From a virus, in IMG/VR virus record IMGVR_UViG_3300032116_000260, positions 1 to 54,849 of that record: a DNA stretch of 54,849 nt. One strand, written 5' to 3'. The translations under genes and the position numbers were made by a program. Below the pieces are notes generated by a model. It saw only the letters and a list, made by a program, of their open reading frames with translations, was not told the origin of the DNA and made no database searches. Positions within the stretch are counted from its first letter, which is position 1; every line of letters begins with the position of its first letter. This document shows, in pieces, positions 1-54,849 of this stretch.

Positions 1-53
1 TTTTTAAGTGATTCCGATACTACTGATGTTAAACTGTCTTTACTTTTAGCCAT
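1..53 (-). CDS. Partial unknown gene, 5' end only
   Basis: An ATG at 53-51 on the minus strand opens a frame that runs off the left edge of the window after 17 codons (MAKSKDSLTSVVSESLK). It begins 2 bases after the stop codon of the ssDNA-binding protein gene, so it is probably co-transcribed with it. The visible part is too short to identify. Neighbours in such phages are often recombination genes (UvsX/RecA-like), but nothing here proves that. Confidence 0.5.
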   Translation of the reverse strand, partial: MAKSKDSLTSVVSESLK

Positions 54-55
54 TA

Positions 56-880
56 TTAGTCGTTAAAAAGGTCATTAAATTTGTCTGCATTGCTTGTTTT
101 ACCAGTATTGTTTTCCAAAGCATAAGCCGGAGTAACTGGTTTGTTAATTTCAGCAATAAAATCATCCTCTTCATCCTTAGATGCGATTGGAGTTTCGGTT
201 GCAGCTGCTTCTTCTTCAGGATTCAACCATTTAGCCAAAATGTCTTTAAGTGCATCATAAGTATACTTACGATTAATAGACAAAATGTCAGGTTGTTCAT
301 CAAGTACCTTTTCTACCAACGCAGCATCTTCAGAGATGGAAGTTGATTTTACTTTAGGACGAAGAGCACATTTAATACCTTTTCTACCAGCAACTATATC
401 TTCAGTTGCTTCAACTGTAAAGTCACGACCGTCAGTGATGTCTGTAAAGTCACCATAATCATCATCAGCAGCGATACCGAGAAGTTGATCGTGTGTCAAT
501 TTACCAAATTCCCACAAACGAGCACCCATATGCTCTTCACCACGTACAATTACAGCAGCAAAGAAACGAGATTTAGGGCTAATTTTGTTTGCCAATTGCC
601 AATCTTCTTTATCAGATGATTTACGAAGTTGCTTTGCAAAATCAACAATCGGATCTGCTTCTTCCCAGTTAGTCAAAGACAAAATTGGTCCTTTAGCGAA
701 TCCATAATGGAATTGTACTTCGCGAATTGGCCATGCCTTATCAAACTTAGAAGGCAAAATGCGAATTTGGTGTTTGCCGGGCTTTGGTTTCCAGAAAATT
801 TTTGTGTAATCGATTTTTTCACGTTGTTGCCCTTTATTTTGAGCAGCGGCTAACTTCTGCTTTACGAGGTTTAAATCCAT
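56..880 (-). CDS. 32: Single-stranded DNA-binding protein, gp32-like
   Basis: 274 residues. The segment around residues 24-45 (DYTKIFWKPKPGKHQIRILP) is the typical start of the OB-fold core of T4 gp32-type proteins, followed by a conserved RFFAAVIVRG strand near residue 105. The last 60 residues are rich in Asp/Glu and end in an acidic tail (DKFNDLFND), the part that in gp32 recruits replication partners. The T4 zinc-binding cysteines are absent: only one Cys is visible. It coats ssDNA in replication, recombination and repair. The start is the ATG at 880, preceded by an A-rich leader (AAATAAAACAGTT) with no Shine-Dalgarno sequence, and 17 bases downstream of a promoter-like element shared with the polymerase gene. 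Confidence 0.85.
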   Translation of the reverse strand: MDLNLVKQKLAAAQNKGQQREKIDYTKIFWKPKPGKHQIRILPSKFDKAWPIREVQFHYGFAKGPILSLTNWEEADPIVDFAKQLRKSSDKEDWQLANKISPKSRFFAAVIVRGEEHMGARLWEFGKLTHDQLLGIAADDDYGDFTDITDGRDFTVEATEDIVAGRKGIKCALRPKVKSTSISEDAALVEKVLDEQPDILSINRKYTYDALKDILAKWLNPEEEAAATETPIASKDEEDDFIAEINKPVTPAYALENNTGKTSNADKFNDLFND

Positions 881-894
881 AACTGTTTTATTTA

Positions 895-909
895 GAATTA
901 AATATAAGA
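895..909 (-). promoter_or_regulatory. Promoter-like element of replication genes (copy 1)
   Basis: Sense strand TCTTATATTTAATTC, ending 14 bases before the gp32-like start codon. The same 15 bases occur at 3002-3016 ahead of the DNA polymerase gene at the same distance from the start. It differs from the ATATTTAT element found ahead of structural genes by ending in ATATTTAA. Its role as an early or middle promoter is inferred from position and repetition. Confidence 0.45.
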
Positions 910-930
910 ACCCTTATTTAGACCACCAAA

Positions 931-1269
931 CTAAGAGATAGTCAAACTAAAATTTCCTGTTCCTCTTAAATAATATGTTGTGCCTGTTACTGCTGAAGCA
1001 GGAGCAAATGTAAGTGCAGATGAGCCAGGAGGAACAACAACCGAGGCAATATACGAGGACGAAACAAAACCCATTGATGATGATACAACCCATGTTCCTA
1101 CAGTATTAGTAGGAGTAGAACCAGTATAAAAGCCATTTGGTTCTCTAACTGTTTCTAAAGTAAAGTAAGCAGAACCACCTGAGTTGGTAAATGCAAATGT
1201 TTTAGTACCAGATAAGTTTTCGCCTAATACGCCCTGTCCGGTCATTTGAGCTGCTGTATATGTTGCCAT
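931..1269 (-). CDS. Small beta-rich protein of unknown function
   Basis: 112 residues, rich in Gly, Ser and Thr, with alternating hydrophobic strands (TYYLRGTGNFSLTIS at the C-terminus) that suggest a small all-beta fold. No signal peptide, membrane segment or catalytic motif is seen. Its ATG overlaps the stop codon of the upstream gene by one base (TAATG), so the two are probably translationally coupled. The composition resembles the beta domains of phage fibre or head-decoration proteins, but I do not recognise the family. Confidence 0.6.
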   Translation of the reverse strand: MATYTAAQMTGQGVLGENLSGTKTFAFTNSGGSAYFTLETVREPNGFYTGSTPTNTVGTWVVSSSMGFVSSSYIASVVVPPGSSALTFAPASAVTGTTYYLRGTGNFSLTIS

Positions 1270-1685
1270 TATTTACCTAAATCTATAATTTTATGAATAG
1301 AAGTGTCTAATTTGCGTAATTCAGGACCGGTATTGAGTAATATACAATTTTTATAATCAGCCCAATTAACAATAAATCTAGTATCTAACATACCATTATT
1401 TAATGATCTAATCAATGCATTAAGGGCATTAATTGTATATAATGTATTTGATTCTTTTTTGCGATGCAACAATATAGTGTTAGGCAATGGAGTATCTGCA
1501 GTATTACCCATATCGATATTATATGTGCACATTAATTCTTTGCTTTGAGGTGACTCAAGTACAAATATTTTATTGTACAATATTGTATATCGACGGTTTA
1601 TGTCCGACAGCACAGTGTCTAGTTCGTCAGGTGTAGTAAATGTGCAGAATAGCTTGTTCAAATCGAAAAATATATTGTCTGTCAT
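1269..1685 (-). CDS. Unknown protein between polymerase and gp32-like genes
   Basis: 138 residues, mixed alpha/beta composition, no recognised motif. The gene starts 6 bases after the polymerase stop and ends overlapping the next ATG by one base, so it belongs to the polymerase operon. An ATATTTAT sequence overlaps its start codon (1684-1691), which is too close to act as its own promoter. Its place among replication genes suggests a role in DNA metabolism; this is context only. Confidence 0.6.
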   Translation of the reverse strand: MTDNIFFDLNKLFCTFTTPDELDTVLSDINRRYTILYNKIFVLESPQSKELMCTYNIDMGNTADTPLPNTILLHRKKESNTLYTINALNALIRSLNNGMLDTRFIVNWADYKNCILLNTGPELRKLDTSIHKIIDLGK

Positions 1686-1691
1686 AAATAT

Positions 1692-2987
1692 TTATATTTT
1701 AGTTAAACCATGGTATGATTTGCCTTGCTTGATGCTTATCGGATATTGCAACAGCTCTTTGATGGTAGTAAAAATTTCACCATCTTCTTTACTATAATCA
1801 AATAAAAACGCATCATAGGTATACAATACTATTTTGGTTTTTTTATCTTTTAAATAATCTAATACCAATTCGAGCAATTGAACATTAGTTAATGTTTCCG
1901 TGCTTTGGACCACATAATTAAATAATTTTTGTGGGTTTATATCCTCTAATTGGTCACGTATAAATATTTTATTTTCAGTAGTAATGACTCCACCATATTG
2001 AAATGTATCCCACAGATCATCAACATACATGGCTACTTCTTTAAAGAATGGCTTATCTTGATATTCGCTCCACACACCACCATATAACTGTTTAAATGTT
2101 AATTCTTTAGCTTCTTGTTGTGATACGCCGAGTAATTCACCTAAATAATCATATGTGTTTCTATCTTTAGGAAATTCAAATTTAACCATTTCACCTATCA
2201 AACGTGGATGATAACCCTGAAAATCGATTTCAACAAATTTATCATTTATTGGTCTATAACATTCACGTTCACCATTATCTTTATTTAATGCAGCAAAGTT
2301 GATACTATTACAGGTGTTAGAAGGGCGCGTAGTTGTATTGTATAAATTATATTGAGTGTATAATCTGCTCTTAGATAAGTTAAATTCGGGATATTGTATT
2401 TTATTTTGATAGTGGTTTATATAGCATTCTTTATCTACTTTAATGCCTTGTTTTTCAATTTGATAAAATATTTCAGTTGTTCTGAAGTTCTGGAATTGAA
2501 ATGCTGTGTTAGTTAGGGTGTATTTTTGTATTGTGGGTAATGTAGCAGCAAATATTTTTTCACATTCCTCATAATGTTTGCTAATTGGAATTAGACAATT
2601 AATATTAGATAGATTAATGTGGTGTCTATAATAATAATCAATACAATTATTACCTAGTGCTTCTGTTAAATTAACAAATTCAATTAAATGGGCATCAAAT
2701 AATTTATTGGGGTAAGGAAACCAATGCATTGCTTCCTTTTTATCTATCACCCATATTCTATCAGTGTTGTTTACTAACCAACCAAATAATTCATCTTTAT
2801 CCAGACTAAATGATTCAGTATGATCTAGGCACAGTATGTATCCTTTCTTATCATCAAGTGGTCTGATGTAGATAAGGCTTAAATCAGTAAGTGTAGGATG
2901 GAAGTTGTCGTTTTTAGGAATAAACCTAATAAAGCAATCTCCAAATTTAGATGGAAGTTGAGAGGGTTTCTCTATAACGTAAAACAT
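1692..2987 (-). CDS. Short family A DNA polymerase
   Basis: 431 residues. Klenow-type landmarks are readable. The TTRPSNTCNSINFAAL region (219-234) matches the segment before motif A. Motif A holds EIDFQGYHPRL with Asp255. Motif B (EAKELTFKQLYGG) has K294, F298 and Y302 in the exact spacing of Klenow K758/F762/Y766. Motif C (LYTYDAFLFD) has Asp392. The two metal-binding aspartates are kept, but the usual motif C HDE reads YDA, and the arginine four residues before the motif B lysine is Gln290. The first 190 residues resemble a degenerate 3'-5' exonuclease fold without its acidic residues (inference). T4 itself uses a family B polymerase. The start is ATG at 2987, 17 bases from a promoter-like element. 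Whether this is the replicative enzyme cannot be told from the window. Confidence 0.75.
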   Translation of the reverse strand: MFYVIEKPSQLPSKFGDCFIRFIPKNDNFHPTLTDLSLIYIRPLDDKKGYILCLDHTESFSLDKDELFGWLVNNTDRIWVIDKKEAMHWFPYPNKLFDAHLIEFVNLTEALGNNCIDYYYRHHINLSNINCLIPISKHYEECEKIFAATLPTIQKYTLTNTAFQFQNFRTTEIFYQIEKQGIKVDKECYINHYQNKIQYPEFNLSKSRLYTQYNLYNTTTRPSNTCNSINFAALNKDNGERECYRPINDKFVEIDFQGYHPRLIGEMVKFEFPKDRNTYDYLGELLGVSQQEAKELTFKQLYGGVWSEYQDKPFFKEVAMYVDDLWDTFQYGGVITTENKIFIRDQLEDINPQKLFNYVVQSTETLTNVQLLELVLDYLKDKKTKIVLYTYDAFLFDYSKEDGEIFTTIKELLQYPISIKQGKSYHGLTKI

Positions 2988-3001
2988 ATTTCATAACCTT
3001 T

Positions 3002-3016
3002 GAATTAAATATAAGA
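3002..3016 (-). promoter_or_regulatory. Promoter-like element of replication genes (copy 2)
   Basis: Identical over 15 bases to 895-909 (sense TCTTATATTTAATTC) and placed at the same distance from the start codon of the DNA polymerase. The repetition ahead of two replication genes and not ahead of structural genes suggests a temporal promoter class. Confidence 0.45.
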
Positions 3017-3037
3017 TAAAATCTTTGACTTACAAAT

Positions 3038-3559
3038 TTAATCTGGAGGGGGTTCACTTATAATAAAAGACTTTATGCCGGGCATTTGTTTCTCAGCATC
3101 GTCTAGACTTTTTTGATTTCCAAAATAACCTCCTTCAGGAAACTCAATACTAATTACTTGATAATAAGGATTATTTTGAAACTTATCAAAAGTATTTTTA
3201 TCAATTTCTCTTATTAATATGGGGTTAGAATTAATTTTTTTAGAAAAATATCTTATGCCTCCATTAATATTACTTTTATTAATAATAGAAGTAGGAATAC
3301 TATTATTTAATTTTACTTTACTTAAAGATCCATAAATAAATGTTTTTGGATCTGTTAGTAGAGGATTTATATCTGTACTGTTTGCTTTAACTAGTTTTGG
3401 AGCATTAGTATTAAATGTTTTTCCTGCAAAGTATTTTCCATTAAATTCATAATAGTATCCTTGATAATATTTGTAATTATAATCAAATACGAATTCATTA
3501 CCAGAGGTATATTTTGTTTCTATTATGTTTGATGGTATTCTCATATTAAAAAGGTGCAT
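3038..3559 (-). CDS. Unknown baseplate-associated protein
   Basis: 173 residues, rich in Asn, Lys, Tyr and Phe, ending in PPPD. It is the last gene of the baseplate run and overlaps the 3' end of the hub gene by 14 bases. A second in-frame ATG at 3544 (MRIPSN) would remove the overlap, leaving a one-base gap; neither start has a Shine-Dalgarno sequence, so the choice is open. No membrane segment or catalytic motif is visible. Context suggests a virion part or an accessory of the hub lysin. Confidence 0.6.
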   Translation of the reverse strand: MHLFNMRIPSNIIETKYTSGNEFVFDYNYKYYQGYYYEFNGKYFAGKTFNTNAPKLVKANSTDINPLLTDPKTFIYGSLSKVKLNNSIPTSIINKSNINGGIRYFSKKINSNPILIREIDKNTFDKFQNNPYYQVISIEFPEGGYFGNQKSLDDAEKQMPGIKSFIISEPPPD

Positions 3560-6500
3560 CGTTTATTTGAAAGTGCATCCAATCTTTTCCTAATTCTCTA
3601 CCAAAACTTTTCCATCCATACTTATACCAAATATCAATAAATTGTTTATATTCTGGTTTAGAGAATAGGGCTTTTCCTGTTGGGGTATTTAATCCGTTTT
3701 CGGCGGCATAAAAATCTATGGCAATTCCCCAAGAGTGAATCGAAGGATTACCAGGACAACATCTTTTATCTCTAGGATTATATAGACCGGAATATTGATC
3801 TAGTTTTAATTTTTTAATTTTATCTAAACCATAAGTCGCTAATATATCTTTAAGTACTTTTTCTAAACTATCTTTTACTAATTTATGTACTTTAAAACTA
3901 TTTACAGGAGTACTATCATAATATAAAGTATAAGGAAGAGTAAGAGTTACTAATTGGCTAGAATCACCAGGTTGGCCATATTTTGAAACTACACCAGATA
4001 AATTACTTCCTACTTTTAATTTAGATTTGTTTGCTTCAATTTTCATTGCATCTTGGGTTGTTATTTTTCCGTTATTAGGATTTATTTGTATTAATTCTGA
4101 GAAGCTAAGGGTTCCTTCAGGTTCATCTAATATTATTGTTTGGGCATCAATATTAGTTGTCCAATCATTGTTTTGAATTGAATGTCCAATACCTGTAATT
4201 GTATGTCCTAATTTTGATCCTAATGCATCTCCTTTATAGCCTCTAGGTAATAATTCTTCGGGAATTCTAAATAGGTGACCTATTACTAATCCTCCAATAC
4301 CATCCATTGTGACTGATAGCTTAGTAGGGATGATGGCTCTATTTTTGGCTTTTGATTTGGTTAGATTTTTAAAGAAATTAATTAAATCTTTTAATGAATT
4401 TTTATAATCACCTGCTTTATCAGCATCAAATTTACCATCAATAAACCAACCATATTCTTGGTCTCCAAAAAAATCATATAATGATTGTAGAGCATCAGCT
4501 ACATTTTGTGCTTGACTTTTAATTTTTTCAATATCAGGTTGATTTGGATCTATTGTTGGATCATCTTTTTTAGGAATAATTCTATCAACTAAACCTTTAT
4601 TAAAATCTAACATTGTATTATTATCAGTTGCCATTGCTCCACCTCCAACTTGAGCACCAATTGCTACCGTAGAAGATTGGTCAGGAAATATTTGAGATTC
4701 TAATTTGTATGATCTAACTGTAGATTTAGTGTTATGCATTTCTAACTGAAATAAGTTATCATATACCTCCTTTTTAGATTTAGCATCAACATAATTTACA
4801 TCTATAATATATGTTGTATCTCCTTTAATTGGGTCAATAAATAAATCAAAATTACTTACATTACCTGTTGCGGATGAAATTTCAGATAGAACACTTTTTA
4901 AAAAATTGTATAAATTAATATCTTTTTTTTCTTTAGTATCTAAAGCTTCTAAATTATTATCTAAAGCTAATCTAAATAAGAAATTTAAATTAACATATAT
5001 ATTTCCAATAATACCTAGTTCTGTATCCCAATTGTCTTGATAAAAATAGGGTCTAGAAATATTTTTTATATATTGTATATTTTCAATAGCTGTAGATTGG
5101 GATTTTTCTATTTCTTTTTTTTGCTTATCTAATTCTGCCTGTTGTTTAGCATCCTCAGCACGTTGAGCTGCTACAGGATCTGATTTGGTAGATTCAACAT
5201 TAGATCCAAAAGCTTCGTTAACTTGTTGTGTACTTAAATTAGTAAGACGACTAGTTGTTAAGAAACTAAATAATGAGGTACTACCTCCAACACCAGAAGC
5301 AGCTAATGATTTTCCTAATTTAGTATTATCAATATTATCTCCTTCATCAATAGCAACATTAATTAAATCTGTATATTGTGGCTTAACAACTTTATAACTA
5401 ACATCTTTTAACTTTTCGTAATGGCGTTTAGTTAACGCTTTAATTGTATCTGGATCTTGTTGGGTTACTCTTTCAAGATAATCTACAACTGCTTGTTTAT
5501 CTTTAATTTTTTTAGTAGGAATTGATATATAGTATAATTGGTCTAATACACTATCTAATTGGACATCACTTAATTTACTTGGAAATGTTATTAAATTATT
5601 AGATCCTGTTACATTTGATGGTATTATAGTATCTGGATTGACTTTAAATCCATTAGCCCAAACGGGATTTTTGATAATGCAAATTGTTGGATCTACAGAT
5701 AATTGAAGGGGATGAGCTGAGCAGAGTAAATAGCCGTCTCCAGTTAATGGGTTGGGTTTAGTATTGCCAATTGCATATTCTCTATCTAATACAGAGCATT
5801 TTAAAAATGCTTTTTTGCTATTAGAATCTACAAAAGTAACATAATTGTTGATTAAATTACATAAACCTTCTAAAGTAATATATACTTGTTCATCACTTGC
5901 TCCAATTTTTCCATTACTACTAGCCTCTCCTTGCCCTCCAGCAATGTTAAGAGTTTTTTTATATAAATCATAATAACTAGTAGTACCATCGGGGCGACCA
6001 TCAGCAATTACAAAATTGGCTCCTTCATCTTGTGTGCCTGGTTTTTTTAGGTTCATTATAGTAAATAATTCATAGAATAATCCTGCAAGGATATTTTTAG
6101 AATATATTTTCTTTATATCAGGAAAACTTGATATTGATATTCCTTCTACTCTAGGTGCTATCAATCCTTTTTTAGATATCTCAGATATATTATTAAACGG
6201 AGCATAATTTACCTTTAATGATTCTAATACTTCTCCTACTGATATTATAGTGGTGGTGCAATCATATCCTCCATCTTCGCGGGCAGACCAGCTATAATTT
6301 TTAATATATCCAAACATTGCATCATAATTACCACCATAGGTTTCAACAGCGGTTTTATATATGCTTTCAAATAACTGATCTTTAGTTGGTTTCTTATTTA
6401 TGATATCATTAGTAGAAAAATCTATATTGCTTTTTAATTTTTTATCACTACCTAAATAAGGTGCCCATCCCCATTCTATTAAAGCAGTATAGCCTGGGCG

Positions 6501-6926
6501 CATATATAGAAGTTCTAGGTCTTCTAGTTGTTTAATATCCCAAGCAACAAATTTAACTTCAACTTCTCTTAAAGAACCATATGCTGATTTGGGTTTTATG
6601 TCTACTCCTGTAATACCAGGCATGGGGCGAATACCCAATCTGTGGGGATTGCCATTAGGAGTAGCAATATCATATGAGGAATTTTTAGTCAAAACACCAG
6701 CTCTTAATTGGAGTTGATTTTCGTATAATACTCCTCCTTGTAATATATATTTTTTAGCTAGAGCCCCGTTATCTTCATTTACATCTACTGCAGAAGACAT
6801 TCTTACCCATGCATTGCGAGCATTAAAATATTGAATAGCATCAGGAGTACGTTCAAATATGGCTTCTTGCCTAGCCTTTAATTGATTTTGTATTTCAGGT
6901 TTAAACGTATCTTTAAATATAGACAT
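3546..6926 (-). CDS. Baseplate hub protein with M15-type peptidase domain
   Basis: 1126 residues. The C-terminal ~115 residues are a zinc peptidase of the VanY/endolysin (M15) type. SIHSWGIAIDF (1062-1072) gives the SxHxxGxAxD motif with zinc ligands His1064 and Asp1071, and DWMHFQ gives Asp1115 and the third ligand His1118. An Asp three residues before the last His, instead of Glu, is the pattern of L-alanyl-D-glutamate endopeptidases such as Ply500. The protein would cut cell-wall peptide cross-bridges during infection. The large N-terminal part (ARNAWVRMSSAVDVN..., ALIEWGWAPYL near residue 150) looks like a structural baseplate region, and residues ~580-620 are a charged coiled coil. It lies 4 bases after the LysM gene. 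Position next to gp53-like and tube-related genes supports a hub or tail-tip role comparable to T4 gp5, but with a different lytic domain. Confidence 0.75.
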   Translation of the reverse strand: MSIFKDTFKPEIQNQLKARQEAIFERTPDAIQYFNARNAWVRMSSAVDVNEDNGALAKKYILQGGVLYENQLQLRAGVLTKNSSYDIATPNGNPHRLGIRPMPGITGVDIKPKSAYGSLREVEVKFVAWDIKQLEDLELLYMRPGYTALIEWGWAPYLGSDKKLKSNIDFSTNDIINKKPTKDQLFESIYKTAVETYGGNYDAMFGYIKNYSWSAREDGGYDCTTTIISVGEVLESLKVNYAPFNNISEISKKGLIAPRVEGISISSFPDIKKIYSKNILAGLFYELFTIMNLKKPGTQDEGANFVIADGRPDGTTSYYDLYKKTLNIAGGQGEASSNGKIGASDEQVYITLEGLCNLINNYVTFVDSNSKKAFLKCSVLDREYAIGNTKPNPLTGDGYLLCSAHPLQLSVDPTICIIKNPVWANGFKVNPDTIIPSNVTGSNNLITFPSKLSDVQLDSVLDQLYYISIPTKKIKDKQAVVDYLERVTQQDPDTIKALTKRHYEKLKDVSYKVVKPQYTDLINVAIDEGDNIDNTKLGKSLAASGVGGSTSLFSFLTTSRLTNLSTQQVNEAFGSNVESTKSDPVAAQRAEDAKQQAELDKQKKEIEKSQSTAIENIQYIKNISRPYFYQDNWDTELGIIGNIYVNLNFLFRLALDNNLEALDTKEKKDINLYNFLKSVLSEISSATGNVSNFDLFIDPIKGDTTYIIDVNYVDAKSKKEVYDNLFQLEMHNTKSTVRSYKLESQIFPDQSSTVAIGAQVGGGAMATDNNTMLDFNKGLVDRIIPKKDDPTIDPNQPDIEKIKSQAQNVADALQSLYDFFGDQEYGWFIDGKFDADKAGDYKNSLKDLINFFKNLTKSKAKNRAIIPTKLSVTMDGIGGLVIGHLFRIPEELLPRGYKGDALGSKLGHTITGIGHSIQNNDWTTNIDAQTIILDEPEGTLSFSELIQINPNNGKITTQDAMKIEANKSKLKVGSNLSGVVSKYGQPGDSSQLVTLTLPYTLYYDSTPVNSFKVHKLVKDSLEKVLKDILATYGLDKIKKLKLDQYSGLYNPRDKRCCPGNPSIHSWGIAIDFYAAENGLNTPTGKALFSKPEYKQFIDIWYKYGWKSFGRELGKDWMHFQINDAPF

Positions 6927-6930
6927 AACA

Positions 6931-7233
6931 TTATCTTGCTTTATTGAACTGTTTAAATAAATTTAAAACACTATTTAAATCAGTAGGTATTCTTAATTGA
7001 GCACCAGGTGTAGGATATAAGGCTCCTTTAGTAGCATTATTATTTGCTGCTGCTATTACCCACCATAAAGTAGCATCTCGATAATAGCTATATGCTAATG
7101 AGTCTAGTCTATCACCTACAGTAGTAATAACATACACATCAGATTCTGATAAAGGAATGTTTGGGTAAAACTTTCCTTTATAGTATGGTCTGTAGTTTTT
7201 AGTTAATATAGTTGAATTTTCGTAGCGATCCAT
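6931..7233 (-). CDS. 53: LysM-like baseplate protein, gp53-like
   Basis: 100 residues. The segment VYVITTVGDRLDSLAYSYYR followed by LWWVIAAANN is a LysM-type fold as found in T4 gp53 and in P2 gpX-type tail proteins, and the C-terminal GAQLRIP completes the motif. In T4-like virions gp53 is a baseplate wedge subunit. The gene sits between two large baseplate genes with gaps of 4 and 11 bases. The gp53 name rests on domain and context, not on full-length similarity. Confidence 0.65.
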   Translation of the reverse strand: MDRYENSTILTKNYRPYYKGKFYPNIPLSESDVYVITTVGDRLDSLAYSYYRDATLWWVIAAANNNATKGALYPTPGAQLRIPTDLNSVLNLFKQFNKAR

Positions 7234-7244
7234 TTTAATTTATT

Positions 7245-9428
7245 TTAAAAATCCCCAGTTGCTCCACCACCACCAAAAGATCCTCCACCAAATTTTGTTA
7301 CTTTTTTTAAATCATCTAATATATAAGGTTTTTTTACATATGTTTTATCAGGTCTATCTCTTAAATCAACACGACCTATAGGATCAAGGTAAGAACCTGT
7401 AGAAGGAGTAAGAGATGAAGTTACTGGTGGAGTTGGGGGTGGAGGAGGAGGAGAGGGTGGTGGTGGCGGAGGAGGAGTTATAGGGTCGGGTTCTTTAAAA
7501 ATAAATCCACATTCTGTATATTGTGGAAGATAATTATGGATTAATGTAAATCCAAAATCAACTTTTAGGTAAAATGCTAATTGCGCATCTAAATCCCAAG
7601 ATGAATCTTGAATAGGGGAAAAATTTAGATTAGTTATAATACCAGGTTGATTATTAATATAATTACCTACTTTTAATTTAGTTATGATTCCACCTAATAA
7701 AAGATTGTCTTTATATTTACCTGCTAACGTAGAAGCTAATTCACTTAAATGACAATGTTTTATAAGTAATTCATTGTAATTATAACATGGTATATTAAAT
7801 GAAATATTAGCGGTGCGTTTGAATTCATTAAATATATAAAAATTTTCAGCACGACCTATATATTTTGTAGAATTCCATCCACTATTATAGTCTTCAGAAT
7901 AATTATTTATATATCCTAAAAACTTTAATACTGTTAAAGCATCGCCAGTAAATGGATCTAAAGGAGTAAATTGTAAAGCTAAAGTATCATCTTTAACAAT
8001 AGTATCGTTTGTTCTAACAAATACATTATATTGTTTTGCTTTTTTATTTACTTTATCAATAGGAGCTGTACTAAAGTAATTTTGATTAATGGTATTACCT
8101 TTATTTATTTTTTTTCTTAATTCAGTATATGTTTTTAAAGCAGGATTGCTATAATTTATAACATTCTGATTGAGACTTTTATTTATATCATTAATATCTT
8201 TTGGAATATCTGTAGATCCATTTATGTTTGATAGCCCTAAATCAGCGCTCGCTGTTAATCCCCCTTCTGGTTTCCCGCCATCATAAGTGATGGGGTTATT
8301 AATTAATGAAGATGGAATTGGTAGTTTAAATTTATTAGAAGATAAAGATGAAGAAGTATGATTAGATATTTCTATATCATTGCTTATTATTACTTTATTA
8401 TCTTTTTTATTTTCTTTATATTGTTTAAAAGTATTATCTATAAAAGATCCATTAACTTTTAAATCAGTATCTTTTACTAAATTAAAACTAGAACTAGCTA
8501 AATTAGAATTAGTAAGTAAAGATATACCAAAATCAAAACTACTGCTTATTTTAACTTCAGGAATATGTTTAGCATTATAATTTTTATTTTTGGCTTCATC
8601 TATTCTAAGACTATCATTAGTGCGCTCAGGAGTTCTTTTAATTAGTGTTCTACCAATACCATAAACTGAATTAGGGCCGCCTATATAATCAGCAATTCTA
8701 CTATTTTGAATATCATTGTAGACAGAATTTGCAAATGGGACACCTCCAGCAAAAGTAGCAGCTATTGCTCCTAGAGTTTTTTGTTCTTTTTTTCTTAATT
8801 TAATATTACCTTTATTAAGATCATAATTAGTACCTAAACCAAATCTATTTCTTAATCCAGTTAATCTGTTGTTTTCTTCGTTATTATTATTTTGAACAAC
8901 AGCTAGGTATTTCGTTTGTTCATTTTGAACAGGTAATAAACCATGTCTATTAAAATGTTGACCAAAAGCATTGACAGGAATCTGTGCTAGTGTATTAATA
9001 CCTAAATTGTAAATGCGGGTAGGTCCAACAGCGTTAACTATTTTATTTGCTGTATTTAAAACAAAATTACCAACATTTCTTAATAACCCACCACCTTTAG
9101 TAGGATTATTTGTTGATAATTTTTTAGTTTCTAATTGAGGATTAGATAATTGTAAACCAATTTGTTTAACAATAAATAAAGGACCTTTTGGAAAGTCCTT
9201 AAGAAATTTCCCTATACGGAAAGTATCAACAATTGAAGCATTAGCAGCACCTACAACACCACCTCTAACTAAACCATCATCAAATTTAGTCATTCGAAAA
9301 CGATTAAAGCCTCTATCAACGGTGTTGATATCGACTTGTTGGTATGGTTGACCACTGTCACCTCCGCCTGGTCGATCTTTTCCGTACTTAAGTGATTTTA
9401 AGTCGGTTTTTAAATCAAGTAGGGGCAT
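7245..9428 (-). CDS. Large baseplate or tube-initiator protein with polyproline linker
   Basis: 727 residues. Residues ~450-650 carry a tail-tube-like segment (GWNSTKYIGRAENFYIF, RTANISFNIPCYNYNELL, and a later LDAQLAFYLKVDFGFTLI), a pattern seen in baseplate proteins that continue the tube. It is followed by a long proline run (PDPITPPPPPPPSPPPPPPT) and a Gly-rich end (GGGSFGGGGATGDF). In T4 the genes after the tape measure are the tube initiators 48 and 54, so the position fits. The N-terminal half is low in recognisable motifs. The proline run would be a flexible or extended linker and likely needs EF-P for translation. Confidence 0.6.
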   Translation of the reverse strand: MPLLDLKTDLKSLKYGKDRPGGGDSGQPYQQVDINTVDRGFNRFRMTKFDDGLVRGGVVGAANASIVDTFRIGKFLKDFPKGPLFIVKQIGLQLSNPQLETKKLSTNNPTKGGGLLRNVGNFVLNTANKIVNAVGPTRIYNLGINTLAQIPVNAFGQHFNRHGLLPVQNEQTKYLAVVQNNNNEENNRLTGLRNRFGLGTNYDLNKGNIKLRKKEQKTLGAIAATFAGGVPFANSVYNDIQNSRIADYIGGPNSVYGIGRTLIKRTPERTNDSLRIDEAKNKNYNAKHIPEVKISSSFDFGISLLTNSNLASSSFNLVKDTDLKVNGSFIDNTFKQYKENKKDNKVIISNDIEISNHTSSSLSSNKFKLPIPSSLINNPITYDGGKPEGGLTASADLGLSNINGSTDIPKDINDINKSLNQNVINYSNPALKTYTELRKKINKGNTINQNYFSTAPIDKVNKKAKQYNVFVRTNDTIVKDDTLALQFTPLDPFTGDALTVLKFLGYINNYSEDYNSGWNSTKYIGRAENFYIFNEFKRTANISFNIPCYNYNELLIKHCHLSELASTLAGKYKDNLLLGGIITKLKVGNYINNQPGIITNLNFSPIQDSSWDLDAQLAFYLKVDFGFTLIHNYLPQYTECGFIFKEPDPITPPPPPPPSPPPPPPTPPVTSSLTPSTGSYLDPIGRVDLRDRPDKTYVKKPYILDDLKKVTKFGGGSFGGGGATGDF

Positions 9429-9438
9429 TTATATTATA

Positions 9439-9741
9439 TTAGTAACGTCCTTCAGTTGGTCCTAGGTCCTTATATCTACGGCCTTGCTTAGATTTGTATA
9501 CTTGTGATACAACTCCGTTTGGTTTAAGATTTGGAGCTTTAGTATCTAATTCATCCAGAGTAGATGGCTGTGGTTTGTTGGATAAATTGCCTTTAATTAG
9601 GCGCCAATCAACATTTGGATTACCATCAACTGAATATAATTGATGAAGTGAATCAGGTGGGATTGGGTTTACACCAAATTGTTGTGGTTTGTTACCACCT
9701 AATCCTAAAATGCTACTTTTTAATTTGTCTAATAATCCCAT
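9439..9741 (-). CDS. Small unknown protein after tape measure
   Basis: 100 residues, no membrane segment, rich in Pro, Lys, Asn and Gly; probably extended or disordered (FGVNPIPPDSLHQLYSVDG). It has its own ATATTTAT element 20 bases ahead of its start and lies between the tape measure and a large baseplate protein, so a small virion or tail-assembly role is likely. Not recognised. Confidence 0.55.
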   Translation of the reverse strand: MGLLDKLKSSILGLGGNKPQQFGVNPIPPDSLHQLYSVDGNPNVDWRLIKGNLSNKPQPSTLDELDTKAPNLKPNGVVSQVYKSKQGRRYKDLGPTEGRY

Positions 9742-9761
9742 GGTTTATCTATTTTATACGA

Positions 9762-9769
9762 ATAAATAT
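9762..9769 (-). promoter_or_regulatory. ATATTTAT element
   Basis: Sense TAAATATTTATTCG, 20 bases before the 9741 start codon and just after the tape measure stop codon. One of twelve exact copies of ATATTTAT in gaps between genes; no -35-like box is evident. Late-promoter role inferred. Confidence 0.45.
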
Positions 9770-9773
9770 TTAA

Positions 9774-12290
9774 TTATGCTACTTTATATGAGCCTTGTAC
9801 TAGTGTTGAACCTACTTTTTTACCATCCATGTTGATTGATGTATCTTTACTATACAATCTATCAACAGCTGCTCTTACTTCATTGATTGCTGCTATCATT
9901 GGGGTAAGATCTATTGATGGAGAACCATCCCCACCTAATATTTTATCAGCTTTGGGGGAATTTAGGGGAATTATTGCTTCAGGACCGGCTTCACCAACAG
10001 TTGCATTATTAATTTCACCAGTTACAATACCTCCTTCAGCAAATGCTGTTCCTTTAGCTAATCTTGTTACTAAACCAACACCAGCCAATGTAGCAGCTGT
10101 TGCTAAAATAGGACCTACAGGAAATATACCTCCTAAAGCCTTCCAAGCCCCTTGAGCCACAGAAAGAACAGCATTTATTAATAATTTAGCATTCATTGCT
10201 GCTATTAAACCCCCAATGCCTAATAATATTGGAGATAATGTTTTAAATCCTTCTACTATTAAACCAACAACATAAGAAATCCCTGTAATTACAGGGCTGA
10301 TAATGTTAGTAAATATAGAAGCTATATTTGATACTAGATCAAATAATTGACCAAAAGGTCCAGCTACTAGATTACCTACTACATCCTGTATTTTTAATAA
10401 AGCCGCACTAAATTTCTCTTGTATTTGTTGTCTTTCAAGAGCTTGTTTTGCTTCTTCTTCTTGTATTTGAACTAATGATTTACCACTAGCTAGTGCTTCT
10501 TCTCTTTTTCTTAATGTTTCAGCTAATTGATCTGAGGTCATACCTACAGATTCAGCTAAGGCATTTTGTTGTAACCTATTCATTTTAGTAAACTCAGCTG
10601 CTGTACCTATATTTTTAGATAATTCTTCAGCTAAAGTAACTTGATCACCAGCTAATGCTGCTGCTCTTGCTCTTTCAAGATTTATTTGTTTACCAGTTAA
10701 TAATTCAGCTTTTAATTCATTTTCAATTGATGAACCGAAATCAAGTAATTTATCACCAGCAGCAGCAACTTGTTCTAATGTCATACCAAATGCTTTAGCA
10801 GCTACTACTGCTTTAGCAATTTGTTCTGGGTTGTTTCCTAGATTTGCTGCTAATTGTCCCGATACTTTGGAAGCTTCAGCTAATGCTGATTTAAAGTTAA
10901 TTCCGACTTTAAGTTGATTTCTTGCTGCTGTTAATCCCCTAACAAAAGAAGAATAAGTTTCTTCAGAAGTTTTACCATTCAAAACAGCAAAACGTTGAAT
11001 TTGAGCAGCTTCATCTGCTTGTAGACCAACTTGTTTAGTTAATTTAACTTGTGTTTCAAGCTGATCGGCAGAATATTGGGAAACATATCCAGTTGATTGG
11101 GCTAATTCTCCAAAAGCCTCAGTTATTGATTTAGAATTAACATTAATGTTAGGAGTAACCCCTGCTATAAAAGCAAAATTTTCTCTAAGTCTATCAGATC
11201 TGTCAGCTCCATATCCTATAATTTTACCTAAATTAACAGCCTGTTCATTGGCTTGCAGAGCTTTATCTATAATAAAAGTAAGTATTGTGACTGGGTCTGT
11301 TAGTGATTTTTTAAGGCCAACCCCCAATCCTTTAACAAATACTCCTAATGATTTAAATTTATTACCTAGATTGTCAGTTGAAGCAACGGCTTCTTGTTTT
11401 ATTTTATATGATTCTTTTTCTAATGCTATTAATCGTTCTTGAGCTTGTTCTTGTGTTATAGAATTTCCTGCTTCATCTTTACCTATTTCTGCTAATCTTT
11501 TTTTTCTTTCATTTTCTAAAAGGTCATTTTTTACTTTTTCAGTAGATAAAGCATCTTGAATAAGCTTTTTATTAAAATCTTCAACAGCTTCTGTTGCTTC
11601 ACCTACATTTAAAAAACTAGCTAATGAACCTCCATATTGAGAAACAAGTTTACCTGCAGCTTGGGCTAATCCTCCTAGATCTTTTCTAGTATCAGCTATT
11701 TGCTTAGTTAAATTTAATTCTTTTTCTAAAATAGGAATACCCGAAGATATAGCTTCAGTAGCATTAATTAGAAGTTCATTTTCTTTTAGTAGTTCTTGTA
11801 GTCTAGCTTTTTGTTTTGGGGTTCTTTCATCTAATGCATTTAATGCTTCGACTTCTCTTTGACGACTTGCTTCACTAGCTTTTAATCTCTGTACAACAAA
11901 ATCTAATTCTTTTTTTTCAGCAGCAAGATTATTTTTTAATTTTTTAAATTTATTATCAGTAAGGTCATTATATCCTTTTTGATAAGAATTTAAATCCTGG
12001 GCAATGTTTGTAAATTCTTTAAATGCTCCTTTGCCTATTTTTAATAAAACATTTTGATTTTTTAATTCAGCTGTTATGTCTTGAAATGTTCTATAAATAT
12101 AATCAGCATTATCTACAATATCTTCATATTGTTTGTTTAATCTATCAACATATTCATTAAGTTTTTTAGTATCATTTCCGGCATTGCGAAATGCTTCTTG
12201 AAGGTCAATACCTAAGCCACCTGCTTCTCTTAATTTTTTGTTAAGATCTGTTAATTGTTGTTGTAATTCTTGTACTGTAGGTTCTGCCAT
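9774..12290 (-). CDS. 29: Tail tape measure protein, gp29-like
   Basis: 838 residues. The first ~330 residues are Lys/Glu/Leu/Gln-rich coiled coil. Several hydrophobic helices follow in residues ~640-750. The C-terminal part has the common tape-measure signature FAEGGIVTG...VGEAGPEAIIPL. The protein sets tail length and fills the tube lumen. It is preceded by the gp26-like and +1-frame segments, as expected for tail assembly chaperones, and followed by baseplate genes as in T4 (29-48-54). T4 gp29 is 590 residues, so this tail may be longer. Confidence 0.85.
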   Translation of the reverse strand: MAEPTVQELQQQLTDLNKKLREAGGLGIDLQEAFRNAGNDTKKLNEYVDRLNKQYEDIVDNADYIYRTFQDITAELKNQNVLLKIGKGAFKEFTNIAQDLNSYQKGYNDLTDNKFKKLKNNLAAEKKELDFVVQRLKASEASRQREVEALNALDERTPKQKARLQELLKENELLINATEAISSGIPILEKELNLTKQIADTRKDLGGLAQAAGKLVSQYGGSLASFLNVGEATEAVEDFNKKLIQDALSTEKVKNDLLENERKKRLAEIGKDEAGNSITQEQAQERLIALEKESYKIKQEAVASTDNLGNKFKSLGVFVKGLGVGLKKSLTDPVTILTFIIDKALQANEQAVNLGKIIGYGADRSDRLRENFAFIAGVTPNINVNSKSITEAFGELAQSTGYVSQYSADQLETQVKLTKQVGLQADEAAQIQRFAVLNGKTSEETYSSFVRGLTAARNQLKVGINFKSALAEASKVSGQLAANLGNNPEQIAKAVVAAKAFGMTLEQVAAAGDKLLDFGSSIENELKAELLTGKQINLERARAAALAGDQVTLAEELSKNIGTAAEFTKMNRLQQNALAESVGMTSDQLAETLRKREEALASGKSLVQIQEEEAKQALERQQIQEKFSAALLKIQDVVGNLVAGPFGQLFDLVSNIASIFTNIISPVITGISYVVGLIVEGFKTLSPILLGIGGLIAAMNAKLLINAVLSVAQGAWKALGGIFPVGPILATAATLAGVGLVTRLAKGTAFAEGGIVTGEINNATVGEAGPEAIIPLNSPKADKILGGDGSPSIDLTPMIAAINEVRAAVDRLYSKDTSINMDGKKVGSTLVQGSYKVA

Positions 12291-12308
12291 GATATAATGT
12301 TACATCAT

Positions 12309-12316
12309 ATAAATAT
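12309..12316 (-). promoter_or_regulatory. ATATTTAT element before tape measure
   Basis: Sense TTTAAATATTTATATGATG, 18 bases before the tape measure start, directly behind a 10-bp hairpin. The hairpin plus promoter-like element would separate tape measure expression from the chaperone genes upstream. Confidence 0.45.
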
Positions 12317-12317
12317 T

Positions 12318-12344
12318 TAAAGCGCCTATTTTTTAGGCGCTTTA
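12318..12344 (-). terminator. Hairpin at end of chaperone unit
   Basis: Perfect 10-bp stem (TAAAGCGCCT/AGGCGCTTTA) with a 7-base loop. It contains the stop codon of the +1-frame segment (12328-12326). On the sense strand it is followed only by an AT-rich stretch, not a clean U run, so it may be a weak terminator or an mRNA 3'-end stabiliser. Confidence 0.55.
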
Positions 12345-12608
12345 GCTACGTATGTTGGTGATTTAGATGGGGATATATTAGGACGAGATATATCTTTTCC
12401 TGATTTATTTTTCAACATATTTTGTTGCTTTTCTGTTTCTTCTTTTTGTTTTTCGTAATATTCTCTTAATTTTTCAAATGTAAATTTACGCAACCAAAGA
12501 GGCATATTATAAACAGTATCCCAATCATATCCACCATTACTATGAAATACTATTTCATGTATTTGGGAAAATAGTATAGGTCTATATTCCAGAATCAGGC
12601 CAAAAAAA
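12326..12608 (-). CDS. +1-frame extension of gp26-like gene (tail assembly chaperone)
   Basis: An open frame in the +1 phase relative to the gp26-like gene runs from 12628 (after an in-frame TAG) to the TAG at 12328-12326. Read from the junction it gives GLILEYRPILFSQIHE, then GGYDWDTVYNMPLWLRKFTF, EKLREYYEKQKEE and a basic tail ending in KAPKK, about 91 residues. The first ATG in this frame (12505) would give only 59 residues and would leave 32 protein-like codons untranslated. This suggests that the segment is reached by ribosomes slipping at the U7 run (12602-12608), making a fusion of about 332 residues. The place, directly before the tape measure gene, is where frameshifted tail assembly chaperones (lambda G/GT and relatives) lie. 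In T4 gene 51 follows gene 26 here. A sequencing error in the homopolymer is the main alternative. Confidence 0.7.
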
Positions 12609-13325
12609 GTTAACAGATATTGGAATATCTATGCCCTCCCCTACATAATCTACATCTTCTGGTATATATTTTAAATTAATGTCTGGGGATACTTTTGCAT
12701 AGTATTGGCGTAGTGCTCTTGAATCTTTAGCGATTAAGTAATTATCAACAAAATCACGAATATCTTTAGCATCACGCTTACCTTCAACAGATGTAACCAT
12801 ATATTTTAAACGAGTTGTAACATCAGTAGTTACATTTGGGTTAATTTTTTGCAACCCCTTAATTTCAGCTTCAATTTTTTGTTCATCACCATGTGTTAAT
12901 AACTTAAAAGTAATATTGTTACCAGAATGAGGTAGAGTGAAGGGAAATTCATTTATTCCGCGCTTATATAAAGATTCATCAATTATTTTATCTTCTAGCT
13001 TGGATAGATCAATAGTAATTTCTTTACCACCATAATTAATATTATAGTCTTTACCATAACCTAAAACACGAGCAGCAACTAATATTGCGTTTTTATCACC
13101 AATTAACAATTCGTTATAATCAATTGGTGTAACAATTAATGATTGAAGTAATTTATCAATAACAATACCACTTTTAATGTAGTTTACATTGGTAAGGATA
13201 TCTTCTTCCTTAGCTGTCATATACTTCATTTCAATTTCGCCTTTAGCAAGCGGTGAGGTCTCGGGGTACAATAAACCTTTTGAGGGTAATGTAACTGTTT
13301 CTGTTGGGATTTTTAATTCGGCCAT
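12582..13325 (-). CDS. 26: gp26-like baseplate hub/tail assembly protein
   Basis: 247 residues. The N-terminal pattern TVTLPSKGLLYPETSPLAKG followed by EIEMKYMTAKEEDILTN and VIDKLLQSLI is the signature of the T4 gp26-type base plate assembly family. The central part has a typical GDEQKIEAEIKGL helix, and the C-terminus is NFFWPDSGI. The frame stops at TAG 12584-12582, but an open +1 frame continues behind a UUUUUUU run six codons before the end. In T4-like phages gp26 takes part in hub assembly. By position it is the counterpart of tail assembly chaperones. The unit is insulated by a strong terminator upstream and a hairpin downstream, and has its own promoter-like element 22 bases before the ATG. 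Confidence 0.75.
   Translation of the reverse strand: MAELKIPTETVTLPSKGLLYPETSPLAKGEIEMKYMTAKEEDILTNVNYIKSGIVIDKLLQSLIVTPIDYNELLIGDKNAILVAARVLGYGKDYNINYGGKEITIDLSKLEDKIIDESLYKRGINEFPFTLPHSGNNITFKLLTHGDEQKIEAEIKGLQKINPNVTTDVTTRLKYMVTSVEGKRDAKDIRDFVDNYLIAKDSRALRQYYAKVSPDINLKYIPEDVDYVGEGIDIPISVNFFWPDSGI
12602..12608 (-). promoter_or_regulatory. Candidate +1 slippery site (U7)
   Basis: In the gp26-like frame the mRNA reads AAC UUU UUU UGG CCU. A tRNA-Phe on the second UUU can re-pair perfectly one base downstream (UUU again), after which GGC is read and the +1 frame stays open for 91 codons. The site lies six codons before the zero-frame stop. A -2 shift would give the same frame. Confidence 0.5.
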
Positions 13326-13347
13326 AAACTATTTTATTTGTGTATAT

Positions 13348-13355
13348 ATAAATAT
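13348..13355 (-). promoter_or_regulatory. ATATTTAT element before gp26-like gene
   Basis: Sense GCATATATTTATATATAC, 22 bases before the ATG and 6 bases after the terminator of the tail tube gene. The terminator-promoter order supports reading this element as a promoter. Confidence 0.5.
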
Positions 13356-13361
13356 ATGCAG

Positions 13362-13389
13362 AAAAAAGGTGTCTGCGAAAGCAGACACC
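13362..13389 (-). terminator. Rho-independent terminator after tail tube gene
   Basis: Sense strand GGTGTCTGC-TTTC-GCAGACACC followed by TTTTTT: a perfect 9-bp GC-rich stem, 4-base loop and six U. On the opposite strand no U run follows, so the orientation matches the genes. Confidence 0.85.
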
Positions 13390-13414
13390 AAAAGAAAAAA
13401 ATATGAAGGATCTT

Positions 13415-13903
13415 TTAGAAGTTGAGTACACAGTAATCCATAGCGATTGTTAAGGATAAAGTAATTGCAGCATCACCCTGGCTCCAGTCATATTCTCCGA
13501 AAGTAGCTGTTTTGCAATAAGCACCTTTGATAATCCACTCACCTACTACATCACCTACTGGGCCTAGAATGTCTAGTGTTAAATCTTTCTTATAAAAGTC
13601 GGAATATCCATCACGGCCTGTTACTGATTCGTGTGCTAAACGAGCCCACTCCATTACTGCTTGTGCGCCTGATGGGGTTACGGGATCGTATAATTCTAAA
13701 GTCATATCATTCCATTCAACTTTACCTTTTACTTTACGGTAAACGTTGATGTGATCGAGTTTAATCATATTGGCTTCAAATCCAGGAGCTGATGCCTTTT
13801 TAATTAAATATGATGGAATACCATCAATGTACATTATGAACCTATTGGGAACTTTTGGTTCAAAAGCGGTGAACATTATTTCGTTAGCGTCTAATACTGC
13901 CAT
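13415..13903 (-). CDS. 19: Tail tube protein, gp19-like
   Basis: 162 residues, the size of T4 gp19 (163). The sequence PNRFIMYIDGIPSYLIKKAS at residues 19-38 and LTLDILGPVGDVVGEWIIKG near residues 108-127 are typical of the tube monomer beta-sandwich. It forms the inner tube through which DNA passes. It lies directly downstream of the sheath gene as in T4 and ends at a strong terminator, fitting very high expression. Confidence 0.9.
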   Translation of the reverse strand: MAVLDANEIMFTAFEPKVPNRFIMYIDGIPSYLIKKASAPGFEANMIKLDHINVYRKVKGKVEWNDMTLELYDPVTPSGAQAVMEWARLAHESVTGRDGYSDFYKKDLTLDILGPVGDVVGEWIIKGAYCKTATFGEYDWSQGDAAITLSLTIAMDYCVLNF

Positions 13904-13929
13904 TTTATTTTAATTTTTTATTGCTATCA

Positions 13930-13937
13930 ATAAATAT
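13930..13937 (-). promoter_or_regulatory. ATATTTAT element before tail tube
   Basis: Sense GCTAATATTTATTGATAG, 26 bases before the tube ATG in the 50-base gap after the sheath gene. It would give the tube its own transcript besides read-through from the sheath. Confidence 0.45.
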
Positions 13938-13953
13938 TAGCAACTACATCCCC

Positions 13954-15663
13954 TTATGCAGGGAATGTAGCGCCGGTTGGTTGTACGTTAAAGTTCAAGA
14001 TAATGAATTCAGCAGTCTTAGTTGGTTGGATGTAGATCTGGCCTACTAATTGGTTGCGATCAATTACATCAGGTGTATTATTGGAATCATCCATTACTAC
14101 CTTGTAAGCATATAAACCTTGACGTTGTACTACTGATTCAAGGTATGGATTAACTTGAGATAAAAAGCGATTGCGAGTAACGTTAGTGTTTTGTTCAAAT
14201 ACTAAATTATTACCTACTTGACCAATATAGTCTTTTAATGCAATCAACAAACGACGAACGTTTACACGGTCAAGAGCTGTTTGTTTTTTCTGCAATGTTT
14301 TCTGACCAAATACTACAACCCCTTCTCCAGGGAATGTAGCTAATGGGTTAACATTTGCTTCATATAATGTATCGCGATCGCTTTGAGATAATTTTCTTTC
14401 AGCACGTAATACTGAAGGAACACCACCACGATTTAAACCGGCAGGTGCAAACCATTCAGCACCAACTTGGTCGTTGAATGCAAATACACCACCCATTACT
14501 GTTGGAGCGGGAGCCCATACTGCTTTACCTAAACCTGAGCTGAATAATTGAACCCAGGGATAGTAAGTAGCTGCGTAGTTGCTTGGTTGGCCAGCAGCAG
14601 CATTAGCAGCAGCTGAAATTGAAGTACCATAAACACCGGTTCCTACAATTGCAATTGCATCACCACGTCCTTCAGCTGTTGAGATTAATTGTGAAGCAGC
14701 GCTACAATCTAAACCAACACCAGGAGCAAGCAATACATTAAATTGGTATTCATCCTTATTAGTTAAAATACCAAAAGCAGTAACATAATCAGCCGGAGCA
14801 AATCCTTGAATATTAGTTGTAGTAATATTTTCGTTCATAAGTTGAACAGTAGCTGTTGCTGCAACAGCACCCCCAAATGAACCACTTCCTAGAGCTGGTA
14901 GGCTACCACTGTATTGGGTTGCTTTAAAATTACCGTTATTGTCAATAGAATCTACTTGTGGTTTAGATATAGATTTAACACGAATGTATTGAGAAGCATT
15001 TGCGTAAGAACCAACGTAATTGATGATATTGTTTGTAGCATCATATACTGGTTTTGAATCGCCTATTACACGAGAAATGTAGTTAGGTAACATTGGATCT
15101 AATGATAAGTTAGCCCAAGTTTCTAGATAATTCCTTTGAGCATTATTATCATTACCAGCACGAACTGCTAAAGTAAAGGTACCGCTTCCAGTATTTACAT
15201 TTGTAACTTCCCAACGAACATTCATTGCACTACCACTAGGTAAGGCACCACCAACTTCAGTACCACCAGCACTGTTCATTTGATTGCCCCAAGCTAATGT
15301 TTCAAGTACAAATGAATTATCAATAGAATCATCATCAATATCAGCTACTGAAGAACTTGCATAAGTACTAAGATTAGCACTGCCACTAATAATTCTGGTA
15401 ACTAATAATGTCTGACCGCCATTTTGGAAGAAATCCTTAGCGGCTAAAGAAGTTAAATATTCATAGTAGTAACTACCACTTTTGAATGTTTCTCCGAATT
15501 TGGATACATATTCACTATAAGAAGTAACATAGGTAGGAACAAATGGTTGACCCATTACGGTTGGACCAACAACAGCGGTTGCTGCACCTACGATACCTCT
15601 TTGAACCAATGATTGATCTGATTCATTTTGGAATACGCCAGGAGATAAGATTTTTTCTGCCAT
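13954..15663 (-). CDS. 18: Contractile tail sheath protein, gp18-like
   Basis: 569 residues. The N-terminus (ILSPGVFQNESDQSLVQRGI) and the C-terminus (GQIYIQPTKTAEFIILNFNV) are the conserved ends of contractile sheath proteins, which exchange strands between neighbouring subunits. The AVVGPTVMGQPFVPTYVTS and GGQTLLVTRI segments of the N-terminal domain and the LLIALKDYIGQVGNNLVFEQ segment of the C-terminal domain are also typical. T4 gp18 is 659 residues. This gene shows that the phage is a myovirus. Confidence 0.93.
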   Translation of the reverse strand: MAEKILSPGVFQNESDQSLVQRGIVGAATAVVGPTVMGQPFVPTYVTSYSEYVSKFGETFKSGSYYYEYLTSLAAKDFFQNGGQTLLVTRIISGSANLSTYASSSVADIDDDSIDNSFVLETLAWGNQMNSAGGTEVGGALPSGSAMNVRWEVTNVNTGSGTFTLAVRAGNDNNAQRNYLETWANLSLDPMLPNYISRVIGDSKPVYDATNNIINYVGSYANASQYIRVKSISKPQVDSIDNNGNFKATQYSGSLPALGSGSFGGAVAATATVQLMNENITTTNIQGFAPADYVTAFGILTNKDEYQFNVLLAPGVGLDCSAASQLISTAEGRGDAIAIVGTGVYGTSISAAANAAAGQPSNYAATYYPWVQLFSSGLGKAVWAPAPTVMGGVFAFNDQVGAEWFAPAGLNRGGVPSVLRAERKLSQSDRDTLYEANVNPLATFPGEGVVVFGQKTLQKKQTALDRVNVRRLLIALKDYIGQVGNNLVFEQNTNVTRNRFLSQVNPYLESVVQRQGLYAYKVVMDDSNNTPDVIDRNQLVGQIYIQPTKTAEFIILNFNVQPTGATFPA

Positions 15664-15707
15664 TTTGTATAATTGTTTTTGAAAATTTTAATAGGATTGA
15701 CCTAATA

Positions 15708-15715
15708 ATAAATAT
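15708..15715 (-). promoter_or_regulatory. ATATTTAT element before tail sheath
   Basis: Sense TTGGATATTTATTATTAGG, 44 bases before the sheath ATG; the leader is longer than at most other copies. Confidence 0.45.
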
Positions 15716-15739
15716 CCAAAAATCACTATAAAACGCAGA

Positions 15740-16009
15740 TTACTGTTGAATAGGCGTGATTTCTCCCGTTTCGGGATTAATAGAACCCGTTCCGTATTTA
15801 TCCTGAAGGGATTTAATTAGGTCGTTTTCTTTTTGTTCAATTGTAGCAAGATCACTTAGCAATGTTTTTTTATTGCTTTCAAGTTTTTCGGCTTGCTCTA
15901 CCAATGCTAAACGCTGCGCTTCAGCTACACCAATTTCGAATAGTGTTTGGTTGTACTTAGACTGGAGGTCTTTAATTGATTGTAATTCTTCTTGTGTTAG
16001 TTGTGTCAT
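15740..16009 (-). CDS. Small coiled-coil protein, paralogue A
   Basis: 89 residues. Residues ~5-70 form a heptad-like coiled coil (EELQSIKDLQSKYNQ..., LVEQAEKLESNKKTLLSDL). It ends in KYGTGSINPETGEITP, matching KYGDGSLDLNTGEIIP at the end of the gene two places upstream (16233-16487). The two are therefore paralogues flanking a zinc-ribbon gene. Function unknown; the place between sugar-transferase and sheath genes does not decide it. Confidence 0.65.
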   Translation of the reverse strand: MTQLTQEELQSIKDLQSKYNQTLFEIGVAEAQRLALVEQAEKLESNKKTLLSDLATIEQKENDLIKSLQDKYGTGSINPETGEITPIQQ

Positions 16010-16015
16010 AACGTT

Positions 16016-16249
16016 TTATTTCTCCCATTTAGCTAATGGGCAAGCTTGAGGACCTGGTTTAGGGGAAAATACTTTTTTACTTAGTGGACAACCACATTGA
16101 CCACAAATAAATGAATTAATTGCAGTAATGTAAGTTTTTTTCTCACATGAATCACAAACAGTAGCACGATATTCGGCCACTGCTTGTTGTTCAGGTGTTG
16201 GGTTAGTAGCAGTAACCCACGATTTAAATATTTCAGATATTTTGTTCAT
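16016..16249 (-). CDS. Small zinc-ribbon protein
   Basis: 77 residues from the ATG at 16249 (MNKISEIFKSW); an in-frame GTG at 16273 would add 8 residues but is less likely. Cysteines at 32, 35, 49, 52, 54 and 70 (CDSC, CGQCGC, and a last Cys in QACPLAKW) suggest a bound zinc ion. The sequence WVTATNPTPEQQAVAEYRAT followed by a Cys pair is a pattern seen in small phage proteins of unknown function. It overlaps the upstream gene by 17 bases and sits between two paralogous coiled-coil genes. Confidence 0.65.
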   Translation of the reverse strand: MNKISEIFKSWVTATNPTPEQQAVAEYRATVCDSCEKKTYITAINSFICGQCGCPLSKKVFSPKPGPQACPLAKWEK

Positions 16250-16487
16250 CGGTATTAAAAGGAATAATTTCACCTGTATTTAAATCAAGACTACCATCAC
16301 CATATTTAATAGAAAGTTTATTATAATATTCCTGCTCTTGATTAGCAACATTTTTAAAAGAAGCAAGTAATGTTTCTTTTTCAATGCGATTTTTACCTAA
16401 AGCAAAAGTAATATTATCTTTTTGAGCCTTAAATGATTTAATCTGAAGTAATTCTTCTTCAGCAATAAACTTAGATTCGTCACTCAT
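16233..16487 (-). CDS. Small coiled-coil protein, paralogue B
   Basis: 84 residues, coiled-coil body followed by KYGDGSLDLNTGEIIPF, the same end motif as the 15740-16009 product. Its start overlaps the last base of the upstream gene. Low overall identity but the same length and layout indicate an old duplication. Confidence 0.6.
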   Translation of the reverse strand: MSDESKFIAEEELLQIKSFKAQKDNITFALGKNRIEKETLLASFKNVANQEQEYYNKLSIKYGDGSLDLNTGEIIPFNTDEQNI

Positions 16488-16789
16488 TATTTGGTCTTTT
16501 TAGAAGATTTTTTATTAGATGTTTTTGCAGATTGCTTTGCAGGTTGTTGAACTGGTTGTTTTTTAGTTAAAACCTTTTTTTTAGCTTCTTTTAAAGTAGC
16601 AAGTTCTTCATCTGATGCAATAGGTTCAACTGGTACTAATACTGGTGTTTCAGCTAGAACAACTGTTGGACGATCAGCGCCGTTGTCAGATACAACATCT
16701 TGTGGTGGGAATGAAGATTTCTTTTTGCTGTTTAAAATAACTGCAGCTACAATACCAGCTACAATAAGTACAATGATAAGTAATGTCAT
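16487..16789 (-). CDS. Small single-pass membrane protein with Lys-rich tail
   Basis: 100 residues. Residues 2-20 (LLIIVLIVAGIVAAVIL) form one membrane helix, followed by a Pro/Val-rich linker and a strongly basic C-terminus (KKKVLTKK..., KKSSKKTK). The layout fits an inner-membrane protein with a cytoplasmic basic tail, for example a holin/spanin-like or superinfection protein, but nothing specific supports either. It heads the small-gene operon and follows an ATATTTAT element. Confidence 0.6.
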   Translation of the reverse strand: MTLLIIVLIVAGIVAAVILNSKKKSSFPPQDVVSDNGADRPTVVLAETPVLVPVEPIASDEELATLKEAKKKVLTKKQPVQQPAKQSAKTSNKKSSKKTK

Positions 16790-16810
16790 AAAATTGTTTT
16801 TGTTTCGTAT

Positions 16811-16818
16811 ATAAATAT
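16811..16818 (-). promoter_or_regulatory. ATATTTAT element before small-gene operon
   Basis: Sense TTATATATTTATATACGAAAC, 21 bases before the 16789 ATG and close behind the stop of the glycosyltransferase gene. Confidence 0.45.
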
Positions 16819-16827
16819 ATAATAAGA

Positions 16828-18924
16828 TTATGAGACAACCAAAATTTTCTCTAAGGTTTTTATTACTCTATCTGAAGATATTTCTTTAGAACATTCAAAT
16901 TGGTGTTGTGTTCCTTTATGTACGGGGCACCAATTCCAATCACCTGCATCTAGCCTATGTGAGTTGAAACAACCCCTACATTTACCTAAAGGTGCATCAA
17001 TGTGGTAACAACTAGTAGGTTCAGTATATTCTTCAGTAAAGCCAGATACTATTATTGTAGGTGTATCTGTAGCCCATGATAGCCAACTTAATCCACTGCT
17101 AATTCCTATAAATGCTTCAGATTCATTAAGTACTTTTACAGTTGATTCCATATCAAATGAGTCAGGATACTTAATTCCAGTTGGGTTTTTATTTCCCATA
17201 TATCCGTTTTCTTCTCTAGATAACATTACTACTTCATATCCTTGATCTTTACACCAATCAACTACTTCTTGCCACCCTGTTGGATTATTCCAATATTTAG
17301 CTTGTGCTGTACTGTGAACAGCAATAGCAATTTGTTTTTTCTTTGCAACTAATGGCTTTTTTAATTTTGGTTTTACTTCTATAAAATCTAATCCTAGAAT
17401 ATCAGATGCTGTTTTCTGAAGGTTTTGTTGTTTAATGTCAAAAGGATTTTTATTAAAGTCAACATTATCATCACTATTGTAAAACCACCCTATAACATAC
17501 ATTGCGTATAAATTGTAAACTGTATCTCCCGGTTTAACAAATTCAATTTCTGGGTATTGTGATTGGAAGAAATAATTATGAAATGTAGAGCAAATAACTT
17601 TACATTTGTGTTTTTTTCTAAATTCTTCAACATATGGAAACCAAGCTAAAGTATCACCCAATGATTTAGAATCTAAAGCAATATATACTCTTTTATCTTT
17701 AAGATCTAAATCATGTTGATATAATAAATTACCATTCTCATCTTCAATCTTTATTCTCCAATCTATATAATATTGTTTACTTGTTCTAACCCAACAATTA
17801 CTTTCTATTTCTTGAGAATATTCTACTGTGTTTGTTTTTTTATTAATAAAGCTTACTTTATGTTTTTTATAAGGTGAGTCTAACACTTCAGCAAAAGGAC
17901 CATTAATAAAATTAATATTAAATTTAGGAATGTTTACTTTTGAAGGTATTCCTAGTTTTTTTGTTGATTTATAAATAGATATTAATTGATCTTTCATATT
18001 TATTTTATTGTCTTCATATTTTTTTAATAAATCTTTTGTTCTATTTTTCCAAGATAAATCTAATGCCTGTTGTCTTGCCCTAGATGAATATAATGTATGT
18101 GAATTAAATTTAATTTTATTAAAAGCATCAACAATTTCATCTACATCTCGATTTACAGCTATCATTCCCTTTAGTAAGTTATTATCCTCAAAAGTTCCAA
18201 TAACAGGTAAGCCAGAAGCTAACGCTTCTAATAATGTTAAATTAGGATGTCCAGCCTCTAATATAGAAGCATGGATAAATACACTATGTTCTTTGTATAT
18301 ATTTTTTAATTGTTCTTCATTAAGATCATATAAAATAGTTAATTTATCATAATCTGAAGGGAAGGTATCAAAATAGTTTTTATTATTACTTGGTCCGGCT
18401 ATTGTAATAGGTAAATCTAGTTGTTTTGCTGCTTCAATAGCATATCCAAATCCTTTTCTGTCTTCGGCTTGATTATGAATAAATCCATTATTTGCTACAC
18501 ATAATAATTTGTGTTCTTTAAATTCTCCCGGAGTAAAATAGTCTGTATTTACTCCATGTGAAAAATATTCAGGTATTCCTTCAAAGTAATCAACTAAAAA
18601 TTTAGCAGGCACAAAGGCTTTTTTAGCATTCTTGATTGCTTGTAAATTTTCTTTATAGGCAGTAGAATCTTTTCCATATAAAAAGGCATGATGGTCATGC
18701 ATAGTAAAATAATATGGTATTCCACGTTCATGTGCTAAATTAGCTAAATTAGCAACATGAATATGTACTACATCATAATCTTTTACATCATCTAAATATA
18801 ATATTTGTGAATCATGTCCTAATTCTAATAGGGCATTGTGTGTCTCCCATATAATTTTTTCTACGGCTCCCCATCCATTTGGGGGAATAGGAATTAAACC
18901 AGGCGTAACATTAATTATTTTCAT
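16828..18924 (-). CDS. Two-domain glycosyltransferase (GT4 + TibC/GT9-like)
   Basis: 698 residues. Residues 1-~300 are a GT4-type (GT-B fold) transferase: an N-terminal Rossmann strand with a Gly-rich loop (PGLIPIPPNGWGAVEKIIWE), VVHIHVANLANLAHERGIPY, and the late donor-site stretch ILEAGHPNLTLLEALASGLP. From ~410 on, a second GT-B domain looks like heptosyltransferases (SLGDTLAWFPYVEEFRKKH, IGISSGLSWLSWA). It ends in a Cys-rich stretch (CRGCF..., WCPVHKG..., FECSKEIS) like that of the TibC/Aah autotransporter O-heptosyltransferases, where cysteines hold iron. It would move sugars onto a protein or glycan. It overlaps the next gene by 4 bases. Fibre proteins with Ser/Thr-rich repeats in the same window are candidate acceptors (inference). 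Confidence 0.75.
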   Translation of the reverse strand: MKIINVTPGLIPIPPNGWGAVEKIIWETHNALLELGHDSQILYLDDVKDYDVVHIHVANLANLAHERGIPYYFTMHDHHAFLYGKDSTAYKENLQAIKNAKKAFVPAKFLVDYFEGIPEYFSHGVNTDYFTPGEFKEHKLLCVANNGFIHNQAEDRKGFGYAIEAAKQLDLPITIAGPSNNKNYFDTFPSDYDKLTILYDLNEEQLKNIYKEHSVFIHASILEAGHPNLTLLEALASGLPVIGTFEDNNLLKGMIAVNRDVDEIVDAFNKIKFNSHTLYSSRARQQALDLSWKNRTKDLLKKYEDNKINMKDQLISIYKSTKKLGIPSKVNIPKFNINFINGPFAEVLDSPYKKHKVSFINKKTNTVEYSQEIESNCWVRTSKQYYIDWRIKIEDENGNLLYQHDLDLKDKRVYIALDSKSLGDTLAWFPYVEEFRKKHKCKVICSTFHNYFFQSQYPEIEFVKPGDTVYNLYAMYVIGWFYNSDDNVDFNKNPFDIKQQNLQKTASDILGLDFIEVKPKLKKPLVAKKKQIAIAVHSTAQAKYWNNPTGWQEVVDWCKDQGYEVVMLSREENGYMGNKNPTGIKYPDSFDMESTVKVLNESEAFIGISSGLSWLSWATDTPTIIVSGFTEEYTEPTSCYHIDAPLGKCRGCFNSHRLDAGDWNWCPVHKGTQHQFECSKEISSDRVIKTLEKILVVS

Positions 18925-20021
18925 TTTATTATATTAATAATTGATTGATAAGCTGCAAAATAATAACATTGATAATATTGAGGTATTCTAGATAATAATA
19001 TATTAGTATATGGATTTTCGGCTTGGTTCCAAATTACAAGTTGGCATTTTTTTATGTTGTATTGCCTATCAGTATTTAAAAAATAATCTAGATCAGATTC
19101 ATCTCTTAATACACAAACTAATGCATCCTCATCTCCATCTATTTTATTTATATTTAATTCATGATCAAAAAATAATTCTTTAAGTAATGAATATTTTTTA
19201 AAATCTAATTGTCTATCTAAGTAAACTATTTTTTGTTGAGTATTTACATTATTTAAATGATGATCCATTAAACATAAAGATTCTTTATGAATAGGTTCAA
19301 AATATCTATTAAATGTATCTATATCTTTATTAATACGCCTATTATTAACTTTTTTTATTAATTCACTACCTTCATCTACAGATTCATTTGCATAGAAGGT
19401 ATGAGATATAGAATTTTCTCTATAGTTATAATAATATAAGTTTCTAGGGAGATGAAGTATTTTACCTTGTTCCTCTAAAGTACACAATATAGCTAAATCA
19501 TTATAATAATATTTCATCCAACCATTTGGATTAAAATCATAATCTATATTTGGGTTATTTCTCCATGCTCTTAAATAAGTTAAATAACCACAAGTCATAT
19601 TTTTTTGGTCTGTAAAATCGGGATTGTGAAAATTCATCCAGTTTCCATCTTCTCTAAATGCGTTTCCAGCACCAGCAATTGCTATTGTATCTGGAAATTT
19701 GGTGAAGAAGTGATGGTATACTTCTAATGCTTTAGGTAGAGGATAATCATCTTGATCTGCTTGTATTATTATTTCTGCTTCTTTGCAAAAATTTTGTGGG
19801 TTATAAAACATTTCTTTTTTGAAAGATTGTTCTACATACTTTACCTTTCTATCCCTACTAGAAATATATGATAAAATTTCTTTAGCATCTTCCGCATCAG
19901 ATGAAAAATCGTCAGTAACTATCCATTCCCAATTTGTATATGTTTGGGATTTTATTTTCTCATATAGTCTAGAAATAAAATGAGAACCATTATAAAAACT
20001 AGTAATTATAGTAAATTTCAT
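18921..20021 (-). CDS. GT2 glycosyltransferase
   Basis: 366 residues. The N-terminal MKFTIITSFYNGSHFISRLY, WEWIVTDDFSSDAED (nucleotide binding) and IIQADQDDYPLP (the metal-binding DxD region) are typical of GT-A fold family 2 transferases. The last ~100 residues are a smaller mixed domain ending in YYFAAYQSIINIIK. It overlaps the downstream gene and follows the next gene by 1 base, so it is part of the sugar operon. Donor and acceptor cannot be told. Confidence 0.8.
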   Translation of the reverse strand: MKFTIITSFYNGSHFISRLYEKIKSQTYTNWEWIVTDDFSSDAEDAKEILSYISSRDRKVKYVEQSFKKEMFYNPQNFCKEAEIIIQADQDDYPLPKALEVYHHFFTKFPDTIAIAGAGNAFREDGNWMNFHNPDFTDQKNMTCGYLTYLRAWRNNPNIDYDFNPNGWMKYYYNDLAILCTLEEQGKILHLPRNLYYYNYRENSISHTFYANESVDEGSELIKKVNNRRINKDIDTFNRYFEPIHKESLCLMDHHLNNVNTQQKIVYLDRQLDFKKYSLLKELFFDHELNINKIDGDEDALVCVLRDESDLDYFLNTDRQYNIKKCQLVIWNQAENPYTNILLSRIPQYYQCYYFAAYQSIINIIK

Positions 20022-20022
20022 A

Positions 20023-21006
20023 TTATTTAAATTCTACAAAGCTATTGCTATTAATTATTTGATCTTTTGTATATGTTATAACAGTATTTCCTAATCTTAT
20101 AGTAAGATGGTTATTTGATTGTAAATGAGAAGGGAGTGGATTGGATTCATATTGACTTAGTAAATTTATAGTATCAATAAATTCATCATTTATATATAAA
20201 TCTGCATATTGATTTTCATGAACAATATCAATACTATTCATATAAAAATAAGCAAAATCTGATGTGTTTTTTATTTTTAATAATTTAATATCAAGCTGAT
20301 TGTTATCATCTTTAAGTCTGTTAATGTTTATTTTACTATTGGTAAAATAGTCATAGACTTGAGTTCCTTGTATTAATAGAGCATTATCTAAATAATTGTT
20401 TTGTTTTAAATTACAATAAAAGAAATTCTCTAATACTCCAAAACTTCCGATTTGACCACATAAATTTTGATAATCACCTACTGTTTTACATATAGGAAAA
20501 ACCTTATTGAAAAAATCTACTTTAGTGTAGAAAAATATTGTTTGTATACAATTATCAATTAAAAAGAAAAATGCTTCTTTATTGTTTTTTATTGTTTCTA
20601 ATTTGGTATTTTTTAGTTGTTCTATGTCTTCTTTAGAAAATATAGAATCCCCTTCTACATAATAAAATCCATCATAATAATCTTTAATAAACGAAACTGC
20701 GCTCATCATAGATTTATATATAGCGTATGAGTGATGATTATGGCCATTTTCACCATAATGATATTCTAAATAAAATTTAGGAGTATGAACGTAAAAATAA
20801 ACATTTTCATTTATAAAAAACTCATTTCTAATATCGTAAATATAATAATTTACTAATGATTGTATTTCTATATCTGCAGGATAATGAGTTACAAGTAATA
20901 TATCAAAATGTTGATTTAAACTTAATATTGTATCTTTTAATATTTGTTTTCTACTATCAGTAGAAGGATATCCACCTATAACAACAAGATCTCTATTATT
21001 TGACAT
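20023..21006 (-). CDS. GT-A-like protein with C-terminal beta domain (twin 1)
   Basis: 327 residues. DLVVIGGYPSTDSRKQILKD, FDILLVTHYP and DGFYYVEGDSIFSKEDIEQL suggest a GT-A-like fold with an acidic site (EGDS). The last ~90 residues form a small beta domain (DIVHENQYADLYINDEFIDT). The gene next to it (21010-22089) has the same order of elements, so the two are distant paralogues. Probably a glycosyltransferase; catalytic activity is unproven. Confidence 0.55.
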   Translation of the reverse strand: MSNNRDLVVIGGYPSTDSRKQILKDTILSLNQHFDILLVTHYPADIEIQSLVNYYIYDIRNEFFINENVYFYVHTPKFYLEYHYGENGHNHHSYAIYKSMMSAVSFIKDYYDGFYYVEGDSIFSKEDIEQLKNTKLETIKNNKEAFFFLIDNCIQTIFFYTKVDFFNKVFPICKTVGDYQNLCGQIGSFGVLENFFYCNLKQNNYLDNALLIQGTQVYDYFTNSKININRLKDDNNQLDIKLLKIKNTSDFAYFYMNSIDIVHENQYADLYINDEFIDTINLLSQYESNPLPSHLQSNNHLTIRLGNTVITYTKDQIINSNSFVEFK

Positions 21007-21009
21007 AAT

Positions 21010-22089
21010 TTAATTTAAAACAAGTATGTTATTTATTAAATGTATATTATCTTTATTAATAATTACAGATCTAGTTTGATGATCATTCATAGTAATTTGT
21101 ACTTCTACATTTTCTTCTGTTAAATCAAACGTTTCTACATAATTATCATTACTACTATATAAGTTATGTTCTATAATTTGTGGTTCTTGATTATTTCTTA
21201 GTATTTTAACAATAGATTTATTATTATTTTCTGAACTACAATTCCATGTTATTATAGCAAATTTAGTATTGTCTGTAGGGGTATATTGTGGATCAACTCC
21301 TTCAACCGTATATCCTACTCTATGAATAGATGATATAAATCCATCTATTATCAGATCAGATTCTGAGGGGGATATAAGGGTATTCCAGGAAGAATCAGGG
21401 AAATCATCAAATATTATATTTGCTTGTTTATTTACTACATTATCAAACCCTCCTTCTGAGGATCTAACTATATTAAGAACAAACTCTTCAGCAATCATGA
21501 AATTTTCATCACTATTGAAATTTCGTTTTGCTATAATATAATCATCTTCATTGTTTATTTTGGGGAAAATTTCAGTAAAATAATCTAAAGCAAAATACCA
21601 GAATTGGAAACAAATATATTTGTTTTGGTTTATATAGATGTATCCCTTTTTATTTTGTTCTTGGGTTTCAGCTATAATATTTTTAACATTTTCTATACTA
21701 GGAACTGTACAGTCATATTCTATTCTAAAAAAATGGGTATAACCTAAAGATAAGGCTAAATTAGTAGAATGATATAAATTAGACAAAACAGACAAACCAT
21801 GTTTTTGAAATGCTTTAATTGCTATTGAAAAATATTTGTGGTTATCTCTATACCACATAGCAATAGTTTCTACATCTGAATAGTCTTTTTTAAATAGTCT
21901 GTTATTGTGATCGTATAGAAGATAATCTACTTCATCAATTAATGCTTGTTCAAATTTACTGTTTGTCACCAACATTATGGGGAGACCAGTTTTTTTAATA
22001 GAAGATAAATAATTTTTAAAAGTTCTTACACAATTGTCATTGTGAAAAAAAGCATCTACTATTATAATAGGTTTTATTTCTGGAGGCAT
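21010..22089 (-). CDS. GT-A-like protein with C-terminal beta domain (twin 2)
   Basis: 359 residues. Elements match twin 1: an N-terminal IIIVDAFFHNDNCVRTFKNY, VDYLLYDHNNRLF, then LSLGYTHFFRIEYDCTVPSI with the acidic site. The C-terminal ~100 residues (DNTKFAIITWNCSSENNNKS...) look like an immunoglobulin-like beta domain. It starts 4 bases after the large fusion gene. A role in glycan synthesis is inferred from fold and cluster. Confidence 0.55.
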   Translation of the reverse strand: MPPEIKPIIIVDAFFHNDNCVRTFKNYLSSIKKTGLPIMLVTNSKFEQALIDEVDYLLYDHNNRLFKKDYSDVETIAMWYRDNHKYFSIAIKAFQKHGLSVLSNLYHSTNLALSLGYTHFFRIEYDCTVPSIENVKNIIAETQEQNKKGYIYINQNKYICFQFWYFALDYFTEIFPKINNEDDYIIAKRNFNSDENFMIAEEFVLNIVRSSEGGFDNVVNKQANIIFDDFPDSSWNTLISPSESDLIIDGFISSIHRVGYTVEGVDPQYTPTDNTKFAIITWNCSSENNNKSIVKILRNNQEPQIIEHNLYSSNDNYVETFDLTEENVEVQITMNDHQTRSVIINKDNIHLINNILVLN

Positions 22090-22093
22090 AGTG

Positions 22094-25000
22094 TTAGTTT
22101 ATTCTTTTTAGGTATCCGTCTGGGTTGAAAGTAGAATTGGTTCCAAAATAATCACACCAATGTCTGTCTATAACAAAATCAGAATTTGTTTGCAAAAATT
22201 CATTAATAGCTTTACGAGGCCCTCCATTGTAAGTATCAGAAAGACCAGTAAAATCAATCACTCCATCTTCAACAATAAAGTAAGAATCTTTAGATACAAT
22301 TTTACTAAATTTATTTAGGGATTTTAATACATCTTCATAAGTGTGAGATCCATCATCTATAACTAGTATTTTTTCAAACCCTTTAGTATTTTTTTCTATA
22401 TCATATTCTTCAAAACCACCATAGAAAAACTTAATTTGACTATGATTAAATACTTTTTGATCGTGTATTTCATTATAGAGATTAATTGTATGAACTTCTC
22501 CTTTTCCTAATAAATACAACAAATCAGCATAATATAAAGCTCCCCCACCCATATAGGTTCCGATTTCTATGATTAGGTCTGGTTTAATAGACATAATTAG
22601 CATTTGGTAGAGAGCATAATCCATAGGGCATTTTAAATAGGGAACCTCCTTATATTGTACTGCAAAATGTCCACTATATATGTCTTGTAAATTTATATTA
22701 GATTCATGTACTAGGAAATTTTTATTCACATCTGGGTAAGCAGAGGTTATTACTTGGCTTTGCTTTGTAGTTACTTCTACTTTCCAGTCATGGCTTCTTT
22801 CTCCATAGGCACCATTGGGGGTAATTCTATAAACTCCTCCTACCCATTTATCATTTCTTCCTTTTCCTTTTTCTAAAAGTATAGTATTTAATGCCCAGTA
22901 AGCATCAAAAACATCTTCATGGAAAAACCAATCAGGGAATTCCATGTCTTTAATAAGATTATTTCTAAACATAAAACCAAAAGAAATATAATTGGCTTTC
23001 ATGTTATCTCTTAAGATTACCTCTCCTTTTATACCCCAATAATAACTACTCATGAAATTATCATCACCAGGATTTTTTATATAATATCCAACACTGTAAA
23101 CAGAATATTCTTTATTATTCTTTAAAAAGTTTATCTGTTTTTGTAATTTACTTTTATCGACATAGTAATCATCACCATCTAGAATAGTAACATATTCAGA
23201 ACTAATTTTCTTTAAAAGATCATAGGTCCTACGAATGACAGCTCCTTGATTTTTTTCATTTCTGTGTAGGATTACATTTGGAATATCTTTATATTTTTGT
23301 ATGATATTCCAAGTATTATCTGTAGAGCAATCATCAGATATTAAGATATTGAAGTTAAATAATGTTTGTTGCATTAAAACACTATCAATACATTGTTCAA
23401 TATATTCTTCATGATTGTATGTAGGAATAAGTACAGTTAGTAACTTTTCCTCAGGAGATTTTTTAGCAAAAATAGTTCCAATAGGAGAAGATTTATATGC
23501 TTCTTCTATAATACTGTTGTTGTTTTCAGTATTTTGATCCCTAATTTGATCAACATCAAATCCCTTTTTAACTAAGGTTTGAATTAATTTTTCTACTCTT
23601 TCACCTTCATTATCATGAAATTCTATAAGAAGATTATCTATTTTTTCAAAAATTTCATCTTCAAGATTTTCTATAATATCATATTCAGCCCCTTCAATAT
23701 CCATCTTTAATAATGATAATCTTTCAATATTATTTTGATCAAAGAATGTTTTTAAAGACACAGCAGGTACAGTTATTTGTTTTACCTCACTACCATTATT
23801 TTTAATATGATCTTCAGATATACTTCCGATTGTAGTATTACTTGGGTCTATATAGAAAGTAAGATCTTCATCTTTAGTGTATATAGCTTTATCTATTACT
23901 TCTACATTTAAATCTTTTACTAAGCAATTCAAATTAATTAACGATTCTTGATTAGGTTCAAATGCATAAACTTTTTTAGCTCCTTTATTAATTGCTAAAA
24001 GTGAAAATAATCCACTATTTGCTCCAACATCAAAAACAGTTTCCATTTTATCTAACTCATAGCAATCATATTTGTTCTGGAGGAACATTTCTCGATAATT
24101 GTTGAATAAACAATCAAATGGATTATCAATATTTAGTTTTACTTCTTTTTTAATAACATTTTTAACAAATAAATCCTTTAAAAATAAGAAGTTATCATTT
24201 TCATCATAAAATTCAACCGTTATAGTTCCTACAGCCGGGTCAGTAGCAAAATTTATGGATGATGTTGGTGTTGGAATTACCCACCAACTGCTATAGTTTA
24301 TAAAAGTAACGGGAAACCAATAGAGAGGAGCATTAGAATCTTTTTCCTTAATAGAAATTTTATAGGAATTAGGTTCAGCCCTTTTATAATTTATCGAAAT
24401 TTTATTTTCTTCAGGTTGAATATCAACATCAAAATAATTGCTTATGCTATTTGTGTTCATTTTTATATTTAGTTTGTTTAATATTTTTTCTATGTTTTGA
24501 TTTTTATCACTAAAGTTTAAATATTCAATATTATCGTACTTATTAAAGTAGTTTAAATATACGTCCAAATTATAAATTAAAGAAGGAACTCTCCAACTAA
24601 TAGCTTCTCTAATTACTAAAGGCATTGTTTCTTTATCATTGATATGTCCTCTAGAAGTAAATAAGAATAGATCAGCCATTTGATAAAATGCATCTACATC
24701 ACTTCTTTCTCCCCACCATTTACAGTTAGGAGGAAAATCCTTCATTATTGGTTCCCAATAATATTTAAAATTATCAGCTTGATTACCAATAAAATGGAAT
24801 TGAATTGGATAATCCTGCATTTGTTTTGCGTATTCAACAACTTCGGCTTGATTTTTTCTAGAGGTAAACAAACCTACATTAATAACATGTTTTTTATTAG
24901 GATCTAATCCTAACTCAGCTAATAATTCTTCTCTAGATTTTGTTTTTGTTTTGTATTCAATTGGGTATTCTACTAATTCACAAGGTATATTCAATGGTTT

Positions 25001-25423
25001 ATATGCTTCAACTTGATATTGACTAACCATTGCAAAGTGATCAGGAAAGTGTTTTTTATTTGATATATCAAAACTAGAATCATGAGAAGTTTCAACTATC
25101 TTATATTTTCTATTTGAATTATATAACTTTACAGCTAAATCATATGGCATAAACATTTCAGGAATTTCCTGGAGGTGAATAACATCTGGGTTTATTTTTT
25201 CAATATGTTCAAATAGTTTTTCTCTGGGTTCTCCTAGGGTAATTAGTCTGTTTCCCAATAAGTTGACGACTCTATTACGTTGAACTACTAAAACACCCCC
25301 TGTAATGTTATCCCATTCAATACACCATACTTCACAACTTTCATTTAAAACCTCCATTTGTTTGTAAAGGTATTGAGGCATTCCTCCTGTAGATAGGTGA
25401 GGAGCAATAAAAAGTATTTTCAT
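22094..25423 (-). CDS. Four-domain fusion: GT4, FkbM methyltransferase, GT2, CmcI-like
   Basis: 1109 residues. (1) Residues 1-~330: GT4 transferase (FIAPHLSTGGMPQYLYKQME, KHVINVGLFTSRKNQAEVVE, MPLVIREAISWRVPSLIYN). (2) ~440-605: FkbM methyltransferase (TVFDVGANSGLFSLLAINKG, YAFEPNQESL, LKMDIEGAEYDIIENL). (3) ~660-880: GT2 transferase (LTVLIPTYNHEEYIEQCIDS, ISDDCSTDNTW, TILDGDDYYV). (4) ~925-1109: a class I SAM-type domain like cephalosporin hydroxylase CmcI (LIIEIGTYMGGGALYYADLL, KILVIDDGSHTYEDVLKSL). A beta linker domain lies at ~330-430. Such a fusion would add and methylate sugars in sequence on one acceptor. Bacteria usually encode these as separate proteins. Confidence 0.8.
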   Translation of the reverse strand: MKILFIAPHLSTGGMPQYLYKQMEVLNESCEVWCIEWDNITGGVLVVQRNRVVNLLGNRLITLGEPREKLFEHIEKINPDVIHLQEIPEMFMPYDLAVKLYNSNRKYKIVETSHDSSFDISNKKHFPDHFAMVSQYQVEAYKPLNIPCELVEYPIEYKTKTKSREELLAELGLDPNKKHVINVGLFTSRKNQAEVVEYAKQMQDYPIQFHFIGNQADNFKYYWEPIMKDFPPNCKWWGERSDVDAFYQMADLFLFTSRGHINDKETMPLVIREAISWRVPSLIYNLDVYLNYFNKYDNIEYLNFSDKNQNIEKILNKLNIKMNTNSISNYFDVDIQPEENKISINYKRAEPNSYKISIKEKDSNAPLYWFPVTFINYSSWWVIPTPTSSINFATDPAVGTITVEFYDENDNFLFLKDLFVKNVIKKEVKLNIDNPFDCLFNNYREMFLQNKYDCYELDKMETVFDVGANSGLFSLLAINKGAKKVYAFEPNQESLINLNCLVKDLNVEVIDKAIYTKDEDLTFYIDPSNTTIGSISEDHIKNNGSEVKQITVPAVSLKTFFDQNNIERLSLLKMDIEGAEYDIIENLEDEIFEKIDNLLIEFHDNEGERVEKLIQTLVKKGFDVDQIRDQNTENNNSIIEEAYKSSPIGTIFAKKSPEEKLLTVLIPTYNHEEYIEQCIDSVLMQQTLFNFNILISDDCSTDNTWNIIQKYKDIPNVILHRNEKNQGAVIRRTYDLLKKISSEYVTILDGDDYYVDKSKLQKQINFLKNNKEYSVYSVGYYIKNPGDDNFMSSYYWGIKGEVILRDNMKANYISFGFMFRNNLIKDMEFPDWFFHEDVFDAYWALNTILLEKGKGRNDKWVGGVYRITPNGAYGERSHDWKVEVTTKQSQVITSAYPDVNKNFLVHESNINLQDIYSGHFAVQYKEVPYLKCPMDYALYQMLIMSIKPDLIIEIGTYMGGGALYYADLLYLLGKGEVHTINLYNEIHDQKVFNHSQIKFFYGGFEEYDIEKNTKGFEKILVIDDGSHTYEDVLKSLNKFSKIVSKDSYFIVEDGVIDFTGLSDTYNGGPRKAINEFLQTNSDFVIDRHWCDYFGTNSTFNPDGYLKRIN

Positions 25424-25443
25424 AACTTATAAAACTAATTTAT

Positions 25444-25629
25444 TTATATTTCATTATTAATAGGAGCGGCTTTATATTGTCTTTCTGTTGGATCAGCTGA
25501 TTGTAATTCAGCTGCTTTATCTATTGCCTCTTGTTCAGTAGGGTAGATATATTCTGGGTCATTTGGGTTTAATTTGGCAACCCAAATTTGATCGTTTCCA
25601 GGGATAAATTGCATTAATACTATATACAT
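25444..25629 (-). CDS. Small unknown protein
   Basis: 61 residues, MYIVLMQFIPGNDQIWVAKL then a helix with a TEQEAIDKAAEL pattern. It starts on the last base of the upstream glycosyltransferase gene and is followed 20 bases later by the large fusion gene. No motif recognised. Confidence 0.5.
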   Translation of the reverse strand: MYIVLMQFIPGNDQIWVAKLNPNDPEYIYPTEQEAIDKAAELQSADPTERQYKAAPINNEI

Positions 25630-26585
25630 TATTGTTTATTTATACTGTTATAAATATCATTTATATTAAACATTTCATTTGCATCTATATAAGGACATTC
25701 ATGTAATATACCATCTAAATTATAATCAAACATATATGAATCGATTAATTTAAGACCACCTTGTTTTGGTGGATTTGCTACAATATTGTTATGGATATCA
25801 TATCCAAACACAACAGGTGATGTACCAACCCATAACACAGTTGATGGAAGTTTAAAAGCAGCCGCGGCATGTTGCATGCAAGAATCAATTAATACACGTT
25901 TTTTAGCGTTTACCATCATAGCAAACAATTCCATATTCGTCATTGCTTTATCTATTACTTCAACACCATCTAATTTTTGTGAATCAGGTCTAGTAATTTG
26001 AAATATATGGTAATCTTTTTTATACTTATCTACTATTTGTTGAGAATAATCATACGGCATATCTCTAGCCCAAGAATAACCATATTTTTGACCAGTTAAT
26101 GGACCACCATTAGTTTGTAATATCATTGTTGGTTTATCTCTTAACCACAAACCAGTAGTCATTTTTTGAGCCATATTGACAAATATCTGTGGTTGTTGTC
26201 CCGTATAAGGTATATTTAAAATATCACACCAATTGTTTATCAGGTGTTTTCTGCGCAGAATATGGTCAGTTTGGTTATATGGTTCTTGTTTAAAGAAAAG
26301 CGTATCTTTATCTTTTATATAATCATCATAAAAGTAGGATTTATTTCCTGAGAAATAAACTCTATCAATAAATGGATTATTTAGAAAACATTCTGGATGA
26401 GATACAACCATAATTAATTTTCTATCGGGGTATGTTTCTTTTATTGTTTGGCATAGTGCTGTTGCAGCAATATTTTTTCCTAATCCTCCATCAATATGCC
26501 AAACTAAATATTTTTCTGTTTTTGGTGTTTCCGGTACAGAAATAATATTACCTTTTTTCTTCGCTTGGTAAGTGTATCCTTCCAT
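25629..26585 (-). CDS. GT9-like (heptosyltransferase-type) glycosyltransferase
   Basis: 318 residues. YLVWHIDGGLGKNIAATALC is the N-terminal acceptor-side motif of family 9 transferases, YPDRKLIMVVSHPECFLNNP the second strand, and LIDSCMQHAAAAFKLPSTVL with WVGTSPVVFGY the donor-side motif (a site usually reading DSGxxHxAAAL). It lacks the second, Cys-rich region of the 698-residue protein. It is coupled to an oxygenase gene on one side and to the 61-residue gene on the other, each by a single shared base. Confidence 0.7.
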   Translation of the reverse strand: MEGYTYQAKKKGNIISVPETPKTEKYLVWHIDGGLGKNIAATALCQTIKETYPDRKLIMVVSHPECFLNNPFIDRVYFSGNKSYFYDDYIKDKDTLFFKQEPYNQTDHILRRKHLINNWCDILNIPYTGQQPQIFVNMAQKMTTGLWLRDKPTMILQTNGGPLTGQKYGYSWARDMPYDYSQQIVDKYKKDYHIFQITRPDSQKLDGVEVIDKAMTNMELFAMMVNAKKRVLIDSCMQHAAAAFKLPSTVLWVGTSPVVFGYDIHNNIVANPPKQGGLKLIDSYMFDYNLDGILHECPYIDANEMFNINDIYNSINKQ

Positions 26586-27247
26586 TATCCTACTTTATTA
26601 AATAATAATTCAGTTAAACTATGTTCATCACCAATTTTACCTTTTGGTAAAACATTAAATGCTAAACTTTTCCTTGTTAATTTACTTTTATTTACAGGAA
26701 CAGAGTGAAATACATAAGAGGGAAATAACAATAATAATCCTGGAGTGTAATTAACTGAAAATGAATCCCAAGCGTATTGTGATTTTCTTCTATCTGATTG
26801 ATATTTAGGTGCTAGGTAAGAAACATTTGTTCCTACAATTGGTTTATGAAATGAAATTGCAGGAATATCTTCATCTTCCTCACCATAATAAAATACACCT
26901 GAAATTAGGCTATTAGGGTGAGTATGCATTGTGTGGTGTTGGCCTGGGGATTTGTGTGAGATCCATGATTGTGAGAATGCATATTCATCGTATGCATACA
27001 TCAATATTTCTTTTGCAAAATGGAGTAAGGATTGCATTATAAAATCAGCTAATGGTTTGCATTCTTTATGTTCTAGAATATAAGTATCTTTTGAATGAAA
27101 ACCATATTCGCTTGCTTTACCTCCATCAATTAACTCACAGCTATCTAGATGTTTAATTGTTTTATCTAAATCACCATCAGTATAGACTGCTGTAAACAGA
27201 GGTGATGGAAATAGAGGTAATACTTCAATTGTTTCTTTATTTAGCAT
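26585..27247 (-). CDS. 2-oxoglutarate/Fe(II) oxygenase 1
   Basis: About 220 residues from the ATG at 27247 (MLNKETIEVLPLFPSPLF); an in-frame TTG at 27256 is less likely. HTMHTHPNSLISGVFYY carries the metal-binding histidines, LLLFPSYVFHSVPVNK the distal His, and TRKSLAFNVLPKG the Arg that binds 2-oxoglutarate. This is the pattern of the phage and bacterial oxygenase family often annotated TIGR02466. It overlaps the next oxygenase gene by 11 bases and is clearly related to it. Substrate unknown. Confidence 0.75.
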   Translation of the reverse strand: MLNKETIEVLPLFPSPLFTAVYTDGDLDKTIKHLDSCELIDGGKASEYGFHSKDTYILEHKECKPLADFIMQSLLHFAKEILMYAYDEYAFSQSWISHKSPGQHHTMHTHPNSLISGVFYYGEEDEDIPAISFHKPIVGTNVSYLAPKYQSDRRKSQYAWDSFSVNYTPGLLLLFPSYVFHSVPVNKSKLTRKSLAFNVLPKGKIGDEHSLTELLFNKVG

Positions 27248-27890
27248 AACGTCCAAATATTATTTCACTAATAGTTTCTTGATCACCTAATGTACCTTTA
27301 GTTAATGCATTAATACCTAATGCTTTTCTTACTCTATTAGTATTATTAGGAGGAACACCGTGCATCAAATGCGAAGGAAATATAATAAGATTATTCTGCT
27401 TAGGTTGAAAGTATATTTCTTCTTGTGAATAAAGATGATCTTGATAATCAGCACATATTGAAGGTTCTAAATAGGAACGATGATATGATCTTACCTCTTT
27501 ACTAAAACATATTGCTGAGTCTCCTTCTTGTACGTCATAGTAAAATACACCTGCAATTAGTGTGTTTGGGTGAGTGTGTGCTTTGTGAAATTGCCCTGGC
27601 ATTTTGTATGTTAGCCAGGATTGGGCAAACTGTAATTCATCATATGCATATCTCATAATGCCAGTAGCAAATTGATTGAAATGATACATTACAAAATCTG
27701 CTAATGGTTTACAAACAGGATTATCAATTATATAACTATTTTTAGAGATCATTCCATAGCCACTACCGTGTGCTTCATTCATTTCACAACTATCAAGGTA
27801 TTTTACTATTTCAGTTGTGTCACCGTCATATGTTGTAACATATAATGGTGTAGGAAATAAACTAAAAACATGCACATTATCCTTATTCAT
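27237..27890 (-). CDS. 2-oxoglutarate/Fe(II) oxygenase 2
   Basis: 217 residues. The layout equals oxygenase 1: SLFPTPLYVTTYDGDTTEIV at the start, FHKAHTHPNTLIAGVFYYDV with the metal site, LIIFPSHLMHGVPPNN with the distal His, and RVRKALGINAL with the 2-oxoglutarate Arg. Shared motifs such as KYLDSCE / KHLDSCE show a tandem duplication. Two bases separate it from oxygenase 3. Confidence 0.75.
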   Translation of the reverse strand: MNKDNVHVFSLFPTPLYVTTYDGDTTEIVKYLDSCEMNEAHGSGYGMISKNSYIIDNPVCKPLADFVMYHFNQFATGIMRYAYDELQFAQSWLTYKMPGQFHKAHTHPNTLIAGVFYYDVQEGDSAICFSKEVRSYHRSYLEPSICADYQDHLYSQEEIYFQPKQNNLIIFPSHLMHGVPPNNTNRVRKALGINALTKGTLGDQETISEIIFGRYAK

Positions 27891-27892
27891 AT

Positions 27893-28480
27893 TTAAGCAT
27901 TTAAAGGAACAAAATTAAAAGCTACAGATATTCTTTCTTTATGACTTTCATTACGTTCAACATGGTGTTTAACCCAACTGGGAAATAAATAGAATGTGGA
28001 TGTTTTAGCTTGTTTGCTACAATTAAGAGCATTTGCCATTGTTTGCTCATTAATGTCTTTTAAAAAGAACTCAGCATTATCTCCTCTATGCAATACTAAA
28101 TCACCCATATTTTCATCAGGTACATCTACATAATATACTCCGGACAGTACACTTTTTTGGTGGTCATGGAGTAAATTATAGTCATGATGACCATTAATAT
28201 TAATCCATAAATTACCAAATTTTAATTGTGTACCTGTATAACGATAGCAAACATCATTTACAAACACAGTCATATCATCTATTAGTGTTTGGAGTGAATC
28301 GGGTACGGGAAAAAGTAATTCGTTGCTGTGCCACCCTCCTCTATTAGAGATAGTAGCACCAGGTTTCTTTTCACGTACTTTTAAACAGTATTGTTTAATT
28401 TCATCGTTATCAATTCCAGAAACAGGACATTCCCACACTGGTGTTGCAAACCATAATTGTTCAAAAACCTTAAATTCCAT
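27893..28480 (-). CDS. 2-oxoglutarate/Fe(II) oxygenase 3
   Basis: 195 residues, same family as 1 and 2 but more distant. It starts FEQLWFATPVWECPVSG. LLHDHQKSVLSGVYYVDVP holds the metal site, FYLFPSWVKHHVERNES the distal His, and ERISVAFNFVPL the Arg and last strand. All ligands are present, so an active enzyme is expected. Confidence 0.75.
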   Translation of the reverse strand: MEFKVFEQLWFATPVWECPVSGIDNDEIKQYCLKVREKKPGATISNRGGWHSNELLFPVPDSLQTLIDDMTVFVNDVCYRYTGTQLKFGNLWININGHHDYNLLHDHQKSVLSGVYYVDVPDENMGDLVLHRGDNAEFFLKDINEQTMANALNCSKQAKTSTFYLFPSWVKHHVERNESHKERISVAFNFVPLNA

Positions 28481-28492
28481 AACTATTATTTA

Positions 28493-29107
28493 TTATCTAA
28501 AGGGACGACCCCCTGTCCAAAAAACCAAACATTTTCTTGTTCCTTTTGTTATTGGTTTTACTCTATGCATACAGAAAGCAGGAAAAATAATTACATCACC
28601 TTTCTCTCTTGGTACAGTAACAAAACCATCTTTACCACCCATCCAAATTTCAAATTCACCACCTTCATAATCAGTTGAATCTGATAATTGAACTGTCATT
28701 GCTAGTTTTCTTTTATTAACACCATATGCTCCAACATCCATATGCCAATCAAGATGACCTCCGTCTTCAGGATAAATAACATAGTGAATTGGATCAGTTA
28801 CAACATCAATATCAAAATGAAATAAAGCATCGTTTGCTTGTAGTGCTAAAGGAAATAATAATTCATATAACCATTGAGAATGATTTGCTGGGGTGATGTA
28901 GGCAATATCTCTATTGTTTGTTCTGTAAGCATCTGTATCTGTACCTAATTCAGCAACACCTGTTCTGCCTTTAGAGAATTTGTAATTAGCATAAACCATA
29001 TCCTCTAATTCTTTGATCATTTGATCATTGAATACATTTTTAAAATAATAAAAATCATTCCAATTAGAAGTTGGTTTGAAATCGTTGTATGGTTTTAAAG
29101 GAAACAT
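28493..29107 (-). CDS. 2-oxoglutarate/Fe(II) oxygenase 4 (prolyl-hydroxylase type)
   Basis: 204 residues. DWHMDVGAYGVNKRKLAMTV gives the HxD pair, DYEGGEFEIW the typical following strand, IFPAFCMHRVKPITKGTRKC the distal His and Arg, ending FWTGGRPFR. This is the PKHD/P4H-type pattern, a different branch from oxygenases 1-3. Members hydroxylate protein side chains or small molecules. Followed after 12 bases by oxygenase 3. Confidence 0.8.
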   Translation of the reverse strand: MFPLKPYNDFKPTSNWNDFYYFKNVFNDQMIKELEDMVYANYKFSKGRTGVAELGTDTDAYRTNNRDIAYITPANHSQWLYELLFPLALQANDALFHFDIDVVTDPIHYVIYPEDGGHLDWHMDVGAYGVNKRKLAMTVQLSDSTDYEGGEFEIWMGGKDGFVTVPREKGDVIIFPAFCMHRVKPITKGTRKCLVFWTGGRPFR

Positions 29108-29110
29108 AAC

Positions 29111-29695
29111 TTACTTTTTATAATGGGTATACCACCCTGTAAAAATATATTTTGTTTGTGTTGGTGAAGGAATTCCTCGGTGGGTATGAGTCCAATCAGT
29201 AGGCCAAATTAATAATTTGCCTTGTTCTGGTTGCTCGACATGATTTTGGTAATAGAATTGAGTTCCACCTCCATCATTTACTGTATTAAGATAAACCATC
29301 CAAACAAGCACTCTTGCCGAAGCAGGAATGCCTGCTCTTTCACAGTGCCACCCATAAAATGCTTCCCCAGGCTCATAGCGTTGCATATTAAATAAGGTAT
29401 CTAATCTAAAGTCATCCATTTTTTGGAATGCTTGCTCGTGTCTAAAAATATACTTTGATATATTTTCTTCAACAACATCAACTAGATATCTTAAAGGTTT
29501 TCCCCAATCTGGGTGTTGTAGAAAGGTTGGATCAAAAGAAATATCCATTGATTTCTTCACATCGTGCTTTTGTACAACTTCTTCATTGTACCTAAAAGCA
29601 CCAGGTTGCTTTAATGGAGATTGCTCAAATAATTCTATAACCTCTTCACAAAACCCAGGATCTAAAGCCTTAGGGTTTGAATATATAAATTGCAT
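29111..29695 (-). CDS. 2-oxoglutarate/Fe(II) oxygenase 5
   Basis: 194 residues. FYGWHCERAG gives an HxE metal pair (Glu in place of Asp), VYLNTVNDGGGTQFYYQNHV the core strands, and LLIWPTDWTHTHRGIPSPTQ with TKYIFTGWY the distal His and co-substrate side. This pattern is common in T4-like phages of aquatic bacteria. The gene shares one base with the 228-residue coiled-coil gene upstream. Confidence 0.75.
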   Translation of the reverse strand: MQFIYSNPKALDPGFCEEVIELFEQSPLKQPGAFRYNEEVVQKHDVKKSMDISFDPTFLQHPDWGKPLRYLVDVVEENISKYIFRHEQAFQKMDDFRLDTLFNMQRYEPGEAFYGWHCERAGIPASARVLVWMVYLNTVNDGGGTQFYYQNHVEQPEQGKLLIWPTDWTHTHRGIPSPTQTKYIFTGWYTHYKK

Positions 29696-30381
29696 TACTG
29701 CTTATTTTGTAACTGTTTTTGTGCCATAACTGCTTCGTGAGTTAAAGCATTTTGTTGTTTCAAACGCTCCATTGTTTGAAGCTGTCCCATTACATTTGCT
29801 ACTTCGGTTGGGTCTGAGTGTTCATTTAATGCGCTTGCTCTGTAGGCTAATCTATGGTGTAAGCTAACGGCTTGATGTGTATTTACTTCTTTTGTATCAA
29901 ATGACCCATCATCCAATTCTGTTTTTAATTTAGACCAAGTTTGAATTTCACGAACACGATCGTGAGCTACTTGTTCCATACAAGCTTTATTATATAGATT
30001 TTGATCTAAATCAATTTGAAGTGACATAATCTCCAATTGATCAGCAGCTTCTTCAGCTTCTTTCATTTTTTTCTCTAATTTAAGGCGTTCAACAGTTGAA
30101 CGTCTCATATCAAATGAAAGATTCATTAATGCATCAAAGTGAGCTGACATTTCTCTAACTGATTGCCAGTACTTAGCTGCTACTGTTGGAAATTTACCAT
30201 CGTTAAGAACTGAAACACGCATTTCGGTTTCTGTTCTAAAGATTTGTTTCTTATTCCAGTTGTCAGCTAATTCTTCTTTTAATTGAAGAATTTGTTGTGC
30301 ATCATTTGGTTTAAGGATAGCAAGGATGTTCTTTAAATCTTCTGTAACTTGTATTTGGTTGTTTTCTGTGTTTTCAGACAT
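29695..30381 (-). CDS. Coiled-coil protein of unknown function
   Basis: 228 residues, mostly helical and charged (STVERLKLEKKMKEAEEAAD, LQTMERLKQQNALTHEAVM), no membrane segment. It heads the oxygenase run and follows an ATATTTA(G) element and a hairpin. A scaffold, chaperone or fibre-assembly helper is conceivable from composition and from its place between fibre genes and oxygenases; no family recognised. Confidence 0.6.
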   Translation of the reverse strand: MSENTENNQIQVTEDLKNILAILKPNDAQQILQLKEELADNWNKKQIFRTETEMRVSVLNDGKFPTVAAKYWQSVREMSAHFDALMNLSFDMRRSTVERLKLEKKMKEAEEAADQLEIMSLQIDLDQNLYNKACMEQVAHDRVREIQTWSKLKTELDDGSFDTKEVNTHQAVSLHHRLAYRASALNEHSDPTEVANVMGQLQTMERLKQQNALTHEAVMAQKQLQNKQ

Positions 30382-30400
30382 AACAGATTTATTTTTATAA

Positions 30401-30408
30401 CTAAATAT
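30401..30408 (-). promoter_or_regulatory. Variant ATATTTAG element
   Basis: Sense CGTATATTTAGTTATAAAAA, 19 bases before the 30381 ATG, one mismatch to the ATATTTAT element. It would drive the oxygenase operon. Confidence 0.35.
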
Positions 30409-30420
30409 ACGAAACTAAAT

Positions 30421-30447
30421 TTGTACTTCCAAATTAAGGAAGTACAA
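30421..30447 (-). terminator. Hairpin at end of fibre unit
   Basis: Perfect 10-bp stem TTGTACTTCC/GGAAGTACAA with a 7-base loop that contains the stop codon of the 84-residue gene. The sense strand continues ATTTAG, without a long U run, so a weak terminator or mRNA 3' stabiliser. Confidence 0.55.
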
Positions 30448-30688
30448 TTGGTTGAGGATAAGGCATTCCAGATTCAGCAGTCCAATCTGCTTGTGCTTGT
30501 GCAACAACAGCATCAACAGCAGCTTGTGCTTCTGCTTGTGTTTTTTCAATAGCACTAACACGTGTTGCCCAAGTTGTGTTTTCAGTTACCCAAATATCGG
30601 CAGGATATCCCGCAACGTGAGCTAATTCGTTATCTTCATGGGTAATGAATCCTTTACCCCAATTAGTAGCTTGATAATAATAAGGCAT
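30434..30688 (-). CDS. Small unknown protein downstream of propeller fibre
   Basis: 84 residues: an N-terminal aromatic part (MPYYYQATNWGKGFITHED), a WVTENTTWATRV stretch, an Ala/Gln-rich helix (TQAEAQAAVDAVVAQAQADW) and a Pro-rich end. It follows the 1732-residue fibre gene after 22 bases. Small genes in this place are often fibre-assembly helpers, but nothing specific shows that. Confidence 0.55.
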   Translation of the reverse strand: MPYYYQATNWGKGFITHEDNELAHVAGYPADIWVTENTTWATRVSAIEKTQAEAQAAVDAVVAQAQADWTAESGMPYPQPIVLP

Positions 30689-30703
30689 ATTGTATTATTT
30701 ACA

Positions 30704-30711
30704 ATAAATAT
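30704..30711 (-). promoter_or_regulatory. ATATTTAT element before 84-residue gene
   Basis: Sense GATTAATATTTATTGTAAAT, 15 bases before the ATG; it touches the stop codon of the fibre gene. Confidence 0.4.
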
Positions 30712-33700
30712 TAATCTAATAAAATAAAATATGTTCTGCCTCTAGCAGCAGCTGCTGATTCATAGAATGTCCAAAATATTGATGCTTGAGAAGAAGCAGC
30801 ACCCAATGTTGGGTTAGAAAAGTATGAAGCAGTAGTTAAAATTCTAAATTCACCTCTTACACTTTGGTTAGTAATTACAGCGCCACCCGTAGTACCATCA
30901 GCAGATATTGTTGTATAGTTAGCTGTTGGTGTAAAAGTAGTAGTGTTTGTATTCTCAAATGCAACCCCTCTTATAAATAAATAGTTACCACTACCACTAG
31001 TTAAGTTGGCTAAGTTTATACGAAGAGGTTGGGAAGTACCACCAGCTGCAGAAGATGTTACAGAACCTGTATAAGCGATGGCCCGCTGATCTGTAACAAA
31101 TCTCCATCCAGTTGCTGCTTTGGCAGTAATAGATGCTGTAAAAGAAGCTGTGATTGCTGTGCCTGCAGGTATATCGTATGAAGCTGTTAAATAAAATAAA
31201 GCTAATGTTGAACCTGCACCTGCAGCATCGTTTGATGAACGTTCTGATATTTTTGACCATGTATTTCCTATTCCTGCAGCATCAACTGAACCGTTTGAAT
31301 TAAGTTTGATGATACGATTTGGTTGTGGGGAGAATGAAGCAGAGTATGTTGTAAAACCACCTACTGCTATGATATCATCATCGGAGTGGATGTAATAATC
31401 TTCTACGTCTACTGCTGCGCCGAAGCCAGAACCTATGTTGAATGTAGTGTCTCTTGATCCACTTAATGATAAACGAACAGAACCACTAAATGTTGAACCA
31501 GAGAATTGAGTAAATGTACCTCCAATTAAAAGAGTATCTTCAGATGAGAAATATTCTTCAGTGCAAGAAACAATGGTTGGAGTACCTCCTCCAAAAGCTA
31601 AACCTGCATCTTGAGTGCCAGCTCCTGCTAATTGAATTCTACCAGTAATTAAAGCACCACCTGCTGTCCAAGTAGACCCATCATATTCTTCTGTACAACT
31701 TAGACTAGGAGATATAGCATCTCCTCCTCCTACAGCTAAAGCGGCGTTTTGTGTACCTGCCCCTGCTAAACTATTTCTAGCAGTAATTAAAGTACCACCT
31801 GTTGCCCATGAAGTACCATCATATTCTTCGGTACATGATACTGCAACTGAAACAAATCCACCAAAAGCAACAGCAGCATTTTGGGTGCCATCACCATTTA
31901 AATATTGTCTAGCAACTATTAAGTTCCCTCCGGCTGTCCAGGTAGAACCATCATATTCTTCTGTGTTATTTATGCATGCAGGAGCCGGTGCCCCAATACC
32001 TCCACCCATAACTAAAGCAGCATTTTGGATTCCTGCACGACCCATAAGCGCTCTAGCAGTAGCCATAGTTCCACCTGAGGCCCAAGTAGATCCATTATAT
32101 TCTTCACTAATTCCTGTAGCTGTATTAGGTCCAACAAGAAGTCCACCAGCTACTAGAGCAGCATTTTGAGTACCCATACCTACTAACCAATATCTTGAGG
32201 TAATTAAATTACCTCCTGAAGACCAGGTAGACCCATTATATTCTTCTGCAAGATTACCAGCTGGAACACCTGGACCTCCACCAGCTGTTAAAGCAGCATC
32301 TTGGGTTCCGGTGCCGGCAGCAACTTCTCTAGCAGTAATTAAAGCGCCTCCTGCCGTCCAAACATCAACACCACTAGAAGGATAATTCACAACAACACTC
32401 CCAGTGTTATTCAATCCAGCACCAATAGAAGCAGAAAATGCAGTATCTAATGTTCCATCAGTATTAATTTTTACTATACGGTTTATATTTGAACCGGAGT
32501 ATGCTGTAAACGCTCCTACAGCAACGATGCTGTTGTCTGGTAGAACAGCGATGCTGTTGGCGGCTGCGTTGAAGCCTGCGCTACCTATGTTGAATGATGA
32601 TGTTGAGATGAGGTCACCGGTAAGTGCATTGAGGAGAGCAATACGGTTACGTGTTGAGCCTGAGACTGAGGTGAAATTGCCTACTGCAAATAAGGAGGGG
32701 CTGTTATATTCTTCAGTACAAGTAAGAACCCCAGAAAATCCCCCACCAACTGCTAATGCTGTGTTTTGAGTGCCTACACCTGCTAGACTAAATCTATAAG
32801 TAATTAAATTATTACCATTCACCCAAGAAGTACCATCATATCTTTCTGTAGAAAATTGTGTAATTGGTGTTTGAGATGATCCTCCAAATGCAAGAGCTGC
32901 ATTTTGAGTACCTGCTCCTCCTAAATCAGTTCTAGCACAAGCCATAGTACCACCGGCTATCCAAGAGGTACCATTATATTCTTCTGTGCATGATAAACGA
33001 ATTGTTGGACCCACCTGTGAAAATCCTCCAAATGCTAAGGCTTCATTTTGAGTACCTACACCTCCTAAATACCCCATAGCAGTAATTAAATTACCACCTG
33101 TTGTCCAAATAGACCCATTATATTCTTCTACACTAGACCCAGCAGGTGTAAATCCACCAATAGCTAATCCTGCATTTTGGGTGCCTGCTCCTGCTGAAGC
33201 AAATCTAGAAACAATTAAATTACCGCCTGCTGTCCAAGTAGAACCATCATATTCTTCTGTGCATGATACTGTTGTTGGTGTTTGTCCTCCAAAGGCTAGG
33301 CCTGCATTTTGAGTGCCGGCGCCTGCTAGATTATCTCTAGCATTAATTAAAGCACCACCTGCTGTCCATATAGAACCATTATATTCTTCAGTGCAGGATA
33401 CTGCTACTGAGGGAAAACCTGTGCAATCTCCACCAAAAGCTAAAGCTTCATTTTGAGTGCCGGCGCCTGCTAGATTATCTCTAGCAGTTATTAGAGCTCC
33501 TCCTGCTATCCAAGCACCGCCATTATAAAATTGATAACATCTTACATCAACCGGACTAAAGCCATCGCCTATATTGAATGATGTATCTATAGCTCCACCT
33601 CCATCAATACGAGCACTACCACTGTAGGTAATACCGTTGTAGCTGGTGAAGGCGCCGCCGAAGATGAGTTTGTTTGTGTATGTTGTACCAGTAATAGTAT

Positions 33701-35909
33701 ATTCTTCGGTGCATGCTACTGTAACGGGAACTGGTGTTGCTCCACCAAAAGCTAAAGCAGCATTTTGGGTACCGGCTCCTGCTAATGAACTTCTAGCAGT
33801 AATTAAAGTACCTTTTGCTGTCCATGAAGTTCCGTTGTATTCTTCTGTGCATCTGAATGTTAAACTTATAGTACTTCCACCAAAAGCTAATGCTTCGTTT
33901 TGTGTCCCAGCACCTGCTAAGCCTGCTCTGGCAACGATTAGTGTTCCTCCGGCTGCCCAAGTAGATCCGTTATATTCTTCTGTGCATCCTATTCGGATTC
34001 CTAGTGTATCTATTCCTCCAAAGACTAAAGCTGCATCTTGAGTGTCGGCACCTACTAGGCCAGATCTAGCAGTAATTAAAGTACCTCCTACTGTCCATGA
34101 AGTACCGTTGTATTCTTCTGTGCATGCGGTATTGGTAGGAGATACAAATCCACCAATAGCTAAAGCGGCGTTTTGTGTACCTGCCCCTGCTAAACCATTT
34201 CTAGCAGTAATTAAAGTACCACCTGTTGCCCATGAAGTACCATCATATTCTTCTGTACAGGACAAACTTGTTGGATTATTTCCACCAAATGCTAATCCTG
34301 CATTTTGAGTACCGGTGCCTGCTAAGCTTGATCTGGCAACGATTAGTGTTCCTTCGGCTGCCCAAGTAGATCCATTATATTCTTCTGTACATGTTACATC
34401 TGCTGGGTTTGATCCTCCAAAAGCTAATGCTTCGTTTTGTGTCCCAGCACCTGCTAAGCCTGCTCTGGCAACGATTAGTGTTCCTCCGGCTGCCCAAGTG
34501 GCACCACCAACATATCCACCAGCAACATCTTGTACAATTATAGTACATACAGTATTATCAAAACCAGTACCTACATTAAATGATGGATCTTCAGTACCGT
34601 CTGGGTTAAGGCGAATAGCACCATTAGGTATAGTGCCTACTGCTATGATTTTGTCTGAGATGCAAGTGGATGTTGTTGTGGCTGTGTATTCTTCTGTGCA
34701 TGCGGTATTGGTAGAAGATACAAATCCACCAATAGCTAAAGCTGCATTTTGAATACCAGCTCCAATATTAGCAGATCTAGCAGTGTTAAAAGTAACACTT
34801 ATTGTTGACCAAGTAGTACCATTATATTCTTCTGTGCATGTAGCAGGGGCTGTGCCGCCAAAGGCTAAAGCTTCATTTTGAGTACCAGCTGCCGCTACAA
34901 TTCTAGCAGTATTCAAAGCACCACCAGTTGACCAAGAAATACCATTATATTCTTCTGTACATGTTCTTGCGATTGGTGTTCCACCACCGATAGATAAGGC
35001 TGCATTTTGGGTTCCTGTACCTGTTGCAGAATTTCTAAATGAATTAATTATGCTACCACCAGTAGTCCAAGAAGTACCATTATATTCTTCTGAAAGTCCT
35101 GGTGAGCTAGCAAGAATACTTAATCCAGCATTTTGGGTGCCTGTTCCTGCTGCATCATATTTAGCAATAGTCATTGCTCCTCCAGCTGCCCAAGTAGATC
35201 CATTATATTCTTCCGTAATAGTTTGTTGTGTAACTGCTGGGAGTGTAGTAGTTCCTCCTGCAGCTAAGGCTGCATTTTGGCTGCCAGCTCCTCCTATATA
35301 TGATCTAGCAGTAATTAAGTTACCTCCTGCAGACCATGCAGATCCATTATATTCTTCAGTTAGATTACAAACAACCGAGCTGAGATCGCCTCCAAAAATT
35401 AAAGCTGCATTTTGAGTACCAGCGGATGTAAGATCTGCTCTAACATTAATAAATGCTCCTCCTACACTCCACACTCCGCTTCCACTATAATAAGACCCAG
35501 TTACATTAGGTTGTATAGCTAATTTAAAAACGGAGCCATCAACTAATCTATAATTAGGAATAAAACTAGTATCTAAAGTTCCATCTGTATGTAAACGAAC
35601 AATATTAGGAGCATCTTGTCCATTATAAGTAGTAAAAGCACCACCAACCAATATTTTACCATCTGATTGTGATACTATTGAATATGCTGTATTATTAAAG
35701 CCTGTACCCTGCTGAAAGTTATAGTTAATAGCGTTATCCCTTACACTAGTAACAAAGTTTGTTGCTGTACCTGCTGCTGAGTTATCTGCTGCAATAAACA
35801 ATACTGCCAAATCACCAGACCGTATAGCTTGTGAAGAAGTAAATGCAAGCGTTGTACCTGCAATTTTATTGTTAGTTGCTGCAAAGGATCCTGAACTTAC
35901 TATTGCCAT
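30711..35909 (-). CDS. Giant adhesin: split beta-sandwich, 7 delta-60 repeats, 4 kelch blocks
   Basis: 1732 residues. Residues 1-60 (SGDLAVLFIAADNS..., TSVRDNA) and 1548-1732 (GNTWSKISERSS..., GWRFVTDQRAIAYTG) read as one beta-sandwich domain split at a loop. Between them lie seven delta-60 units, recognisable by KILVGGAFTTYNG and RLHTDGTLDTSF-type motifs. Units 2, 3, 4 and 6 are each interrupted at the same point, before the [IL][IVL]xGG strand, by a block of six kelch-like repeats (CTEEYNGTSW..GG..ITAR then GTQNAALAFGG). Delta-60 and kelch repeats both belong to beta-propeller families, so the model is a seven-bladed propeller bearing four six-bladed ones. Propellers of this kind bind glycans or proteins, so a receptor-binding fibre is likely. 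The gene lies between a collagen-like fibre gene and an 84-residue gene. Confidence 0.7.
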   Translation of the reverse strand: MAIVSSGSFAATNNKIAGTTLAFTSSQAIRSGDLAVLFIAADNSAAGTATNFVTSVRDNAINYNFQQGTGFNNTAYSIVSQSDGKILVGGAFTTYNGQDAPNIVRLHTDGTLDTSFIPNYRLVDGSVFKLAIQPNVTGSYYSGSGVWSVGGAFINVRADLTSAGTQNAALIFGGDLSSVVCNLTEEYNGSAWSAGGNLITARSYIGGAGSQNAALAAGGTTTLPAVTQQTITEEYNGSTWAAGGAMTIAKYDAAGTGTQNAGLSILASSPGLSEEYNGTSWTTGGSIINSFRNSATGTGTQNAALSIGGGTPIARTCTEEYNGISWSTGGALNTARIVAAAGTQNEALAFGGTAPATCTEEYNGTTWSTISVTFNTARSANIGAGIQNAALAIGGFVSSTNTACTEEYTATTTSTCISDKIIAVGTIPNGAIRLNPDGTEDPSFNVGTGFDNTVCTIIVQDVAGGYVGGATWAAGGTLIVARAGLAGAGTQNEALAFGGSNPADVTCTEEYNGSTWAAEGTLIVARSSLAGTGTQNAGLAFGGNNPTSLSCTEEYDGTSWATGGTLITARNGLAGAGTQNAALAIGGFVSPTNTACTEEYNGTSWTVGGTLITARSGLVGADTQDAALVFGGIDTLGIRIGCTEEYNGSTWAAGGTLIVARAGLAGAGTQNEALAFGGSTISLTFRCTEEYNGTSWTAKGTLITARSSLAGAGTQNAALAFGGATPVPVTVACTEEYTITGTTYTNKLIFGGAFTSYNGITYSGSARIDGGGAIDTSFNIGDGFSPVDVRCYQFYNGGAWIAGGALITARDNLAGAGTQNEALAFGGDCTGFPSVAVSCTEEYNGSIWTAGGALINARDNLAGAGTQNAGLAFGGQTPTTVSCTEEYDGSTWTAGGNLIVSRFASAGAGTQNAGLAIGGFTPAGSSVEEYNGSIWTTGGNLITAMGYLGGVGTQNEALAFGGFSQVGPTIRLSCTEEYNGTSWIAGGTMACARTDLGGAGTQNAALAFGGSSQTPITQFSTERYDGTSWVNGNNLITYRFSLAGVGTQNTALAVGGGFSGVLTCTEEYNSPSLFAVGNFTSVSGSTRNRIALLNALTGDLISTSSFNIGSAGFNAAANSIAVLPDNSIVAVGAFTAYSGSNINRIVKINTDGTLDTAFSASIGAGLNNTGSVVVNYPSSGVDVWTAGGALITAREVAAGTGTQDAALTAGGGPGVPAGNLAEEYNGSTWSSGGNLITSRYWLVGMGTQNAALVAGGLLVGPNTATGISEEYNGSTWASGGTMATARALMGRAGIQNAALVMGGGIGAPAPACINNTEEYDGSTWTAGGNLIVARQYLNGDGTQNAAVAFGGFVSVAVSCTEEYDGTSWATGGTLITARNSLAGAGTQNAALAVGGGDAISPSLSCTEEYDGSTWTAGGALITGRIQLAGAGTQDAGLAFGGGTPTIVSCTEEYFSSEDTLLIGGTFTQFSGSTFSGSVRLSLSGSRDTTFNIGSGFGAAVDVEDYYIHSDDDIIAVGGFTTYSASFSPQPNRIIKLNSNGSVDAAGIGNTWSKISERSSNDAAGAGSTLALFYLTASYDIPAGTAITASFTASITAKAATGWRFVTDQRAIAYTGSVTSSAAGGTSQPLRINLANLTSGSGNYLFIRGVAFENTNTTTFTPTANYTTISADGTTGGAVITNQSVRGEFRILTTASYFSNPTLGAASSQASIFWTFYESAAAARGRTYFILLD
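31548..32372 (-). repeat. Kelch block 4 (six repeats)
   Basis: Six copies of a ~46-residue kelch-like unit interrupt delta-60 unit 6, from VWTAGGALITARE to SCTEEYF. The last three copies are the most alike (SCTEEYDG[TS]TW or SW). Boundaries are approximate. Confidence 0.7.
32697..33520 (-). repeat. Kelch block 3 (six repeats)
   Basis: Six kelch-like units interrupt delta-60 unit 4, from AWIAGGALITARDN to LTCTEEYN. One unit reads FSTERYDG in place of CTEEYNG and one reads SSVEEYNG. Boundaries are approximate. Confidence 0.7.
33675..34505 (-). repeat. Kelch block 2 (six repeats)
   Basis: Six kelch-like units interrupt delta-60 unit 3, from TWAAGGTLIVARAG to ACTEEYT. This is the most uniform block, also at the nucleotide level (for example nearly identical stretches near 33890-33990 and 34430-34500), which points to recent duplication or conversion. 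Boundaries are approximate. Confidence 0.7.
34667..35474 (-). repeat. Kelch block 1 (six repeats)
   Basis: Six kelch-like units interrupt delta-60 unit 2, from VWSVGGAFINVRAD to ACTEEYT. The most diverged block: several units have LTEEY, ITEEY or LSEEY instead of CTEEY. Boundaries are approximate. Confidence 0.7.
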
Positions 35910-35922
35910 AACTTGTTTATAA

Positions 35923-37692
35923 TTATTTTATAAAATCAACTTGCACACCTATTTCTGTTAGAGAACCAGTAAAGTTTACTATATTAAAATATAATGTATC
36001 TCCTATATTAAAATTTGTATTTTGTAATGTTGAGCTTGATACCCAAGATCCAGTTATGTTAACGGAAAGGTTTGAAGCTAACAAAGTAGTTGCAGCAGTA
36101 TTTTTAAATGCATTTACTACTAAACCAGATCCACTATCTCTAAATCCTGCTACTAAACTAGCTGTGCAGGTAAATGGAGCTCTCCATCCTACAAATGAGC
36201 CTGTATCGGATTGAGCAACAAGGCTATTATTAATTATGACAATTGATTTAGAGAAGCTAGTAAAACCAGCACTTATACCACTGGTACCACTACTTCCTGT
36301 TTGACCACTAGTGCCGCTTGAGCCTGATGTAATACCAGGAGCGGATGTGCCTGAGGTGCCACTTGAGCCTGTTTGACCGCTTGTACCGCTTGAGCCTGTT
36401 TGACCTGAGGTGCCGCTTGACCCTCGTGTGCCACTAGTGCCGCTTGATCCGCTTGTTCCGCTTGAACCATTTTGACCAGAAGTACCACTTGAGCCAGTTT
36501 GACCAGAAGTACCGCTTGAACCTGTTTGACCGCTTGTACCACTTGAACCGGTTTGACCTGAAGTACCGCTTGAACCTGTTTGACCACTTGTGCCGCTTGA
36601 GCCTGTTTGGCCTGAAGTGCCGCTTGAGCCAGTTTGACCGCTAGTACCACTACTGCCTGTTTGACCACTTGTGCCACTCGAGCCAGTTTGACCGGAGGTA
36701 CCGCTTGAACCTGTTTGACCGGAGGTACCGCTTGAACCTGTTTGACCTGAGGTGCCGCTTGAGCCATTTTGGCCTGAAGTACCGCTTGAGCCGTTTTGGC
36801 CACTAGTACCACTTGAGCCTGTTTGACCAGAAGTGCCACTTGAACCGTTTTGGCCGCTAGTACCGCTAGAACCTGTTTGACCGCTTGTGCCGCTTGAGCC
36901 ATTTTGGCCTGAGGTGCCGCTTGAACCATTTTGACCAGAAGTGCCACTTGAGCCTGTTTGACCACTAGTACCACTAGAGCCATTCTGACCTGAGGTGCCA
37001 CTTGAGCCTGTTTGGCCGGAGGTGCCACTTGAGCCTGTTTGGCCGGAGGTGCCACTTGAGCCTGTTTGGCCGGAGGTGCCACTTGAGCCTGTTTGGCCGG
37101 AGGTGCCACTTGAGCCTGTTTGGCCGGAGGTGCCACTTGAACCGTTTTGGCCGCTAGTGCCGCTTGAACCGTTTTGGCCTGAGGTACCGCTAGAGCCTGT
37201 TTGGCCGCTTGTGCCGCTTGAACCATTCTGGCCTGAGGTGCCACTTGAGCCTGTTTGGCCGGAGGTGCCACTTGAACCGTTTTGGCCGCTAGTGCCGCTT
37301 GAACCTGTTTGGCCGCTTGTGCCACTTGAGCCTGTTTGACCTGAGGTGCCGCTTGACCCCCGTGTGCCACTAGTGCCGCTTGAACCGCTAGTACCACTTG
37401 AACCATTTTGGCCTGATGTGCCAGAAGAGCCTGCAGTACCACTAGTTCCACTAGTAGCAGCTGTATATGAAGTTCCGTTTATATTGAGAGAACCAGTTAT
37501 GTTTACTGAGCCCGTAAATTGATGTGTGTTACTTGATAGGCTACCAAAGCGAGTAGATCCTGTTACAAAATCAATAGATGAAGTTATTGTTTGTACATTA
37601 AGTGTTTGAGCAGTAATTGTATTAGTTACAACTACACTACCTGTAACACTTAAATCGTTAAAACTACCCGAATCTGTATAAAATATTGGCAT
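35923..37692 (-). CDS. Collagen-like tail fibre protein
   Basis: 589 residues. Residues 1-80 form a short beta module (TNTITAQTLNVQTITSSIDF, NITGSLNINGTSYTAAT) that also occurs in the 2357-residue fibre. Residues ~82-472 have Gly at every third position, built from the nine-residue unit GSSGTSGQ(T/N), about 130 Gly-X-Y triplets almost without proline. The last ~117 residues (SIVIINNSLVAQSDTGSFVG..., IGVQVDFIK) are a compact beta domain, probably the tip. Such fibres trimerise as a triple helix. The many Ser and Thr are candidate sites for the neighbouring sugar transferases (inference). Confidence 0.8.
   Translation of the reverse strand: MPIFYTDSGSFNDLSVTGSVVVTNTITAQTLNVQTITSSIDFVTGSTRFGSLSSNTHQFTGSVNITGSLNINGTSYTAATSGTSGTAGSSGTSGQNGSSGTSGSSGTSGTRGSSGTSGQTGSSGTSGQTGSSGTSGQNGSSGTSGQTGSSGTSGQNGSSGTSGQTGSSGTSGQNGSSGTSGQNGSSGTSGQTGSSGTSGQTGSSGTSGQTGSSGTSGQTGSSGTSGQTGSSGTSGQNGSSGTSGQTGSSGTSGQNGSSGTSGQNGSSGTSGQTGSSGTSGQNGSSGTSGQTGSSGTSGQNGSSGTSGQNGSSGTSGQTGSSGTSGQTGSSGTSGQTGSSGTSGQTGSSGTSGQTGSSGTSGQTGSSGTSGQTGSSGTSGQTGSSGTSGQTGSSGTSGQTGSSGTSGQNGSSGTSGSSGTSGTRGSSGTSGQTGSSGTSGQTGSSGTSGTSAPGITSGSSGTSGQTGSSGTSGISAGFTSFSKSIVIINNSLVAQSDTGSFVGWRAPFTCTASLVAGFRDSGSGLVVNAFKNTAATTLLASNLSVNITGSWVSSSTLQNTNFNIGDTLYFNIVNFTGSLTEIGVQVDFIK
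36277..37449 (-). repeat. 27-bp tandem repeat coding for Gly-X-Y units
   Basis: Tandem 27-bp unit encoding GSSGTSGQT or GSSGTSGQN. Five successive copies near 37010-37140 are identical, while others differ mainly at third codon positions. Such an array can gain or lose units by recombination. Six-frame reading frames here stay open because of the repeat and are not genes. Confidence 0.85.
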
Positions 37693-37700
37693 GATCTAAT

Positions 37701-37708
37701 ATAAATAT
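37701..37708 (-). promoter_or_regulatory. ATATTTAT element before collagen-like fibre
   Basis: Sense TAATTAAATATTTATATTAG, only 8 bases before the ATG and directly behind the stop codon of the 2357-residue gene. The transcript would be almost leaderless if this is a promoter. Confidence 0.4.
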
Positions 37709-40700
37709 TTAATTAGTTTCCCCATATGCTGTTGCTATCCAATATGTTGTTCCTGCTAATCCTACATTACTATTTGCATTTATAACAAAGCTACCAGATA
37801 CTTTACTTTCTACAGTCCATGTTCTTGAATCTTCGCCTGTTATAACTACAGCATAGTTTGCATCAGCAAAAGCTGCAGCAAAAGTTATAGTTGATTTTCT
37901 AGGATTACCAGCAAAGGATCCTGCAGCTACTGATCCTGCTTTTGTTTTTAATCCAGAAACACCAGCATTTAAAGCATAAGAAGCAGTTGTTGCAAACGAA
38001 GCAGTACCTAATAATGAACCTGTAAAGTTAGTAGCAATTATTGAACTAGTTACATTCAAAATACCACCCGTAAAGCTCATACTTACAGATGCTGTTGCTG
38101 CATTAACTGTACCGTCTGATAATAGTATTCTTCCTGTAGCAGGACTATTAATTGTATTAAAACCAGTACCAGCAGTACCTGAGGAGCCACTTGTACCAGT
38201 AGAGCCTGATGTGCCACTAGAACCAGAAGTGCCAGATGAACCTGAAGTACCACTAGAGCCGCTTGTACCACTGGTGCCACTTGAGCCACTTGTGCCACTT
38301 GTGCCACTTGAGCCGTTTTGGCCTGAGGTCCCACTTGAGCCGCTTGTGCCAGACGATCCATTTTGACCACTAGTGCCACTAGATCCACTTGTACCACTTG
38401 AACCACTAGTACCTGATGAGCCAGATGTACCTGCTGTGCCTGAAGTACCAGTAGTTCCTGAAGTACCGCTTGTACCTGTAGTACCTGATGTGCCACTAGT
38501 TCCACTAGTTCCTGAAGTAGCAGCTGTATAGGAAGTTCCGTTTATTGTAAGAGAACCTGATATATCTAAGCTGCCGCTTACTATAAAATTATTTGAAAAT
38601 GAAGATGTTGCAGCATAGGATGCAGATGCAGGAATACCATTTACCCACAAACCAGCATTATAAACTAATGCTTGTCCTGTTGAAGGAGAAGAAATAGTTA
38701 CATCACCTAAATCATTTAAGTTTGTTACTGCAGCACCACCACCACCTGAGGATCCGGCTGTGTTTCTGAATAGGCCAGCTTGGATTATTTTATTATTTGC
38801 TGTATCAGATAAATCAGTTGTATCACCTTTAGCAATAATGTAACCAATAAACGGTAATGCTAATTGACTAGTTGGTGATTCAACAAATTCTTCTGTTGTA
38901 ATACTTTGAAGTGCTGTTGAAAGATTGTCATAAACATTTTGACCATAATAGACATATGATAAATTATTAACAACACCCTGGAATACTCTTTGTATTGTCC
39001 ATTGACTTGCACTTACTGTTTGAAGTGTACCAGATCCATTGTCGTATTTAGTAGGATCAATAACTGTATAAGGAACACCAGCATTAGTTGCAGCTCTATA
39101 TCCCCCTGTTACTCCTGGATCTCTGTATACCCTAACTAAACTACCAGTAGCAATAGTAGTAGAATCATAAATTGAAGGTGAAGTTGGATTTTGACTATAA
39201 AAACCACCATAGCGATATGCTTGTCCAGAAGCAATACTAATTCTTAAACTGCTTGTTTGTGGAGTAATATCAAATCCACTTATTTTTAATGGACCAAATG
39301 CTCTAACAAACTGATTTGATTGTTCTGATTGGCCATATGTTGTTACACGAGCATCAGCAAATGAACTAATACTTGATGTTGTTAAATTAAATATATAACC
39401 TAATGGGAATTGTTCATTATATTGTTGAGGAGTAAATGGAGAAGTTTGTTGTATTAAACTACCATTTGAATCAATTAATAGATAAGTTACTTGAGATGAA
39501 GTTATATATTGAGCACTAGCTGTTATAGGGCCAAATTGAACATAGGTTGGATTTGTACTATTGTGTGAGCTGGTAATAGCATTGTGATCTATAATTAGAC
39601 CAGCACCTGGTGTGACATAAAGTATAGAGCCGGAGAATGTGGTAACGCCACCCCAAACAATACCAGTATCAGTTCTTTCTTCTAACCAGTGTGTTTCCCA
39701 AAGAGCACTATTGTTTCTATAATGTAAATTTGGTATAGTATCATCTAAAGAAGAAGTTACAAAGAAATAAGATGAAGATACATTTGATCCACCTGGGTCA
39801 GTTCCAGGTTTTAATTCTAAATAGTTTCTAATTGCAAATATATTTGCAGAAGAAGCTGTTGAAGCAAAACTAGCTGTTGTTGCTGTAGCAGCATTACCAC
39901 TTATAGATGCACTAATATATGATTCATTCTCCCATTTAGTAGAAGTAGAATTATATACTAATGCTTGACCGTCTGTAGGTCCTGATATCATTACATCAGA
40001 TAAATCTACTAAACGAGTAGTTATTACTGATCCACCACCACCTGATCCTCCTACTGATCTAAATAGACCTCCAGGTACGATCGTGAAGTCATTAGCATTT
40101 GTAAATACACCACTTCCGTTAATTATAACAGCACCTAGATAAATTGCATTAGCAGCTGTATTAGGAGCTTCTACGAATGGTTCTATGTTTATATTTGCAA
40201 TAGCTTCAGATTCTGAACCGTAATAAGCATTACCATAATAAACAACTATTGCTTTAGCTACACTATTAGGAAACCAGAATACTCTTTGAATAGTCCAGTT
40301 TAAATTTGCAGGTGGAGGTACTGCTGTTAATGTACCATTATTAGAATATTGTGTAGGGTCAATTGATGTAAATCCAGCTCCTCCGTTAGTTTGATAAACC
40401 CAAGTAGATCCTGATTGATAATATCTGTATATTTTAGAAATACTAGTTCCTGAGTCAACAGCATATGATGGTTCGTTTGGATCTATAGTATAATTAGATC
40501 CTGGAGAATAAGCGGTACCACTACCTACTACTAAACCACCTGTAGAAGATCCACTAGGTGTTAAAGTAAATCCTGATAATTTTAATGGACCAAACGCTCT
40601 ATTGAATATATTTTGTGATTGTTCAAAACCATATGCTACAGAAGGCTGTGTTTTGACAGCATTAATTGTAGATCCATTTTGAAATAATACAACACCTATA

Positions 40701-43700
40701 TTAATTAATGTATCAAACTGTCCATTACTAAAAGGAGTTCCTTGTTGGAAGATATTACCAGTCGAATCAACAGCAACAAAAGCTTGTTGGTAAGATGCTG
40801 TTAAAGGAGCAATACTAGCTGATAAATTGCCCCAGTTAAGGTATTGAATTGTTGGGTAAGGATTATCATTTAAACTTGCATTTAAATCAACAATAATACC
40901 ACTACCACTACTAATATTATATGTAGTAGATCCTGTAGCAGCTGTTATTACACCACCATTTAATAATCCAGTATATAAATTACCTTCTAACCAACGTAAA
41001 CGAGTTGTATTAGAATATCCTCCTCCATTCTGAGAAAAATATAAGTCATTTGTAGATCCACTTACATAAATGTAAGAGGCAGATATTGAAGTATCTATAT
41101 TTGTTGTTACAGGATCAAATCTATGATAACCTGATTGCCTAATATCACCATATATTTGTACTGATGCTGTTGCAGCTCCCGGTCCACTAGATCCAGAAAT
41201 AGTAATACTACCTGATAATGAAGTATTTCCAAGTAATATATTGTTACCTATTTGGGTAGTAGAACCACTTACTAGGAAACTGCCTGTTATAGTTTGAATA
41301 CCAATAAAAGTATTTGAACCGCTTGTATTTAATGAACCAGTTAATTTATAAGAGCCAATTAATTCTTTAGAATTAACCCAAACACTACCACTCTTTATAA
41401 ATAAATCACCATATGATGAAGTAGTTGTACTATCAACTACATCATGTAATTCTCCTAATTCATATCCATTATCAATCTTAATGTAGATTGAACCTACATT
41501 ATTATCTATTCTTTCAGCATATCCTAATCTTACACCATGAAGTGGTGCTACAGGAGGAGTTTGAGTGAATTGACCCGCTGAGCTACTTAAAAATATTAAT
41601 TGACCTCCTACTAATCCTGTTGTATTTAATCCTCTTAAAGTACCTTCTGTTTGTACCCAACCTTCATCACCAGCGTTAATTGTTTCAGCAATAAAACCTA
41701 ATGTATTAGCTGAACCTTGTTCAGCAGTTGCTGAAGCTAATTTAACAGCTATTCTATTACCTTGAGAGCCTGAAATATATACTACTTGACCTTTAGTTAA
41801 GGTTCCACCACTATTATTGTAAACATATTGAAATAAATCTTCACCTATATTTAAAGTTACATTACCTCCAGCTAATCCAAATTGTAAAGTACCTTCACCA
41901 CTATCATATCCTAGTCTACCAAGAGCAGAAGCAAATGAAGCACTAGTATTAAAATCAATGTAATCTACATTAGTTATAGATCCTGATGTGTAATTTAATG
42001 AACCTGAAATATAAACAGATCCTGTTATATACAAAGCACTTCCACTATAAGTTAAATTAGCGGAAGCAGTTGCAGCATTTACACTACCGTCTGATAATAA
42101 TATTCTGCCTACAGCAGGATCATATATTGTATTAAAGCCAGTGCCACTTGTGCCGCTAGAACCTGAAGTACCTGATGAGCCAGAACTACCTGATGTTCCA
42201 GAAGAACCACTTGAACCTGATGTTCCAGATGAGCCACTTGTACCAGAGCTTCCTGATGTTCCTGAAGAACCAGAACTACCACTTGTGCCTGAGCTTCCAC
42301 TTGAACCTGAAGTTCCTGATGAGCCTGAACTTCCTGATGTACCACTTGAACCTGAACTACCACTTGTGCCTGAAGACCCAGAGGTACCGCTAGTTCCGGA
42401 TGTACCAGAACTGCCGCTTGTACCAGAAGAACCACTTGTTCCTGAGGAGCCACTTGATCCTGCTGTACCACTTGTGCCTGAAGAGCCTGCGGTGCCGCTA
42501 GTTCCACTAGTAGCAGCTGTATATGAGGTTCCGTTTATAGTAAGGGAACCAGTTATATTTACTGATCCAGTAAACTGATGGATATCACTTAATTCATCTC
42601 CAAATTTATTACTTCCACTGCTATATATAATAGAGGAAGTTATGTATTGTACATTTAAAGTTTGGGCAGTAATTGTATTAGTTACAGTTAAAGAACCACT
42701 AATAAAAGTACTACCAGTAATATTAAAATTACTATTACTATAAGTTAAATTGACAGAAGCCGTTGCTGCGTTAGCTGTACCATCTGAAAGTATTACTCTA
42801 CCTTGAGAAGGAGAATTAATAGTATCAAAGCCTGTACCGCTTGTACCTGAACTTCCAGAAGAACCACTTGATCCACTTGAACCTGATGTACCAGATGAAC
42901 CTGAGGTACCACTAGATCCTGAAGAACCAGATGTACCTGAGCTGCCACTAGAGCCAGATGTTCCGGAGGAGCCGGAGCTTCCTGATGTGCCTGAAGAGCC
43001 AGAACTGCCTGAAGTTCCACTTGAACCCGAAGTACCTGATGATCCAGAGGTACCACTTGAACCACTAGAACCACCAGTACCACTAGAGCCGCTTGTACCG
43101 GATGAACCAGAAGAACCTGCTGTACCGCTAGATCCTGCTGTACCACTTGTACCAGAAGAGCCTGCTGTACCACTAGTTCCACTAGTAGCAGCAGTATAAG
43201 AGGTACCATTTATAATTAAAGAACCAGTTATATCTACTGATCCGGTAAACTGGTGGGTATCTGTTAATAAAGAACCAAATCTAGTTGATCCAGTTACATA
43301 TTCAGTAGAAGATGTAATTGTTTGAGCGTGAATTGTTTGTGCTGTAAGAGTACCTCTTACTGTAAAATTATCTGCTGAAGAAGCGGTTGCTGCATTAGAA
43401 GCAGATATAATACTATTAGAACCATAAGGACCCCAAACATTAGCTCCTGTTATAAAAGATGCTGTTAATGCATTTTGTGCCCAACTAGAAGTACCATGTA
43501 AAGAACCAGTAATACCATTTAAAACAGTTAGTGAACCACTAATATTTAAAGAACCAGTTAATTCATGTTGATTATTAGGATTTAATACTAATTTTTTATT
43601 TGCTTCTGTATCAGTACCACCAGCAAAAAACATTACTGGGTGGTTTGAGGCATTACCTATATGTAAGTGGTCTCCGGTAGAATATAGGTAAGCATCATTA

Positions 43701-44782
43701 GCCATACCTATAGCATTAGGTTGACTATAGTTACTACTATTGATACCCATATCAATGTAGTAACTAGATTCATTTCCTATATCATTAGTAGCAACTATAT
43801 CAGCAGATGCTGTAGTTCCTGAATTTATATTTTGGATAGAAATTTGTGAGTAGTTATTTACATCTGATTCTGCTTGGATTAGATTGTATGTATTAGGAGC
43901 TGCAGGGGGAGCTACTATTCTTAACGCTGGTAGGGCAGGGCTTGCTGCGGAGCTTGTAGTATCAGTATTAAAACTTGTTACACCTTCAGGATGAAACCAA
44001 ATTTTAGCATTTGCTGTAGTGTCTAAACCACCATTAAATATAACAATTTTTTTATCAGCAGCAGCGTTTCCTATATAAAAGTCGTTTGCTTTAGAGAATA
44101 AATAACCATCATTTCCTAAACCAACAAAAAATGGATTATTATATGTACTACTATTAATACCAAAATCAACATAGTAATTATCTTCATCACCTATATCGTT
44201 TGTAACAACAATATCAGTTGATGCTAATGATCCACTACTTATATTTTTAAAGTTAACTTGAGAATAATTATCAGTATTGCTTCTACCAACAATTAAGTTA
44301 TATGTTGTATCATCATGAGATACAATCAATAATGTTTCTGGGTTAAACTGGTCAAAAGAGCTAGTATTGATTGCAACACTACCGCTTTGATTGATAAGAA
44401 GTAAAGTAGTATTGCCTGAAGGGTCAGGAACATTATATGTTACTTCAAAAGCTCTCTCAGGATTAATGCTAACACTAGCTGTAACACTACCTGTTACTAT
44501 TCTGGAACTATCTACAACTGGTAGATTAGCTACATATGATGCTGTTAAAGCATAACTTGCGGTACCTAATAATGAGCCAGTAAATGAGCCTGAAAATGAG
44601 CCTGTAAATGCTCCTATTTTAGAGCCAATCGTAACAACTTCTTCACCGCTAGAACCTGACTTTTTCATAAAAGCCAGACCGTCGTATGTATTTAAAGCAA
44701 TCTCTCCAAAATCAAGAGAAGAGGTAGTTGGTATTCTACCTGGTACCGCAGAACGGCGTAATTTTAAATATTGATTCGACAT
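37709..44782 (-). CDS. Giant modular tail fibre with three collagen-like segments
   Basis: 2357 residues. N-terminus KLRRSAVPGRIPTTSSLDFG followed by EIALNTYDGLAFMKK is a common virion-attachment module of phage fibres. A ~110-residue module is repeated at ~160-270 and ~298-405 (DNYSQVNFKNI / NNYSQISIQNI). Collagen-like Gly-Thr/Ser segments lie at ~531-648, ~757-881 and ~2087-2204, each preceded by an INGTSYTAAT module and followed by a GTGF(N/D)TI...LSDGT module. A ~380-residue domain is duplicated (~1235-1615 and ~1665-2045; both contain RAFGPLK(L/I)SGF and WTIQRVF). The C-terminal ~80 residues (GSVAAGSFAGNPRKSTITF, ...YWIATAYGE) are a tip domain seen on many phage fibres. It probably forms a long trimeric tail fibre. 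Confidence 0.8.
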   Translation of the reverse strand: MSNQYLKLRRSAVPGRIPTTSSLDFGEIALNTYDGLAFMKKSGSSGEEVVTIGSKIGAFTGSFSGSFTGSLLGTASYALTASYVANLPVVDSSRIVTGSVTASVSINPERAFEVTYNVPDPSGNTTLLLINQSGSVAINTSSFDQFNPETLLIVSHDDTTYNLIVGRSNTDNYSQVNFKNISSGSLASTDIVVTNDIGDEDNYYVDFGINSSTYNNPFFVGLGNDGYLFSKANDFYIGNAAADKKIVIFNGGLDTTANAKIWFHPEGVTSFNTDTTSSAASPALPALRIVAPPAAPNTYNLIQAESDVNNYSQISIQNINSGTTASADIVATNDIGNESSYYIDMGINSSNYSQPNAIGMANDAYLYSTGDHLHIGNASNHPVMFFAGGTDTEANKKLVLNPNNQHELTGSLNISGSLTVLNGITGSLHGTSSWAQNALTASFITGANVWGPYGSNSIISASNAATASSADNFTVRGTLTAQTIHAQTITSSTEYVTGSTRFGSLLTDTHQFTGSVDITGSLIINGTSYTAATSGTSGTAGSSGTSGTAGSSGTAGSSGSSGTSGSSGTGGSSGSSGTSGSSGTSGSSGTSGSSGSSGTSGSSGSSGTSGSSGSSGTSGSSGSSGTSGSSGTSGSSGSSGSSGSSGTSGTGFDTINSPSQGRVILSDGTANAATASVNLTYSNSNFNITGSTFISGSLTVTNTITAQTLNVQYITSSIIYSSGSNKFGDELSDIHQFTGSVNITGSLTINGTSYTAATSGTSGTAGSSGTSGTAGSSGSSGTSGSSGTSGSSGTSGTSGTSGSSGTSGSSGSSGTSGSSGSSGTSGSSGSSGTSGSSGSSGTSGSSGTSGSSGTSGSSGSSGTSGSSGSSGTSGSSGTSGTGFNTIYDPAVGRILLSDGSVNAATASANLTYSGSALYITGSVYISGSLNYTSGSITNVDYIDFNTSASFASALGRLGYDSGEGTLQFGLAGGNVTLNIGEDLFQYVYNNSGGTLTKGQVVYISGSQGNRIAVKLASATAEQGSANTLGFIAETINAGDEGWVQTEGTLRGLNTTGLVGGQLIFLSSSAGQFTQTPPVAPLHGVRLGYAERIDNNVGSIYIKIDNGYELGELHDVVDSTTTSSYGDLFIKSGSVWVNSKELIGSYKLTGSLNTSGSNTFIGIQTITGSFLVSGSTTQIGNNILLGNTSLSGSITISGSSGPGAATASVQIYGDIRQSGYHRFDPVTTNIDTSISASYIYVSGSTNDLYFSQNGGGYSNTTRLRWLEGNLYTGLLNGGVITAATGSTTYNISSGSGIIVDLNASLNDNPYPTIQYLNWGNLSASIAPLTASYQQAFVAVDSTGNIFQQGTPFSNGQFDTLINIGVVLFQNGSTINAVKTQPSVAYGFEQSQNIFNRAFGPLKLSGFTLTPSGSSTGGLVVGSGTAYSPGSNYTIDPNEPSYAVDSGTSISKIYRYYQSGSTWVYQTNGGAGFTSIDPTQYSNNGTLTAVPPPANLNWTIQRVFWFPNSVAKAIVVYYGNAYYGSESEAIANINIEPFVEAPNTAANAIYLGAVIINGSGVFTNANDFTIVPGGLFRSVGGSGGGGSVITTRLVDLSDVMISGPTDGQALVYNSTSTKWENESYISASISGNAATATTASFASTASSANIFAIRNYLELKPGTDPGGSNVSSSYFFVTSSLDDTIPNLHYRNNSALWETHWLEERTDTGIVWGGVTTFSGSILYVTPGAGLIIDHNAITSSHNSTNPTYVQFGPITASAQYITSSQVTYLLIDSNGSLIQQTSPFTPQQYNEQFPLGYIFNLTTSSISSFADARVTTYGQSEQSNQFVRAFGPLKISGFDITPQTSSLRISIASGQAYRYGGFYSQNPTSPSIYDSTTIATGSLVRVYRDPGVTGGYRAATNAGVPYTVIDPTKYDNGSGTLQTVSASQWTIQRVFQGVVNNLSYVYYGQNVYDNLSTALQSITTEEFVESPTSQLALPFIGYIIAKGDTTDLSDTANNKIIQAGLFRNTAGSSGGGGAAVTNLNDLGDVTISSPSTGQALVYNAGLWVNGIPASASYAATSSFSNNFIVSGSLDISGSLTINGTSYTAATSGTSGTSGTSGTTGTSGTSGTTGTSGTAGTSGSSGTSGSSGTSGSSGTSGQNGSSGTSGSSGTSGQNGSSGTSGTSGSSGTSGTSGSSGTSGSSGTSGSSGTSGSTGTSGSSGTAGTGFNTINSPATGRILLSDGTVNAATASVSMSFTGGILNVTSSIIATNFTGSLLGTASFATTASYALNAGVSGLKTKAGSVAAGSFAGNPRKSTITFAAAFADANYAVVITGEDSRTWTVESKVSGSFVINANSNVGLAGTTYWIATAYGETN
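38170..38522 (-). repeat. Collagen-like segment C of giant fibre
   Basis: Gly-X-Y triplets (TSGTSGTTGTSG, GSSGTSGQNG and similar), about 117 residues close to the C-terminal tip domain. It includes GQN units like those of the 589-residue fibre. Confidence 0.8.
42138..42512 (-). repeat. Collagen-like segment B of giant fibre
   Basis: About 125 residues of GSSGTSG triplets between two beta modules. No Gln/Asn units, only Ser, Thr and a few Ala in the X and Y positions. Confidence 0.8.
42836..43190 (-). repeat. Collagen-like segment A of giant fibre
   Basis: About 118 residues of Gly-Ser/Thr triplets, closely similar to segment B including the flanking modules, which points to duplication of the whole module. 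Confidence 0.8.
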
Positions 44783-44785
44783 GTC

Positions 44786-44825
44786 TTAGTATATACTAAC
44801 GGTAAAAGCTATATATATAGCCGTT
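44786..44825 (-). promoter_or_regulatory. Palindromes in leader of giant fibre gene
   Basis: Two perfect palindromes lie between the ATATTTAT element and the ATG: TTAGTATATACTAA (44786-44799) and GCTATATATATAGC (44808-44821). The second lies inside an outer AACGG/CCGTT pair (44798-44802, 44821-44825). They could be an operator or a structured leader that limits translation. Confidence 0.4.
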
Positions 44826-44826
44826 A

Positions 44827-44834
44827 ATAAATAT
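44827..44834 (-). promoter_or_regulatory. ATATTTAT element before giant fibre
   Basis: Sense CTATTAATATTTATTAACGG, 44 bases before the ATG, touching the stop codon of the 71-residue gene. Confidence 0.45.
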
Positions 44835-45049
44835 TAATAGTCGCCTAAATCTACAGTAAAGAAACTACCACTATCACCAAATGTATCAATATTTTGAATT
44901 GTAAGTGAACCTGTAGTAGTTGGAGTTGAAGTAACAATAGCAGAACCAGATATAATTAAAGCATTATTCTCACCACTAATAGTAAGTTGATTTGAACCAC
45001 TATCATAGGACATATTAGATAATACTTGTTTTAGTTTTAAATGTGCCAT
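44834..45049 (-). CDS. Small beta-rich virion protein
   Basis: 71 residues (LTISGENNALIISGSAIVTS, GSFFTVDLGDY). The Ser/Thr/Gly-rich beta pattern resembles the module strands of the fibre proteins downstream. It abuts the tail terminator gene without a gap. Possibly a fibre attachment or adaptor piece; not recognised. Confidence 0.55.
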   Translation of the reverse strand: MAHLKLKQVLSNMSYDSGSNQLTISGENNALIISGSAIVTSTPTTTGSLTIQNIDTFGDSGSFFTVDLGDY

Positions 45050-46321
45050 TTATACAAATTTACCTATTGCTAGAATTTGATCTGCTACTCCTCCGTCATT
45101 ACTAAATGTAATTGGTTCTCCTCCTACTCCTAACTGAGCTGGGTCTATAGTTAATGTGCAGGTTCCATCTCCATTATCAGCAAAGCTAACTATAGAAGAA
45201 GAATCTATTAATTGACCATTTAAAAAGAAAGTAAAATTAGAAACAGTAGTTGCCGGTAAAGGAGAAGGTGCTGTTAAGAAAGAAGTATTAAAGGTTGCTG
45301 TGGAGTCAGTAAAAGATACAGCATACTCTGTTTTATTTGCTAATAAATAATTAGATAAATTCTCGGGGATAGTGATTTGAGAATTAACATTCACATTGTA
45401 AGAATCAGCAAATGAAGTACCACCCATAGCTGTTTTTGGTGCTGATTTTCCTCCTGCTATTGATATTTCAGAACTACTATCAGTTTCAAATGTAAATTTA
45501 ATTTGAGCAGGAGAATAATGGATATTTGTATCTGATAGATGTTGATTAATAGAGTCTGCTATTAAATATCCATTTACTTTTAAGCTAACTGTAGTAGATG
45601 ATATTCTATCTTCACCTGTATTAATAATATTTGTTATACCAAATGAATCTAATGATGTTCTAAATTGCCATCTATTAGCATCACCCCAATATGAATCAGA
45701 AGCATATTCAATTGCTTCAATTAATTTATTGTTCTGTTCAACGTAGTTTGTTAATAAAACACAGTCATATGATATAGTAACATAATCAGGAACTACAGAA
45801 ACGTAAAATTGTTTTGATGGTGTTCTATTTGTTAAAACAGAAAATTGATCATATTGGTTTCTTTGATTATATCTAGTTTCAAAAGTTTGAAATAAAGAAG
45901 CTAAGTTACCATCTATTTTATTACCTAATGTTCTATTTTTTTCAACATTTGTTCTTTTAAACATTATAAGGGGAAAAACAGCTTTTCCATTAGTATCTCT
46001 GTAATATCCGTCAGCTTGAACTGATTGCCAGCGCTCAGGAGAACCATACATTACTTGAACAGCTATTCTATTTCCATCTTGTACTATTGTTGGTTTAATA
46101 ACATTTTGAAAATAATGCATTAATGCATAATCAATATCCTCTAAACCAATAGCAATATCCTTTATCTTATCAGTTTTACGAGTAGTATTTAATGCTCTGT
46201 TTTCACGATGAGTAAATACATTTTGACTAATCGGTTTACCCTGATTAAGAAAAGGAGTAATAGTATCTTGTACTATTTCTGCTTGGTTTTTTGGTATTGG
46301 TTTTCTATCTCTAGTAGCCAT
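45050..46321 (-). CDS. 15: Tail terminator / sheath stabiliser, gp15-like
   Basis: 423 residues. The N-terminal ~265 residues align by pattern with T4 gp15: IAVQVMYGSPERWQSVQADG against the T4 IRVPITYASKEHF segment, then VTISYDCVLLTNYVEQNNKL and FRTSLDSFG...STTVSLKVNGYLIADSI, which in T4 is a strand pair ending in EVNGW. T4 gp15 is 272 residues; the extra ~150 residues here form a Ser/Thr-rich beta part. It would cap the tail and join it to the neck. Its place near gp13- and gp14-like genes agrees with the T4 order. From pattern memory only, so the name needs a profile search. Confidence 0.6.
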   Translation of the reverse strand: MATRDRKPIPKNQAEIVQDTITPFLNQGKPISQNVFTHRENRALNTTRKTDKIKDIAIGLEDIDYALMHYFQNVIKPTIVQDGNRIAVQVMYGSPERWQSVQADGYYRDTNGKAVFPLIMFKRTNVEKNRTLGNKIDGNLASLFQTFETRYNQRNQYDQFSVLTNRTPSKQFYVSVVPDYVTISYDCVLLTNYVEQNNKLIEAIEYASDSYWGDANRWQFRTSLDSFGITNIINTGEDRISSTTVSLKVNGYLIADSINQHLSDTNIHYSPAQIKFTFETDSSSEISIAGGKSAPKTAMGGTSFADSYNVNVNSQITIPENLSNYLLANKTEYAVSFTDSTATFNTSFLTAPSPLPATTVSNFTFFLNGQLIDSSSIVSFADNGDGTCTLTIDPAQLGVGGEPITFSNDGGVADQILAIGKFV

Positions 46322-46701
46322 TATATTCTACCTCTTTTTTTAAGGTCGATTAACTTATCAAGAGCAGTCATTGCTCTAAATAATTTATTATGAAGACTAT
46401 TTATTTCTTTTGCTACTGCTTTAATATCAGGATCAGGAGAAAAAGTAAATACATCAAATTCTTTTTTATTTTGAATAATGTCTCTTTTAACCTGATCCAT
46501 CTTAGGTAAATTAATTACCTGAGAAGCACTAGTAATTTCAGGGCGACTAGGATCAATAGGGATCATAATAGATCCTTTTGTAAATAATTCATCACGCTCT
46601 TCAGGAGTTAAATCAGCAATAGTAAGTTCTCTGCCTGATGGCTTATCAGCGTAAATTTTTTTTGGTTTCTCTAGTTCTTTTAAAATATCTATTAATTTCA
46701 T
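46321..46701 (-). CDS. Unknown neck-region protein
   Basis: 126 residues. The N-terminus MKLIDILKELEKPKKIYA is an amphipathic helix, followed by ELTIADLTPEERDEL and a C-terminal helix. It shares one base with the gp15-like gene downstream. No family recognised. Confidence 0.55.
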   Translation of the reverse strand: MKLIDILKELEKPKKIYADKPSGRELTIADLTPEERDELFTKGSIMIPIDPSRPEITSASQVINLPKMDQVKRDIIQNKKEFDVFTFSPDPDIKAVAKEINSLHNKLFRAMTALDKLIDLKKRGRI

Positions 46702-46706
46702 AATAA

Positions 46707-47048
46707 TTAGTATGATCCTACTTTAATAATTGTTGGGTATCTAGGTATAAACTGCAACAAACCAGGAACTTTATTTTTAGTTACAGCGTCTATACCAATT
46801 TCTTTAATTGATGTCTTTGCATCTCCTCTACCAATATATTTTATTTTAAGTAAAGAATATTCGTATTTGTCAGTTGCTTTAGCATTTAAAAAGTCACTTT
46901 GTTCAATAGTAACAACAACTACACCACTTAATGCTCTAATCTCATTATAAACTTCTACTTTATTTTGATCAGCAGCTGTTTTAATAAGTACATCACATCT
47001 AAAAATTGTGATACCTTCGTTTAATAATATTTTACCTAATAATCCCAT
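46707..47048 (-). CDS. Unknown small alpha/beta protein in neck cluster
   Basis: 113 residues. A strand-helix-strand layout (FRCDVLIKTAADQNKVEVYN..., IRALSGVVVVTIEQSD, YEYSLLKIKYIG) suggests a ferredoxin-like fold. It shares one base with the gp14-like gene. In T4 the tail completion protein lies nearby, but no link can be shown. Confidence 0.5.
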   Translation of the reverse strand: MGLLGKILLNEGITIFRCDVLIKTAADQNKVEVYNEIRALSGVVVVTIEQSDFLNAKATDKYEYSLLKIKYIGRGDAKTSIKEIGIDAVTKNKVPGLLQFIPRYPTIIKVGSY

Positions 47049-47659
47049 TAGCTATATTGAATTAAGTTAAGTCTTGTTGTTCTTGTTAAATGAGCACTTA
47101 AAGTAAATAATACAATTTGTCCTGGGGTTCCTAAGGAAGATCCTGCTCCTGTTCCTCCAGGTATTGTTATAAATGATCTATCTACAGTAAATACTTCATA
47201 ATATTTTTCTTGATCAGTTATTATATCACCTACTTCAGGAATAAAATCTAACTCTACTAATGCTATTTTTGATATAGTAACTTTTATAGTTTGGTTTACA
47301 TCAGGACCAAATTCAGTATCAGTATAAGCAAATTCACCTCTATCAATTAAACACCTTACTTCAACAGGAGGGTAATACCATTTTTCTGTTGATTCACCAT
47401 ACATATTTACTTTAGTCTTATATAAATCAATTTTAAAATATCCAACTTTTTGGTTTGAATATTTTATAGCAGCATCCGCTGCTTCATCAGGATATGTGTT
47501 AGGTCCACCACCTAATCCTGCACTTCCAGTTGGTGGTTGTGGAGGTGTAGTCGGTGCCCCTGGTTTGGTTGCTGAGGCAGTTGGAGCAGAATTTGGGAAA
47601 TCTGCTAAATCACAGTCTCCTAGATTTATATATCGTTGTACTCCTCTAAACTGCTTCAT
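47048..47659 (-). CDS. Neck protein, gp14-like (tentative)
   Basis: 203 residues. A Pro/Ala-rich N-terminal linker (~24-60) is followed by a beta domain with YFKIDLYKTKVNMYGESTEK, WYYPPVEVRCLIDRGEF and IPEVGDIITDQEKYYEV, a pattern like gp14-type neck proteins and head-tail connectors. It directly follows the gp13-like gene, sharing one base, as gene 14 follows 13 in T4. Confidence 0.5.
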   Translation of the reverse strand: MKQFRGVQRYINLGDCDLADFPNSAPTASATKPGAPTTPPQPPTGSAGLGGGPNTYPDEAADAAIKYSNQKVGYFKIDLYKTKVNMYGESTEKWYYPPVEVRCLIDRGEFAYTDTEFGPDVNQTIKVTISKIALVELDFIPEVGDIITDQEKYYEVFTVDRSFITIPGGTGAGSSLGTPGQIVLFTLSAHLTRTTRLNLIQYS

Positions 47660-49284
47660 TAGAAAACATATATTGGTAAAGGAATTTGTTGTAATGTATC
47701 ACGCTGGAATTGAGATTCTTGTTGCTTGCGCTCTAATTGTCCTTTACGTGACGTTTCATTTAACATTTCCTTTAACTCAGTTATTAATTGTTCTTTTTCT
47801 GTTCTAGAATCAGCTACTAATTCAGATCCTTGAAGTGAACCTACACCTTGAACATTTACATTTGCAAATTGAATACGAATGTGTGCTTCAATTTCACGAC
47901 ACAATGCTAAGGTATATTTAAAAATCCAAGTTCTACCTACAGTATTAATTTTAGCATAAATTGGATTACGATAAGGAACATTCATAATGTCTGTTACAAC
48001 ATTGTTTCTAGTATCCTTGATAACACTAAATTTATCACTTATAGTAACATATTCAAAAAATAAATTCTTATCCATTGTAGGGATAGGAAATATTTTTAAT
48101 TTATTATTTACTAAATTAAATGAATAAGCTGATTTTCTTATTTGATCATTAAATTCAATTGCTTGGATTTTTTGTACATCAAAATGAATTGGCATTAATA
48201 GGAAATTAACACCAGGAGAAAATTGACCAAATCCAAAAGTCTCAAGTAATGATTGTATACCAGTACCTGTACCTGCATATGGATCAAAGTAACGAACGAT
48301 TGCAGGGGGTTCTTCATAAAATATTCTTCTAATTTCAATTCTATCACCAGGATCTAATGATGCTGAAGCTGCAGCCCATACATTTAAATCGTAATCTTGA
48401 ACTCCCATAGACATTGAAACAGAACCAGTTAATACAGTGTATTTTCCTCCTACTCCTGTTTCAGAAGCATAATCTTCAGCAATAGTAGTAGTTAATGTGG
48501 CAAGATTATTGCTTAATATTTTATTATTTAATTCTGGTTCTAGACTATCTTGAATATAAACTGTAGGAATGGAGCCTGTAACATTAAATACAGTAGATCC
48601 TCCTGCTATTTGAGGAGAAGTAGTGAATACATAGACATAATTTTCACCAACAGTAATTGTAGATCCACTTGTAGGACCTCCTAATTTATTTAAATTATTA
48701 TAAACATAAGTACTTAAATCGATTGTATTTCCAGATACAGGATCAACATATTCAGTAGCAAATGTAATTGATTTTACATAATCTTCATTTGGTAAAACAA
48801 AATCAGAAATAGAAGCAGAAATTACATATATTTTATTATCAACAATTGATTGAGAAAAAGCAGCATTATTATCAATATTAGCCCAAGTAGCTAATCTAGC
48901 AGCAGACCAAGTTACAGGAGCATTAATATCAGTACTGTCAACATAAGTAACAGTAGCGTTATTAAGTTGAGCTGATGGAGATCCCTCCATATTGAGGTAT
49001 TGGTCTCTAATTTTATATTGGTAAACTAAATTACCATAAGTAGTAACTGCTTCTTCGAAAGCAGCATATACTGTTAGGTCAGAAATATTAAGTTGTGTAT
49101 TGCCTAATCCACTAGAGCCTAAACGTTGTGCAATAAAACGAGCACAGCTTTTAGCATCACGAACGAACTCAGGATCGTTATCGTAATACTCAAATGGTGT
49201 ATTACATTTGACAGGATTTAAATACGATGTATCACCGTAATACTCATCCCATAGTCTTTTTAGATTGATTGCTTTTGCGGCCAT
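47659..49284 (-). CDS. 13: Neck protein, gp13-like
   Basis: 541 residues. The C-terminal ~130 residues match gp13-type neck proteins by pattern: GRTWIFKYTLALCREIEAHI, GVGSLQGSELVADSRTEKEQ, LKEMLNETSRKGQLERK and a final QIPLPIYV. T4 gp13 is 309 residues. An inserted beta-rich part (~105-330, Ser/Thr/Val-rich) makes this version longer. It would sit below the portal and connect head to tail. An ATATTTAT element lies 23 bases before the ATG. Confidence 0.7.
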   Translation of the reverse strand: MAAKAINLKRLWDEYYGDTSYLNPVKCNTPFEYYDNDPEFVRDAKSCARFIAQRLGSSGLGNTQLNISDLTVYAAFEEAVTTYGNLVYQYKIRDQYLNMEGSPSAQLNNATVTYVDSTDINAPVTWSAARLATWANIDNNAAFSQSIVDNKIYVISASISDFVLPNEDYVKSITFATEYVDPVSGNTIDLSTYVYNNLNKLGGPTSGSTITVGENYVYVFTTSPQIAGGSTVFNVTGSIPTVYIQDSLEPELNNKILSNNLATLTTTIAEDYASETGVGGKYTVLTGSVSMSMGVQDYDLNVWAAASASLDPGDRIEIRRIFYEEPPAIVRYFDPYAGTGTGIQSLLETFGFGQFSPGVNFLLMPIHFDVQKIQAIEFNDQIRKSAYSFNLVNNKLKIFPIPTMDKNLFFEYVTISDKFSVIKDTRNNVVTDIMNVPYRNPIYAKINTVGRTWIFKYTLALCREIEAHIRIQFANVNVQGVGSLQGSELVADSRTEKEQLITELKEMLNETSRKGQLERKQQESQFQRDTLQQIPLPIYVF

Positions 49285-49307
49285 TATTTAAGTAGTATTT
49301 AACACGT

Positions 49308-49315
49308 ATAAATAT
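49308..49315 (-). promoter_or_regulatory. ATATTTAT element before neck operon
   Basis: Sense TTAAGTATATTTATACGTG, 23 bases before the gp13-like ATG and 2 bases after the PhoH-like stop codon. Confidence 0.45.
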
Positions 49316-49317
49316 AC

Positions 49318-49989
49318 TTAATCTCGATGATCGCCGTATACTTTTAATATATCCTCCACGATCGGATCGCGGTGATTTGTTTTAAGTGTTACTACTCCAA
49401 AACCAGGAACATTAGTTAAATTATTGCATATAAAATTAAAACCGCTCATTTTCTTGTCTTTTAAGTCAATTTGTGCAGTATCACCACATATGAGCATTTT
49501 ACTACCTTCACATATTCTTCCTAATAGTAGTTCCATTTGTCTGTGGGTGATGTTTTGACCTTCGTCAACTACTACAGCGCAGTTAGTAAGGTTACGACCA
49601 CGCATAAACGCTAATGGAATAACTTCAATATGTCCTTCCATTATTTCTTTATCGATTTTTTCTTTATTATATAATCGATACATGTTGTCATAAATGGCTG
49701 CTGTGTATGGAGCTAATTTAGCATCTTTATCACCTGGTAGGTAACCAATTTCTTCTCCTGATGTTACAGCAGGACGAGTAAGTATTACTTTCTCTACTTC
49801 ATGGCGAAACAATAGGTCAAGAGCAACTTGAGCTGCTAGCATTGATTTACCACTACCTGCACTGCCTTTTAATACTGTAATTTTATTTTGGAGAACAATT
49901 GCTTTAGCTTCTTTCTGCTCTTCGTTGAGAGTAACCGCAAATTTAATCGGATTTTTGAAGCTCTTCTTTTTGGGAAGGTGATCAGTCAT
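49318..49989 (-). CDS. phoH: PhoH-like ATPase
   Basis: 223 residues. Walker A GSAGSGKS at 42-49, PhoH motifs VILTRPAVTSGEEIGYLPGD (68-87) and Walker B CAVVVDEGQN (D142-E143), then MLICGDTAQID and TLKTNHRD. PhoH proteins are P-loop ATPases of the helicase-like superfamily, common in phages of aquatic bacteria; their role in infection is unclear. It lies between the major capsid and neck genes, with its own promoter-like element behind the capsid terminator. Confidence 0.9.
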   Translation of the reverse strand: MTDHLPKKKSFKNPIKFAVTLNEEQKEAKAIVLQNKITVLKGSAGSGKSMLAAQVALDLLFRHEVEKVILTRPAVTSGEEIGYLPGDKDAKLAPYTAAIYDNMYRLYNKEKIDKEIMEGHIEVIPLAFMRGRNLTNCAVVVDEGQNITHRQMELLLGRICEGSKMLICGDTAQIDLKDKKMSGFNFICNNLTNVPGFGVVTLKTNHRDPIVEDILKVYGDHRD

Positions 49990-50003
49990 GTAACACGTTT
50001 GCT

Positions 50004-50011
50004 ATAAATAT
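50004..50011 (-). promoter_or_regulatory. ATATTTAT element before phoH
   Basis: Sense TTTTATATTTATAGCAAACG, 14 bases before the ATG, immediately behind the U8 tract of the capsid terminator. The terminator-promoter order repeats that at 13348-13389. Confidence 0.5.
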
Positions 50012-50067
50012 AAAAAAAAGCCCAACCTTACGGGGTTGGGCTTAATTTACTAACCTTACGGGGTTAG
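50012..50067 (-). terminator. Tandem hairpin terminator after major capsid gene
   Basis: Two hairpins share the 14-base core AACCTTACGGGGTT. In sense order, a weak 6-bp stem (50050-50067) comes first. A strong 10-bp stem AAGCCCAACC/GGTTGGGCTT (50018-50043) follows, ending in eight U (50019-50012). The second is a classic rho-independent terminator for the very abundant capsid transcript. Confidence 0.88.
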
Positions 50068-50080
50068 ATTATATGTTGGA

Positions 50081-51694
50081 TTAGAGGGTATTCAAACCAG
50101 CAACATAAATTTTTCCGTAGTAATCAGGGCGAATCATCTTCTTCGCGTAACGAGTCATCAATCCTTTTCTAGGAGTGAAGGTGTTAGGATCGTAAAGAAG
50201 TGGAGTCATGATCAATGGAACATATGGAGCGAATACAGCACCACACTCAAGGAACTGAGCACCTTTGTAACCCATAAGGATCACGTTCTCAGTCATGTAT
50301 GGGTTCTTGTATACTTTGTAGCGGCTGTTTAAAGAACCAACCTTTTGGATACCGAAGTTGAATTCCATTTTCTCGCCATCACCATCAGCAGCAAATCCAG
50401 GGATTGATTCGAGGATTGTAGCTACAGTTGGAGAACATACGAGGAAGTTAGCACCACCACGTAAAGTCAACTGATGGATTGTGTTAGAAACTTTCTGTAG
50501 TTTAGTACCTAAAGTTTGGAACCAACCACCTTGGGTGTTGTAGTAGCCAAGATCAGTAGCAGCACCAGTAGAATCTAAAGACTTGTTATTAACAGCAGTC
50601 CAACGATCAGAAGTGTAAGCATTTTGAATTAACATATCTAAAATCTCAAGATCAATTTCCATAGAAATGTACTGAGATAAGATACCAGTTAATTCAGCTT
50701 CAGCGTCGATTGAGTGGTAAGCATTCAAGTCCTGAGCAAATTCTGGAGTCCATTGTGCTTTTAACTTACGAGTTTTAGCAACAATTGCTTCAGATTTCAA
50801 CTGAACGTCAATAGAAGGGATGTCGATAGTAGCAGGAGCATTTGTAGCACCAACTTTGGTTTTTCCATCTTCAAAATCACCACGGCTATCAGGGCTATTT
50901 TGGATATCATAAAACAATGTTACTGTAGCAGCAGTTGGAGACATGTTTGCAGCTACTAAAGAACCAGTTACAATGAAAGAAGCAGTACTGTTAGCTACAG
51001 TAGTGAATGCTTGTAAAACATCTGTAGCAGCAATTGCACCAGAAGTAAATACAAAAGCACGAACACCATTTACATCATAGTTAGAAGGTAATGGAACTAA
51101 AATCTTTTTGTACTGACCAGAAGCTGCAGAAGCAGAATAGTTAGAATCAAAATTGAAATCAGACCAAGCTGCAGATCCAGTACCAGCATTGGTAACAGAA
51201 GCAGTGTATTGGTTGATAGAGTAACCAAAACGACCAGCACCATACAAAGAAGCGGTACTAGCGAAATCAGTTACATTTGAATTTGGATTAGCACTATAAA
51301 GTGAATCACCAGAACGGAAAGGTCTGATATTATTAGCATATTTGAAATCAAGATAGAATACAAGACCAGAAGGTAAGTTCATTGGTTGTACACTAACGAA
51401 TTCTTTAGCTGCAATTTCACCAAATACGCGGCGAACTAAAGGTAAAGCAACACCAGCCCAGTTTTCACTGTTGTATCCACCACCATTCATAGAGTTGGTT
51501 CCGCCAGTTACGTTAGCTTCGGTTACTAATTGCTTGGCTTGGTTCTCAAGGAGAATAGCCATTGTGTTTTTGTCATTAGTGCTGCTAATTCCTTCTAAAA
51601 GACCGGATTTAGCCCACTTGCTTGACAACTTTTTTGCATCATCCATCACCACTTTATATTGGTTAGATGATTCGAGGAGTTGTTGTACGTTCAT
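50081..51694 (-). CDS. 23: Major capsid protein precursor, gp23-like
   Basis: 537 residues (T4 gp23 521). GYNSENWAGVALPLVRRVFG followed by EIAAKEFVSVQPMNLPSGLV is the conserved start of the HK97-fold shell in gp23 proteins. LSQYISMEIDLEILDMLIQN, FLVCSPTVATILESIPGF and the C-terminal TRYAKKMIRPDYYGKIYV are also typical. SGLLE-GISS (Glu34/Gly35) fits the T4 prohead protease site (L/I-x-E followed by a small residue), so a 34-residue propeptide is probably removed. The gene ends at a strong terminator and lies 33 bases behind the scaffold gene. Confidence 0.93.
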   Translation of the reverse strand: MNVQQLLESSNQYKVVMDDAKKLSSKWAKSGLLEGISSTNDKNTMAILLENQAKQLVTEANVTGGTNSMNGGGYNSENWAGVALPLVRRVFGEIAAKEFVSVQPMNLPSGLVFYLDFKYANNIRPFRSGDSLYSANPNSNVTDFASTASLYGAGRFGYSINQYTASVTNAGTGSAAWSDFNFDSNYSASAASGQYKKILVPLPSNYDVNGVRAFVFTSGAIAATDVLQAFTTVANSTASFIVTGSLVAANMSPTAATVTLFYDIQNSPDSRGDFEDGKTKVGATNAPATIDIPSIDVQLKSEAIVAKTRKLKAQWTPEFAQDLNAYHSIDAEAELTGILSQYISMEIDLEILDMLIQNAYTSDRWTAVNNKSLDSTGAATDLGYYNTQGGWFQTLGTKLQKVSNTIHQLTLRGGANFLVCSPTVATILESIPGFAADGDGEKMEFNFGIQKVGSLNSRYKVYKNPYMTENVILMGYKGAQFLECGAVFAPYVPLIMTPLLYDPNTFTPRKGLMTRYAKKMIRPDYYGKIYVAGLNTL

Positions 51695-51727
51695 TTTTAA
51701 ACGATTTAAAATTGGGTTTTTGTTAAA

Positions 51728-52843
51728 TTAAAATTTGTTAATACCTGCTAACATCTGCCATCTAGAAACAGTTTCGTTTACTTCAACGATTTGTTTTTTA
51801 GGGGCTACACCAGCAGCTTTAGAAGCAAATCCTAATGATTCTTTGATTGTGCTTTTCTTAGATTTTTCAATAGCACCATTCATTGATTCAAAAATAGCTT
51901 TAGCTTCTTTTGTAGTAGTTGCTTTATCAAATTGAGCAATTACTTTGAGTTTTTGTGATTCGTTCAAATTCTTAGCTTTGAAGATTTTATTAACGTAAAG
52001 TAACTTAGCATTGAGTAAGTTAGTTTCGTTTAATTCGTTACGAAGAGCATTGATAGTTTCAATTGCTTCTTTCATTTCGTCTTTGTCTTCTTTTTTCTTC
52101 TTGTCGTCTTTTTTCTTAGCTTCGTAGATGTCATCATCGTCGTCAGCTTCGTCTAAAGCGTCAAGTTCAGCTAATAATTCTTCTAAATCGAAATCTTCTT
52201 CGATTTCTTCATCACCAGCTTCAGCGTCAACGTTTACAGCCACTTCATCTTCACCACCCATGTTACCCATGTCAGCGCTCATATCACCCATTTCTGGGGC
52301 TTCGCCACTACCCATTTCGGCAGAGATAATGTCTTTGATAATGTCTTTCAATTCGTCAACTGTTAAGTCGGTAATTTTGTCGGCTTCTTCAGCTTCTTCT
52401 TCTTCGGATTCCTCTTCTTCAGATTCTTCCTCTTCAGATTCTTCTTCTTCGCCTTCTTCAGCTTCGTCGAGATCTTCTTTATCTTTTTTAGCTTCATCAA
52501 GTTCATCTTCTTTACTTAATTCAGCTAAAATTTCAGATAAATCGAAATCTTCTTCAAGTTCTTCATCACCTTCTTCGAGTGCAGCGTGTCTTTCTCTAGC
52601 GCCAACATGCTGTACATCGTCTGTGCGATAAGTGCCTTGGCCAAGTGATTTTTCTTCAAGCTCTTCCTTGTCTTCAGCTTCGTCTAAATCTTCATTATCC
52701 ATTTCTTGTAACTTTGCAGCTAACATGGATTGAAGTTTTGGAGCAAGAGCTTCTTCAAGGGCAGCTTTTGCGTTTGCTAACGCAGCTTCGCGAACGGCTT
52801 TAGCGTCGGCGATAGCCTCTTTGAATAAGTCTTTGTTTGACAT
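51728..52843 (-). CDS. 22: Acidic prohead scaffold protein, gp22-like
   Basis: 371 residues from the ATG at 52843 (MSNKDLFKEAIADAKAV), chosen because AAGGAG lies 9 bases upstream; the longer in-frame start at 52927 has no support. Very acidic low-complexity parts (EEEESEEEESEEEEAEEAD and others) alternate with helices, as in T4 gp22, the main core protein that the prohead protease degrades. It lies between protease and capsid genes, the T4 order 21-22-23. The C-terminus (VSRWQMLAGINKF) repeats a motif at the start of the 194-residue protein upstream, perhaps a shared core-assembly signal. Confidence 0.75.
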   Translation of the reverse strand: MSNKDLFKEAIADAKAVREAALANAKAALEEALAPKLQSMLAAKLQEMDNEDLDEAEDKEELEEKSLGQGTYRTDDVQHVGARERHAALEEGDEELEEDFDLSEILAELSKEDELDEAKKDKEDLDEAEEGEEEESEEEESEEEESEEEEAEEADKITDLTVDELKDIIKDIISAEMGSGEAPEMGDMSADMGNMGGEDEVAVNVDAEAGDEEIEEDFDLEELLAELDALDEADDDDDIYEAKKKDDKKKKEDKDEMKEAIETINALRNELNETNLLNAKLLYVNKIFKAKNLNESQKLKVIAQFDKATTTKEAKAIFESMNGAIEKSKKSTIKESLGFASKAAGVAPKKQIVEVNETVSRWQMLAGINKF

Positions 52844-52852
52844 AAAATTGTT

Positions 52853-52858
52853 CTCCTT
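52853..52858 (-). promoter_or_regulatory. Shine-Dalgarno site of scaffold gene
   Basis: AAGGAG, 9 bases before the ATG at 52843. It is the only clear Shine-Dalgarno sequence I found among the leaders checked; the others are A-rich. It fixes the start of the scaffold gene. Confidence 0.75.
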
Positions 52859-52934
52859 AAATTTAATTGAGGAAATAAGATTATTAAGCAATCTTAATAG
52901 GGGGTTTGTAATATACCCAGGTTGCATAAAGAAT

Positions 52935-52956
52935 GGGCAACCTATTTAGGATGCCC
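52935..52956 (-). promoter_or_regulatory. Stem-loop in scaffold/capsid leader
   Basis: GGGCA...TGCCC (5 bp) plus an inner CCT/AGG pair, loop ATTT, directly behind an ATATTTAT element. If that element is a promoter, the stem-loop lies at the 5' end of the scaffold-capsid mRNA and could protect it from decay, as 5' stem-loops do in some T4 mRNAs. A weak terminator of the preceding gene is possible. Confidence 0.45.
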
Positions 52957-52964
52957 ATAAATAT
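52957..52964 (-). promoter_or_regulatory. ATATTTAT element before scaffold/capsid genes
   Basis: Sense CTACATATATTTATGGGCATC, 113 bases before the ATG at 52843, the longest leader of the set and the only one carrying a stem-loop directly after it. Confidence 0.45.
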
Positions 52965-52999
52965 ATGTAGATATTAAAAACCGTGAATTGTTTCTATAA

Positions 53000-53584
53000 T
53001 TAGGCTAAAATACTTTTAATAGCAGGATAAGCATTAACTATAGCTTCTTCTCCTTTAGCTATTGTTTTTAAAGAAGATAAAGCCCCTTGAAACCATTCAG
53101 CATCACTTAATTTTTTAACTGCTTCAATTCCATAACCAGATGCCATGCCTGCTACCATAATAGCATAAATCGCTTTTGTTGCTATTTCTAACATTTTAGG
53201 ATCTTTAATAACAAAACCTAATACTCTTTTAATTGGAGATTGGAAAGCAGCTTCATTATCATGAGCCCAATGGTGAATTTTTTCAGCAATATCTTCACCT
53301 TTTTTCCAATTTAGTAATTTAAATAGTTTTGCTGAATATTTTGAGATGAAGTTTATAAGGGTATTTGTTGTTAAAACAGCAGCAATAATACCTAAACCAG
53401 CAACTTCTTCTAATTGTTTAGGATCTTTAGATTTTAATTCTTTTTCCAAAGCACTAGCAATATTATTAGCTGCTGCCATAAATTCAGCATCAAATGCTTT
53501 TTCTTCAGCAGTATTATCTTCTATTTCAGTAATAATACCTGCTAATTGTTGCCAGCGTTTTGCTTCATTAATAAATTGTGCCAT
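53000..53584 (-). CDS. Head-associated unknown protein with LAGIITE motif
   Basis: 194 residues. The N-terminus EAKRWQQLAGIITE (7-20) matches the RWQMLAGI end of the scaffold protein and contains I-T-E, a possible prohead protease site, so it may be packed in the prohead core and trimmed. Hydrophobic segments (LGIIAAVLTTNTLINFI, AIYAIMVAGMASGYGI) could be membrane helices. The gene starts 10 bases after the protease gene. A pilot or internal head protein is possible. Confidence 0.6.
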   Translation of the reverse strand: MAQFINEAKRWQQLAGIITEIEDNTAEEKAFDAEFMAAANNIASALEKELKSKDPKQLEEVAGLGIIAAVLTTNTLINFISKYSAKLFKLLNWKKGEDIAEKIHHWAHDNEAAFQSPIKRVLGFVIKDPKMLEIATKAIYAIMVAGMASGYGIEAVKKLSDAEWFQGALSSLKTIAKGEEAIVNAYPAIKSILA

Positions 53585-53594
53585 TTTTTAATTT

Positions 53595-54212
53595 TTAACA
53601 GAGTGGACAAACACCAGTTGCGTTACAAATAATTTCAGTTATTAAACTATTTACTTTACTATAATTTTTTGTAGAACCAAATTTCTTTGATTCAGCTAAT
53701 TGCATATATGCTTGTGGAGTTGAAGGTACTGATACTAGATCCCAACACAATAATTCGAAATCATCTTGCACTTCAACTGTTTCGCCTAACTGCTTAACAG
53801 AGCCCATACCACGAGATGAAATACCAAGTGGAATACCAGACATTACTAATGCTTTAGCAATATTGCCTGAAGGTGTAGGTAATAATTGTAATTTACCCAT
53901 TAAATCATTTCCTTTCCACCATACCTCAGTAATAACGTGAGAAGTATTTGCAAGGTTTACAACAGATGCTTCAGGATGATCGAGTTCTCCTAAAGCTGTA
54001 CGTGTTTTTACTGGTCCATCTGTGTATTTTTTTACTTCTCTTTCAAGAATTTCGCGAGGATATACACGACCATTGCCATTTTTTTGTTCAGCTTCTTGTA
54101 ATTTACCAACAAGGGTAACAAGGGATTTACCTTCACCTAATTGTTTATTTTCAACAATGGTTAGATTTGCTGTTTGGAATGGTGTGTGGTCTATTAATAA
54201 TGATTTATTCAT
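53595..54212 (-). CDS. 21: Prohead core protease, gp21-like
   Basis: 205 residues (T4 gp21 212). LGELDHPE (74-81) carries the catalytic His79 and GISSRGMGS (130-138) the nucleophilic Ser, the two signatures of T4-type prohead proteases (herpesvirus-assemblin fold). KNGNGRVYPREILEREVKKY is the usual N-terminal segment. A C-terminal LITE suggests self-cleavage. It cuts scaffold and capsid precursors at (L/I)-x-E sites during head maturation. It abuts the next gene with one base between. Confidence 0.92.
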   Translation of the reverse strand: MNKSLLIDHTPFQTANLTIVENKQLGEGKSLVTLVGKLQEAEQKNGNGRVYPREILEREVKKYTDGPVKTRTALGELDHPEASVVNLANTSHVITEVWWKGNDLMGKLQLLPTPSGNIAKALVMSGIPLGISSRGMGSVKQLGETVEVQDDFELLCWDLVSVPSTPQAYMQLAESKKFGSTKNYSKVNSLITEIICNATGVCPLC

Positions 54213-54213
54213 A

Positions 54214-54849
54214 TTAGTAAAATTCAGTATATTTTGCTGTAGTTGATTTTGAGTTTAGGTTATTTACTACATTACTAGCCATTTTAAATCTTTTACCCAT
54301 ATAATCAGTATCTTTTATAGGACTTCCTTTTTTTACTGAGTTGGCAAAAGTTAAAAGCATATTAACATCGTTTTTATCTTCTTGGCTAGATGCTTTATAA
54401 TTTTCCAATTGCTTAATAACACCGTCTGTATTTTTTTTAATCATATTATATACATGATTATAAGCATCTTGATTGCTCATTTTTTCAATACCACCACCTT
54501 TTTGTATAGTAGCTTCAATACCCGCTGTTTGTTTAATTTGGTTTTGTTGAGCTTGAGTAAATTGAGATGAAGCAAGTAAAGAACCTAATATAGCAGTAGT
54601 CATTAATCCCTTTTTAGCATATGATTTAATTTTATCTAAAAAAGAATCAAATCCTTCATTTAAATTATTTAAAATATCATCTGCAATTTCTTGTTCTTCA
54701 GGAGATAATCCTTCATTTTTAGCATTCATATCATCACGACCATCATAATATTCAGCAATTACTTCACGTACAACTTCTTCTAATGATGATTTAAATTTAT
54801 CAAATGAAGCACCTAAATCTTTTTTATCACCAACAGAGGGTAATTGTCC
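54214..54849 (-). CDS. Unknown head-region protein, 5' end outside window
   Basis: The frame stays open to the right edge: 40 codons (…SFDKFKSSLEEVVREVIAEY…) precede the ATG at 54729 without a stop and read like protein, so the ATG is probably internal and the gene is cut by the window end. 211 residues are visible. It has a hydrophobic stretch (GLMTTAILGSLLASSQF) and a LNEGF site that fits the prohead protease rule. In T4, small core genes 67 and 68 precede gene 21. Function unknown. Confidence 0.55.
   Translation of the reverse strand, partial: GQLPSVGDKKDLGASFDKFKSSLEEVVREVIAEYYDGRDDMNAKNEGLSPEEQEIADDILNNLNEGFDSFLDKIKSYAKKGLMTTAILGSLLASSQFTQAQQNQIKQTAGIEATIQKGGGIEKMSNQDAYNHVYNMIKKNTDGVIKQLENYKASSQEDKNDVNMLLTFANSVKKGSPIKDTDYMGKRFKMASNVVNNLNSKSTTAKYTEFY

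Follow-up and report, generated by a model that had tools for sequence, protein, structure and literature searches.

Six-repeat kelch blocks nested in a delta-60 array within a split outer domain: a putative multivalent adhesin of a Flavobacterium-phage-like myovirus

The locus and its phage context

The window analysed here is the whole of a 54,849-nucleotide stretch of viral DNA (IMG/VR record IMGVR_UViG_3300032116_000260). It belongs to a Flavobacterium-phage-like myovirus, its MCP and sheath protein being 60.8% and 52.3% identical to those of Flavobacterium phage immuto. Between the capsid and sheath genes, after two collagen-like genes of tail-fibre type, lies a gene of 5199 nt whose product of 1732 residues is the subject of this study (Table 1). 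Mis-assembly of this gene is unlikely, because three other assemblies (L008, L009, and L010) carry it without a single difference while two of them depart from the window sequence elsewhere, and because its longest exact internal direct repeat is only 83 nt.

In immuto, the MCP-to-sheath region encodes a tail fibre-like protein together with a pair of Laminin_G_3 “structural proteins”. The latter, the lectin-like gp050 and gp051, resemble the window protein in being encoded in the MCP-sheath interval behind a tail fibre-like gene, but they are Laminin_G_3 family proteins of 220-233 aa with no significant kelch or delta-60 match. Moreover, none of thirteen immuto genes from the head-completion to the sheath region significantly matches the kelch, delta-60, or outer-domain queries. 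At another locus, L105, a kelch-free delta-60 protein, with 19 units found, is encoded upstream of sheath and tube genes. In 50,697 phage records, searched with a BLAST low-complexity filter that may hide some matches, the outer domain, the delta-60 body, and the 228-aa downstream gene had no match and the kelch query had one weak match only (Paenibacillus phage phiERICV). A search of genome contigs found no relative of the outer domain and a single kelch relative, located on a Methanothrix MAG contig.

Table 1. Window positions of the nested-propeller gene, its predicted parts, and its two collagen-like neighbours.
Feature	Residues	Positions	Strand	Basis
Whole gene, nested-propeller protein, 1732 aa	1-1732	30711..35909	-	same sequence in L008, L009, L010
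Outer domain, N-terminal part	1-59	35733..35909	-	aligns to start of unsplit L082
Delta-60 unit 1, uninterrupted	60-117	35559..35732	-	DUF5122 / delta-60 match
Delta-60 unit 2, first half	118-137	35499..35558	-	position and L013 alignment
Kelch block A, six repeats, within unit 2	138-416	34662..35498	-	anchors; L013 block at equivalent place
Delta-60 unit 2, second half	417-447	34569..34661	-	delta-60 profile, weak (E 0.004)
Delta-60 unit 3, first half	448-461	34527..34568	-	position and L013 alignment
Kelch block B, six repeats, within unit 3	462-744	33678..34526	-	anchors; L013 counterpart modelled as kelch propeller
Delta-60 unit 3, second half	745-778	33576..33677	-	delta-60 profile
Delta-60 unit 4, first half	779-794	33528..33575	-	uninterrupted counterpart in L013
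Kelch block C, six repeats, within unit 4	795-1068	32706..33527	-	model pLDDT about 81-95; kelch propellers Z 34
Delta-60 unit 4, second half	1069-1102	32604..32705	-	delta-60 profile
Delta-60 unit 5, uninterrupted	1103-1157	32439..32603	-	delta-60 profile
Delta-60 unit 6, first half	1158-1178	32376..32438	-	uninterrupted counterpart in L013
Kelch block D, six repeats, within unit 6	1179-1455	31545..32375	-	anchors; PDB kelch sequence match
Delta-60 unit 6, second half	1456-1490	31440..31544	-	delta-60 profile
Delta-60 unit 7, uninterrupted	1491-1546	31272..31439	-	delta-60 profile
Outer domain, C-terminal part	1547-1732	30714..31271	-	aligns to L082 past its N-terminal part
Collagen-like (GSSGTSG) gene, next upstream, 589 aa		35923..37692	-	Pfam Collagen 9.3e-57
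Collagen-like tail-fibre gene, 2357 aa		37709..44782	-	PHROG tail fiber 3.7e-43; weak immuto gp052 match, 1.4e-5

Three nested levels in one chain

A nested architecture, with kelch blocks within a delta-60 array within an outer domain, is strongly supported for this protein. The original prediction took the two chain ends for a single domain cut at a loop, and an unsplit relative now bears this out: L082, a protein of 275 aa and the one such relative found in our scans, matches first the N-terminal and then the C-terminal end without any intervening sequence. Furthermore, the joined ends score 90.7 bits, compared with 66.5 for the C-terminal end alone, 27.4 for the N-terminal end alone, and at most 68.0 when the C-terminal end was joined to each of 100 shuffled N-terminal ends. 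Thus, the two ends form one domain, for which the beta-sandwich fold originally proposed is putative. By eye, the gene immediately preceding that of L082 looks like a portal gene.

The seven delta-60 units that had been proposed between these ends are recovered by two profiles. DUF5122 (PF17164) matches seven stretches of the protein (E 1.3e-45) with 153.7 bits against a curated cut-off of 27, and an iterated delta-60 profile recovers all seven units in their order along the chain. TIGR02608 (delta_60_rpt) scores 69.2, below its curated cut-off of 76.5, which is passed by L013 (78.0) and L089 (101.1). The iterated profile leaves gaps of 310, 302, 295, and 298 residues after unit matches 1, 2, 3, and 5, that is, within units 2, 3, 4, and 6, where interruption at a common point had been claimed. 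For units 4 and 6 the same point is reached by alignment to L013, the syntenic ortholog: both units are uninterrupted there and blocks C and D are absent, which locates both insertions in the hairpin that immediately precedes the [IL][IVL]xGG strand. Judging from the counts of family members, which are mostly in sevens, the array would most likely close as a seven-bladed propeller; when the delta-60 body was searched against PDB sequences, only chance-level matches came back.

Each interruption holds a block of six kelch-like repeats, as originally counted: 24 anchors of the GTQN type fall into four groups of six. A profile search for both repeat families succeeded for DUF5122 but not for kelch, since no Pfam kelch family matches the protein at E up to 1; phrog_27227, of unknown function, does so at 8.3e-181. 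In sequence searches, nevertheless, block D matches the PDB kelch protein 9tsn (1.2e-9) and block B the designed protein SAKe6BC (6.9e-12), and a profile of 26 blocks matches SAKe6FR (6e-21), KLHL12 (4.8e-18), and KEAP1 (1.3e-13). The window repeats are therefore a divergent kelch group, named for their fold and their sequence kinship to kelch structures. Each repeat combines a conserved framework with two variable spots, with alignment columns 23-24 and 40-50 at 2.7-3.2 bits and the remaining well-filled columns at 0-2.0 bits. When the repeats are aligned to distant kelch proteins such as KEAP1, these two spots fall on the ligand face of the kelch domain.

AlphaFold was run on L013 without its last residue and on window residues 740-1732, which cover blocks C and D, using alignments that contained kelch rows only, each set landing on one block; outer-domain and delta-60 rows were omitted, having been misplaced in a trial in which they were added to the kelch rows. 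Block C was modelled with confidence (pLDDT about 81-95) and has a kelch fold in the model, superposing on NS1-BP (5yy8) with Z 34.1 and rmsd 2.3 over 263 residues and on the designed SAKe6BE (7onc) with Z 34.0 and rmsd 1.8 over 246 residues. Block B of L013, also a confident model, matches 7onc with Z 33.5 and rmsd 1.8 over 242 residues. Both 5yy8 and 7onc are six-bladed kelch propellers, and the six-bladed closure foreseen for the blocks thus holds for these two models. Confidence was low for the delta-60 ring, the outer domain, block D, and block A of L013 (mean pLDDT of the two models 54.3 and 52.7), and the matches listed in structure searches with both models were all kelch. The six-repeat blocks are most likely six-bladed propellers throughout, with a predicted fold for blocks A and D. 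The two confidently modelled blocks share the kelch propeller with KEAP1, KLHL17, NS1-BP, and the designed SAKe6 proteins (Z about 32-34 over 238-264 residues) but are only 22-29% identical to them in those alignments, and differ in that a hairpin of a separate repeat domain hosts the ring.

Repeat counts and divergence among relatives

With profiles built up from the repeats of the window and its close relatives, repeats were counted across the fetched viral loci. The wider kelch count, from which identical ORFs and nine blocks truncated by contig ends were left out, covers 120 complete blocks, 92 of them with six repeats; six of the 120 come from the window and L013 genes. Without the window gene group, 86 of 114 blocks have six repeats and 97 have a multiple of six, and when near-identical ORFs are also removed by keeping one ORF per 80%-identity cluster, the figures are 77 and 88 of 105. 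Delta-60 units were counted without identical ORFs, ORFs cut at locus ends, or the window group: seven units are present in 23 of 39 untruncated ORFs and a multiple of seven in 29 (18 and 24 of 32 by cluster). Exceptions amount to 17 of the 114 kelch blocks and 10 of the 39 delta-60 ORFs, some of which may reflect missed repeats. The window protein, with its seven DUF5122 stretches, is thereby like phage delta-60 arrays, which mostly have 7, 14, or 21 units and exist in kelch-free form at each of these sizes, but it differs from the 48 distinct delta-60 ORFs outside its ortholog group, none of which has a kelch match.

Among the loci examined, kelch-in-delta-60 nesting is seen only in two phage lineages, the window group and L013. 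L013 has two rings, where the window has A and B, instead of four. Relatives lacking inserts exist at two levels (L082 and L013), and the three-level nesting originally described holds. Literature searches covering phage delta-60 proteins, kelch-bearing tail fibres, and nested propellers found no such case; they returned a modelling paper on DUF5122 (PMC8078820) and, among phage papers on kelch or propellers, PMC9238414.

Between the window and L013, the outer-domain parts are 60 and 72% identical, the delta-60 pieces 48-73%, kelch block A 41-42%, and kelch block B 55%, so that block B is no more diverged than the halves of delta-60 unit 2 (48 and 50%). By comparison, five downstream-side neighbours are 88-94% identical, and the collagen-like genes (80-85%) and a glycosyltransferase (80.6%) are also more diverged than this set. 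Out of twelve other genes submitted, the eight that had an L013 match are all less diverged than the nested-propeller gene. By eye, block A and its L013 counterpart have a degenerate third repeat in common, which suggests common descent of the two; their identity is about that of other block pairs.

A putative multivalent adhesin and its alternatives

We think it likely that this three-level nested propeller is a virion protein of the tail-fibre cassette and acts as a multivalent adhesin or receptor-binding protein. The outer domain, built from both chain ends, holds the delta-60 array in one loop, and the array, most likely a seven-bladed propeller, would serve as a platform. In units 2, 3, 4, and 6, a six-repeat kelch block sits in the hairpin turn before the GG strand; since the ends of a closed propeller are adjacent, a hairpin can accept a complete ring while the platform stays intact. 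The alignment of the two variable spots with the kelch ligand face predicts four binding rings per chain, which could together attach to a bacterial surface. That the protein enters the virion, binds ligands, and takes part in adsorption is inferred, and the label “receptor-binding protein” in the original prediction is a reasonable inference: the gene is encoded among tail-fibre genes and diverges from L013 faster than its neighbours, although fast divergence also fits relaxed constraint.

One may argue that the same architecture is a virion decoration whose weak binding of glycans or particles provides general adhesion, rather than contact with an infection receptor. The two lectin-like Laminin_G_3 structural proteins in the immuto MCP-sheath region fit this, as does the location of L082 after a portal-like gene, which indicates that the outer domain is found elsewhere in virion gene clusters too. 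This reading is nonetheless unlikely, as the window gene comes immediately after two collagen-like genes, of which one matches tail-fibre families, and is more diverged from L013 than eight others. Kelch domains are also common protein-binding modules, and the propellers could bind other virion proteins as part of a structural spacer, baseplate, or neck. Partner interfaces are expected to be conserved, yet blocks A and B are only 41 and 55% identical to their L013 counterparts and L013 does without two of the four blocks, making such a role improbable despite some precedent: virion structural proteins of PhiPA3, Noxifer, and Phabio are among the BFVD fold matches, and giant phages are reported to encode kelch-like proteins, of which CBB_552 was detected in the virion (PMC5259590). 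These giant-phage proteins are likewise phage-encoded kelch propellers with BFVD fold matches, but single matches to kelch stretches are listed for them, and no kelch ring within a delta-60 array is described in those listings.

Exact repeats of 83 nt and 57 nt within and between kelch blocks point to recombination or gene conversion, and some constant kelch positions (E, R, Q) have a single codon common to the repeats. Recent repeat expansion or mis-assembly as the origin of the blocks is hardly credible, however, and we reject it: the gene is identical in three further assemblies, counts of six and seven are common in other phages, and the constant glycines and alanines have two to four synonymous codons, so most kelch repeats are not recent copies. 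Structured nested domains, as opposed to random repeat expansion, had been proposed from the outset and are supported by the four sixes and the seven, the common insertion point, the split outer domain, and the relatives without some of these inserts. Galactose oxidase is a kelch-fold protein with histidines among its copper ligands, and a model-matching protein of phage vB_PaeM_PS119XW is labelled “Galactose oxidase” in BFVD. Such an enzyme is extremely improbable here and was rejected, since all four kelch blocks have zero histidines and the top structural matches are designed proteins and kelch domains of the binding type.

Beyond the putative adhesin itself, we tentatively suggest that aquatic phages may use the six-bladed kelch ring as a plug-in binding cartridge, which hairpins of unrelated tail proteins gain or lose, with gene conversion among blades and blocks; in the window protein it would occupy four of the seven blades of a single platform propeller. 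If so, it would constitute a combinatorial receptor-binding platform in which valency (two rings in L013, four in the window) and specificity shift by gain or loss of whole rings. To our knowledge, domain insertion is usually examined one insert per study; here, with one chain holding three levels and relatives lacking inserts at two, the order of assembly becomes readable and testable. In addition, simple counts emerge for two phage repeat families, mostly sixes for kelch and mostly sevens for delta-60. The protein points to a class of propeller-based tail adhesins in immuto-related phages, and suggests a scaffold able to carry whole binding rings in its hairpins.

Nested repeats and their setting in the genome

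The gene under study encodes 1732 residues, and an anchor scan of this protein places the GTQN-type anchor at 24 sites in four groups of six, in agreement with the original prediction of four six-repeat kelch blocks (A to D); the repeats are 42-48 residues long when the last of each block is excluded. The seven delta-60 units predicted alongside them were recovered as seven stretches matched by Pfam DUF5122 (E 1.3e-45), a beta-propeller family according to its Pfam description, and an iterated delta-60 profile agrees, finding seven units in order, with a weak match for unit 2 (E 0.09). Gaps of 310, 302, 295 and 298 residues between the delta-60 hits hold the kelch blocks, which break units 2, 3, 4 and 6 ahead of each unit's second strand, a common insertion point, as had been proposed.

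The gene sits between the MCP and sheath genes, preceded by two collagen-like genes and followed by oxygenase and glycosyltransferase genes. For both MCP and sheath the nearest phage record is Flavobacterium phage immuto (60.8 and 52.3%), which between these two genes encodes a tail fibre-like protein and two Laminin_G_3 'structural proteins'. The 1126-aa protein of the window has a C end that by eye resembles a peptidase M15 or carboxypeptidase; immuto has an annotated carboxypeptidase gene after its tape measure gene. The 1109-aa fusion protein, whose gene lies near further glycosyltransferase genes, may modify virion or host glycans.

Coordinates of features in the window and in other fetched loci
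Locus	Coordinates	Feature	Remark
Window	3546-6926	1126-aa protein	C end like peptidase M15 or carboxypeptidase (by eye)
Window	13954-15663	Sheath	
Window	22094-25423	1109-aa fusion	Glycosyltransferase, FkbM methyltransferase, second glycosyltransferase, CmcI-type methyltransferase
Window	25629-26585	Gene with L013 match	88-94% identity
Window	26585-29695	Run of five 2OG-Fe(II) oxygenase genes	
Window	27893-28480	Oxygenase of this run	88-94% identity to L013
Window	29111-29695	Oxygenase of this run	88-94% identity to L013
Window	29695-30381	Gene with L013 match	88-94% identity
Window	30434-30688	Gene with L013 match	88-94% identity
Window	30711-35909	Gene under study	Minus strand
Window	35923-37692	Collagen-like GSSGTSG gene	
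Window	50081-51694	MCP	
L011	6974-12709	1912-aa ORF	30 kelch repeats in a single run (five x six)
L105	471-3887	1139-aa delta-60 protein	19 units found
L143	4659-10897	Two adjacent delta-60 proteins	366-kb contig

Copy number of kelch repeats and delta-60 units

Among 120 complete kelch blocks, 92 have six repeats, ten have twelve and one has thirty. When the six blocks of the window and of L013, the syntenic ortholog locus, are left out, six repeats are found in 86/114 and a multiple of six in 97/114; if each 80%-identity cluster is represented by a single ORF, the corresponding fractions are 77/105 and 88/105. Single-propeller ORFs shorter than 420 aa make up 41 of the 71 ORFs carrying a six-block. 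After the 30-repeat ORF of L011 comes a region that by eye resembles another tail protein. Six-repeat blocks also occur in other tail proteins of four loci (L016, L022, L024 and L025), where they are preceded by a motif like MCIWFDTTSKMPMVSY and have EEYN-type strands at the end, as if the same module had been grafted into another hairpin. A kelch relative was also seen in a contig of a Methanothrix MAG (L098), which may be phage DNA that was co-binned with this MAG.

Delta-60 units were counted in untruncated ORFs of the sampled loci, window group excluded, one locus set comprising 80 of 111 matches: seven units are present in 23 of 39 ORFs, fourteen in four and twenty-one in two (18, four and two, respectively, of 32 when counted per cluster). 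Outside the window group these loci have 48 distinct delta-60 ORFs, none with a kelch match (E <1e-3), and among the fetched kelch loci only the window and L013 genes have delta-60 matches. In the two L143 proteins, 123-177 residues separate the unit hits, and a search of these for a kelch match found none. For the L105 protein, whose gene is upstream of sheath and tube genes (assigned by eye), 21 units would be three propellers.

Relatives, divergence and assembly

L013 encodes a 1191-residue ortholog among the same neighbour genes, and the same gene recurs in a second contig, L015. This ortholog has blocks where the window protein has A and B, while its units 4 and 6 are uninterrupted: unit 4 reads YQFYSSSTCLLAVGNF against YQFYNGGAW, block C and EEYNSPSLFAVGNF in the window, and unit 6 reads TSGSTDVILIGG against PSSGVDVW, block D and SSEDTLLIGG. 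No empty site for the unit 2 or 3 inserts was found in an ortholog; delta-60 arrays without kelch occur in other phages. The outer domain has a 275-residue relative in L082, for which Pfam gives no match at an E cut-off of 0.01. This relative aligns first to the N end of the window protein and then, without an intervening stretch, to most of that protein's last 190 residues. The joined ends score 90.7 bits against it, and in 100 trials with a shuffled N end and the C end left intact the score never exceeds 68.0 bits; thus, judged by alignment, the two ends are the single domain originally predicted, putatively a beta-sandwich, split near SVRDNA / GNTWSKI; the alignment is loose right around this join.

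Twelve other window genes were compared with L013, and eight have a match. Besides the five in the table, the collagen-like genes are 80-85% and the glycosyltransferase 80.6% identical over stretches matched by their own counterparts, as compared with 60 and 72% for the outer-domain parts, 48-73% for the delta-60 pieces and 41 and 55% for the kelch blocks of the gene under study. The L013 homologs of the two tabulated oxygenases adjoin each other, and the other three have no match in that locus.

The gene is identical across 5199 nt in three further loci (L008, L009 and L010). L008 equals the window over 18191 nt and in the GSSGTSG gene; upstream of the gene, 47 mismatches and three gaps separate L009 and L010 from the window, and ~106 nt downstream of it are missing from L009. 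The GSSGTSG gene is shorter in L009 and L010 (572 vs 590 codons between stops). The longest exact direct repeat in the gene is 83 nt, and common short reads, at 150 nt, are longer.

Predicted fold and proposed role

AlphaFold was confident only at deep-alignment regions of window fragment 740-1732 and L013. In the former this is block C (model residues ~58-333, ten-residue means 81-95), which matches NS1-BP (Z 34.1, rmsd 2.3, 263 residues), the designed SAKe6BE (Z 34.0, rmsd 1.8, 246 residues) and KEAP1 entries (Z ~32.5), all of them six-bladed kelch structures; for block C, the prediction of a full six-bladed propeller is thus supported. The confident part of L013 is block B (Z 33.5 to SAKe6BE). 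Because ten-residue means are ~41-75 (L013) and mostly 30-60 (window fragment) in the delta-60 region, and lower still in the outer domain, we infer a closed seven-bladed ring for the delta-60 array from the seven-unit rule.

In the 24-repeat alignment, variability reaches 2.7-3.2 bits in those of columns 23-24 (past the conserved R) and 40-50 (past GG) that are filled in most repeats, a proline column (1.0) excepted. The remaining well-filled columns have 0-2.0 bits, the W, Q and GG columns having 0-0.2. Two to four codons encode the constant glycines and alanines, whereas a single codon serves at the E, R and Q positions. The first variable spot aligns with RRSG and the second with GGYD of a designed kelch protein, positions presumably occupied by the ligand-contact Ser/Tyr residues of KEAP1. 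A KEAP1 simulation study names Ser363, Ser508, Ser555, Ser602, Tyr334, Tyr525 and Tyr572 as interacting with ligands (PMC6891428). Since exact repeats of 83 nt lie inside block B and of 57 and 38 nt are shared by B and D, the sequence points to gene conversion within B and between B and D.

Because a closed propeller has adjacent ends, a whole ring would fit into a hairpin turn, which would account for the common insertion point. An alternative explanation for this point is recombination between delta-60 units. A phage-virion kelch protein is already known from CBB (PMC5259590), and additional phage kelch matches are listed in BFVD. Searches of the literature, phage records and genome contigs found no delta-60 propeller that bears kelch rings in several of its blades. 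The protein is likely a multivalent adhesin of the tail-fibre cassette, in which a predicted platform propeller would carry four kelch rings, with variable contacts surrounding each ring's pocket.
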